Shown one piece after another: positions 1 through 40,030 of a stretch of 40,030 nt of DNA. Each line of letters begins with the position of its first letter. Position 1 is the first letter of the stretch. Under the pieces are notes generated by a model that did not search any database, was not told where the DNA came from, and saw nothing but the letters and a program-made list of their open reading frames with translations. Made by a program: the position numbers and the translations under genes. Origin of the DNA: Acetobacteraceae bacterium (GTDB lineage: Bacteria; Pseudomonadota; Alphaproteobacteria; Acetobacterales; Acetobacteraceae); contig CANJJS010000045.1 of assembly GCA_947474705.1 (NCBI GenBank), forward strand, positions 1-40,030, read 5' to 3'.

Positions 1-70
1 CTTCCCGCACCGCCGCCAGCGCGACCTTCGCCTTGAACTCAGGTCCGTGTTTCTTTCGTGTATTGGTCAT
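1..70 (-). CDS. Transposase OrfA, IS3-type, N-terminal 23 residues only
   Basis: The visible residues begin MTNTRKKHGPEFKAKVALAA, the typical start of the helix-turn-helix OrfA protein of IS3-family transposases, which binds the element ends and is fused to the DDE integrase by programmed frameshift. A Shine-Dalgarno-like AAGGTAAG lies just upstream of the ATG at 70. The gene continues beyond the left edge, so whether the element is intact is unknown. Confidence rests on this short N-terminus and on the inverted-repeat-like end at 123-148. Confidence 0.7.
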   Translation of the reverse strand, partial: MTNTRKKHGPEFKAKVALAAVRE

Positions 71-148
71 GTCTTACCTTCGGCCTGCCGGCCGCTCCAA
101 GGGAAGACTCTCTCTTAGCTACCTGTCCAGGTTCCGGGGTCCACCTCA
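1..148 (-). mobile_element. Left end of an IS3-family-like insertion sequence, cut by window edge
   Basis: The minus strand reads from a probable terminal inverted repeat at about 123-148 (starting TGAGGTGGACCCCGGAACCT) through a short leader to a transposase start at position 70. The TGA-starting, GC-rich end followed within about 80 bases by a small basic OrfA is the usual layout of IS3-family elements. The right end lies outside the window, so neither the second inverted repeat nor a target duplication can be checked. The exact terminus is inferred from the TGA start of the repeat. Confidence 0.6.
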
Positions 149-307
149 GCCTGCCGACGTCTCACATTCAAGGTCTGAACGGGTGGACAGATGCGCGAGC
201 CGAGCCGCCTGTAGGATTTTGAGACAGATCCGCCGGTCTGTAACCAACTGATTTCATCGATATTTCCTGCTAACGTGCAGTTTTGAACGGATCGTGTGGC
301 GACCCCA

Positions 308-1150
308 TTATGGTAAGTTGGGTAGCAGGGGTGTCTTGACCTCCTGCCAAACGCCGCGCGCGTAAGATGTGGTGTCATTGCCCTGGTCGATCATCTTCAA
401 CATTTCCACGATGTGAACGGCATCCAGAAAGTGAATTGTTGATTTTTCCTTGGTCATAGCCCCGCGCATAACCACGCCGCAAAGCGCGTTCTCTGTAAGG
501 TCATATACAGGAGCGCCGCTTAAGCCTGTGACCCTGCCAAAAGTTGGCTGAGCGAATTCCGCGACAGCAGTTCGCAGCAGCGGATCGAATGAAGCTGTCC
601 CCGCATCCTGATATTCGAGTCGTGCAAATCCTGCGTTAATATCAGATTCTGTTGTCGTGCTCAGATCTTTGAGACAGCCGGAAACTAGTAGTTTGTGCCC
701 ATTATGGCTCGTGCAAATGGTATTTTCGTCGATGATGTAGGCAGGATCCGAAAAGAAACTCGGTGTGATCTGGGGTTTAAAGTCGATAATGCAAACGTCC
801 AGAATGTCCGAGTCTGATGCTGCACCTTGTGGGGACGTCGGAAAGTATTGTCCTAGGATCCACGCGGGCTTGTCATCCATTTTAGGATACTTCTTCCCCG
901 TGATGATGAGCTGGCGAAGTTCGAAACCTTTTATCACATGCCCACATGTCACCCCGTAGACTTTATTTCGATAGTTGACGACGAATAGAGTTCCGCCGTC
1001 AGTTGCGGATGGGCATTCTTCAATCTCGGTCTGGAACATCACGAACCGAACCGCCAACCTAAAGTCCTGCCGGATCGTCAGGCCAGAGGATAGAGTTTGG
1101 GCACGCACTGACTGAAAGGCCGTGTCGAAGAATGGCTTGGCATCGTTCAT
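308..1150 (-). CDS. Trypsin-like (S1/S1B fold) serine protease-like protein, cytoplasmic
   Basis: This 280-residue protein has the pattern of a chymotrypsin-fold protease: a GGTLFVV strand followed by TCGHVI with His71, an acidic residue in ILDVCIIDF (Asp118 is the best candidate), and the nucleophile in TGLSGAPVY at Ser211. No signal peptide or membrane segment is visible, so it probably acts in the cytoplasm. The start ATG overlaps the stop of the upstream resolvase (ATGA at 1147-1150), which implies translational coupling. The base composition is clearly lower in GC than most of the window, suggesting recent acquisition. Substrate and role are unknown. Cytoplasmic trypsin-like proteases next to recombinases are often seen in accessory islands, some with suspected defence roles, but nothing here proves that. 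Confidence 0.72.
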   Translation of the reverse strand: MNDAKPFFDTAFQSVRAQTLSSGLTIRQDFRLAVRFVMFQTEIEECPSATDGGTLFVVNYRNKVYGVTCGHVIKGFELRQLIITGKKYPKMDDKPAWILGQYFPTSPQGAASDSDILDVCIIDFKPQITPSFFSDPAYIIDENTICTSHNGHKLLVSGCLKDLSTTTESDINAGFARLEYQDAGTASFDPLLRTAVAEFAQPTFGRVTGLSGAPVYDLTENALCGVVMRGAMTKEKSTIHFLDAVHIVEMLKMIDQGNDTTSYARGVWQEVKTPLLPNLP

Positions 1151-1692
1151 ACTGCCACCCGCGAAATCGTCTCTGGACTGACATTGTAGCTCCGCGCGAT
1201 CTCCCGCACCGGCTCGCCGGCCGATTTGCGGGCGGCGGCTTCCTTCTTCTGGTGCGGCGTGAGTTTGAATTTCGGACCGGGCTTCACGCCGCGCGCCACG
1301 GCACGGGCGCGGCCTTCGGTCGTGCGGGCGCGGATCAGGTCGCGCTCAAACTCCGCGAGGCCACCCAACACCGTCACCATCAGTCGTCCGTGCGATGTCG
1401 TTGTGTCTGCCCATACGTCCGCAAGGGATCGGAAGCCCGCCTTGCGCTCAGCAACCGTGGCGAGCGTGTTCAACAGATCGCGGGTGGATCGCGCCAACCG
1501 GTCGAACCGCGTCACCATCAGCACGTCACCCTCATCAAGCGCGGCGAGTGCCTTGCGTAGCTGGGCGCGGTCGGTCTTCGCCCCACTCGCTGTCTCGCGA
1601 AACACCTGCACCGCACCGGCGGCGGTCAGTTCCGCCACCTGTGCCGCGACGGTCTGACCGTCCGTGGAGACTCGTGCATAGCCATAGACCAT
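1147..1692 (-). CDS. Serine recombinase, small resolvase/invertase family
   Basis: The 181-residue protein starts MVYGYARVSTDGQ, with the catalytic serine at position 9. It continues with the ASGAKTDR loop, the VTRFDRLARSTRDL arginine motif and GLAEFERDLIRARTTEG, the long E-helix of Tn3-type resolvases. The C-terminus (EIARSYNVSPETISRV) is a helix-turn-helix DNA-binding domain. Length and domain order match site-specific resolvases of transposons and plasmids. The open frame extends upstream, but residues before the ATG at 1692 do not belong to the family. No strong ribosome binding site is seen. The stop overlaps the start of the protease gene. TGAAAC-containing repeats just upstream are candidate binding sites. 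Confidence 0.88.
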   Translation of the reverse strand: MVYGYARVSTDGQTVAAQVAELTAAGAVQVFRETASGAKTDRAQLRKALAALDEGDVLMVTRFDRLARSTRDLLNTLATVAERKAGFRSLADVWADTTTSHGRLMVTVLGGLAEFERDLIRARTTEGRARAVARGVKPGPKFKLTPHQKKEAAARKSAGEPVREIARSYNVSPETISRVAV

Positions 1693-1702
1693 AAGACTAT
1701 TA

Positions 1703-1782
1703 TGAAACGGATTCGTGAAACAGGAAAGCCCAATCTTATCAACGGGCAAAACCTGTTTCATGATCCTTGAATCATGAAACAG
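1703..1782. promoter_or_regulatory. TGAAAC repeat cluster with 12-bp palindrome; candidate res/operator site of resolvase
   Basis: Directly upstream of the resolvase, CTGTTTCATGAT (1753-1764) and ATCATGAAACAG (1771-1782) form a perfect 12-bp inverted repeat around a 6-base centre. The same core recurs at 1703-1708 (TGAAAC) and 1715-1723 (GTGAAACAG). Small serine resolvases usually bind several inverted 12-bp motifs next to their own gene, both to recombine DNA and to repress transcription. The match to that layout is seen; binding is inferred. Confidence 0.5.
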
Positions 1783-1913
1783 CAGGGGACAAAAGAGCAA
1801 TCGATCCACCCCGGCGGTCGGCCCGCCGGTCCCGCCGTCCGGCAACGGGCGGAGCGGATGGGCGTTCTCGGTCAGATAGTTAACATTGTCAGTATAGCTT
1901 GATTCCGGAATAA

Positions 1914-2114
1914 ATGGCTGCCCCTGATGCATCGACCGTCTATCTCGATACCAGCGTTCTGGTCGGGTTGTTCGTCGTCCATGACGGTTTCGCGGCTCGG
2001 GCACAGGCCCTGGTCGAAACCCGGGATTTCCCCCCGGTCGTCAGCGACTTCGTCAGCACCTGGTTCGCGTCCGTGGTTGCCCGGCTGACCCGGACGAACA
2101 GCCCGCACCTCGCC
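1914..2114 (+). pseudogene. VapC-type PIN toxin remnant
   Basis: The frame from ATG 1914 encodes VYLDTSVLVGLFVVHDGF and continues to about TRTNSPHLA, closely matching the first two-fifths of the VapC at 2427-2834 at both DNA and protein level. The match then stops at about 2114 in unrelated sequence. In addition, the conserved acidic residue of the STEF motif is changed to Trp (STWF), so the fragment lacks at least one metal-binding residue as well as the whole C-terminal half. It looks like the leftover of a duplicated toxin gene or a neighbouring toxin-antitoxin pair that lost its antitoxin. No function is expected. Confidence 0.75.
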
Positions 2115-2155
2115 ATAACGCGGCCGTCCATCACCGCTCTTGCCGCCCCGCCCAA

Positions 2156-2195
2156 TCCAAATCATTGGACAATCCATCCGCCCGCCAGCCATACT
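2156..2195 (+). promoter_or_regulatory. Candidate promoter/operator of the toxin-antitoxin pair
   Basis: TCCAA-ATCA-TTGGA (2156-2169) is a short palindrome that overlaps a TTGGAC -35-like box (2165-2170). A CATACT -10-like box follows at 2190-2195 after 19 bases, just before the antitoxin ATG at 2203. Toxin-antitoxin operons are usually self-repressed through a palindrome in this position. The spacing is long and the boxes imperfect, so this is tentative. Confidence 0.35.
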
Positions 2196-2202
2196 CAAGG
2201 CC

Positions 2203-2430
2203 ATGACCACCTACACCATCGCCGAGGCGGAAACCCAGCTTGCCAGTCCGATCGACCGCGCCCTGAACGGGGAAGCTGTCGTGATCGCCCAGGCCGGACG
2301 CCAACCGGTCGAGATCAAACCCCTGCGTCCGGCCGCCCTCCCCTCGCTGGCCCGTAAGCGGGCCAGGCTCCAGGCCGGCGCCGATCCGGTCGCGCTGGCC
2401 GCGCGGTTGCGCGACGACGACTGGCATTGA
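2203..2430 (+). CDS. Antitoxin, Phd/YefM (VapB-like) family
   Basis: The 75-residue protein starts MTTYTIAEAETQLASPIDRA and continues GEAVVIAQAGRQPVEIKPL. This is the standard N-terminal DNA-binding fold of Phd/YefM antitoxins (normally about 70-85 residues). The Arg-rich C-terminal half would wrap around the toxin. The last codon overlaps the toxin start (TTGA at 2427-2430), the classic coupled arrangement. The family binds its own promoter and neutralises the cognate PIN toxin. It appears intact even though the partner toxin seems damaged. Confidence 0.85.
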   Translation: MTTYTIAEAETQLASPIDRALNGEAVVIAQAGRQPVEIKPLRPAALPSLARKRARLQAGADPVALAARLRDDDWH

Positions 2431-2834
2431 CCGCCTGGCTCGATACCAGCGTTCTGGTCGGCTTATTCGTCGCCCATGACGGTTTCGCGGCGCGGGCGCG
2501 GGCCCTGGCCGAATCCCCGGGTTTCGCGCTGGTCGTCAGCGACTTCCTCAGCACGGAGTTCGCGTCCGTGATCGCCCGGCTAACCCGGATGAACAGCCTG
2601 CACCTTGCCGGCGCCCGCGAGATATTCGCCGAATTCGACGCCTGGGCCGCGGCCTGCGCCGACCCCGCCGGGGTAGCCGCTATCGACATCCAGACCGCCA
2701 AGGGGTTCATCCGCCGGCTGGACCTGAACGTCCGCGCCCCGGACGCCATAAACCTTGCGATCGCAAGCCGGCTCGGCGCACCGATCCCACATTCGATCGA
2801 GGCATGGCCGCCCGCGCGACGACATTGGGGATAG
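2427..2834 (+). CDS. vapC: PIN-domain toxin VapC, C-terminus apparently frameshifted
   Basis: This is a 135-residue PIN-domain ribonuclease-like toxin that starts at TTG 2427, overlapping the antitoxin stop. Acidic residues of the active site are visible in LDTSVLV, STEFAS and APDAINLA. The annotated frame ends LGAPIPHSIEAWPPARRHWG, which is not PIN-like. The next frame from about 2789 reads TFDRGMAARATTLGIARLPL and stops at 2849-2851, exactly the expected VapC C-terminus with its fourth conserved Asp. A one-base loss near 2784-2790 explains this. As read, the toxin would lack the last acidic residue and may be inactive. A sequencing error is an alternative. Confidence 0.8.
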   Translation: MTAWLDTSVLVGLFVAHDGFAARARALAESPGFALVVSDFLSTEFASVIARLTRMNSLHLAGAREIFAEFDAWAAACADPAGVAAIDIQTAKGFIRRLDLNVRAPDAINLAIASRLGAPIPHSIEAWPPARRHWG

Positions 2835-3031
2835 CACGTCTGCCGTTGTGAACCGGAAGAATGCGGCGCCCCGGGCAGCACCTCGATACAAGAACGGTAA
2901 CCGCCCGAGGCCGGCTCCCTCGGACCCGGAAGCCACCCGCGGCCCAAGCGCGAGCGCCCGCGACGCATCGGTCCTTATGTCCCAATCCAATCCTGCGCCG
3001 CATACGCTTGCATTAGGAATACAGTCAAAAA

Positions 3032-3046
3032 GTTCTTGCTTTGTTC
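3032..3046. promoter_or_regulatory. Candidate LexA (SOS) box, GTTC-N7-GTTC
   Basis: GTTCTTGCTTTGTTC at 3032-3046 is an exact match to the GTTC-N7-GTTC direct repeat bound by LexA in alphaproteobacteria. It lies 26 bases before the ATG of the unknown gene at 3073, where a repressor would block transcription. Eight fixed bases occur by chance about once per 65 kb, so the position matters more than the match. Regulation is inferred. Confidence 0.45.
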
Positions 3047-3072
3047 GCGTCAACCCTGCTACCACCCAACCC

Positions 3073-3843
3073 ATGACCCGAACGGCCCCAACCACCCCGG
3101 CCCAAACAAACCCACGCCCCATCCCGGGGCGCATCGGGGCTGTTCTCAGCGTCCTCGCCGCCCTCATCGCCCATGCCCGCCACTTCGCCGCGACCGCCGC
3201 AACCCGCGTCTCCGCCCCGGAATTCGCCACCGCCGCCGCCGTCTTCGGCACCTACGACCTCCCACCCATCCTGCACCGCGTGCAGCGCGGCATGCTCCGC
3301 GCGCTCGCCCTCCGGGACTACCTCCTCGCCCGCGCCGCCCGGGGGCACGATCTGCGTTTCGCGTGGCCGCCCCGCGTCGAACTCCTGCCGCACCACCGCC
3401 CTCCGCCCAGGCCGGCACCAGCCCCGCGCGCCAGGCCCCTCCCACCGCGCCGCCCTGACCCAGCCCTGTTGGACCCCGGCGACCCGGCCGCGTCTCGCCT
3501 GCCCACGCCGGAGGAACTCGCCGCGGAGGTCCGCCGCCGCCCCGTCGGCCGAACCATCGCCTATATCTGCCTCGACCTGGGCATTGCCCCCGGTCTCTGT
3601 GCGGGCGAATTCTGGACGCAGGTGGAAAAAACCCTGCGGCGCTATGGCGGCAGCCTCGACCGCCTGTATCGAATAAGGGCGCGCCGGGAAGAATCCTTCT
3701 TGCGCGAACGCGACAGACGCCCGGACACCTGGCACATCGACTGGCGGGACCTGCGCCCATCGACGGTGCGCCGGGCGCTCGGCCGCCTGCTCGGCGAAAT
3801 ACCGCCGGACGGTCTCGGTCCGCCCGTCCCGATCCCAGGCTGA
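3073..3843 (+). CDS. Conserved-looking protein of unknown function
   Basis: The 256-residue product is not recognised. It has a Thr/Pro-rich start, a hydrophobic stretch at about residues 20-37 (IGAVLSVLAALIAHARHFAA), a helical segment LHRVQRGMLRALALRDYLLARAA, a Pro/Arg-rich linker at about 110-145, and a well-structured C-terminal part (RTIAYICLDLGIAPGLC, TLRRYGGSLDRLYRIRARRE, DTWHIDWRDLRPSTVRRALG). The last part, with Cys, Trp and Arg spacing typical of a folded domain, makes coding on this strand much more likely than on the opposite open frames. The start at 3073 was chosen because it follows a LexA-like box by 26 bases; no clear ribosome site is present. If the box is real, the gene would be induced by DNA damage. 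Confidence 0.65.
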   Translation: MTRTAPTTPAQTNPRPIPGRIGAVLSVLAALIAHARHFAATAATRVSAPEFATAAAVFGTYDLPPILHRVQRGMLRALALRDYLLARAARGHDLRFAWPPRVELLPHHRPPPRPAPAPRARPLPPRRPDPALLDPGDPAASRLPTPEELAAEVRRRPVGRTIAYICLDLGIAPGLCAGEFWTQVEKTLRRYGGSLDRLYRIRARREESFLRERDRRPDTWHIDWRDLRPSTVRRALGRLLGEIPPDGLGPPVPIPG

Positions 3844-3935
3844 TGCCTCTCGCACCATCCCCATCACCGGTCGCGGGCACCTCGCTCGCGGGCCGGCGCT
3901 CGCCCATGGCATTTCAGCCATCCGGCATGGTCTTG

Positions 3936-3965
3936 TTGACAGGACCCCGGCATACCTCGCATTCA
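3936..3965 (+). promoter_or_regulatory. Candidate promoter of the aminotransferase gene
   Basis: A perfect TTGACA at 3936-3941 is followed after 16-18 bases by a weak -10 region (CGCATTCA, 3958-3965), 25 bases before the ATG at 3991. The -35 match is good and the -10 poor, so this is a modest call. Confidence 0.35.
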
Positions 3966-3990
3966 CCGATTTTTCTCAGGGACTGAATGG

Positions 3991-5193
3991 ATGCCCGGTT
4001 TCTCCCAACGTCTCGGCCGTGTCGAAGTTGCCGCCTCGGTCGCCATGACCATCAAGGCCCGCGAGCTGCGCGCCGCGGGCAAGAACGTGATCACGCTGAC
4101 GACCGGCGAGCCGAACTTCGACTCGCCGCCGCACGCGATCGAGGCCGCGCACCAGGCGGCGCTGGCGGGCGATACCAAATACCCGCCCCAGGACGGCACG
4201 ATGGCCTTCAAGAAGGCCATCCAGGCAAAATTCAAACGCGATAACGGCATCGACTACGCGCTGGACGAGATCTGCGTCGGCAATGGCGGCAAGCAGTGTC
4301 TGTTCAACGCCATCATGGCCACGGTCGATCCGGGCGATGAGGTCGTCATCCCCGTCCCCTCCTGGATCGCCTACGCCCAGATGGCCCAACTGTGCGAAGC
4401 CACGCCGGTCCTGGTGAACTGCCCCCAGAACAACGGCTTCCGTCCCCGCGCCGAGGACATCGACGCCGCCATAACGCCGAAAACCAAATGGCTGATCCTG
4501 AACAGCCCGAACAACCCGACCGGCGCGGTCTGCACGCGGGAGGACATGGAGGCGATCGCCGCCGTCATGCGCAAACATCCGCATGTCTGGATTCTCTGCG
4601 ACGACATGTACGAACACCTCATCTTTTCGGGTGTGGAACATGCGACGATCGCCCAGGTGGCGCCGGATTTGAAGGATCGGACGCTGACGTGCTCGGGGGT
4701 GTCGAAGACCTATGCCATGACGGGCTGGCGGATCGGCTTCGCGGGCGGGCCGAAGAACCTGATCAAGGCGATGGTCAACATGCAGGGCCAGGCGACGGCG
4801 GGGATTTCCACCGTTGGGATGGCCGCCTCGGTCGCCGCGCTGAACGGGCCGCAGGATGGGGCGCGGGCGCAGTCCGTCGCCTATCAGCGGCGGCGCGATA
4901 TCGCGGTGAAGATGCTGAACGACGCCAAGGGGATCAGTTGCCACTCGCCAGAGGGCGCGTTCTACGTCTTCCCGAACGTCGCCGGCTGCCTGGGCAAAAC
5001 CACCGCGGGCGGGCGCAAGCTGAACAATGACGAGGACGTGTGCCTCGCGCTGCTGGAAGAACAATATGTCGCGACCGTCCACGGCGCGGCCTACCACATG
5101 AGCCCCTTCCTGCGGATCAGCACCGCGACCGCCGACGACGATCTGATCGAGGGTTTGCGGCGCATTCAAACCTTCTGCGAGGGTCTGCACTGA
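3991..5193 (+). CDS. Class I/II PLP-dependent aminotransferase, aspartate aminotransferase-like
   Basis: This is a 400-residue fold-type I aminotransferase. Visible features are TTGEPNFDSP near residue 37, the NSPNNPTG loop (Asn175 region), the DDMYEHL segment with Asp204 and Tyr207 for the cofactor ring, SGVSKTYAMTGWRIG with the Schiff-base Lys239, and the C-terminal LRIST arginine that binds the substrate carboxylate. Length and motifs fit subgroup Ib aspartate or aspartate/prephenate aminotransferases, moving an amino group between an amino acid and 2-oxoglutarate in the cytoplasm. The exact substrate cannot be read. AGGGA lies 11 bases upstream of the ATG. The stop overlaps the next gene's apparent start, so the two are probably co-expressed. 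Confidence 0.9.
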   Translation: MPGFSQRLGRVEVAASVAMTIKARELRAAGKNVITLTTGEPNFDSPPHAIEAAHQAALAGDTKYPPQDGTMAFKKAIQAKFKRDNGIDYALDEICVGNGGKQCLFNAIMATVDPGDEVVIPVPSWIAYAQMAQLCEATPVLVNCPQNNGFRPRAEDIDAAITPKTKWLILNSPNNPTGAVCTREDMEAIAAVMRKHPHVWILCDDMYEHLIFSGVEHATIAQVAPDLKDRTLTCSGVSKTYAMTGWRIGFAGGPKNLIKAMVNMQGQATAGISTVGMAASVAALNGPQDGARAQSVAYQRRRDIAVKMLNDAKGISCHSPEGAFYVFPNVAGCLGKTTAGGRKLNNDEDVCLALLEEQYVATVHGAAYHMSPFLRISTATADDDLIEGLRRIQTFCEGLH

Positions 5194-6182
5194 GCGGGAT
5201 TTCGATCCGGCCCGGCCGCGACACCGACGCGGCCGGGTTCATCGCGCTGATCTGGGCGTGCTGGTCCCAGTACCCGGGCGTCCGGCTGGATGTAGACCTG
5301 GAATTGCCGCAGTTGCGGGCACTGGCGTCATTCTACGACGGGCTCAAGGGCACTGTCTGGGTCGCGGAACGGAACGGCGCGGTCGTGGGCATGATCGCGG
5401 CTATTCCTCTGCCAGAAGACACCTGGGAGATTTGCCAGGTGTATGTGCATCCGTCCCTGCACGGGTCGGGCCTGGGTCACGAATTGCTCGATATCGCGGA
5501 ACACCACGCCAGGTCCGCGGCACGGTTTTCGCTGTGGACCGATACGCGGTTCGAACGGGCGCATCGCTTCTATGAGAAACGATCGTATATCCGATCCGGC
5601 CCGATCCGGGCGCTGAACGATATTTCCAATTCGCTGGAGTTCCATTACGAAAAGCCGCGCGACGGAATCGCGGTGCTGGACATCGCCGCCGCGGAAAGCG
5701 CGATCCCACGTTTGTCTTACCTTTTGATCGAATGCGTGGCCGAAGGCGCGGGCGTTTCGTTCCTGCCGCCGCTGGCGCCGGAACGCGCGCGAGATTTCTG
5801 GAAAGCCACCGCGCGCGACGTGGCGGCGCGCCGGAAAATCCTGCTGGCCGGCTGGGTCGACGGCGTGCTGGCGGGCACGGTGACTCTGTCCATCGCCACG
5901 CCGGAAAACCAGCCGCACCGGGCCGAGGTCGCGAAACTCCTGGTCGATCCCGCCTTTCGCCGCCACGGCCTCGCGCGCCGGTTGATGGCGCGGTTGGAAC
6001 AGGAGGCGTTGAATGCCGGCCGGCCGCTACTGATGCTGGACACGCGGGCCGGCGACCGGGCAGAGGCGCTCTACCGGTCGATGGGCTGGCACGAACTCGG
6101 CCTGGTCCCGGGACACGCGGCCGCGAAGGACGGCACCTTCGAGGACACGTTTTTCTTCTGGAAACGCGTGGACCAGACCTGA
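5190..6182 (+). CDS. Tandem GNAT-domain acetyltransferase
   Basis: Two GNAT folds are joined in about 330 residues. The first (about 1-150) has VYVHPSLHGSGLGHELLD as its acetyl-CoA-binding motif A. The second (about 155-330) has LLVDPAFRRHGLARRLMARL and ends in ALYRSMGWHELG. Such proteins acetylate small amines or proteins; the acceptor is unknown. The protein begins right after the aminotransferase (ISIRPGRDTDAAGF), but no ATG, GTG or TTG is available there. The best start is CTG at 5190, overlapping the aminotransferase stop (CTGA). A GTG start at 5040 would force 150 bases of overlap with a frame that does not resemble any family. The start is therefore uncertain while the rest of the gene is secure. 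Confidence 0.85.
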   Translation: MSGISIRPGRDTDAAGFIALIWACWSQYPGVRLDVDLELPQLRALASFYDGLKGTVWVAERNGAVVGMIAAIPLPEDTWEICQVYVHPSLHGSGLGHELLDIAEHHARSAARFSLWTDTRFERAHRFYEKRSYIRSGPIRALNDISNSLEFHYEKPRDGIAVLDIAAAESAIPRLSYLLIECVAEGAGVSFLPPLAPERARDFWKATARDVAARRKILLAGWVDGVLAGTVTLSIATPENQPHRAEVAKLLVDPAFRRHGLARRLMARLEQEALNAGRPLLMLDTRAGDRAEALYRSMGWHELGLVPGHAAAKDGTFEDTFFFWKRVDQT

Positions 6183-6208
6183 TTGCCGCGCGCCGCGTCA
6201 ACCTCGGC

Positions 6209-7921
6209 TCACGCCGCGCGCGCTGTCGATTTTTGGCGGGAGGCCGCGACACGCGCCCGCACCGCCTCGACCGCTGGCCCGCGTACCGTCAATGGTGCCC
6301 GCCCCAAAGCCTCCCACGCCCGCGCCACCGCGTTCGGCGACGGGACGAATTCGGGATACAGGCGAGTGACACCACTGTTCGCGAACGACTCCCAGCACCC
6401 CGTTTCCAAACAACTCTCCACCGTCAGCCCCTGGGCCCACAACGCCTCATGTACCGCCGCGCCCGTCTCGTCCGCCAGTTCGATGTGGTAATAAGTCACC
6501 GACACCGCCCGTTCCCGAACGATCGACACCCCGTCGATCAAATAACGAACGGGAATGAGAACATCGTCCACGAAGACAGCTTGATCCGGACTCAGAAAAA
6601 GGTCCGTATGCGGCGCCCCCGGCCCAAACGCCCCCGCCCGCACCCGCACCGGCCGCATGTCCTTCGGCTTCGGATGCGCCTCCAGCCGGACAGTGCGGTG
6701 CCCGATCCAGCGTATCAGGCGGTTGGGCCCATCGACGACAGGCACCTCGTCCCCCACCGCCAATGCCTCGACCGCCACCTCCCCCTGGGCCGTGAGGATT
6801 TTCGTGCCTTGCACGAAACATTGCACCGTGATCGCCGTCCCCGCCTGCAACGTCGCCTGGCCGTTGATATAGGTGGTGAAACCGGAAACCGTCGCGCCCT
6901 TGGTCCAGTTGACCAGATCGAACGTCAGCACATCGCCCGCGTTGCCGCTGACCTTCAACGTGTTCGACAACGGCGAGAGATTGAGAAGCTCCAGCTTCGT
7001 CAACGTCAAGGAATTGTTACCCGTGCCGGTCAGGTCGATCGCCTCGATATTCAGAAGCCTCAGATCCCCGATCGCGGTCAGGTTCAGCGACATCCCCGCC
7101 CCGTCCAGCGCCAGCGTGTCCGTGCCGGTCCCGCCATCCACCCGGACAAATGTCAGATCGGACACCGACAGCGTATCGTTGCCCGCCCCGCCGCTCAGCG
7201 CGTCGGCGCCGCCCTTGCCGGCCAGCGTATCGTCGCCCAGCCCACCCACCATGTCGTCGGCGGCGCCGGTGCCGCTGAAATTATCGCCCCCCGTGGTGCC
7301 CGCATGGGTAACGGTCGAAGTAAAATCCTTCCCGAACACCACATAAACCCTACCGCCCGCCACCACGGCCGCCGGAGACGCGCTGCGTACGCCCAACAAC
7401 AGATCGGCGAACCCGTCGCGGTTCACGTCGCCCGCCGAGGACACCGCCGCCCCCAACTGATCGCTCGCGCACTGGCCATTGACGACGAACCCGCCCGTGC
7501 CGGCGGCGATCGCGCTGAGCTGAATGACCGTGCCGAAACCGGACGTTTTCCCGAAAACCACATAAGCCCTGCCGCCGTTTGCCCCCGCCGGCGGATCGGC
7601 GAGGTTCGCGCCGACAATCAGATCGTCGATGCCGTCGCCATTCACATCGCCCGCCGAGGCCGCGGATTTGCCGGACCCGTCGGTTCCCGACTCCCCGTCG
7701 ACGACGAAACCGCCCGTGCCCGCGGCGATCGTGGTGAGCGCGAGCGTGGCGGCGAAAGCGGAGGTCTTCCCGAAGACCACATAGCTTCTGCCGGCGTCGG
7801 TTCCGCCGGCCGGATCGGCGCCGACGGCACTCACGATCAGGTCGGCGATTCCGTCGCCGTTCACGTCGCCCGCGGACGCAACGGAAAGACCGAACAAATC
7901 GCTCGCCGTCTGGCCGGTCAT
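6209..7921 (-). CDS. FG-GAP repeat, RTX and Hint-domain protein, probably secreted
   Basis: The 570-residue protein has three FG-GAP (beta-propeller blade) repeats with SAGDVNGDG calcium loops at about 1-70, 70-140 and 140-205. An RTX-like calcium region follows (GGLGDDTLAGKGGADALSGGAGNDTL, quoted in part: LSGGAGNDTL) at about 215-255. A Hint domain (CFVQGTKILTAQGEVAVEAL to about residue 520) and a short basic tail complete it. RTX repeats suggest type I export without a signal peptide. Hint domains of this type may self-cleave. The ATG at 7921 begins inside a blade: in-frame codons just upstream read HTGGFL, like the TGGFVV of the other blades, and are then closed by a stop. The 5' end therefore seems trimmed. 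No transporter genes are nearby. Confidence 0.82.
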   Translation of the reverse strand: MTGQTASDLFGLSVASAGDVNGDGIADLIVSAVGADPAGGTDAGRSYVVFGKTSAFAATLALTTIAAGTGGFVVDGESGTDGSGKSAASAGDVNGDGIDDLIVGANLADPPAGANGGRAYVVFGKTSGFGTVIQLSAIAAGTGGFVVNGQCASDQLGAAVSSAGDVNRDGFADLLLGVRSASPAAVVAGGRVYVVFGKDFTSTVTHAGTTGGDNFSGTGAADDMVGGLGDDTLAGKGGADALSGGAGNDTLSVSDLTFVRVDGGTGTDTLALDGAGMSLNLTAIGDLRLLNIEAIDLTGTGNNSLTLTKLELLNLSPLSNTLKVSGNAGDVLTFDLVNWTKGATVSGFTTYINGQATLQAGTAITVQCFVQGTKILTAQGEVAVEALAVGDEVPVVDGPNRLIRWIGHRTVRLEAHPKPKDMRPVRVRAGAFGPGAPHTDLFLSPDQAVFVDDVLIPVRYLIDGVSIVRERAVSVTYYHIELADETGAAVHEALWAQGLTVESCLETGCWESFANSGVTRLYPEFVPSPNAVARAWEALGRAPLTVRGPAVEAVRARVAASRQKSTARAA

Positions 7922-7968
7922 CAGGAAGCCGCCCGTATGCTTGTCGCGGACGCGACAAATTATTTCGT

Positions 7969-7987
7969 TCGGTTACAATGGAACCGA
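7969..7987. promoter_or_regulatory. Inverted repeat in AT-rich patch between divergent genes
   Basis: TCGGTT-ACAATGG-AACCGA is a perfect 6-bp inverted repeat followed on the plus strand by a T-run. It lies in an unusually AT-rich stretch between the Hint protein gene (minus) and the DinB-fold gene (plus). It could be an operator or a vestigial terminator; the upstream stop codon of the Hint frame lies in its left arm region. Confidence 0.25.
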
Positions 7988-8197
7988 TTTTTCGACGAGT
8001 CTCTATTTTTCCGCATACGGGAACGACCCGCCATCCATCGGAATCAGGCCGCGCGGGCGACCCCTAAGCGCGATCGGCCTTCATACGCCCAGAAACCACC
8101 GCGCCGCCTCCGCGCCGTCTTCCCCCGGACGTCCGGCCCGGGATATCGTCGCGCGCCGGACGGACACGCCACGGCCAGAAACAGGAGGACCGGTCCC

Positions 8198-8704
8198 ATG
8201 ATCACCCCCGCCTATATCCGCGTCATGGCGCGCTACAATTCCGAAATGAACCGCCGGATCTACGCCGCCGCGGCGCAACTGACGGACGAACAGCGCCGCG
8301 AGGACATCCGCCTGTTCTGGGGCTGCCTCCACGGCACGCTCTGCCATTTGCTCTGGGGCGACCGGCAATGGATGTCCCGCCTCGACAACTGGCCGCCCAA
8401 CACGGTGCCGAATCCCCAAAGCCCCACGCTGATCCACGATTTCGCCGAACTCCGCGCCGCCCGGATCGAGGCCGACGCGAAGCTCGAGGACTTCGCCAAC
8501 CGCATCGACGACGCCTGGCTGAACGAGGACCTGACCTGGTACAGCGGCGCCGCGAAGAAAACCCTCAGCCGCGAAAAGCGCGGCCTGATGGTCCACTTCT
8601 TCAACCACCAGACGCATCACCGCGGCCAGGCCCATGCCGCGCTGACCATGCGCGGCGTCGATCCCGGCGACACCGATCTGTTCCTGGTCATTCCGGATTT
8701 GTGA
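8198..8704 (+). CDS. DinB-superfamily (YfiT/DinB fold) metalloprotein
   Basis: A 168-residue four-helix-bundle protein of the DinB family. Likely metal ligands are His50 in CHLLWGD and the HxxxH pair His137/His141 in FFNHQTHHRGQ, matching the three-histidine site of the family. The N-terminus (ARYNSEMNRRIYAAA) is typical. ACAGGAGGAC lies 8-17 bases before the ATG at 8198, which fixes the start. Members include damage-inducible proteins and thiol-dependent transferases using bacillithiol, mycothiol or glutathione, and many have no known reaction. The gene stands alone, divergent from the Hint protein. The longer upstream open frame is not coding. Confidence 0.88.
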   Translation: MITPAYIRVMARYNSEMNRRIYAAAAQLTDEQRREDIRLFWGCLHGTLCHLLWGDRQWMSRLDNWPPNTVPNPQSPTLIHDFAELRAARIEADAKLEDFANRIDDAWLNEDLTWYSGAAKKTLSREKRGLMVHFFNHQTHHRGQAHAALTMRGVDPGDTDLFLVIPDL

Positions 8705-8817
8705 CCCGGCGAGACTCGTTGCGTCCGAAACCGGACGACGGCTGGCGAACCGGCGCGCGCCTCGATAAGACGGCTCCGCCGCCGCGGCTGTCGCGGCGGC
8801 ACGCCATGGGAGATCGA

Positions 8818-9423
8818 ATGGACCGCCTGTTGGAAGGGTATCGCCGCTTCCGCCGCGATCGCTGGCCGGAACGCCGCCGCTTGTTCGAAACCCTCGCCGA
8901 TATGGGCCAGGCGCCGCGGGCGCTGGTGATCTCCTGCGCCGATAGCCGGGTGGACCCGGGCATGATTTTCGACGCCGCGCCGGGCGAGTTGTTGGTGGTC
9001 CGCAACGTCGCCAACCTGGTGCCGCCCTATGCCCCCGACGGCGCCTATCACGGCACCAGCGCGGCGCTGGAATTCGCCGTCCGCGTCCTGAAAGTGCCGG
9101 ATATTCTGGTCATGGGACACGCGTTATGCGGCGGCGTCAGGGCGATGCTGGAGGGCGCTCCAGAGGCCTCCGACTTCATCGCGCCCTGGATCGGGCTGGC
9201 CGCGCGGGCGCGGGACCGGGCGCTGGCGTGCGCCGATCCGTCGGACCGGCAATTATGTTGCGAGCAGGAGACGATCGCGCTGTCGCTCGACAATTTGCGG
9301 AGCTTTCCCTGGATCGCCGAGAGCGTCGCGGCGGGGGTGCTGCGTGTCACCGGGATGCACTTCGACATCCGGACAGGCGAATTGAGCCAGTTTGGCCCGG
9401 ACGGCCGGTTCGCGCCCCCCTGA
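8818..9423 (+). CDS. Beta-class carbonic anhydrase
   Basis: The 201-residue enzyme interconverts carbon dioxide and bicarbonate in the cytoplasm. The zinc site is complete: Cys40 in SCADSRVDP (with the Asp42-Arg44 dyad), and His101 and Cys104 in MGHALCGGV. RNVANLVPPY and GTSAALEFAV are the other signature segments. The ATG at 8818 is preferred over the one at 8806 because GGGAGA lies 4-9 bases before it; the earlier start would add only MGDR. The gene is convergent with the EAL-domain gene, separated by 62 bases that hold a triplicated hairpin sequence. Confidence 0.92.
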   Translation: MDRLLEGYRRFRRDRWPERRRLFETLADMGQAPRALVISCADSRVDPGMIFDAAPGELLVVRNVANLVPPYAPDGAYHGTSAALEFAVRVLKVPDILVMGHALCGGVRAMLEGAPEASDFIAPWIGLAARARDRALACADPSDRQLCCEQETIALSLDNLRSFPWIAESVAAGVLRVTGMHFDIRTGELSQFGPDGRFAPP

Positions 9424-9448
9424 ACCGTCCCCCCTTAAGCCAGGGCCG

Positions 9449-9498
9449 CGCGCGATGTCAGTCGCGCGATGTCAGTCGCGCGATGTCAGTCGCGCGAG
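9449..9498. repeat. 3.5-copy tandem repeat of a 14-base hairpin unit (CGCGCGATGTCAGT)
   Basis: Three perfect copies start at 9449, 9463 and 9477, followed by a partial copy. Each junction can fold as GCGCGA-TGTCAG-TCGCGC, so the array forms three successive hairpins. The array overlaps the stop codon (9486-9488) of the minus-strand EAL gene and sits at the 3' end of the convergent carbonic anhydrase gene. It may act as a terminator or mRNA-end stabiliser for both genes; the absence of a T-run makes a simple intrinsic terminator uncertain. Confidence 0.8.
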
Positions 9499-11336
9499 CC
9501 CAGGAGGACGGGGGAAAGGTCGGCGGCGGGCGCGGGCGGGCGGATCCAGTCGCCCTGACCGTAAGTGCAGCCAAGGACTCGCGCGGTTTCAAGCGTCGCC
9601 TCCGCCTCGATCCCTTTGGCCACCACTTCCAGCCCCATGGCGTGGCTAAGTTGCACGACCGCGCGGAAGAAACGGTTGCTTTCGGAGCCCCGGGCCAGCG
9701 GGCGGACCAGGGACCCGTCGATTTTCACTTTGTCCAGTGGCAGCGCGCGCAACAGACACAGGTCGGTATGGCCCGTGCCGAAATCGTCCAGCGCCAGGGA
9801 CACGCCCAACACGCGCAACCCCTCCATCGTGGTCTGGGCCGCCCGTGAGTCGAGATCGACGCCCTCCTCCCGGATTTCCATTTCCAGCCGCGTGCCATCG
9901 AACCCGGTCTCGGCCAGGATCGCGGCGAGGTCCGATGGCAATGCCGTGTCCTGGATATCGTGTTCGGAAAGATTAACCGACAGTCCGGCCTCGGCGGGCC
10001 AGGCGCCGGCGGTCGCGCAGGCCTGGCGGAGCACCACGCGGAGCAAGGCCCCGGCGGCGCCGATTTCTTCCGCCAAGGGAACAAAGGCGGCGGGTTCCAG
10101 CAATCCATGTTCGGGGTGCGCCCACCGCGCCAGCACTTCGAAGCCCCACACCGCGCCACCGGTCAGGCGCACGATCGGTTGATACCAGGGCACGATCTGA
10201 CCGGCCGCGATGGCCATGGGCAGCGCGTCGCGCAGTGCCCGCTTCCGGGCTTCCGCCGCGCCCATCTCGGGCTCGTAAAACCGGTACGAACCCGGCCCGG
10301 CCGCGCGTGCCCGATCCAGCGCGAGGGTGGCGGCTTCCAACAGGTCCCCCGTATGGGCGCCATCGCGCGGGCTCGCGGCGATGCCGATCGAGATGGCGGC
10401 CTCCAGGGTCTGGCCGTCGAGATGGCGGGGCTCGCCGAGCAGGCGTAACAGGTCGCGAACGCGGGCGGCGATGCCCTGGTCGCCCTCCATGGGCCGCATC
10501 GCGATGGCGAAACCCGCGGTCCCGAACCCGGCGATCGCGGGATCGCGGAAACATGCGGCGCCCAGGCGTTGGGCCATGTCGCGCGCGAGGGTCGCGCCGG
10601 TGCCGTCGTCGCTCCAGGCCTGACCGATGCGCAGGACATGGAGGCCGAGGTCCTCGGCCAAAAGGCGTTCGACCGTGGCGCGAAAGGCGGCTTCGCTGGG
10701 CAATCCGGTGACCGGATCCGCCATGGGCAGCCGGTCGAGCCGGCCCATGGCGTCGCGCAGGCGTTCCTCGGCCTGGCGGCGTCCGGTGACATCGCGCAGG
10801 ATCGCGACCGCGCCGCCGTCTTCGGGAATATGCCGGTAACGGGCCTCGATCCAGACCATGCGTCCGCCGCGATGGAGCCCGCGCCAGGTCGCGTCGCGCA
10901 CGGGCTCGGCGGCGCCCAGCGCGGCGAGGGTGCGGCGGAGTTTGTCGCGATCTTCGGGATGGACGAGGTCCAAGGCGGGGCGGGACAGAATTTCATCGAC
11001 GCCATAACCGAAGACATCCAGGCAGGCGGGCGACACGAAGACCCGCGTCCAGTTGCAATCGAGGCGCATGAGGACGTCGGAAACATTTTCGGCGACGAGG
11101 CGATGGAAGGCGAGATCCGCGCTGGCGGCGGACGCCGGCGGGGGCTCCGGCGCGGCGATAACGCCGGACCTGGGCGCCGCGGGCGGTTGTGCCTCGCCCC
11201 GGTCTCCCTCCGGCGGCGCGGCGGTGGCACCGGACGCATCGGCCCGGCCACCCCGCGCGAGGTACCAGGCAAGCGCGCCACCGGTCAGGGCGGAGGCCGG
11301 CATGCCCAGAAGCGCGGCGAGCGACACGTCCGTCAT
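9486..11336 (-). CDS. PAS-GGDEF-EAL protein with degenerate catalytic motifs
   Basis: The 616-residue product has a hydrophobic N-terminal segment (about 6-27), a Pro/Ala linker, a PAS domain (about 75-200), a GGDEF-like domain (about 205-345) and an EAL domain (about 355-605). In the GGDEF part the signature is replaced by FGTAGF, so cyclase activity is unlikely. In the EAL part FEVLARW, NLSEHD, EMEIRE, DDFGTG, KIDGSL and GCTYGQGD are present. The Glu normally found in VVAEG, 36 residues after the KID lysine, is Lys (VVAKG). Loss of this metal-site Glu usually abolishes phosphodiesterase activity. It may therefore be a c-di-GMP sensor or scaffold. The start ATG 11336 gives a short membrane anchor; the longer frame upstream has no family sequence. 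Confidence 0.85.
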   Translation of the reverse strand: MTDVSLAALLGMPASALTGGALAWYLARGGRADASGATAAPPEGDRGEAQPPAAPRSGVIAAPEPPPASAASADLAFHRLVAENVSDVLMRLDCNWTRVFVSPACLDVFGYGVDEILSRPALDLVHPEDRDKLRRTLAALGAAEPVRDATWRGLHRGGRMVWIEARYRHIPEDGGAVAILRDVTGRRQAEERLRDAMGRLDRLPMADPVTGLPSEAAFRATVERLLAEDLGLHVLRIGQAWSDDGTGATLARDMAQRLGAACFRDPAIAGFGTAGFAIAMRPMEGDQGIAARVRDLLRLLGEPRHLDGQTLEAAISIGIAASPRDGAHTGDLLEAATLALDRARAAGPGSYRFYEPEMGAAEARKRALRDALPMAIAAGQIVPWYQPIVRLTGGAVWGFEVLARWAHPEHGLLEPAAFVPLAEEIGAAGALLRVVLRQACATAGAWPAEAGLSVNLSEHDIQDTALPSDLAAILAETGFDGTRLEMEIREEGVDLDSRAAQTTMEGLRVLGVSLALDDFGTGHTDLCLLRALPLDKVKIDGSLVRPLARGSESNRFFRAVVQLSHAMGLEVVAKGIEAEATLETARVLGCTYGQGDWIRPPAPAADLSPVLLGSRD

Positions 11337-11626
11337 CCCGGACGTCCCATTGGCTGTCCAATTCTGCGGGCGGCGGCGAGGAAAGGCACGCGCATGGCGG
11401 ATGTCCTGGGCGGTTTCGCCCCCCGGTATACGCCCCAGAAGTAAACCAATCGCTAAGAGCCCGACTCGAATCGGGCCATGACGAGGAGAGTGCGTGCCAG
11501 ACCGCGGATTTTCATTCCGCGGATGTACGGCCACCGTAGGATCGAGCCGGGGGATGACGAACCGGTGGAGAGTCAATCTTTCAGCCGGTTGATACTATAC
11601 CCGGTCCGATGAAGGCGAAGCGGCGG

Positions 11627-12106
11627 TCACGCGCGCGCGTGACCGCGGAAAAATCCAAGAAACGGACCGGGCGGGACGAAGCCTTCCAGCCGCCCGCGCT
11701 CCGACCCATCGGGCCCAAACACCTGAAGCGTCGGCGTTCCCACGATCTTCATTCGTTTCGACTGCGCTTTTTCCGGCAGGCGCACGCCATCCGTGAACAT
11801 CACCTCTCGCGCGCCCGCGATATCCAATTGCACCACCGAAACATGCGCCCGCATGAACGCCGCGACCTCGGGATCGGCGAAGGTTTCCCGGTGCATGCGT
11901 GTGCAAAAAGAACAACCGGGCAGTTCCCACAGAACCGCCAGACACCGGCCCGACGCGACGGCCTCCGCCAAATCTTCCGGCAATTCCAGAAAGCTATCCA
12001 GAAACCACGGTTCCCGAAGCAGACCGTCCCCGCCCGGCGAGGCCCCCCGCGCCGCCGTGGCGAACCCGGCCGCCCCCTGCGCCAAAAGCAACCGCCGCCC
12101 GATCAT
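11627..12106 (-). CDS. Thioredoxin-fold protein of the sox locus (SoxW/SoxS-like)
   Basis: A 159-residue thioredoxin-like protein with an N-terminal export signal (RRLLLAQGAAGFATAARGA). The redox pair is Cys65-Ser-Phe-Cys68 in ELPGCSFCTRM, and the cis-Pro loop is VGTPTL. Proteins of this type in sox clusters are periplasmic thiol reductants that keep SoxYZ and other components active. Its ATG overlaps the soxX stop (12103-12106), so it is the last gene of a soxA-soxX-thioredoxin operon. Whether to name it soxW or soxS is not settled by sequence alone. Confidence 0.82.
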   Translation of the reverse strand: MIGRRLLLAQGAAGFATAARGASPGGDGLLREPWFLDSFLELPEDLAEAVASGRCLAVLWELPGCSFCTRMHRETFADPEVAAFMRAHVSVVQLDIAGAREVMFTDGVRLPEKAQSKRMKIVGTPTLQVFGPDGSERGRLEGFVPPGPFLGFFRGHARA

Positions 12107-12717
12107 GGCGCGTTCACCGGCGAGTCACGCGCCATGAGGTAAGCGGTCAGGTCCTTGATTTGCTGCTCGTTCAGCACGCGATTGTGACCGAAACGCGGCA
12201 TACTGGAACAGGCCCATGTCGCCTGCGCATTGAAAATTTTCGCGTAAACGACGCGCGCCGCCTCCGCCCCGAAGTCGCGCGATTTGCCATAACCCGCGAG
12301 CGTCGGGCCAAGCGTGCCGTGACTGATCTCCTTCGGGTCGATCTGATGGCAGGCATAGCAGTTGCCGCCACTCGCGACCCCCGGCGCATCGGAAAACTGG
12401 CCCCCTTGCCCATTCTGGGCAATCGCGGCGCCACGCCGCCAATCGCCGATCACGCCACCGTCGGCGGGATACACGATGGTCCCGGCTTCGCGCGCCTGGA
12501 TCGCGGCGGCCTCCGCCGGCGCCGGTTCGTTGCGGCTGAGGCTGCATTGCCGCTGAGTCTCATCCTGAACGACCCGGGCACGCCAGGCCTCTGGTGCCTG
12601 AGAGAAAGTCGCGGCGACCGTTTTTTCGACCAGCGCCGGGTCCGCTCGCGGGGTTTCCGCGTGCGCGGCGGCCAGGAAACCGGACAGGACCGGGATGGCG
12701 ATAAGGACAACACGCAT
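12103..12717 (-). CDS. soxX: SoxX, monoheme cytochrome c of the thiosulfate-oxidising complex
   Basis: The 204-residue periplasmic cytochrome has a signal peptide (VVLIAIPVLSGFLAAAHA), one c-type heme site CYACH (Cys120, Cys123, His124) and a distal Met ligand at Met173 in CSSMPRFG. With SoxA it forms SoxXA, which oxidatively attaches thiosulfate to the SoxY cysteine. The ATG at 12717 lies 5 bases after the soxA stop, with GGTGAGAG upstream. The open frame continues far upstream, overlapping soxA, but that part is not coding. The soxA-soxX-thioredoxin order is transcribed divergently from soxYZB. Confidence 0.92.
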   Translation of the reverse strand: MRVVLIAIPVLSGFLAAAHAETPRADPALVEKTVAATFSQAPEAWRARVVQDETQRQCSLSRNEPAPAEAAAIQAREAGTIVYPADGGVIGDWRRGAAIAQNGQGGQFSDAPGVASGGNCYACHQIDPKEISHGTLGPTLAGYGKSRDFGAEAARVVYAKIFNAQATWACSSMPRFGHNRVLNEQQIKDLTAYLMARDSPVNAP

Positions 12718-12722
12718 GACTC

Positions 12723-13532
12723 TCACCGTTTGATCGAGGGCACGGCGATGGTGGCGCCTTCGGCGTTGCTGGCCAGAAACACCGTCAGCGCCGTTAATCC
12801 ATCGGAAAGATAATCCGGACCGGGCATGCGCATTTGCCGGTAACAATCCCACAGACGATGCTGCATGGTGCGGGTTTGACTTTGCGACACACGATAAGTC
12901 GGCCAGGATCCCATCGTTTCTCTCGCTTCGGGGCCCGGTTTCGTGAAATTGGGCAGCGCCTGCAAACGGATGCGCCGTCCGTCCTCGCCATGACAGGTGG
13001 CGCAAGAGAAATCGTTAATCGCCGAACGCCGGAAGAACATCGCCTCCCCGATCGCCCGCGTTTCTCTTTCCTTCGGATGCGTCAAAGGAACCGCGAGTTT
13101 CATTCCCTGCGATTTGTTCGCGATGAAAGCGACCAGATCCTCCATGTCGCTGGTTTTGCCCGGACCGCCGAAACGGCGTGCCACGACGTCCTTGGTATCG
13201 AGGTCCTGCAATGCGCGCATGCAGAAGAACAAACGTTGCTCAAGATCCATGACGCGATCCGCGTCGGCGAAGTAACGTGGAAGCTTCGCATAGGCGCCTT
13301 CCAGCACACCGGCCCCCAGCCCAAGGTCGCACCGTTCCAGCGAAACATTTTTCGTTCCACGCGCGGCCGTCCAAAGCTTCTCGCCGCGATCCACGGCGAG
13401 ATAACCCGGATTGGCCATGGGATCGGCGATCATGGACCGGTAACGTTCAATCTCCTTCTCGCTCTCCTCCTGTGCCGCCACGGGAACCACGGCGACAAGC
13501 AGGAGCAGCAAAGATATTGAAACCCAACGCAT
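12723..13532 (-). CDS. soxA: SoxA, cytochrome c subunit of SoxXA (single-heme type)
   Basis: The 269-residue protein has a clean signal peptide cut after VVPVAA. The C-terminal domain carries the heme site CATCH (Cys177, Cys180, His181) and the active-site cysteine Cys230 in LWDCYRQMR, the residue that becomes a persulfide. The N-terminal domain has Cys68 and Cys104 but no CxxCH, so this is the monoheme class with a disulfide in place of the first heme. Paired with SoxX it conjugates thiosulfate to SoxYZ. GGAGG lies 7-11 bases before the ATG. The gene opens the minus-strand operon and faces soxY across a 127-base gap. Confidence 0.93.
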
Positions 13533-13583
13533 CCGATTGCCTCCGCGCCGGCCGGCCGCCGGACGAACTTTATGTGGGGTACA

Positions 13584-13611
13584 GCTTTACAGTCCCATAT
13601 TGGCAAGTCAA
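13584..13611 (-). promoter_or_regulatory. Candidate promoter for the soxA-soxX operon in the divergent sox gap
   Basis: On the minus strand TTGACT (13611-13606) and TAAAGC (13589-13584) are separated by 16 bases, about 50 bases before the soxA ATG. A plus-strand TTTACA at 13586-13591 could serve soxY, but its -10 box is poor. No sox regulator gene is present in the window and no clear operator palindrome was found. Confidence 0.3.
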
Positions 13612-13659
13612 TGTATGAACATGCGCCGGAACGGCCTGGCGGGAGACAGAGGAGTCCAC

Positions 13660-14118
13660 ATGCGAAGCGCGGCTTCAGGCGCGGCGGCCTTGCAACGCCG
13701 CGTATTTCTGACCCTTACCGGGGCGAGTCTTCTCGCCGCGCCCTGGGCGCGCGGCGCCTGGGCCGACGTCCCGGAGATGAAAAAATTACTGGCGGGACGC
13801 ACACCGAAACAAGGCGGAATCACACTCGACGTCCCCGCGATCGCCGAAAATGGCATGGTCGTACCGCTGAACATCGCGGCCGAAAGCCCCATGACGGACG
13901 CCGATCACATCAAGACACTTCACGTGTTCGCCGAAGGCAACCCCAACCCAATGGTCGCCAGCTTTTCCTTCACCCCGGAATGCGGCCGCGCCGCCGCCTC
14001 GACCCGCATGCGCCTCGCGCAAACACAAAACATCGTTGTGCTCGCGGAAACATCCACCGGCGAGGTGCGCGTCGCGAACGCCGAGGTCAAGGTCACCATC
14101 GGCGGTTGCGGCGGTTAA
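13660..14118 (+). CDS. soxY: SoxY, covalent sulfur carrier subunit
   Basis: This 152-residue protein ends in the hallmark GGCGG tail; Cys150 carries the sulfur intermediates during thiosulfate oxidation. The N-terminus contains RRVFLTLTGASLLAAPWARGAWA, shown here in part as RRVFLTLTG, a twin-arginine export signal, as expected for a SoxY folded with SoxZ before export. Three in-frame ATGs exist (13615, 13621, 13660). The last is chosen because GGAG lies 6 bases upstream and the earlier starts put extra residues before the Tat motif. soxZ follows after 13 bases, so SoxY and SoxZ would be co-translated. Confidence 0.93.
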   Translation: MRSAASGAAALQRRVFLTLTGASLLAAPWARGAWADVPEMKKLLAGRTPKQGGITLDVPAIAENGMVVPLNIAAESPMTDADHIKTLHVFAEGNPNPMVASFSFTPECGRAAASTRMRLAQTQNIVVLAETSTGEVRVANAEVKVTIGGCGG

Positions 14119-14131
14119 GGGAGAAACGATC

Positions 14132-14425
14132 ATGGCCACACCCACACCGCGCATCCGGCTTCCCGCGACCGCCAAAGCCGGCGAAATCGTCGAGATCAAA
14201 ACCCTGATCTCCCACGACATGGAATCCGGCCAGCGCAAGGACGCCGAAGGCAAAATCGTTCCGCGCAAAATCATCAACCGCTTCGAGGCCCGGTTCGCCG
14301 ACAAACTGGTCTTCGCCGCCGACTGGAATCCCTCGGTCTCGGCGAATCCCTACCAGTCGTTTTTCATGAAAGTCACGGTATCCGGAGAATTCGCGTTCTC
14401 CTGGTTCGACGACGATGGCAGCGTA
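14132..14425 (+). pseudogene. soxZ: soxZ, 5' part (codons 1-98), interrupted by foreign DNA
   Basis: The reading frame from ATG 14132 (AAGGGAGAA upstream) encodes a normal SoxZ through IKTLISHDMESG, NRFEARF, ANPYQSFFMK and WFDDDGSV. After GTA at 14423-14425 the sequence becomes unrelated, and the frame runs on through a Pro/Arg-rich tail to a stop at 14516-14518. The missing end (YKATAKIAVA and stop) is found at 15780-15812. SoxZ is the partner of SoxY and presents substrates to SoxXA and SoxB; the last beta strand of its Ig-like fold is lost here. The altered 128-residue product would probably misfold. Confidence 0.9.
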
Positions 14426-14442
14426 ACCGGGCGCCCGAATAT

Positions 14443-15779
14443 GTGGCTCCGACCCAAGAGGCTCCCGCTCCCAAGCCCCCCACTCCCCAGGTCGCGCCGC
14501 CCTGGAAGACGAACATGACGCCGCCGGGGGCAAAGCCTGAGCCAGCCTCAAAACCGGAGGCAAAACCGGAAGCGAAGCCAGAAGAACCGAAGACCGCCGA
14601 TGATGGAGATCGCTTCGGCGAAGCCGCCTATGAGCGAGCCAAAGCGCGCCTTCGCGAAAAAATGAACCGGATGAACTCGGGGTTCGATCCCGAGATGATG
14701 CTCGATGGCCTGACCATCGCCGGTTATCACATCAAAAAAGGCGCCCGTGCGTTTACCGATTTTGCCAAGCAGATGATCGGCGACCTGGGCACTGGTATTC
14801 GTCCCCGCGTGCGCCAATTTTACGAGATGGTTCGGAACGAGCCAGACTTTGAGACCAAAGGCATGGACGATCATGCCAAGGTCGAAGCGCACCAAAGAAG
14901 CCTGATGGAGATCCCCGAAGCCGATCTCGCAACCAACCATGAGGCGGCGATCAATCGGGCGCTCGGAGTGGAGAGGGAGAACGGAAATGGAGTTCAAGGG
15001 CCCATACCTGGACGCGATGATCGCCCAGAATCCGAAAATGTTCATGGGCCTTCGGAAGTCGGGGAGGCTGGAATCCCACCTTCAGGAGAAGTCAAAACAG
15101 GCCCACAAGATGCTGAAGAACCTTCTGGCGGACAAACCGAAGGGGGCGGACGGGTGGCCGAAGAACCCGCAGGAGGAACAGATAGCGGAAGAGATCGTGA
15201 GGGCGACTTTGATCGACTTCCCGGCCCCCCTGCCGAGTCAAAGCCCGGAGCCGCCGGACGACCTGCCGAAGCGCCGGACGAATGGGTCGTAGGAAAAAAT
15301 TTCAGGATTGAACCAGGAGCGTTAGCAGAGGGCCGGGGCCCGGTCACCAAGGCCAGAGATAACCTCGCCGCGATCGAGTTGGCGAAGAAGCTGATTGCGG
15401 ACAACCGACCCGCTTCCAAGGAAGAACAGCAGGCCCTGGCAAAATATGTCGGTTGGGGCGGTTTGTCTGGTGTCTTCCCCAATCCAGCGACGGGAAAGTT
15501 CGGGGGGGGATTGGAGAAAGCAGGCGAGCGCTTGCGCGATATCCTGACACCGGAAGAGTATGAAGCCGCTGCGGCCAGCACTCAGAATGCCCACTACACG
15601 CCGGAACACGTCATCCGCTCCATGTGGGATACGGTTGAGCGGATGGGCTTCAAGGGAGGCTCTGTGTTTGAGCCCGGCATGGGGGTCGGGCACTTCGCCG
15701 GATTGATGCCTACCGATATCGCCGCACGTTCCGCGTACGAAGGGATCGAGATGGATCACCTGACGGCCGGAATCGCAAA
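14443..15779 (+). pseudogene. Fragment of N12-class DNA methylase / DarB-like polyvalent protein
   Basis: The frame begins without a natural start (GTG 14443 is the first usable codon) and encodes a Pro/Ala/Lys-rich stretch. A helical module follows (MLDGLTIAGYHIKKGARAFT, FAKQMIGDLG) of the kind found in large polyvalent proteins, then a low-complexity Gly/Glu/Pro linker. The signature N12 start comes next: GRGPVTKARDNLAAIELAKK, LAKYVGWGGLSGVF, NAHYTPEHVIRSMW. Methyltransferase motif I is in SVFEPGMGVGHFAG. It stops after GIEMDHLTAGIAN, before the NPPY motif and the helicase part, so catalysis is impossible. Intact relatives of over 1500 residues are antirestriction or DNA-modifying proteins of phages and conjugative elements. 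The frame is open straight into soxB. Confidence 0.8.
14987..15292 (+). CDS. Small ORF overlapping the methylase fragment in the +1 frame
   Basis: A 101-residue acidic-basic protein starting MEFKGPYLDAMIAQNPKMFM with helical, well-mixed sequence (LESHLQEKSKQAHKMLKNLL, QEEQIAEEIVRATLIDFP) and a Pro-rich tail. AGAGGGAG ends 7 bases before the ATG, a good ribosome site. The larger frame over the same bases encodes only a low-complexity linker, so this small frame looks more gene-like than its host here. It is not recognised. It may be a real nested gene of the parent mobile element, still intact inside the inserted segment. Confidence 0.5.
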   Translation: MEFKGPYLDAMIAQNPKMFMGLRKSGRLESHLQEKSKQAHKMLKNLLADKPKGADGWPKNPQEEQIAEEIVRATLIDFPAPLPSQSPEPPDDLPKRRTNGS

Positions 15780-15812
15780 TACAAGGCAACCGCGAAAATC
15801 GCGGTCGCCTGA
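15780..15812 (+). pseudogene. soxZ: soxZ, 3' part (last ten codons and stop)
   Basis: Read in the frame starting at 15780 this encodes YKATAKIAVA followed by TGA at 15810-15812, the expected C-terminal strand of SoxZ. One base separates it from the soxB ATG. It restores the soxZ reading frame exactly when joined to 14425. In its present setting it is read in another frame as part of the methylase-SoxB open frame. Confidence 0.85.
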
Positions 15813-15813
15813 C

Positions 15814-17496
15814 ATGGTGTCACGCCGCGACTTTTTCCAGGCGGCGGTGGCGCTGTCGCTGGCCGGAAGCGGCGGTTTGAAACAAGCGGCGGCGGGACAG
15901 AAAATCCGGCAGGACGATCTGTTGCGATTTCAGCCACTGGGACAGGCGACATTGCTGCATCTGACCGACCTGCACGCGCAACTCACGCCAATCCGGTTTC
16001 GCGAGCCATCGGTCAACCTCGGTGTCGGCGAAGCCAAGGACCGGGCGCCGCATCTGACTGGCGCGGCGTTTCGCGACGCGTTCGGGATCGCGGCCGGGTC
16101 GCCCGACAGCCACGCCCTGACCTCGGACGATTTCGTGGCGCTGCCGCGGGAATACGGACGCATGGGCGGCCTCGACCGAATCGCGACACTTGTCGGCGCG
16201 ATCCGCGGGGAAAGAGGGCCGGAGCGGGTCTTGCTGCTGGATGGCGGCGATACCTGGCAGGGCAGTTGGGGCGCGTTACAAACGCGCGGCGGAGACATGG
16301 CCGCCTGCATGGCCCTGCTCCGCCCGGACGCCATGACCGGACATTTCGAATTCACCCTGGGCCAGGACCGGGTCAAAGAACTGGCCGCCAGTCAGACATT
16401 CCCTTTTCTGGCCGGTAACATTACCGACGAGTGGAAAGAGCCGGTCTTCGAGGCCTGGAAAATCGTCGAACGCGGCGGGATTCGCATCGGAATCGTCGGC
16501 CAGGCGTTTCCCTATACCCCCGTGGCCAATCCCGGCTGGCTGGTCCCCGACTGGACCTTCGGACTCCAGGAAGAGCTGGTACGCGGCCATGTCCGCGCGG
16601 CCCGCGCCGCCGGAGCGGAGATCGTCGTGCTGTTGTCGCACAATGGCTACGACACCGACCGCAAAATGGCCACGCGCGTCGAGGGGATCGACATCCTGCT
16701 GTCCGGCCACACCCACGACGCGATGCCGCGGCCGGAGGTCGTTGGCGGCACGGTGCTGGTCGCCTCCGGATGTTACGGAAAGTTCTTGTCGCGTATCGAC
16801 ATCGACGTGAAGGCCGGGCGCCTCGCCGGCTGGCGGCACCGTTTGATTCCCGTGTTCTCCGACGCGATCGAGCCCGACCCCGCGATGGCGGCGGCGATCG
16901 CCAAGGTTCGGGCGCCGTTCGCCGCCGACCTCGCGCGGGAAGTCGGACGGACGGAAACATTGCTTTATCGGCGCGGCAACGTGAACGGCGCCTTCGACGA
17001 TCTGATTTGCGACGCGATGCTGGAACAGCGCGACGCGGAAATCGCCTTGTCGCCCGGATTTCGCTGGGGCCCGACGCTCCTGCCGGGCGAGGCGATCCGC
17101 GCGGAGGATATCTATAACAGCACGGCCATTACCTATCCGGAATGCTACCGCACCGTCATGACCGGCGCGCGCCTGCATGAGATCATGGAAGATGTCGCGG
17201 ACAATCTGTTCAATCCCGATCCGTACTATCAGCAGGGCGGCGACATGGTCCGGGTTGGCGGACTGTCTTATGTGTTCGAACCCGCGGCGCCGATGGGCAA
17301 GCGCGTGCGCGGCATGATCGCGACACGAACCGGCGCGCCCATCGAGGCCACGCGCGATTACATCGTCGCCGGCTGGGCCAGCGTCAATCGCGGCACACAA
17401 GGTCCGCCGATCTGGAAGGTGGTCGAGGACCATTTGAAACAGCGCGGGACCGTCCGTCCCTCCAACATCGAAACCGTCAGAATCGTCGCGAACTGA
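15814..17496 (+). CDS. soxB: SoxB, sulfate thiol hydrolase
   Basis: The 560-residue metallophosphatase-fold enzyme releases sulfate from the sulfonated SoxY cysteine in the periplasm. The N-terminus MVSRRDFFQAAVALSLAGSG is a twin-arginine signal. Metal-binding motifs are HLTDLHAQLTPI, LDGGDTWQGS, TGHFEFTLG, LSHNGYDTDR and LSGHTHDAMP; the C-terminal 5'-nucleotidase domain includes RGNVNGAFDDLI and NSTAITYPECY. The usual SoxB motif GHWEF is GHFEF here. In the uninterrupted cluster soxB would start one base after the soxZ stop and depend on its translation. The insertion removed that context and left soxB in frame with the upstream methylase fragment. The protein itself is intact. Confidence 0.93.
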   Translation: MVSRRDFFQAAVALSLAGSGGLKQAAAGQKIRQDDLLRFQPLGQATLLHLTDLHAQLTPIRFREPSVNLGVGEAKDRAPHLTGAAFRDAFGIAAGSPDSHALTSDDFVALPREYGRMGGLDRIATLVGAIRGERGPERVLLLDGGDTWQGSWGALQTRGGDMAACMALLRPDAMTGHFEFTLGQDRVKELAASQTFPFLAGNITDEWKEPVFEAWKIVERGGIRIGIVGQAFPYTPVANPGWLVPDWTFGLQEELVRGHVRAARAAGAEIVVLLSHNGYDTDRKMATRVEGIDILLSGHTHDAMPRPEVVGGTVLVASGCYGKFLSRIDIDVKAGRLAGWRHRLIPVFSDAIEPDPAMAAAIAKVRAPFAADLAREVGRTETLLYRRGNVNGAFDDLICDAMLEQRDAEIALSPGFRWGPTLLPGEAIRAEDIYNSTAITYPECYRTVMTGARLHEIMEDVADNLFNPDPYYQQGGDMVRVGGLSYVFEPAAPMGKRVRGMIATRTGAPIEATRDYIVAGWASVNRGTQGPPIWKVVEDHLKQRGTVRPSNIETVRIVAN

Positions 17497-17501
17497 TACC
17501 A

Positions 17502-17522
17502 GGGGCCCGAACAGGCGGCCCC
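17502..17522. terminator. Hairpin between convergent soxB and Bug gene
   Basis: GGGGCC and GGCCCC (6-bp arms, 9-base loop) lie in the 34-base gap between the soxB stop and the stop of the minus-strand receptor gene. Position suits a shared terminator; no T-run is present. Confidence 0.35.
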
Positions 17523-17530
17523 GATCCCCT

Positions 17531-18499
17531 CTATTCGGCGGCGATCCCGGCGGCCTTGATGACCTTCCCCCACCGTTCGGTCTCCGATTTCTGGAAAGCC
17601 GCCATCTGCTCGGTGGTGCCGGCGATGTTGTTCAACCCCTGCGAGAACAACAATTCCCGGACATCCGCCATGCCCGCGACCTTACCGATCGCGTCGTTCA
17701 ACACTTTGACGATCGCCGGCGCCGTGCCGGCCGGCGCCCAGATGCCATACCAGGTCCCCACATCGAACCCGGCGTATCCAAGTTCGATGGCCGTCGGAAT
17801 ATCCGGCGCCTGCGGCATCCGCTGGGCACCCGTCGTCGCCAGCGCCCGGAGCTTGCCCGCTTTAATGTAAGGCAACGACTGCGTCGGATTGTTGAACATC
17901 ATCATGACATGACCAGCCAGCAGATCGTTCACCGCCGGAGCACCCCCTTGATAGGGCACATGGATCAGATCGATGCCGGCGACCTGCTTGAACATTTCCA
18001 CCGACAAATGCGTCGGGGCACCGACACCGCCACCCGACGCGAAGGTGATCGTCCCCGGTTTCGCCTTCGCCGCGTCGACCAGTTCCCGCAGGCTGTTCAC
18101 CGCGAAGGAGGGATGCACCACCGCGATCAGCTTGTAATCGAACACAAGTCCAACCGGCGTGAAATCCGTGACCGGATCGTAACCCGGCGCCTTGTACAGC
18201 ATCGGATTGATCACCAGGGACGAGGCGTGGAACAGCAGCGTGTACCCGTCCTTCGCCGATCGCGCGACCATTTGCGATGCGATATTGCCATTGGCGCCGG
18301 AACGATTTTCGACCACCATGGGCTTTCCCAGAATCTCTCCCATTTTGTTCGCGTAGAGACGGCCGACCAGATCGGTCGGCCCGCCCGGCGGATAGGGAAT
18401 CACCAGCCGGATCGGCTTCGCCGGAAAATCCTGCGCGGCGGCGGGCAAGACCGCCAAGGCTCCCAGAAGAAACAAGCCAAGTTTAACGAAAAGCCGCAT
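17531..18499 (-). CDS. Bug/TctC-family periplasmic substrate-binding protein (1 of 7)
   Basis: A 322-residue receptor of the tripartite tricarboxylate transporter type. A Sec signal (VKLGLFLLGALAVLPAAAQ) precedes the family start FPAKPIRLVIPYPPGGPTDL. MVVENRSGANGNIA, LIHVPYQGGAPAVNDLLAG and the GTWYGIWAPAGTP region that closes the ligand pocket follow. These proteins bind small carboxylates in the periplasm and deliver them to TctAB, or act as sensors without a partner. No membrane subunits are adjacent. ATG 18499 gives the normal signal length; the longer frame upstream adds non-family residues. It follows another Bug gene on the same strand by 92 bases. Confidence 0.9.
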   Translation of the reverse strand: MRLFVKLGLFLLGALAVLPAAAQDFPAKPIRLVIPYPPGGPTDLVGRLYANKMGEILGKPMVVENRSGANGNIASQMVARSAKDGYTLLFHASSLVINPMLYKAPGYDPVTDFTPVGLVFDYKLIAVVHPSFAVNSLRELVDAAKAKPGTITFASGGGVGAPTHLSVEMFKQVAGIDLIHVPYQGGAPAVNDLLAGHVMMMFNNPTQSLPYIKAGKLRALATTGAQRMPQAPDIPTAIELGYAGFDVGTWYGIWAPAGTAPAIVKVLNDAIGKVAGMADVRELLFSQGLNNIAGTTEQMAAFQKSETERWGKVIKAAGIAAE

Positions 18500-18591
18500 G
18501 GAGAAAATCCTGTCAAAGGCCAGAGTGCCAATCGCGGGCGCCCGCCGGGAACCTGTCAATGCCGGGACCGCACACGCGCGCGTGTCCTGGG

Positions 18592-19554
18592 CTACTCGAT
18601 CTTAATGCCCGCGCTCTTGATCACCTCCGACGTCGCCTTCCAGTCCTCGTCCCAAATCTTCCGGACTTCGTCGATGCTCGCGATCACCGGAATATTGGCG
18701 ACACGCTGCATCGTGGCTTTCCAGTCCGGAGTCGCGGAGATCTCGTTGATCTTGGCGTTCAGCGACGTCACGATCTCCTTGGCCGTGCCCGGCGGGGCAT
18801 ACAAACCGAACCAGCTCGCCATGTCCGCGTCCTTCACCCCGCATTCCGTCAGGGTCGGCGTATCCGGAAACTCCACGAACCGGGTCGGCGTGCTGACGTT
18901 CAGAAGGGTCAACTTCCCGGCTTTGACATGCGGAAAGGTCGAGGCCTCGTTCATCAACTGAATATTGCCCGCGAGCAAATCCTGAAGACTCTCCGCCCCG
19001 CCGCGATAGGGGATATGGGCGATATCGACGCCGGTCCGGAATTTCAGCATCTCAAGCCGCATATGCGGCTGTGTGCCCAGACCCGAAGATCCGTAATTGA
19101 GCTTGCCGGGATTTTTCTTCGCGTGATCGATGAACTCCGCGAAGGTCTTCGGTCCAACCCCGGGATGAATCGTAAAGCCCGAAACGCCATTGCCCAGATG
19201 CGCGACCGCCACGAACTGCCGCGCGTCGAATTTCAATTTGTACAGCAACGGCACACCCACCGTCGCGGTGTTGCCGGTGAACAGAAACGTGTGCCCATCC
19301 GGTGCCGCGCGGAATGCCGCCTCGTTGCCAATCATTCCCGAGGCGCCGCTGCGGTTTTCGATCACGAATTGCTGCCCGTAGGCGCGACTCAAGGCCTCCG
19401 ACCAGGGGCGAGCGACCAGATCGGTGGCCCCACCCGCGGGGAACGACACAATCAACCGCACCGGCCGCGACGGCCATGCCTGGGCGTACGCCTTCGCCAC
19501 GAACGGCGAGGCCATCGATCCAGCGGCGATTTTCAGAACGTCGCGACGGCGCAT
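18592..19554 (-). CDS. Bug/TctC-family periplasmic substrate-binding protein (2 of 7)
   Basis: A 320-residue receptor whose N-terminus MRRRDVLKIAAGSMASPF is a twin-arginine-like signal cut near AYAQA. PVRLIVSFPAGGATDLVARP, FVIENRSGASGMIGNEAAF and IAHIPYRGGAESLQDLLAG mark the family, and the C-terminus ends SAGIKIE. AACAGGAGAAAA precedes ATG 19554, so the upstream ATG that would add 13 residues is less likely. Its closest relative in the window by motif pattern is the receptor at 23973-24950, which shares the WPSRP/WPDKP start and YGQQFVIENR. Ligand unknown. Confidence 0.9.
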   Translation of the reverse strand: MRRRDVLKIAAGSMASPFVAKAYAQAWPSRPVRLIVSFPAGGATDLVARPWSEALSRAYGQQFVIENRSGASGMIGNEAAFRAAPDGHTFLFTGNTATVGVPLLYKLKFDARQFVAVAHLGNGVSGFTIHPGVGPKTFAEFIDHAKKNPGKLNYGSSGLGTQPHMRLEMLKFRTGVDIAHIPYRGGAESLQDLLAGNIQLMNEASTFPHVKAGKLTLLNVSTPTRFVEFPDTPTLTECGVKDADMASWFGLYAPPGTAKEIVTSLNAKINEISATPDWKATMQRVANIPVIASIDEVRKIWDEDWKATSEVIKSAGIKIE

Positions 19555-19720
19555 GGCGTTTTCTCCTGTTTCTTTTCGCGTTGAGGCGAACATGGTTCGA
19601 CCGCCCCTCCCCCGTCAATCCGGCGGGCATGACGAACACGCCGAATGGCGCTTATCATGACCGCCAACGGACAAGCAGCCGCCGCCGCGCGGCCAAAAAA
19701 GAATGAGGGAGGAAACAACG

Positions 19721-20683
19721 ATGTTCCGTCGATTGATGTTCGCGCTCGCCGGTTTGTGCCTGACCGCGGCCAGCGCCCTGGCGCAACCCGCCCCGAACTG
19801 GCCGGCCAAACCCGTCCGAATCATCGTGCCCTACGCCCCCGGCGGCTCGACCGACAACGGCGTGCGGCCGGTCATGGAGCGCGTCTCCACCGCGCTGGGC
19901 CAGCAATTCGTGATCGAAAACCGCGGCGGCGCCTCCGGCGTCGTCGGCACCGAGGCCGGGGTTCGCGCCGCGCCCGACGGCTATACCTTCTTCGTCGTGC
20001 CGGTCGCCACCGCCACCGTGCTGCCGGCGGCGCGCAAGATGCCCTACGACAGCGTCAAGGACATGGTGCCGGTCTCAAAGGTGTTCGAGAACACGCTGGT
20101 GTTCGCCATCCACCCCTCCGTCCCCGCGACGACGATGGAGGAGTTCGCCGCCCATGCGCGGAAAAACCCCGGCAAGCTGGTGTTCGGCTCCTCGGGGCTG
20201 GGGACGCTGACGCAGATGGTGTGCGAAAGCGCCCGCTTCGCCGGGAAGTTCGACATGCTGCACGTGCCCTATCGCGGCGGCGGCGAGGCCCTGGCCGACT
20301 TCCTGGCGGGCCACGTCCAGGTCCATTGCGAGGGCAACGTGCTACCCCATGTCAAAGCGGGCAAGGCGCGTCTCCTGGCGGTCGCCGACAACGAACGCCA
20401 TCCGGACTTCCCCGATGTCCCGATGCTCAAGGAAATCTGGCCCGACGCGGATGCGATGAGTTGGGCGGGACTCTTCGCGCCCGTCGGCACGCCTGACGCC
20501 ATTATCCGCCGCCTCAGCGCCGAAATGATCAAAGTGGCCGCCGATCCGGAGTTGAAGGCGCAGATGCTGCGCCTCGCGGTGCGGCCCGCCGCCAGCACGC
20601 CAGAGGATCTGGCGGCCGCGCTACGGAAGGACGCCGAACGCTATGGCAAGCTGGTGCGAGACCTGAACATCAAGATGGACTGA
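19721..20683 (+). CDS. Bug/TctC-family periplasmic substrate-binding protein (3 of 7)
   Basis: A 320-residue receptor with a Sec signal (RLMFALAGLCLTAASALAQ). PVRIIVPYAPGGSTDNGVRP, FVIENRGGASGVVGTEAGV and MLHVPYRGGGEALADFLAG are followed by a WAGLFAPVGTPDA pocket segment and the C-terminal DLNIKMD. The STDNG and ADN(S/G) loop is shared only with the two plus-strand receptors at 21936 and 22953, indicating a local duplication group. GAGGGAGGAAAC precedes the ATG. It is divergent from receptor 2 and convergent with the TerC-family gene, whose stop is only 9 bases away. Confidence 0.9.
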   Translation: MFRRLMFALAGLCLTAASALAQPAPNWPAKPVRIIVPYAPGGSTDNGVRPVMERVSTALGQQFVIENRGGASGVVGTEAGVRAAPDGYTFFVVPVATATVLPAARKMPYDSVKDMVPVSKVFENTLVFAIHPSVPATTMEEFAAHARKNPGKLVFGSSGLGTLTQMVCESARFAGKFDMLHVPYRGGGEALADFLAGHVQVHCEGNVLPHVKAGKARLLAVADNERHPDFPDVPMLKEIWPDADAMSWAGLFAPVGTPDAIIRRLSAEMIKVAADPELKAQMLRLAVRPAASTPEDLAAALRKDAERYGKLVRDLNIKMD

Positions 20684-20692
20684 CCCGCCCGC

Positions 20693-21637
20693 TCAGCCGC
20701 GGGCCTTGCCCACCATGCGCCCGGCGATCTCCGCGATCAGCAGCGCGATCCCCGCGCCAATCAGCGGGCCGGCCGTATGGGTCAGCGTTTTCATCGTCGC
20801 GCCATCGGCCGGCGCCAGCAGGGTCTCGGCACCCGTATAACCCGCCAAACCCACCGCGAAGCTCACGATCAGCGGCGCGCGCGCCAATACCAGTTCGCCG
20901 GTCATCACGATCAAGGCGCGCAGCCCGAACAGCGCGGCGGGCGCGGCCGTGGCTTCCGCGACGTCCGCGGGCTCGTGAACCCGCGCGGGCGCGAAGAACT
21001 TGCCGACATCCACGACCAGCGCGGCGCAGACCAACGGCGCGACAATGTGCAACCAATGCGCATGGGCGTCGATCCAGGGTTGCACCATGGGATCGGAAAC
21101 CACCACCTCCCCGCCGACATATCCGATCAACGCCGCGCCAAGCGTCACGATGAAGGGGAAGCGCTTGATCAACGCCATCATCAGCGTCGCGCCGTAAACG
21201 ACCAGGGGGATCGAAATCACCAGGCCCAGAACCAGCAGCACGAGGTTGCCCTTGGCCGCGGCCGCGACGGCCAGGACATTGTCCAGGCTCATGACCGCGT
21301 CGGCGATGACGATGGTGCGGATCGCGCCCATCAGATGGCCAGGCGCGGCGACCCCATCCTCGCCGGCTTCCTCCTCGACCATCAGCTTGTAGCCAACCCA
21401 CAGCAACAAAAGCCCGCCCGCCACCTTCAGCAACGGGATGGCCATCAGCCAGGTGACGAACACCGTGAAGACGATCCGCAGCACCACCGCGGCGCCCGCG
21501 CCAAGGATGACCCCGGTTTTTTGCTGAGGTGGCGGCAGCGACCGGCAGGCGAGGGCGATGACCACCGCGTTGTCGCCGGACAGAATGATGTTGATGCCGA
21601 TGATTTCCAGCAGCGCGACGAAAAACGCGAGATCCAT
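20693..21637 (-). CDS. TerC-family integral membrane protein (YjbE/YkoY type)
   Basis: The 314-residue protein has about eight membrane helices. It starts FVALLEIIGINIILSGDNAV and repeats a related acidic membrane motif in IVIADAVMSLDNVLAVAA; the SGDNA and SLDNV aspartates are the conserved pair of the family. TerC relatives export manganese or other metals, or assist loading of metal into exported proteins; which applies here is not known. Its ATG is 7 bases after the stop of a possible 32-residue leader ORF. A second Asp/Glu-poor half (LFGLRALIVMTGELVLARAP onward) resembles another TerC-like repeat. Confidence 0.85.
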   Translation of the reverse strand: MDLAFFVALLEIIGINIILSGDNAVVIALACRSLPPPQQKTGVILGAGAAVVLRIVFTVFVTWLMAIPLLKVAGGLLLLWVGYKLMVEEEAGEDGVAAPGHLMGAIRTIVIADAVMSLDNVLAVAAAAKGNLVLLVLGLVISIPLVVYGATLMMALIKRFPFIVTLGAALIGYVGGEVVVSDPMVQPWIDAHAHWLHIVAPLVCAALVVDVGKFFAPARVHEPADVAEATAAPAALFGLRALIVMTGELVLARAPLIVSFAVGLAGYTGAETLLAPADGATMKTLTHTAGPLIGAGIALLIAEIAGRMVGKARG

Positions 21638-21644
21638 GACTCAA

Positions 21645-21743
21645 TTAGCCTTTTTCTTGCGATGGGCGGGCACGCCAGATCGGCATGGGCCGCGCGGGTG
21701 TATGCGTCGCGAGGCCCGGCGGCGAAACATGACCGATTTTCAT
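21645..21743 (-). CDS. Candidate 32-residue leader peptide upstream of the TerC-family gene
   Basis: ATG 21743 is preceded by AGGGAG at good spacing and encodes MKIGHVSPPGLATHTPARPM followed by PIWRARPSQEKG, ending 7 bases before the TerC start. The TerC gene has no strong ribosome site of its own apart from AAGG inside the leader end, so translation may be coupled. The Pro-rich content (SPPG, ARPMP) could slow ribosomes. This is a small ORF in a GC-rich region and may be chance. Confidence 0.35.
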   Translation of the reverse strand: MKIGHVSPPGLATHTPARPMPIWRARPSQEKG

Positions 21744-21935
21744 GCGGGGCTCCCTGGACAATGCCCGGTTCTGACGCCGGCCTGGGCGTGCGTCTATCAT
21801 TCCCGCGAGGGACAGGGAAGTAATCGGCGCCAGACGGTTGAGTTTATTGATTTTCATCAATATTCAATCGCGGGTTTTCCTTGCCTGCCGCGGTGTTTAG
21901 GTTGCGGCCACGGTCAATGGTGGCGGAGGGAATTC

Positions 21936-22901
21936 ATGGACAGACGAACGGCGCTTTTGGGTCTCGCGGCGATGGGGTTGTCCGGGCGCGGCGCATCGGC
22001 GCAATCGGCTGGGGACTGGCCCATGAAACCGGTCAAGGTCATCGTCAACTATCCGCCCGGCGGGTCGACGGACAATGGCACCCGTCCCTTCACGGATCGC
22101 CTGTCCGGCCTGCTGGGTCAGCAATTCGTGATCGAGAACAAGGGCGGCGCGTCGGGCGCGGTCGGGGTGGAGACCGGGGTCAAATCGGCGCCGGACGGAT
22201 ATACGTTTTTCGTCACGCCGGTCGCGGCGCTGACGCTGCTGCCGAACGCGCGGCCGACCCCGTACAATCCCTTTAAGGACATGGCGCCGGTGTCCCGGTT
22301 CGTGGACTCGACCTTCGTGGTCGCCGTGCATCCGTCCGTTCCGGTCTCCACGCTGCCGGAACTCATCGCCTACGGCAAAAAGAACCCCGGCAAGCTCACC
22401 TTCGGCTCCTCCGGACTGGGCACATTGACCCAGATGGTGTGCGAAGGCGTCAATCAGGCCGGCGGGATCGACATGCTGCATGTGCCGTATCGCGGCGGCG
22501 CGGAATCGCTGGCCGATTTCCTCGCGGGCGTCACGCATGTCTTTTCCGAAGGCAACATCCTGCCGCACGTGAAAGCCGGAAAGGCGAAGCTGCTGGCGAT
22601 CGTGGACGTCAAACGCCACCCCGATTTCCCCGATGTCCCGCTGCTGACCGATTTCTATCCGGACCTGACGATCCTGAACTGGTTCGGCATGTTCGCCCCG
22701 GCCGCCACGCCGCAACCGATCGTGCGGAAACTGTCGGAAGCGCTGAACAAGATCGCCCGCATGCCGGAAGTCGAGGCGCATCTGCTGAAATTCGCCCTCC
22801 GCCCAAACCCAGGCACGCCAGAGGAACTCGCGGCGCAGGTGCGCAAGGATTACGATCTGTACGGGAAGATGGTGCGGGAGTTGAAGATCAAAATGGACTG
22901 A
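21936..22901 (+). CDS. Bug/TctC-family periplasmic substrate-binding protein (4 of 7)
   Basis: A 321-residue receptor with the N-terminus MDRRTALLGLAAMGLSGRGA, an Arg-Arg signal possibly using Tat, cut after ASAQ. Family markers are VKVIVNYPPGGSTDNGTRP, FVIENKGGASGAVGVETGV, MLHVPYRGGAESLADFLAG and LNWFGMFAPAATPQP, with the C-terminus ELKIKMD. GGAGG lies 7 bases before ATG 21936. It is followed after 51 bases by receptor 5 on the same strand, and the two are very similar along their length, pointing to tandem duplication. Ligand unknown. Confidence 0.9.
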   Translation: MDRRTALLGLAAMGLSGRGASAQSAGDWPMKPVKVIVNYPPGGSTDNGTRPFTDRLSGLLGQQFVIENKGGASGAVGVETGVKSAPDGYTFFVTPVAALTLLPNARPTPYNPFKDMAPVSRFVDSTFVVAVHPSVPVSTLPELIAYGKKNPGKLTFGSSGLGTLTQMVCEGVNQAGGIDMLHVPYRGGAESLADFLAGVTHVFSEGNILPHVKAGKAKLLAIVDVKRHPDFPDVPLLTDFYPDLTILNWFGMFAPAATPQPIVRKLSEALNKIARMPEVEAHLLKFALRPNPGTPEELAAQVRKDYDLYGKMVRELKIKMD

Positions 22902-22952
22902 TCGGAGACGCCGCGCGCATCCGACGAAAAAACAAACGACAGGGAGGTAAAG

Positions 22953-23930
22953 ATGCGAATCGCACACGGACTCAGAATTCTCATGTTGGCGCTCGGCCTG
23001 GCCGGGCCCGCCGCGATGGCCCAAAGCCCGGACCCGGCGGCGAGCTGGCCGAACAAGCCGGTGAAGCTGATCGTCAATTTCGGACCGGGCGGGTCGGCGG
23101 ACAACTCCGCGCGGCCCTACGCCGAACGTCTGTCCCGCGCTCTTGGCCAGCAATTCGTGATCGAGAACAAAGGTGGCGCCTCGGGCGCTCTGGGCCTGGA
23201 AGCGACGATGAAGTCGGCGCCGGACGGATATACGTTCGTCGTCACGCCCGCGCTGTCGATGGTGATCATGCCGCATCTGCGGAAAACCCCGTTCGATACG
23301 CTGAAGGATTTCATGCCGGTCAGCGCCTTCACCGACGGCACGCTGCTGTTCGCCGTGCATCCGTCCCTGCCCGTTTCGAACATGAAGGAGTTCGTCGCCT
23401 ACGCGAAGCAAAACCCCGGCAAGCTGAGCTGGGGCACCGCCGGGTTCGGATCCCACGGACATATGCTTTGCGAGATCGTCAAATTGACCGCCGGCATCGA
23501 CATCCTGCACGTGCCCTATCGCGGCGGCGGGGAATCGCTGGCGGACTTCCTCGCGGGTGTGGTGCAGATCCACGCCGATCCCAACACCATGCCGCATGTG
23601 ACCGCCGGGAAAGGCAGGCTTCTGGCGGTTCTGGACCGGGCGCGTTTGCCGGCTTTCCCGGATGTGCCCGTGCTGAAAGAGGTCTATCCGGAGATCGATT
23701 TCCTCGCGTGGTTCGGCATGTTCGCCCCGGCCGGCACGCCACAGTCCATCGTCAATAAAATGAGCGCCGAACTGGCGAAAATCTCCCGCGACCCGGAGAT
23801 GAAGCCATACCTGGCGAAATTCGCCCTGGCGCCGAACCCCGGCACGCCGGAGGAACTGGCGAAGACCATGAAGGAAGATTTCGAGCGCTACGGGAAGCTG
23901 GTGAAACAATTGAACATGCGGATGGATTGA
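22953..23930 (+). CDS. Bug/TctC-family periplasmic substrate-binding protein (5 of 7)
   Basis: A 325-residue receptor with a Sec signal (GLRILMLALGLAGPAAMAQ). It has VKLIVNFGPGGSADNSARP, FVIENKGGASGALGLEATM, ILHVPYRGGGESLADFLAG and LAWFGMFAPAGTPQS, ending QLNMRMD. AGGGAGG precedes the ATG at 22953. Sequence and position mark it as a tandem paralogue of receptor 4, and the pair is probably one transcript ending at the strong hairpin at 23938-23964. The pocket-lining segments differ between the two, so they may take different acids. Confidence 0.9.
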   Translation: MRIAHGLRILMLALGLAGPAAMAQSPDPAASWPNKPVKLIVNFGPGGSADNSARPYAERLSRALGQQFVIENKGGASGALGLEATMKSAPDGYTFVVTPALSMVIMPHLRKTPFDTLKDFMPVSAFTDGTLLFAVHPSLPVSNMKEFVAYAKQNPGKLSWGTAGFGSHGHMLCEIVKLTAGIDILHVPYRGGGESLADFLAGVVQIHADPNTMPHVTAGKGRLLAVLDRARLPAFPDVPVLKEVYPEIDFLAWFGMFAPAGTPQSIVNKMSAELAKISRDPEMKPYLAKFALAPNPGTPEELAKTMKEDFERYGKLVKQLNMRMD

Positions 23931-23937
23931 GACCGGC

Positions 23938-23964
23938 CCGGCGCGCCCGGACGGGGCGCGCCGG
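23938..23964. terminator. Strong hairpin between convergent Bug genes
   Basis: A perfect 11-bp stem, CCGGCGCGCCC with GGGCGCGCCGG, and a 5-base loop lie in the 42-base gap between the ends of the receptor genes at 22953-23930 (plus) and 23973-24950 (minus). The position suits a bidirectional terminator; no T-run follows. Confidence 0.55.
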
Positions 23965-23972
23965 ACGGACCC

Positions 23973-24950
23973 TCATTCCAGCTTGATGTTCGCGTCCCGG
24001 ATCAAGTCCCCCGTCGCCTTGATATCGGCCACAAGGTGCTGGGCGATCTGTTCCGGCGTCTGGAGCGGCACCTCGATGTTGATGGCGCGCATCTTCGCCT
24101 TCATGTCGTCGGTGGCCGCGATCTCGACCATCTTGGCGTTCAGTTTCTCGACGATCCCCTTGGGCGTGCCCGCCGGCGCCTGCATCGAGTACCAGATCGG
24201 CACGTCGGACTCCGGATAACCCAGTTCCGTCAGCGTCGGCACGTCCGGAAAATCCGGGTGCCGCGTCGAATGGTTGATGTTCAGCAGGATCAACTTCCCC
24301 GCTTTCACGTGCGGGAGCGGATTGATTTCGTTCATCGTCTGCACGTTGTTCGCCAGCAGATCGGTCAACGCGTCCGCGCTGCCGCGATAAGGCACATGCA
24401 GGATGTCGATCTTCGCCCGGTGTTTCAGCATCTCGACGCGCAACTGGCTCGACGTGCCAAGGCCCGCGGATCCGTAGGCGAGCTTGCCGGGGTTCGCTTT
24501 GGCGAAAGCGATCATGTCCTTGAACGTCTTCGGACCCGCCGAAGGGTGGATCACGAAACCGCAGACCAGATCGCCGACGCGCGCGATCGGCGTGAAGCTC
24601 TTGATCGGATCGTAAGGCGCTTTCCGCATCAGCGGCAGCACGGTCAGCGTCCCGCCCGGCGCGAAGAACAGCGTGTACCCGTCCGGAGGCGACTTCGCCG
24701 CCGCCTCGGTCCCGATCATCCCGCCCGCGCCGCCGCGATTCTCAATCACGAACTGCTGGCCATAGGCCTGAGAGAGTTTCTCGGCCCATGGCCGCGCCAT
24801 CAGGTCGGATGCGCCGCCCGGCGCGTAGGGCACGATCAGTTTGACCGGCTTGTCCGGCCAGTTCTGCGCCTGCGCCAGCGCGGTTCCGTTCCGGACGATC
24901 GCGGCGGCGGCGAGCGCGCCGCCCGCCGTCAGTAGTTTCCGGCGCCGCAT
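23973..24950 (-). CDS. Bug/TctC-family periplasmic substrate-binding protein (6 of 7), last gene of tct operon
   Basis: A 325-residue receptor starting MRRRKLLTAGGALAAAAIVR, a twin-arginine-like signal cut near ALAQA. It has VKLIVPYAPGGASDLMARP, FVIENRGGAGGMIGTEAAA, ILHVPYRGSADALTDLLAN and the C-terminus DANIKLE. AAGGAGT lies upstream of ATG 24950. It follows tctA by 37 bases on the same strand, so it is probably the receptor that feeds the TctAB permease, together with or instead of the receptor gene at the head of the operon (27018-27977). Confidence 0.9.
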   Translation of the reverse strand: MRRRKLLTAGGALAAAAIVRNGTALAQAQNWPDKPVKLIVPYAPGGASDLMARPWAEKLSQAYGQQFVIENRGGAGGMIGTEAAAKSPPDGYTLFFAPGGTLTVLPLMRKAPYDPIKSFTPIARVGDLVCGFVIHPSAGPKTFKDMIAFAKANPGKLAYGSAGLGTSSQLRVEMLKHRAKIDILHVPYRGSADALTDLLANNVQTMNEINPLPHVKAGKLILLNINHSTRHPDFPDVPTLTELGYPESDVPIWYSMQAPAGTPKGIVEKLNAKMVEIAATDDMKAKMRAINIEVPLQTPEQIAQHLVADIKATGDLIRDANIKLE

Positions 24951-24987
24951 GGGAGTCACTCCTTCGGTTGGGGCCGCGGGTGATGGA

Positions 24988-26496
24988 TTATTCGACAAAC
25001 GCCACCTCCCGCGCTTTTCGGATGTTCGGCAGCAACACGATAACCAGCAGAACCGCCGCGAGCGCCAGGAAGGACGCCGAAAGCGGCCGTTCGATGAACA
25101 CCATGGCGTCGCCGCGCGACAGCAGCATCGCCCGGCGCATGTAGACTTCCAGCAGCGGGCCAAGGATGAAGCCGAGCAGGAGCGGCGCGGGCTCGCAGTC
25201 CAGTTTGAAGAACAGGTAGCCGAGCAGACCGAAGACCGCGATGAACAGCACCTCGTTGGCCGAGTTGTTCAGGCTGTAAACGCCGATGCAGCAGAAGAAC
25301 AGGATGGCGACGGACATCAGACGGTAGGGCACCATCAGCATCCGCACCCAAAGCCCGATCATCGGCAGGTTCAGAACGATCAGCATCAGATTGCCGAGCC
25401 ACATCGACGCGATCATGCCCCAGAACAGGCCGGGCCGGTCGGTCATCACCTGCGGGCCCGGCACGATCCCGTGGATCATCATGCCGCCGATCATCATCGC
25501 CATGACGGCATTGGACGGAATACCCAGTGTCAGCATCGGGATGAAGGAGGTCTGCGCCGCCGCGTTGTTCGCCGATTCCGGCCCCGCCACGCCCTCGATG
25601 GCGCCTTTGCCGAAGCGCGACGGGTCCTTCGCCAGCTTCTTCTCGACCGTATAGGACGAGAACGACGCGAGCACGGCGCCGCCGCCGGGCAGAATGCCCA
25701 GGAAGCCGCCAAGGATGGTGCCGCGGAGGACGGGCATGGCGCTGGCTTTCAGGTCCGCCCAGGTCGGCATCAGGCCGGTGACCTTGGATGTGACGAGGTC
25801 GCGCCGTTCGGCGTTGGTCATGTTGGCCATGATCTCGGCCATGCCGAACAGGCCCATGACCAGCGGCACGAAGCCGATGCCGTCGAACAGGTCGCTGATG
25901 CCGAAGGTGTAGCGGAGGTTGCCGGTGTTCACGTCGGTGCCGACGAGGCCGAGCAGCATGCCAAGGAAGACCATGCCCAGGGCTTTGACGACGGAGCCGC
26001 GGGCGAGGACGATGGCGAAGACGAGGCCCAGCACCATCAGCGAGCAGTAATCGGCCGGCGCGAATTTCTGCGCCACTTTGGTCAGCGGCGGCGCGGCGAC
26101 CGCGATCGCCACCGTCGCCACGCAGCCCGCGAAGAACGACCCAATCGCGGCGATCGCCAGCGCCGCGCCCGCGCGCCCCTGCTTCGCCATCTGGTAGCCG
26201 TCCAGCACGGTGACGACGCTACTACTCTCTCCGGGTAGGTTGATCAGGATCGCCGTGGTGGAACCGCCGTACTGCGCGCCGTAATAGATGCCGGCGAGCA
26301 TGATCAGCGCGCCCTCGGGCGGCAGGTAATAGGTCGTGGGCAGCAGCAGCGCCATGGTGGCGACCGGACCGACGCCGGGCAGCACGCCGATGGCGGTGCC
26401 GACCAGCGCGCCCATCAGGCACCAGAACATGTTGGCGGGGGTCGCCGCGACCGAGAAGCCGAGGGCGAGATTGCTGAAGAGATCGGTCAGTTCCAT
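24988..26496 (-). CDS. tctA: TctA, large membrane subunit of tripartite tricarboxylate transporter
   Basis: The 502-residue protein has about twelve membrane helices and the family signatures GVLPGVGPVATMALLLPTTY, AGIYYGAQYGGSTTAILINL and GILPGGGAVLASFSSYTVEK, with ESANNAAAQTSFIPMLTLGI. TctA forms the solute channel that imports tricarboxylates or related acids, driven by ion gradients, using a periplasmic TctC/Bug receptor. ATG 26496 lies inside the end of tctB (10-base overlap) with AAGG upstream; the longer frame upstream is not membrane-protein-like in that region. Operon order on the minus strand is Bug, tctB, tctA, Bug. Confidence 0.94.
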   Translation of the reverse strand: MELTDLFSNLALGFSVAATPANMFWCLMGALVGTAIGVLPGVGPVATMALLLPTTYYLPPEGALIMLAGIYYGAQYGGSTTAILINLPGESSSVVTVLDGYQMAKQGRAGAALAIAAIGSFFAGCVATVAIAVAAPPLTKVAQKFAPADYCSLMVLGLVFAIVLARGSVVKALGMVFLGMLLGLVGTDVNTGNLRYTFGISDLFDGIGFVPLVMGLFGMAEIMANMTNAERRDLVTSKVTGLMPTWADLKASAMPVLRGTILGGFLGILPGGGAVLASFSSYTVEKKLAKDPSRFGKGAIEGVAGPESANNAAAQTSFIPMLTLGIPSNAVMAMMIGGMMIHGIVPGPQVMTDRPGLFWGMIASMWLGNLMLIVLNLPMIGLWVRMLMVPYRLMSVAILFFCCIGVYSLNNSANEVLFIAVFGLLGYLFFKLDCEPAPLLLGFILGPLLEVYMRRAMLLSRGDAMVFIERPLSASFLALAAVLLVIVLLPNIRKAREVAFVE

Positions 26497-26939
26497 GGGA
26501 ACACCTTGATCGGCATGCCGAGGCCTTTGATGAACATCAGAACCGCGGTCACGCACATGATGACGGTGAAGTAGGCGAATTCGCGCCAGCGGGTTTCCGG
26601 CGTGCCAAGCGCGCAGATCGCCATGGAGACCGCCATCGCGGCGACCAGGCCGCCGTCGTCGACCAGCAGCGCGAAGGCGATGCCGGCCAAGGTCACCATG
26701 ATGACCGGGCGCCACGCCCACTGCCCCTCCAGCAAACTCGGCCCGGCGGAGACAAGACCCTTCAGTGTCAGAATCGCGCCGATGCCGACCAGGCACCAGG
26801 CGAGGATCAACGGCAGCACGCCGGTACCCGGACGTTGCCAAGACCCCACGGGGTAATCGGCTCCGATCTTGATCGCCAGCAGTCCGATAATTCCGAACAT
26901 CAGGCCGGCGGCCAGATCCTGGCTACCCTTGATCCTCAT
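26487..26939 (-). CDS. tctB: TctB, small membrane subunit of tripartite tricarboxylate transporter
   Basis: A 150-residue protein with four predicted helices (LAAGLMFGIIGLLAIKIGAD, VLPLILAWCLVGIGAILTLK, PVIMVTLAGIAFALLVDDGG, YFTVIMCVTAVLMFIKGLGM), the normal size and topology of TctB. SWQRPGTGVLPLI is the typical loop after helix 1. It pairs with TctA in the inner membrane. TTGGAGG precedes ATG 26939. The end overlaps tctA by 10 bases, implying coupled translation and fixed stoichiometry. Confidence 0.9.
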   Translation of the reverse strand: MRIKGSQDLAAGLMFGIIGLLAIKIGADYPVGSWQRPGTGVLPLILAWCLVGIGAILTLKGLVSAGPSLLEGQWAWRPVIMVTLAGIAFALLVDDGGLVAAMAVSMAICALGTPETRWREFAYFTVIMCVTAVLMFIKGLGMPIKVFPWN

Positions 26940-27017
26940 GCGACGTTGCCTCCAATGCTTTTAAGAGGGTTTTATCCAGCGCGGCGCGGTTGGGATAGAT
27001 GCGGGCGAAGCACGCCG

Positions 27018-27977
27018 TCATTCCAGGCTGAGGTTCACCTGCTTCGCGACGTCGCGCCAACGGGCCTGCTCGGCCTCGATCAGTTGTTTGAAGCTCTCGG
27101 GCGAGTTGAACATCGGCTGAAAGCCCAGTTCCTCCATCCGCTTACGCATGACCGGGTGACGCAACCCGTCGTCGATCGCGGTGCTGAGTGTCGTCACGAC
27201 CTCCTTCGGAGTCGCGATCGGGACCATCAGACCGGTCCAGGGCAGCAGATCGAAGCCGGGCACGCCGGCCTCGCGCACCGTGGGAATTTCGGGAGTCAGC
27301 GGGTGACGCTCCGGCTGGCTGACGGCGAGGCCCCGCAGCTTGCCGCCCTTCGCCTGCGGTGCGGTCAGGGAATAAGAGATGAAGCCGCAATCGACATGAC
27401 CGCCAAGGACATCGGCCAAAGCCTCCGAGTCGCCTTTATAGGGGACATGGATCATCTTGATCCCGGTCAGGGTCGAAAACTGCTCCATCCCCATGTGATT
27501 GACCGAGGCGATGCCAGGCGAGGTGAAAGTCAGCTTGCCCGGATTCTGTTTCGCGTATTCCACGAACTCCTTCAGCGTCGTCACCGGAATGCCGGTACGC
27601 GTGACGAGAAGGTAAGTATAGCTGATCACGGTGCCGATCGGCGCGAAGTCGCGCAACGGGTCGTAACGGAGCGACTTCATCACCGCGGGCGAGATCGTCA
27701 TCGCCCCCGTCGTCCCCAACAGAACCGTGTAGCCATCGGCGGGCGCGGACAGCACCGCCTGAATCGCGATCGCGCCGTTGGAGCCGGGCCGGTTCTCGAC
27801 GACCATGGGCTGTTTCAGACTCTCGCCGATGCGGTCCGCGATCAGGCGGGCGGAAATATCGGCGGGTCCGCCTGGCGCCACACCGACGATCAGCCGCATC
27901 GGCCGTTCCGGCCAGGCGGCGGGTGCCTGGCCCGGTAAGATCAGAAGACCGATCAGCAACGCGGCGAAATATTTCAT
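27018..27977 (-). CDS. Bug/TctC-family periplasmic substrate-binding protein (7 of 7), head of tct operon
   Basis: A 319-residue receptor with a Sec signal (KYFAALLIGLLILPGQAPA). Markers are MRLIVGVAPGGPADISARL, MVVENRPGSNGAIAIQAVL and MIHVPYKGDSEALADVLGG, with LPWTGLMVPIATPKEV in place of the more common FAPAGTP segment. It is the most divergent receptor of the seven. AAGGAAATGG precedes ATG 27977. The stop is 78 bases before tctB, consistent with co-transcription, and receptors at both ends of the tct operon are unusual. Ligand unknown. Confidence 0.9.
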   Translation of the reverse strand: MKYFAALLIGLLILPGQAPAAWPERPMRLIVGVAPGGPADISARLIADRIGESLKQPMVVENRPGSNGAIAIQAVLSAPADGYTVLLGTTGAMTISPAVMKSLRYDPLRDFAPIGTVISYTYLLVTRTGIPVTTLKEFVEYAKQNPGKLTFTSPGIASVNHMGMEQFSTLTGIKMIHVPYKGDSEALADVLGGHVDCGFISYSLTAPQAKGGKLRGLAVSQPERHPLTPEIPTVREAGVPGFDLLPWTGLMVPIATPKEVVTTLSTAIDDGLRHPVMRKRMEELGFQPMFNSPESFKQLIEAEQARWRDVAKQVNLSLE

Positions 27978-28060
27978 AACCCATTTCCTTGGACGTTTCG
28001 GCTTACCGGCCAATGTGGCCGAATCCCGCCGGATCGCAAGGCCACGGGCCCCGCGCCGTG

Positions 28061-28346
28061 GGCCAATCGGGTGAAGGAAAGAAAGCCTTGGGGCTCCGCC
28101 CCAAACCCGGCGAGGGGCTTTGCCCCTTCGAACCCCACCAGGGCGGGGGCCCTGGACCCGTTTAATTGGGGGAGATGAAGAAGGGGGGCCTACTCGGACG
28201 TTGAAACGTCATGGATGGCCCCCCTTCTTCATCTCCCCCCAAAAGATGGCATCCAAGGCCCTGCCTTGGCGGGGGTTGAGGGGGCAGCGCCCCCCACGGG
28301 GTCCGGGGCGGAGCCCTGGGACTCTCTTCCTTCACCCGATTGCCCT
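28061..28346. repeat. Near-symmetrical palindrome of about 285 bp made of two inverted repeat units
   Basis: This fills the middle of a 565-base stretch (27978-28542) that holds no gene. The two halves are inverted copies of the same unit. The outer ends share CAATCGGGTGAAGGAA, the middle parts share GGGGCTCCGCCCC-type hairpins, and the inner ends are a perfect 23-bp inverted repeat (28169-28191 and 28217-28239). The 25-base centre contains GACGTT-GA-AACGTC. Outside the core the halves diverge by substitutions, so this is an old or recombined pair of a dispersed GC-rich repeat of the kind common in Acetobacteraceae. It has no coding capacity. Role unknown; it could be a terminator cluster, a MITE pair or a structural site. 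Confidence 0.8.
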
Positions 28347-28542
28347 GTCCCGCGCCGCGAGCGTCCGCCAGCCTGGGCTCTCCCCCACGAAATCCCAGCA
28401 AACGCATGTCGCGCCTGCCGTCGATCGGAACGGCGGCACGACCGCTCCGATCGGCGAAAAACCCCGGTGCTTCGCCGCCGCGGACCAGGACGGGATGCGG
28501 TGGCGCGTGCCTCAAACGGAGCGGCTATTCCTGGCCGCCGCC

Positions 28543-29022
28543 TTAACCAGGGGAGACAGGCCGTTCGGTCTTGACACTCACGCTACGCACGGTGACGACG
28601 AGTTCGCCATCCGCGGCGCGAAAATCCGTGATGCGGTCGGAAAACATCAACTTGCCCGCGCGCTTGCTTTCGCGCTCCCAGGTTTTGCCCGGCCGGGTCT
28701 CCGCCGTGAGCACTTCGCCCGCGCGCACCGGGCGGAAATATTCGAAATGTTGCTCGGCGTTCAACCCGCCGGCGGAAGGCGCCCTGCCCTCGATCCCGCT
28801 GGGGGTTTTGCCCGATCCAAACCATTTTTCGCCGGGCCTGGGCCTCGACGCCTCCGGATTGAATTGCGCCACGGCCGCGGTGAAGGTCGGTGGCGCGACA
28901 ATGCCCCCAACCTCTGTCGCCTTCGCCTGTTCGGCGTCGTGGTAGACGGGGTTCTCATCGCCGATGGAGCGCGCGAACATAAGGATATGTGTCGCTTCGA
29001 TGGGAAAGGCGATTTTGGCCAT
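28543..29022 (-). CDS. MaoC-like/FAS1-type hydratase-dehydratase (N-terminal domain type)
   Basis: A 159-residue single hot-dog-fold protein. AKIAFPIEATHILMFARSIG, ENPVYHD, GGIVAPPTFTAAVAQFNPE and HFEYFRPVRAGEVLT match the MaoC-dehydratase N-terminal domain family (PF13452 type), as found in mesaconyl-C4-CoA hydratases and mycobacterial HadA-like subunits. The catalytic His/Asp usually sits in a partner subunit or another hot-dog half, so it may need a second protein not seen here. AAGGAGG precedes ATG 29022. It lies downstream of the CoA-transferase gene on the same strand, suggesting a role on CoA thioesters. Confidence 0.8.
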   Translation of the reverse strand: MAKIAFPIEATHILMFARSIGDENPVYHDAEQAKATEVGGIVAPPTFTAAVAQFNPEASRPRPGEKWFGSGKTPSGIEGRAPSAGGLNAEQHFEYFRPVRAGEVLTAETRPGKTWERESKRAGKLMFSDRITDFRAADGELVVTVRSVSVKTERPVSPG

Positions 29023-29037
29023 GGTCAGTCCTCCTTG

Positions 29038-29070
29038 TCCGAGATGATGGGCTTTTCCGAGATGATGGGC
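29038..29070. repeat. Tandem 18-base duplication, two copies of TCCGAGATGATGGGC
   Basis: The 15-base core is at 29038-29052 and again at 29056-29070, a perfect direct repeat with 18-base period just upstream of the MaoC-like gene. It looks like slippage or a duplicated regulator site; nothing further can be said. Confidence 0.6.
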
Positions 29071-29176
29071 CGGTCGCGCCGGCCGGTTTCGTGACTGTCG
29101 ATCGTACCGCCACGAGGACCGCCCGCGAACACGTCCAATGCCGGATGCGGTCCTTCCGGACCTATCGCGCGCGAGA

Positions 29177-30367
29177 TCACGCGGGTCCCGCCGGCACGAC
29201 GCCGCGCGCGCGAAGACCCGCGATCTCCGCCTTGCCATACCCGTGCGCCGCCAGGATGGCATCGGTGTCGGCCCCCGCCAAAGGGGCGGTCCCGCGCGGC
29301 GTGCCGTCTTCCATCGGCGGCGCGCCGGGAATGCGCGGGATTGGCATTTTCGCGGCCAGACCCGGCTGGGTCAAATGCGCGAACAGCCCGGTCTCCTCCA
29401 CATGCGGATCGCGCAGGACATCGAGCGAGTCGTTGGCCACGGAATGCATCACGCCGTACTCGGTCAGGCGCGCCGTCCAGTGGGCATTGGGATGCGCCGC
29501 GAAGGCCTCGCCCACCAGCGGCGCCAGGATGGCGTTATGTTCCAACCTGGTGACGACAGTGGCGAAGCGCGGATCGGCGCCGAGTTCGGGCCGGCCCAGT
29601 GCCTCGCAGAAATCCGCCCATCCGCGCCGTCCCGCGACGATGGCGAGGATCCAGCCGTCGGCTGTTTTATAGACCCCGCGATGCGCCCGTGCCCCCGGCG
29701 GGTCGCCGTCGAAAATGACCCGTTGGAGCATGGCGTAGGTGTTGAACCAGGCGGCGCCTTGCATCAGGCTGGCCTCGATATAACGGCCGCGGGTCTCGCC
29801 GCGCCGCGCGTAGAGCGCCGCCGACAAGGCCTGGAACGCGTAAAGCGAGGTCATGAGATCGACGGGGATCGAAGCGACATTGATCGGCCGCCCGTCGAGA
29901 TCGCGATTTTCCGCCATGATGCCGCTGAACGCCTGCAACACCGGGTCCATGGCGGGCCGTTCGGCGTAGGGGCCGGTCTGGCCGAATCCCGACATGGACA
30001 AATACAGAATTCCCGGATGTTTCGCCGCGACGGCGTCGTAGCCAAACCCAAGACGCCCGATCACCCCGGCGCGAAATCCCTCCATGAACACATCGGCGCC
30101 TTCCAGCAGGCGCCACAGCACGGCGCACCCTTCCGGCGATTTCAGGTCGAGGCCGATACTTTGCTTCCCCAGGTTGCCCATGACCGAAAGCGCGGTGTTA
30201 CCGCCAGGCCGGGGCGCGCTGGCACGCACCCAGTCGCCGCCGTCCAATGTCTCGACCTTAATGACGGTGGCGCCATATTGCGCCAGCAGCATCGCCGCGT
30301 AGGGGGCGGCGATGCCCTGGCTGAGATCGACGACCTTGATCCCCGCGAAGGGCGCGTCGTAGCTCAT
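29177..30367 (-). CDS. Class III CoA-transferase (CaiB/BaiF family)
   Basis: The 396-residue enzyme begins FAGIKVVDLSQGIAAPYAAM and contains GATVIKVE, GGNTALSVMGNLGKQSIGLD, LYLSMSGFGQTGPYAERPAM and the catalytic Asp151 immediately after, the layout of formyl-CoA, crotonobetainyl-CoA and related transferases. It moves CoA between carboxylic acids through an aspartyl-CoA anhydride. The acid pair is unknown. Its ATG overlaps the stop of the amidohydrolase gene (30364-30367), so the two are translationally coupled and likely belong to the same pathway. The longer upstream frame runs through the amidohydrolase gene and is not coding. Confidence 0.92.
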   Translation of the reverse strand: MSYDAPFAGIKVVDLSQGIAAPYAAMLLAQYGATVIKVETLDGGDWVRASAPRPGGNTALSVMGNLGKQSIGLDLKSPEGCAVLWRLLEGADVFMEGFRAGVIGRLGFGYDAVAAKHPGILYLSMSGFGQTGPYAERPAMDPVLQAFSGIMAENRDLDGRPINVASIPVDLMTSLYAFQALSAALYARRGETRGRYIEASLMQGAAWFNTYAMLQRVIFDGDPPGARAHRGVYKTADGWILAIVAGRRGWADFCEALGRPELGADPRFATVVTRLEHNAILAPLVGEAFAAHPNAHWTARLTEYGVMHSVANDSLDVLRDPHVEETGLFAHLTQPGLAAKMPIPRIPGAPPMEDGTPRGTAPLAGADTDAILAAHGYGKAEIAGLRARGVVPAGPA

Positions 30368-31188
30368 TTCGGCGCCGCTTCGCGTTGCCAGCCGATCCAG
30401 TCGCACACCGCCGCGCCCATGACACGTTCGAGGTCGCGGCCCTTGAGCCAGGGCAGTTCCTCGGTGAACATGGTAATGCACTGGCGGTAAGTGCAGGGCA
30501 TGCGGGTGATGTCGGTGCCCCAGAAGAACCGGTCGGGGCCATAGGCATCGAAGATGCGATGCATATGGTCGTGGATGTTTCGATAAGGATATTGTTCCGT
30601 CGAATATCCCGGCGCGCCGGTCGCCTTCACCGCGATGTTGGGATATTTGGCCAACGCGCATAACTCGTCGTTTTTGGCGAAGGCGCCATCGTCCTTGCCG
30701 CCGCTGACATAGCCAAGGTGATCGACGATCAGACGCAGACCCGGATGGCGTTCGGCGATCTGTCCCAGCAGCGGGAAGAACCGGCTGGCCATCAGGGCGA
30801 CGGGCAGACCCACTTTTTCCGCCGCCGGCCAGATCCAGTCCATGGTGCCGTCGTCGTGCCAGGTCTTTTGTTCCGGCCGGACCAGGGCGTAACGCAGGCC
30901 CAGAACCCCGGGTTCCTTCTTCCACGCGGCGATCAGGTCGCGGCTGGCCGGCTGTTCCGGCGGCAGATACCCCAGAATGGCGAACTTGTTGGGATGCGCG
31001 CGGACCGCCTCCAACGCGAGCTGGTGCGAATTCGGGTCCCAGCCGGGCGGATGGATCAGCGCCGCGTCCACACCCGCTTCCGCCATTTCGCGCAGTAGCT
31101 GGTCCGCGCCGTAGTTCGAGACCTGCAAATGGGGGCCCAATGGCGTGCCACTGGACCAGATATGCACCTGAGCGTCGACGATTTGCAT
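30364..31188 (-). CDS. Amidohydrolase-2 family TIM-barrel hydrolase/decarboxylase
   Basis: The 274-residue protein starts MQIVDAQVHIW, the first metal-binding strand (Asp5, His9), and continues with AALIHPPGWDPNSH, LRLIVDHLGY and FFWGTDITRMP, which hold the second His and the catalytic Asp of the amidohydrolase-2 (PF04909) barrel. Relatives hydrolyse lactones, such as 2-pyrone-4,6-dicarboxylate, or decarboxylate aromatic acids. Lactone hydrolysis would fit a Baeyer-Villiger-type monooxygenase next door, but this is inference. GGAGGAGACGG precedes ATG 31188. It heads a two-gene coupled unit with the CoA-transferase. Confidence 0.88.
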   Translation of the reverse strand: MQIVDAQVHIWSSGTPLGPHLQVSNYGADQLLREMAEAGVDAALIHPPGWDPNSHQLALEAVRAHPNKFAILGYLPPEQPASRDLIAAWKKEPGVLGLRYALVRPEQKTWHDDGTMDWIWPAAEKVGLPVALMASRFFPLLGQIAERHPGLRLIVDHLGYVSGGKDDGAFAKNDELCALAKYPNIAVKATGAPGYSTEQYPYRNIHDHMHRIFDAYGPDRFFWGTDITRMPCTYRQCITMFTEELPWLKGRDLERVMGAAVCDWIGWQREAAPK

Positions 31189-31203
31189 TTTTTTCCGTCT
31201 CCT

Positions 31204-31235
31204 CCGTATCGCGCCGGGAATGCTACGCGATACGG
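31204..31235. promoter_or_regulatory. 10-bp perfect inverted repeat upstream of the amidohydrolase gene
   Basis: CCGTATCGCG and CGCGATACGG flank a 12-base loop, just before the amidohydrolase ribosome site. It could be an operator for the downstream operon or a second terminator of the monooxygenase gene. Confidence 0.4.
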
Positions 31236-31268
31236 CCCCAATCGGGAAATCCGGGCCGCGAAATCCGG

Positions 31269-31293
31269 ACGGCCCGGCGATCCGCCGGGCCGT
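31269..31293 (-). terminator. Hairpin after the monooxygenase gene
   Basis: ACGGCCCGGCG and CGCCGGGCCGT form a perfect 11-bp stem with a 3-base loop, 15 bases beyond the stop of the minus-strand monooxygenase gene. Position and stability suit a terminator; the T-run is weak. Confidence 0.55.
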
Positions 31294-31308
31294 TTCGCGG
31301 CGGAGAGG

Positions 31309-33135
31309 TCAGCGGGTCAGTTCGAGGCCGGGCAGCGTACCTTCGGCGCGCCAACGGTCCAGTTGCCGAATGAAAACAACCGGTCCGCGCCAGTATTGAT
31401 TGTTCTTGGCGACGCGCATGTCGAGTTCGCCGCCCTCGTTGTTATAGTAACCGGGCGTGCACTCCGACAGGAACGACCGGCGGCCGATCGCGAGCTTGAC
31501 GATGGTATCCACCCATTCCCGTTCCGCCTCCGCCGAGGGTTCCATCGCCTGTATCCCGCGCGCCTTGGCTTCCGAGATCACATAGGAGATATGTTGCGAT
31601 TTGACATCCAGCATGTGCTGGAAATTCGCGCTCTGACCGGACTGCATGGTCGAGAACACGATCAGATTGGGAAACCCGCGGGTGAACAGACTGTGCAGGG
31701 TTTCGGCGCCGTCTTTCCATTTGTCCGACAGGCTCAGACCGTCGCGGCCGTAAAGCTCGAAGCCGATGTTGCGTGTGTAACCGGTGCCGACCTCGAACCC
31801 GGTGGCGTAGATCAGGCAATCGAGTTCGTATTCCACGCCGTCGACGACAACGCCTTTTTCCGTGATCCGCTCGACGCCCTTGCCCTTGGTGTCGACCAGA
31901 TGGACGTTCGGCAGATTGAACGTTTTCAGGTAATCGTCGTGGAAGCAGGGGCGCTTGCAGAACTGGTTGTACCAGGGCTTCAGCGCCTCGGCCGTGGCGC
32001 GGTCCTGGACGATGGAATCGATCCGGGCGCGCACCCGCTCCATGGTCCGGTCGTCGGCCTCCTGGATCAGGGCCTGGGGATCTTCCACCGGTTCGCCGGC
32101 CTTCTGGCGGCGGCGCGCCGCGAGAAGAATATTGCCGATCAGGTCGGTCCAGCCATCGTTAACCAGATCGACGTCGAAGTCGCCGCCGGAGATCACGGCG
32201 GTGAAGTTCTCGATCCGCTCTTTTTGCCAGCCGTGCCGGAGGCTTTTGGCCCATTCCGGGTCGGTGGGCCGGTCGGCGCGCACATCGACGGAGGACGGCG
32301 TCCGCTGGAAGACAAACAGCTCTTTCGCCGACTGGCCGAGATGCGGAACGCATTGGACGGCGGTGGCGCCGGTGCCGATGATGCCGACCCGTTTGTCTTT
32401 CAGGCCCGTCAGGTTCCCCTTCGAATCGCCGCCGGTGTAGCCGTAATCCCAGCGGCTCGTGTGGAACGTATGACCTTTGAAGTTTTCCAGGCCCGGCACG
32501 CCCGGCAGCTTCGGCCGGCCCAGCGTGGTGCCGCCGGCCATGATCACGAACCGCGCGGAGAAGACATCGCCCCGGTCGGTCGTCACGGTCCAGCGCAGCG
32601 CCTTTTCGTCCCAGCGCGCCTCGGTCACCACGGTCTGGAAATACGCCCGGCGGTAAAGATCGAAATGCCGGCCGATGCGCTGGCAATGCGCGTACAACTC
32701 CGGCGCCTTGGCGTATTTCGCCGAGGGGACGTAGCCGACCTCCTCCAGCAACGGCATGTAAATATAGCTCTCGGTGTCGCAGGCCGCGCCGGGATAGCGG
32801 TTCCAGTACCAGGTGCCGCCGAAATCGCCGGCTTTTTCGATGATGCGGACATCGTCGATCCCCACGGCCGACAGCCGCGCCGCCGCCAACAATCCGCCGA
32901 ACCCGCCGCCGAGAATCGCGACCTCGATGGTTTCCTTCACCGGCGCGCGGGAAAAATTCGGATCGGCGTAGGGATCGTCGAGGTAGCGCGCGAAGCGGCC
33001 GCGTGTTTCAACGTATTGCGCGGTGCCGTCGGCCCGTACCCGCCGGTCGCGTTCGGCGCGGTATTTTTCGCGCAGCCGGGCGGAATCGGAGGCCGGTGCC
33101 TCCGCGACGTTGGTGGCATGTGTCCCGCTGGCCAT
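31309..33135 (-). CDS. FAD/NADPH-dependent Baeyer-Villiger-type monooxygenase
   Basis: The 608-residue flavoprotein has an FAD-binding GGGFGG at about 76-81, [15 protein letters not shown], the Baeyer-Villiger signature FxGxxxHxxxW as [11 protein letters not shown] (Phe219-Trp229), and the NADPH-binding GTGATAVQ. An ATGFE motif lies toward the C-terminus. Such enzymes insert oxygen next to a ketone to give an ester or lactone. The substrate range is broad (cyclic ketones, steroids, acetone-like ketones) and cannot be read here. AAGGGAGAG precedes ATG 33135, which is chosen over the longer frame. It faces the helicase gene divergently and lies upstream of the amidohydrolase and CoA-transferase genes on the same strand. 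Confidence 0.92.
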
Positions 33136-33310
33136 GAGGCTCTCCCTTTGCGAATGGCTCGATCCAGGTCCGGCCGCGCGCTTCGGCGCCAAATGTGCCG
33201 CTTTCGCGCCGCGGGGACTGACGATAAAGGAAAGCTACCGGATGGTAGGCCCCGGCGGCAAGACCCGCGCGGCTTTCGCTTCGGGCCAAGGCGGCTTATG
33301 CATCCCGCGC

Positions 33311-35779
33311 ATGAGAACATTGCCGGAACCTTTCGCCGCCTGGTTCGCCGCGCGGGGCTGGACGCCCCGGCCGCACCAATGGGCCGTGCTGGACGCGGCG
33401 GCCGAAAATGTTCTGCTGATCGCGCCCACCGGCGGCGGCAAAACCCTGGCGGGATTCCTACCCTCGCTCGCCGAGCTGGCGGCGCGGCCCAGACCGGGAT
33501 TGCATACGCTATATGTGTCCCCGCTGAAGGCCCTGGCGGCGGATATCGCGCGCAATCTCACGGGCCCGGTGGCCGAGATGGGCCTCGACATCGACATCGC
33601 CACCCGGTCTGGCGACACATCCGCGCGGGCAAGGACGAAGCAGCGGGACGCGCCGCCGAATTTGCTGCTGACAACGCCGGAAAGCCTCGCGGTGCTGTTG
33701 TCGGCGCCGGGCGCGGCGGAGATGTTTTCGACGGTACGGCGGGTCATCGTCGACGAAGCCCATGCCTTGGCGGGCACCAAGCGGGGCGATCAGCTCGCGC
33801 TGTGCCTGGCCCGGCTGCGTGCTTTGGCGCCGGAGCTCCGCGCCATCGGCCTGTCCGCGACAGTCGCCCATCCAGAGGCCATCGCCGCGTTCGTGGGGGC
33901 CTCCCGCACGATCCGGGCGGCGGGCGGCGCGCCGCCGGAGATCGGCATGGTGCTGCCGGCGGGGCGGCTGCCCTGGTCTGGGCATATGGGCCTGGCCGCC
34001 GCGCCGGAAATCCTCAATCGCATCCGCGCCACCGGGACGACCATCGTCTTCGTCAACACCCGCGCGCAGGCCGAATTGCTGTTTCAGGCGCTGTGGAAAC
34101 TGAACGAGGAAACCCTGCCGATCGGGCTGCACCACGGCTCCTTGCAACTGGAACAGCGGCTGCGGGTCGAACAGGCGATGGCCGCCGGCCGGTTGCGCGC
34201 GGTGGTCGCCACGTCCTCGCTGGATCTGGGCATCGACTGGGGCGGGGTGGATCAGGTGTTGCAGGTCGGAGCGCCGAAGGGGATTTCCCGCCTGTTGCAA
34301 CGGGTTGGGCGGGCCAATCACCGCATGGACGAGGCCAGCCGCGCCATCCTGGTGCCCGCCAACCGGTTCGAGGTGCTGGAATGCGAGGCCGCCATCGCGG
34401 GGGTGGCGGAGGGCGACCTCGACGGCGATCCGCCGCGCGACGGCGGTCTGGACGTGCTGGCGCAACATCTCCTGCTCATGGCCTGCGCCGCGCCGTTCAT
34501 GCCGGACGCGATGTTTTCCGAGGTGCGCGCCGCCGCGCCTTATGCCAGACTTTCGCGCGAGAATTTCGACGCCGTTCTGACGTTTGTCGAGAATGGCGGC
34601 TACGCGCTCTCCGCCTACGATCGTTACCGAAAACTGTTCCGCGATTCAGAGGGGCGGATGCATATCCGGGGCGCGCCGGAGGCGCGGCGGGCGCGGATGA
34701 ACATTGGCACGATCGTGGAGGAACCGCTGCTGAAAGTGCGCCTCGCGTTCGGTCCGGTGCTGGGCGAGGTCGAGGAATATTTTGTAAATATGCTGAGTCC
34801 AGGGGACACTTTTATGTTCGCGGGGCGCCTGCTGCGGTTTTTGAGGTTGCGGGAGACGGTGTGCGAGGTCGCCGAGGGCGGATCGGGCGAGCCGAAAGTG
34901 CCGGCCTACGCGGGCGGGCGGATGCCGCTGACGACGAACCTCGCCGATCGCGTCCGCGGGATGCTGGCGGACACCGGATGTTGGCATTTGTTTCCGGACC
35001 CGGTTCGCGAATGGCTGGCGATGCAAAAACAGGTCTCGCGCCTGCCGGGCCGGAACGATCTGCTGGTGGAAACATTTCCGCGCGGCGACCGCTGGTATCT
35101 GGTCGCCTACTGCTTCGAGGGCCGGAACGCGCACCAGTCGCTCGGCATGCTGGTCACGCGGCGCATGGAGCGGCTGGGCATGCAACCGCTCGGGTTCGTC
35201 GCCACGGACTACGTCATGGCCACGTGGTCCGCGCGCCAGCCGCTGGGCATCGCGCGGTTGTTCCAGGAAGACCTTCTGGGCGACGATCTGGAGGCCTGGA
35301 TGGCGGAGAGTTCCATGCTGCGCCGCACGTTCCGCAATGTCGCGACGATCTCCGGGTTGATCGAGCGCAACCATCCCGGCCAGGAGAAGTCGCGGCGCCA
35401 GGTGACGGTGAATTCCGATCTGATTTACGACGTCCTACGGAAGCACCAGCCAGACCACATACTACTACGCGCCACCTGGGCGGACGCCGCGGGCGGGTTG
35501 ACGGACCTTGGCCGCATCGCCCTGTTGCTGGCGCGGGCGAAGGGCCGGTTGCGGCACATGGTGCTGTCCCGGGTCTCGCCCTTGGCGGTGCCGGTATTGC
35601 TGGAAATTGGACGGGAAAGCGTGCGCGATTCCATGAGCGAGGACGAATTATTGGCCGAAACCGAAGCCTTGGTGGCGGAAGCCGAAGGACGGGCGGATCC
35701 GCCGCCGCACCGCCCATTCGACCGGCCGGCGCCCAGGGGCGCGCGGCGGACCGCGCCGGTGCAAGGACGCCTGCTGTGA
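33311..35779 (+). CDS. Lhr-like ligase-associated DEXH-box DNA helicase
   Basis: The 822-residue superfamily 2 helicase has Walker A APTGGGKT at 38-45, TTPES, the DEAH box at 148-151 (VIVDEAHALAGTKRGDQ), LSATV, and in the second RecA domain TSSLDLGIDWG and QRVGRANHR. A winged-helix and a Lhr-type C-terminal region follow. It belongs to the group found beside ATP-dependent DNA ligase, an exonuclease and PdeM in bacteria, thought to act in DNA repair. The ATG at 33311 gives a start typical of the family (PFAAWFAARGWTPRPHQ). The stop overlaps the start of pdeM by GTGA. Confidence 0.93.
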   Translation: MRTLPEPFAAWFAARGWTPRPHQWAVLDAAAENVLLIAPTGGGKTLAGFLPSLAELAARPRPGLHTLYVSPLKALAADIARNLTGPVAEMGLDIDIATRSGDTSARARTKQRDAPPNLLLTTPESLAVLLSAPGAAEMFSTVRRVIVDEAHALAGTKRGDQLALCLARLRALAPELRAIGLSATVAHPEAIAAFVGASRTIRAAGGAPPEIGMVLPAGRLPWSGHMGLAAAPEILNRIRATGTTIVFVNTRAQAELLFQALWKLNEETLPIGLHHGSLQLEQRLRVEQAMAAGRLRAVVATSSLDLGIDWGGVDQVLQVGAPKGISRLLQRVGRANHRMDEASRAILVPANRFEVLECEAAIAGVAEGDLDGDPPRDGGLDVLAQHLLLMACAAPFMPDAMFSEVRAAAPYARLSRENFDAVLTFVENGGYALSAYDRYRKLFRDSEGRMHIRGAPEARRARMNIGTIVEEPLLKVRLAFGPVLGEVEEYFVNMLSPGDTFMFAGRLLRFLRLRETVCEVAEGGSGEPKVPAYAGGRMPLTTNLADRVRGMLADTGCWHLFPDPVREWLAMQKQVSRLPGRNDLLVETFPRGDRWYLVAYCFEGRNAHQSLGMLVTRRMERLGMQPLGFVATDYVMATWSARQPLGIARLFQEDLLGDDLEAWMAESSMLRRTFRNVATISGLIERNHPGQEKSRRQVTVNSDLIYDVLRKHQPDHILLRATWADAAGGLTDLGRIALLLARAKGRLRHMVLSRVSPLAVPVLLEIGRESVRDSMSEDELLAETEALVAEAEGRADPPPHRPFDRPAPRGARRTAPVQGRLL

Positions 35780-36540
35780 CCGCCGCGCCGCTGCATTTCA
35801 TGGGCGAGCGGCTGATGCTGACCCCGGAAGGCGCCCTGTTCTGGCCCGCGCATGGGTTGCTGGCGGTGGCCGACCTGCATTTGGAAAAAGGCAGCGCGGC
35901 GGCCGGGCGCGGGCAATTGGTGCCGCCGTGGGACACGCGGGAAACGTTGGACCTGCTGGGCAATCTGTTGCGCCGTTACCGGCCCCAAACCGTCGTCGCG
36001 CTGGGCGATTCGTTTCACGACAAAGACGGTGCGTCCCGGTTGCAAACAGGCGACGCCGCCCGGCTGGCGACACTCGCGCGTTCCTCGCGCTTCGTTTGGG
36101 TGCTCGGCAATCACGACCCCGCGCCGCAATCGGCGATGGCGGGCGAGACAGTCGACGCGTTTTCAACGGGCCCGCTGGTCTTCCGCCACGAGGCGCACGC
36201 GGACGGACGCGGCGAAATTTCCGGCCATTTTCACCCGAAAGCGGCGGTGCCTGTGCGCGGCGCGACAGTCTCGCGTCCCTGCTTCGTGGCCGATGGGCGG
36301 CGGATCGTGCTGCCGGCGATGGGGGCCTACACGGGCGGGCTGGACGTGCGAGACCCGGCGATCGCCGGGTTATTTCCACGGGGCGGCCAGATTTTTCTGT
36401 TGGGCCGCGAACGGCTGTTCCGGTTTCCACTCGCGGCGCGGCGTGTGTCCAAAGTCGCCGAACCGCCCGCGCCGGAGACGCGATTATTCCCCGATCCGCC
36501 TCAGCGGCCCATGGGACGGCGGGCGGACACCGGACGTTAA
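35776..36540 (+). CDS. pdeM: PdeM-type ligase-associated DNA endonuclease/phosphoesterase
   Basis: The 254-residue calcineurin-like metallophosphoesterase carries VADLHLEKG (Asp33, His35), VALGDSFHD (Asp78), LGNHD (about 111-114) and SGHFHPKA, the complete two-metal site. It is the partner named ligase-associated DNA damage response endonuclease. It starts at GTG 35776, overlapping the helicase stop (GTGA), so the two are translated together. The open frame extends 4.6 kb further upstream on this strand with no stop, but that part is antisense to the monooxygenase and out of frame with the helicase. The DNA ligase and exonuclease genes of the complete set are not in the window. Confidence 0.9.
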   Translation: MTAAPLHFMGERLMLTPEGALFWPAHGLLAVADLHLEKGSAAAGRGQLVPPWDTRETLDLLGNLLRRYRPQTVVALGDSFHDKDGASRLQTGDAARLATLARSSRFVWVLGNHDPAPQSAMAGETVDAFSTGPLVFRHEAHADGRGEISGHFHPKAAVPVRGATVSRPCFVADGRRIVLPAMGAYTGGLDVRDPAIAGLFPRGGQIFLLGRERLFRFPLAARRVSKVAEPPAPETRLFPDPPQRPMGRRADTGR

Positions 36541-36566
36541 CCCCCTCTCCGCCCCCTTGGGCGCGA

Positions 36567-37025
36567 CTACCGCGCCTTGACCGGCCGGTTCCCGTGACTG
36601 GCCTGCGGCACGCCGCGGTTCAGGGACAAATGCGTGTGCACGCCCAGCCAAACCCCGTCGCGCTTGTGAAAGACCATGGTCGCGCGGCCCGGACGATCGA
36701 ACCGCGAACCGTCGGGATGGAAACCCGTGCTGGTCCAGGGCGCGACCACCACCGCCATCGACCCGTCGTCCGACGCCAGCACATGCGCCGCGCCAAGGTC
36801 GAAGCGGAAATCGTCCGTCTTCGGCCAGACATTGTCCCACTGGCTGTTCACCCAGGCCTCCAGACTCGGCAACACATCGCGATGCGTGCCGAAGGCCAGA
36901 ATATCCTTGTGAAACATGGGTTTGGCGGAGGCATAATCGACATCGCGCACATAGCTCGAAAATGTCTCGAGCCAGCGGTGGAAGAAGTCGCGGACCTCGG
37001 GTCCGGCCTCGGGCAATCCGTTCAT
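36567..37025 (-). CDS. SnoaL/NTF2-like fold protein
   Basis: A 152-residue protein with the cone-shaped SnoaL/ketosteroid-isomerase-like pattern: EVRDFFHRWLETFSSYVRDV at the start, MFHKDILAFGTH, WDNVWPKTDDFRFDL, and the closing strands GRATMVFHKRDGVWLGVHTH. Members are small cyclases, isomerases, or proteins of unknown role that bind hydrophobic ligands. The catalytic residues are not clearly assignable. The gene is convergent with pdeM and divergent from the GST-like gene; no operon partner is seen. Confidence 0.75.
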   Translation of the reverse strand: MNGLPEAGPEVRDFFHRWLETFSSYVRDVDYASAKPMFHKDILAFGTHRDVLPSLEAWVNSQWDNVWPKTDDFRFDLGAAHVLASDDGSMAVVVAPWTSTGFHPDGSRFDRPGRATMVFHKRDGVWLGVHTHLSLNRGVPQASHGNRPVKAR

Positions 37026-37102
37026 GCGGTCGTGCTCCCTGCTCGCGTCGCGTTCCGGTTCCGGTGTATTCGCGTTCCTGTCAACCTGAAGCGTGCGCGA
37101 GA

Positions 37103-38038
37103 ATGTCCGGCGAAACGATCCTGCACCATTACGATTTTTCCAATTACTCGGAGAAAGTCCGGCTCGCGCTCGGGTACAAGCGCCTTGCCTGGCGATCGGT
37201 CACGATCCCGCCGGTGGCGCCCAAACCCGATCTGACGCCGCTGACCGGCGGTTACCGCCGCACCCCGGTGTTGCAGATCGGCGCCGATATCTACTGCGAC
37301 ACATGGCTGATCCTGCGGGAACTGGAGCGGCGGCACCCCTCCCCCACGCTGTACCCCGCCGCGACAGCCGCGATGGCGGACGCCGTCGCGTACTGGGCGG
37401 AGCGCCAGATGTTCCGGCCGATATCGCTCTATGTCTCCGGCAACAACATGGACGTGCTACCGCCGAACTTACAGGCGGACCGGTCCCTGATGCGCGGTCT
37501 GCCGGTCCCGGACGAGTCGACGATGCGCCGCGCGGCGGCAAGGAGCGCGCCCGCCGTCCGTATCCACATCGCGGCGGTCGAGACGATGTTGTCCGATGGC
37601 CGAGATTGGCTCATCGGGCCGGTTCCAACCGTCGCGGATTTCGCCGTTTATCACGCGTTATGGTTTGTTTCGGCGCGGACGGAGCGGCTGACGCGCGAAC
37701 TGGCCCCCTTCCCCCGGATTCTCGCCTGGATGGCGCGGATGCGGGCGTTCGGGCACGGATCCTGGTCGCCGATGACAGCGCGAGAAGCGCTGGCGGTCGC
37801 GGCGGCGGCGACACCGGCCGATCCACGCGAATCGCATCCCTTTCCGGAAGACCCGTCCCTGGGGACATGGGTTCGCGTCCGCGCCGACGATTACGGCCGC
37901 GATCCCGTCGAAGGCGAACTGGTCTCGATCGATGCCGAGGAAATCGCCTTGCGCCGTACCGATCCCGCTTTGGGCGAGATCGTGGTGCATTTTCCGCGTC
38001 TCGGATACGATTTGCGTCCCGCCCTCCCCCGCCCTTGA
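37103..38038 (+). CDS. Glutathione S-transferase-like protein
   Basis: The 311-residue protein begins with a thioredoxin-like GST N-domain: ILHHYDFSNYSEKVRLALGY (candidate catalytic Ser13/Ser16) and RRTPVLQIGADIYCDTWLIL with the cis-Pro. An all-helical C-domain follows (GRDWLIGPVPTVADFAVYHA). It is longer than a typical GST (about 210): the last 70 residues (from about PFPEDPSLGTWVRVRADDYG) form an extra beta-rich domain that looks like a small barrel. Substrate unknown; it may detoxify an intermediate of the neighbouring CoA pathways. Only a weak ribosome site (GAG) precedes ATG 37103. Confidence 0.85.
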   Translation: MSGETILHHYDFSNYSEKVRLALGYKRLAWRSVTIPPVAPKPDLTPLTGGYRRTPVLQIGADIYCDTWLILRELERRHPSPTLYPAATAAMADAVAYWAERQMFRPISLYVSGNNMDVLPPNLQADRSLMRGLPVPDESTMRRAAARSAPAVRIHIAAVETMLSDGRDWLIGPVPTVADFAVYHALWFVSARTERLTRELAPFPRILAWMARMRAFGHGSWSPMTAREALAVAAAATPADPRESHPFPEDPSLGTWVRVRADDYGRDPVEGELVSIDAEEIALRRTDPALGEIVVHFPRLGYDLRPALPRP

Positions 38039-38118
38039 TGCCCGCAACGGGGCAAGGAATACTGACCGCCCAAACCAACGATCGTCGCGCCACGACGCGA
38101 CGCGCGAGAGGAAACCGC

Positions 38119-39213
38119 ATGGCGACGACCGCGACCGAAATGGACCTGGCAACGCTCGACGCGCTGCGCGAGAGTGTCGCCGCGGTTCTGGCGGAACAAT
38201 GCGACAGCACGGCGCTGCATGCCTTCGTCGATGGCAAGACGGCGCTGGACAAGGTGTTGTGGTCGCAGGCCGCGTCGCTCGGCTGGCTCGGCTTTGGCAT
38301 CCCGGAGGAACACGGCGGCCTCGGACTGGGCTTGCACGGGCTTTCCATTCTGCACACCGAACTCGGCCGCCAGGCCGCGCCCGGCCCGTACATCGCCACG
38401 CTTTGCGCCGCGCAGACGATCGCGGAACACGGCGACGGCGACGCCCGGAAAGCATGGCTTCCGCGCGTCGCGGCGGGCGAGATCGGCGCGGCGATTCCCG
38501 CCAATCTGGGCACCGCCGCCCTGACGCGATCGGCGGCCGGGATTTCCGGTTCGCTGCGCTGCCTCGGTGCCCCGAACGCGGCGTTCCTGCTCGCACCCGC
38601 CGGTGACGCATGGGCAATCGTGGACCTGGCGGACGCGGAGATAACAACGGCGCCGGTCTGGGACCGGACCCGCGAAACGATCGACATTCGGCTGCGGGAC
38701 GCGAAACCCGCCGCGATCCTAGGCGATGGCGCGGGCGAGACACTGCTTCAGGCGCTGACCCTCGCGATTTCCGCCGACAGCGCGGGCGCGGCGCGGTCCG
38801 TCACCGAACGCACCATCGCCTACATGAAAACCCGCGAACAATTCGGCCAGCCGATCGCGGGGTTCCAGGCGCTGAAACACCGCGCCGCCGACCTCGCCAC
38901 CCGCCTCGCGGTCATGGACGAAACCGTGGGGCACGCGCTGCATCGCGCCGTCGCGGGGGAGCCTGACGCGGAGATCTGGACCGCGCTCGCCAAAGCCGAA
39001 ACGACCGAGCATTTCGTGTTCATCGCCACGGATTGCGTGCAACTGCACGGCGGAGTCGGCTTCACCTGGGATTACGATCCGCAAATTTTCCTCAAGCGCG
39101 CGCGCCTGAACGAAGTTCTGGGCGTCGCGAACCCCGCCTTGCGCGACCGCGCCGCCGCCGCGTTCGCCGCCGCCACCCGCGCCGGACATTCCGTTTTGGA
39201 GTTGGGACTGTGA
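38119..39213 (+). CDS. Acyl-CoA dehydrogenase family protein
   Basis: A 364-residue flavoprotein. LGWLGFGIPEEHGGLGLGLH is the N-terminal signature; RTIAYMKTREQFGQPIAGFQ and VQLHGGVGFTWDYD form the C-terminal FAD and substrate site. The middle beta domain lacks the usual MTEP-type motif (IPANLGTAAL instead), so it looks like the smaller of a paired alpha/beta acyl-CoA dehydrogenase, as in steroid- or terpenoid-degrading enzymes. Its stop overlaps the start of the next acyl-CoA dehydrogenase gene (GTGA), supporting a hetero-complex. GAGAGGAAAC precedes ATG 38119. Confidence 0.88.
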   Translation: MATTATEMDLATLDALRESVAAVLAEQCDSTALHAFVDGKTALDKVLWSQAASLGWLGFGIPEEHGGLGLGLHGLSILHTELGRQAAPGPYIATLCAAQTIAEHGDGDARKAWLPRVAAGEIGAAIPANLGTAALTRSAAGISGSLRCLGAPNAAFLLAPAGDAWAIVDLADAEITTAPVWDRTRETIDIRLRDAKPAAILGDGAGETLLQALTLAISADSAGAARSVTERTIAYMKTREQFGQPIAGFQALKHRAADLATRLAVMDETVGHALHRAVAGEPDAEIWTALAKAETTEHFVFIATDCVQLHGGVGFTWDYDPQIFLKRARLNEVLGVANPALRDRAAAAFAAATRAGHSVLELGL

Positions 39214-40030
39214 CAATCCTCGACGCGAAAGACGACCTGCCGAAATTCCGCGCCGAAATTCGCGCCTGGCTGGCGGATGTCGTGCCTTCCGATTGGAAAG
39301 CGCGCATGGCCCGTGCCTCGAATGAGGAATATGTCGCCGCGCAACGCTGGTGGATGGCGGAACGGAGCAAAGTGGGACTCGCCGTGCCGCACTGGCCGGT
39401 CGAATATGGTGGCGCGGGCCTGACGCTGAAACATCTGGTCGCGATCGCCGACGAAATGGCGCGCGCGGACGCGCCGACCGCGCGGATGTTCACCATTTCG
39501 CTGATCCATCTGCCCGGTACTTTGTTCCCGCACGGGACAGAGGCGCAGAAGCGCCACTACCTCGCCGGCGTGGCGAAAGGCGATGTCTGGTGCCAGGGAT
39601 TCTCGGAACCGAACTCGGGCTCCGACCTCGCGTCGTTGCGGTGCCGCGCCGTGCGCGACGGGGATCATTACGTCGTCAACGGACAGAAAATCTGGTCGTC
39701 CTATTCAATGTACGCCGACCACTGCATCCTCCTCACCCGGACCGATCCGGACGCGCAAAAACACCGCGGCATCACCTATTTCATCATGGACATGCGCGCG
39801 CCCGGCGTCGAAGTCCGCCCGATCCGGCAGGCGAACGGCCGCGCCGAATTCGGGGAAATCTTCCTCACCAATGTCCGCATCCCCGCCGAGAACATGATCG
39901 GGCGCGAAAACAACGGCTGGCGGGTAGCGCAGGCGACTCTGGCCTCCGAACGGGGTGTCATCGCCTTCGAAGGCGCGGAACGCCAGCGGCACGAGGTCGA
40001 GGCGTTCTATCGCAAGGCGCTGGCAACCGA
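39210..40030 (+). CDS. Acyl-CoA dehydrogenase, 5' part (cut by window end)
   Basis: From GTG 39210 the frame reads TILDAKDDLPKFRAEIRAWL and then AVPHWPVEYGGAGLTLKHLV, CQGFSEPNSGSDLASL (the canonical FAD/substrate motif missing from its neighbour) and NGQKIWSSYSMYADHCILLT. About 273 residues are visible; the C-terminal helical domain lies beyond 40030. It overlaps the preceding acyl-CoA dehydrogenase gene by 4 bases, consistent with a heterotetrameric enzyme made from both genes. Confidence 0.9.
   Translation, partial: MTILDAKDDLPKFRAEIRAWLADVVPSDWKARMARASNEEYVAAQRWWMAERSKVGLAVPHWPVEYGGAGLTLKHLVAIADEMARADAPTARMFTISLIHLPGTLFPHGTEAQKRHYLAGVAKGDVWCQGFSEPNSGSDLASLRCRAVRDGDHYVVNGQKIWSSYSMYADHCILLTRTDPDAQKHRGITYFIMDMRAPGVEVRPIRQANGRAEFGEIFLTNVRIPAENMIGRENNGWRVAQATLASERGVIAFEGAERQRHEVEAFYRKALAT

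Follow-up and report, generated by a model that had tools for sequence, protein, structure and literature searches.

A soxZ gene interrupted near its end by a foreign-looking fragment of a DarB-like gene

The interrupted gene and its neighbors

The window analyzed here is a whole contig of 40,030 bp (C45) from the draft genome of an Acetobacteraceae bacterium (205 contigs, 5.48 Mb, 99.27% complete, 3.2% contaminated). It carries a cluster of sox genes in which soxZ lies in two pieces, separated by DNA whose open frame runs on into soxB:

12103..12717, reverse strand: soxX (TIGR04485, 90.4 bits against a cut-off of 61, in the frame 12103–13005; start ATG 12717–12715 placed by reading)
12723..13532, reverse strand: soxA (TIGR04484, 232.3 bits, cut-off 110)
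13660..14118, forward strand: soxY with a GGCGG arm (TIGR04488 SoxY_true, 131.5 bits, cut-off 125)
14132..14425, forward strand: first 98 codons of soxZ (Pfam SoxZ positions 1–92 of 98; identical to residues 1–98 of the database protein P0001)
14132..14518, forward strand: soxZ as currently read in its broken form (128 residues), with a stop that overlaps the ATG at 14515 (ATGA)
14426..15779, forward strand: insert, apparently an interior segment of a DarB-like polyvalent gene (frame 14428–15777, 450 codons, no stop)
14515..17496, forward strand: fused insert–soxB open frame (993 codons from ATG 14515; 1017 from GTG 14443)
15780..15812, forward strand: last 10 codons of soxZ and stop (identical to residues 99–108 of P0001)
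15814..17496, forward strand: soxB (TIGR04486, 775.8 bits, cut-off 550)

The composition of the contig, taken in 5-kb pieces, falls inside the sampled host range, and window positions 20000–38000 are matched in all 33 genomes of a search of the genus (its own included), so we reject an error of binning. A stretch of 560 RpoB residues shows 75% identity to Tistlia and to a Reyranella, and 91–92% to two genomes of the same genus; a search of G000 for a 16S gene gave none.

A preliminary description of this DNA proposed that soxZ is split by a clean insert of 1,354 bases, and that the end missing from the 5′ part lies one base before soxB; both proposals are borne out. The 5′ part ends ...WFDDDGSV at GTA 14423–14425, and the gene resumes at 15780 with YKATAKIAVA and a stop. 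Removal of 14426–15779 rebuilds a protein of 108 residues that is identical throughout (108/108) to P0001, the best match in a protein search with the broken 128-residue frame as query. P0001 comprises three member sequences and comes from one contig of 1,188 bp, separate from the window contig. Because it is identical to the reconstruction, an uninterrupted soxZ exists, an allele known here through its protein. The rebuilt protein matches TIGR04490 in full (positions 2–98 of 98, 106.8 bits; cut-off for true SoxZ, 76 bits), and the broken frame reaches only positions 2–91 of 98 in that family and 1–92 of 98 in Pfam SoxZ, its last ten residues being replaced by 30 unrelated ones. In the predicted structure of intact SoxZ the final strand spans residues 98–107, with a mean confidence of 94 over residues 101–108; the model of the broken form retains a strand at 98–109, with a confidence of 60 over residues 101–110. 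On these models, loss of folding is likely.

The extended form is not seen among the relatives compared, and we reject a naturally extended SoxZ, a possibility that the preliminary description had left standing. The protein search gave 1,066 matches, and the 120 listed are 107–115 residues long and lack the 128-residue ending; the second-best, after P0001, is 88% identical across the aligned part. When the named soxB loci are examined (best 80 of 587), a SoxZ match is found in 76 and ends normally in all 76; no SoxZ match was found in the other four loci (L122, L124, L129, and L132). SoxZ-family proteins occur in 29 of the 59 genomes searched. At the DNA level, matches to the sox genes in 23 genomes of the same genus do not exceed about 105 bases, and the long matches come from two genomes of other families (G034 and G024), both with a normal soxZ end, so the cluster may be rare in the genus.

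The insert matches the interior of a DarB-like gene

The insert looks foreign by composition, in agreement with the earlier proposal. Among 198 host pieces of the same length, taken from 20 sampled contigs, none has a tetranucleotide distance as large as that of the insert (0.409), and seven have a GC content at or below its value of 0.60. When the comparison is made with the rest of the window, four of 360 pieces deviate as strongly, and those listed away from the insert belong to the low-GC start of the contig. Third-position GC is 0.61, vs 0.67–0.87 in ten native genes of the window. The insert is present as a single copy in its own genome, and its protein is matched in 11 of the 59 genomes searched (own included), at no more than 45% identity outside its own copy.

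One frame of the insert is open for 450 codons, while the other five carry 4 to 15 stops. The insert is homologous to DarB-like proteins: it matches the antirestriction family phrog_10089 (DarB-like) with an E-value of 7e-100, the best stretch covering profile positions 1515–1727 of 4647. Eight PHROG families are matched in all, the other seven more weakly and labeled DNA methyltransferase, endolysin, or unknown; no Pfam and no NCBIfam family is found. A translated search returned 66 phage and 1,231 plasmid records, none of which reaches 60% identity, and the 20 of the 66 phage records that are listed are 34–46% identical, many of them annotated DarB-like.

In viral loci (best 80 of 293, a set that includes some near duplicates) the segment matching the insert lies inside a larger open frame in 80 of 80, and that frame continues for at least 100 residues upstream in all 80 and downstream in 78. 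In 34 loci the match begins no later than residue 70 and reaches the end of the insert, and in each of these the frame continues on both sides. One database relative, P0122, is collinear with the insert in a single piece (insert residues 69–450 with 375–747 of 1464). The right end of the insert falls in a conserved stretch (EGIEMDHLTAGIA) and the left end in a proline-rich linker. As the open frame extends beyond both ends in viral relatives, the insert is, on this comparison, a segment cut arbitrarily from the interior of a much larger gene, and as such probably has no function of its own.

DarB-like polyvalent proteins, such as DarB of phage P1, carry on a single polypeptide a domain termed LPD36, an adenine methyltransferase, and a SWI2/SNF2 helicase, according to an excerpt of the report that describes them (PMC5512222). 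Read against the architecture given in that excerpt, the last third of the insert would correspond to LPD36 and the early methyltransferase, and the slice would end early in the methyltransferase. Its resemblance to these proteins is to internal positions of phrog_10089, and it differs from them in size, with about 450 residues where many viral relatives have about 3,000 or more. It lacks a complete methyltransferase fused to a SWI2/SNF2 helicase and ends where relatives continue, and is thus a piece and not a working member of the family.

The donor was not found: exact peptide patterns of the insert recovered no relative from genome contigs, viral contigs gave relatives of up to 58% identity, and the closest database proteins are 66–70% identical over 122–164 residues. 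Among the database candidates that were scored (7,995 and 7,997, with length limits applied), the insert is carried by P0121 only.

The joints bear no marks of transposition

When the insert is removed the joined flanks read GCGTATACAAGG, and the junction falls at the center of the palindrome GTATAC, between A and T; a 6-base palindrome at this point is a 1-in-64 coincidence by chance. GTATAC is not avoided as a restriction site might be (24 observed vs 24.0 expected on both strands of 20 stretches, the window, and C110, another contig of the genome), and we reject that idea. The shared ‘TA’ flank noted in the preliminary description is not a target duplication, because a duplication of TA at the joined GTATAC would put the frame out relative to intact P0001. 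No duplication of two bases or more is present (0–1 base, at most one ambiguous A). Terminal inverted repeats are likewise absent, the scores lying below the shuffle mean at 30, 60, and 100 terminal bases, and searches of the insert against Pfam, NCBIfam, and PHROG find no transposase or recombinase. The likeness to disruption by an insertion sequence goes as far as a gene split by about 1.3 kb, and it fails in the transposase, the inverted repeats, and the duplication of two or more bases, all of which are lacking here. These absences uphold the earlier view that the insert does not look like the product of normal transposition, and together with the position of both ends in mid-gene in relatives they lead us to reject transposon and recombinase readings.

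The ends of the insert are not notably similar to the flanks, at least 104 of 500 shuffles reaching each score in a comparison confined to the bases of the slice itself. The joint between insert and soxB recurs in P0121, a protein of 705 residues (three member sequences, one contig) that starts within the insert at TTG 15379 and continues into soxB; it is identical to the window frame after its first residue, and its longest contig measures 27,511 bp vs 40,030 bp for the window. The joint between soxZ and insert is seen only in the window.

How the fragment may have arrived

The two joints, the identical intact protein on another contig, a slice assigned to a known family, and the lack of transposon marks are together best explained, we think probably correctly, by a real and recent illegitimate insertion, in which a break in soxZ was sealed with a captured 1,354-bp fragment of a phage or plasmid. 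The chromosome would have broken inside soxZ, between GTA and TAC, and the fragment, from a phage or plasmid that shared the cell, would have been caught between the ends as the break was joined. The clean joint centered on GTATAC would be accounted for if both the break and the fragment that filled it were blunt. The insert frame is open and free of decay, which suggests that the insertion is recent.

Such an event is ordinary in kind and already known, and the present one is an unusually clean example. A study of Streptomyces describes five insertions, from 30 bp to 18.8 kb long, at breaks that had been repaired, and suggests that transfer may be promoted by end joining (PMC5869714, in excerpt). 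The likeness lies in the joining of additional DNA, of similar size, into a break; in the Streptomyces cases, as that excerpt presents them, end joining is active and the inserts come from the same genome, whereas the present genome gave no Ku match and its insert appears foreign. Bacterial end joining is reported mainly to lose bases (PMC10932983, in excerpt), and no base is lost at either soxZ joint, in contrast to the trimming typical of end joining. A search of the genome (99.27% complete) gave no match to Ku, which counts against canonical, Ku-dependent end joining; Ku is matched in nine of 23 genomes of the same genus, one match being weak and partial. End joining is also said, in the title of a 2019 article by Dupuy, to acquire heterologous DNA. 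Our guesses as to how a genome with no Ku match could have sealed the break are that a phage brought a ligase, or that a Ku gene has since been lost or is missing from the draft. Within a limited collection of literature, we found no paper on an interrupted soxZ or on captured phage insertions.

An artifact of assembly or library preparation, in which a population with intact soxZ had a foreign fragment stitched into its sequence, is unlikely in our judgment, yet it is the alternative to which most weight must be given. The draft is fragmented into 205 contigs with 3.2% contamination, an identical intact SoxZ sits on a contig of just 1,188 bp, and the soxZ–insert joint is confined to the window; the database entries of P0001 and P0121 leave their source blank, and both could derive from the same sample as the window. 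However, two joints that together restore the frame and every residue of the protein are unlike chance stitching, and the insert–soxB joint also occurs on a contig of another length, that of P0121.

Illegitimate capture of a fragment must also be set against two origins in larger or mobile elements. The insert could be what is left of a larger insertion (prophage, plasmid, or conjugative element) after a later reduction in size, and its gene family does occur on phages and plasmids, but the slice is one collinear piece with a fully open frame and shrinkage would have had to stop exactly at both edges of the target, all of which makes this origin improbable. Single-strand transposons, Helitron-like elements, and serine recombinases leave no target duplication, and an element of such a kind would suit both the missing duplication and an insertion between A and T at the center of GTATAC. 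We nevertheless consider it very improbable: the insert contains no recombinase family and no inverted repeat above shuffles, both of its ends are mid-gene in relatives, it has a single copy in the genome, and P0121 is its only other carrier among the scored protein candidates (7,995 and 7,997, within length limits).

A stronger version of the capture reading, which we advance as a doubtful one, is that a bacterium without Ku took a blunt-ended piece of phage or plasmid DNA into a chromosome break under natural conditions, with no loss on either side, and that empty and filled alleles both circulate in its population. If true, it would point to a precise joining route, Ku-independent or supplied by a phage (through its ligase, for example), by which bacteria lose genes, much as organelle DNA is inserted in eukaryotic nuclei. 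Foreign fragments without mobility genes escape catalogues of elements and readily go unnoticed. In this case the intact protein is documented and the family of the insert is named, which the preliminary description did not offer, and with an intact protein, a filled site, and a nameable source family, the event becomes datable and the joining mechanism testable.

Consequences for the sox cluster

The cluster had been described as otherwise intact. This holds for soxX, soxA, soxY, and soxB, all in the window, and is weakened with regard to soxC: no SoxC-type family appears among the window frames scanned with Pfam, and the best match in the genome (159.5 bits) is below the cut-off of 420. The genome also contains a second soxZ (C110, 9138–9416), which the preliminary description had raised as an alternative to loss of thiosulfate oxidation; it stands beside SoxA and a SoxY paralogue of the AACIE type. 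Use of this other soxZ is possible, though its partner SoxY is of a different type. The second soxZ and the lack of a soxC match above cut-off weaken the physiological claim. As a caution, a sox cluster that looks complete in a draft genome may not mean that the organism oxidizes thiosulfate.

The insertion may also affect soxB. Its own ATG at 15814 remains, and because the frame from ATG 14515 reads through the insert into soxB, some of the protein may be produced in fused form, in which its export signal would be buried.

Other features of the contig and genome

The second soxY–soxZ–soxA set (C110, 8389–10201) adjoins genes for molybdopterin-cofactor-binding and 2Fe-2S proteins. Next to the sox genes of the window, positions 17531–28013 hold five genes for tripartite tricarboxylate receptors (TctC) and one TctA gene. 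The low-GC start of the contig includes a serine resolvase gene (1147–2004, PF00239) and is possibly the edge of a mobile region, and the frame at 6209–7921 encodes FG-GAP repeats and a Hint domain. A repeat of about 300 bp at 28047–28351 is a nearly full palindrome with a predicted fold of -231.5 kcal/mol; full or partial copies at 68–95% identity occur on seven of 20 sampled stretches of the same genome, and at least eight places in the genome match it at 83–93%. CAGCTG is nearly absent (2 observed vs 97.8 expected on both strands of 20 stretches, the window, and C110), a pattern that selection by a PvuII-like restriction system might produce.
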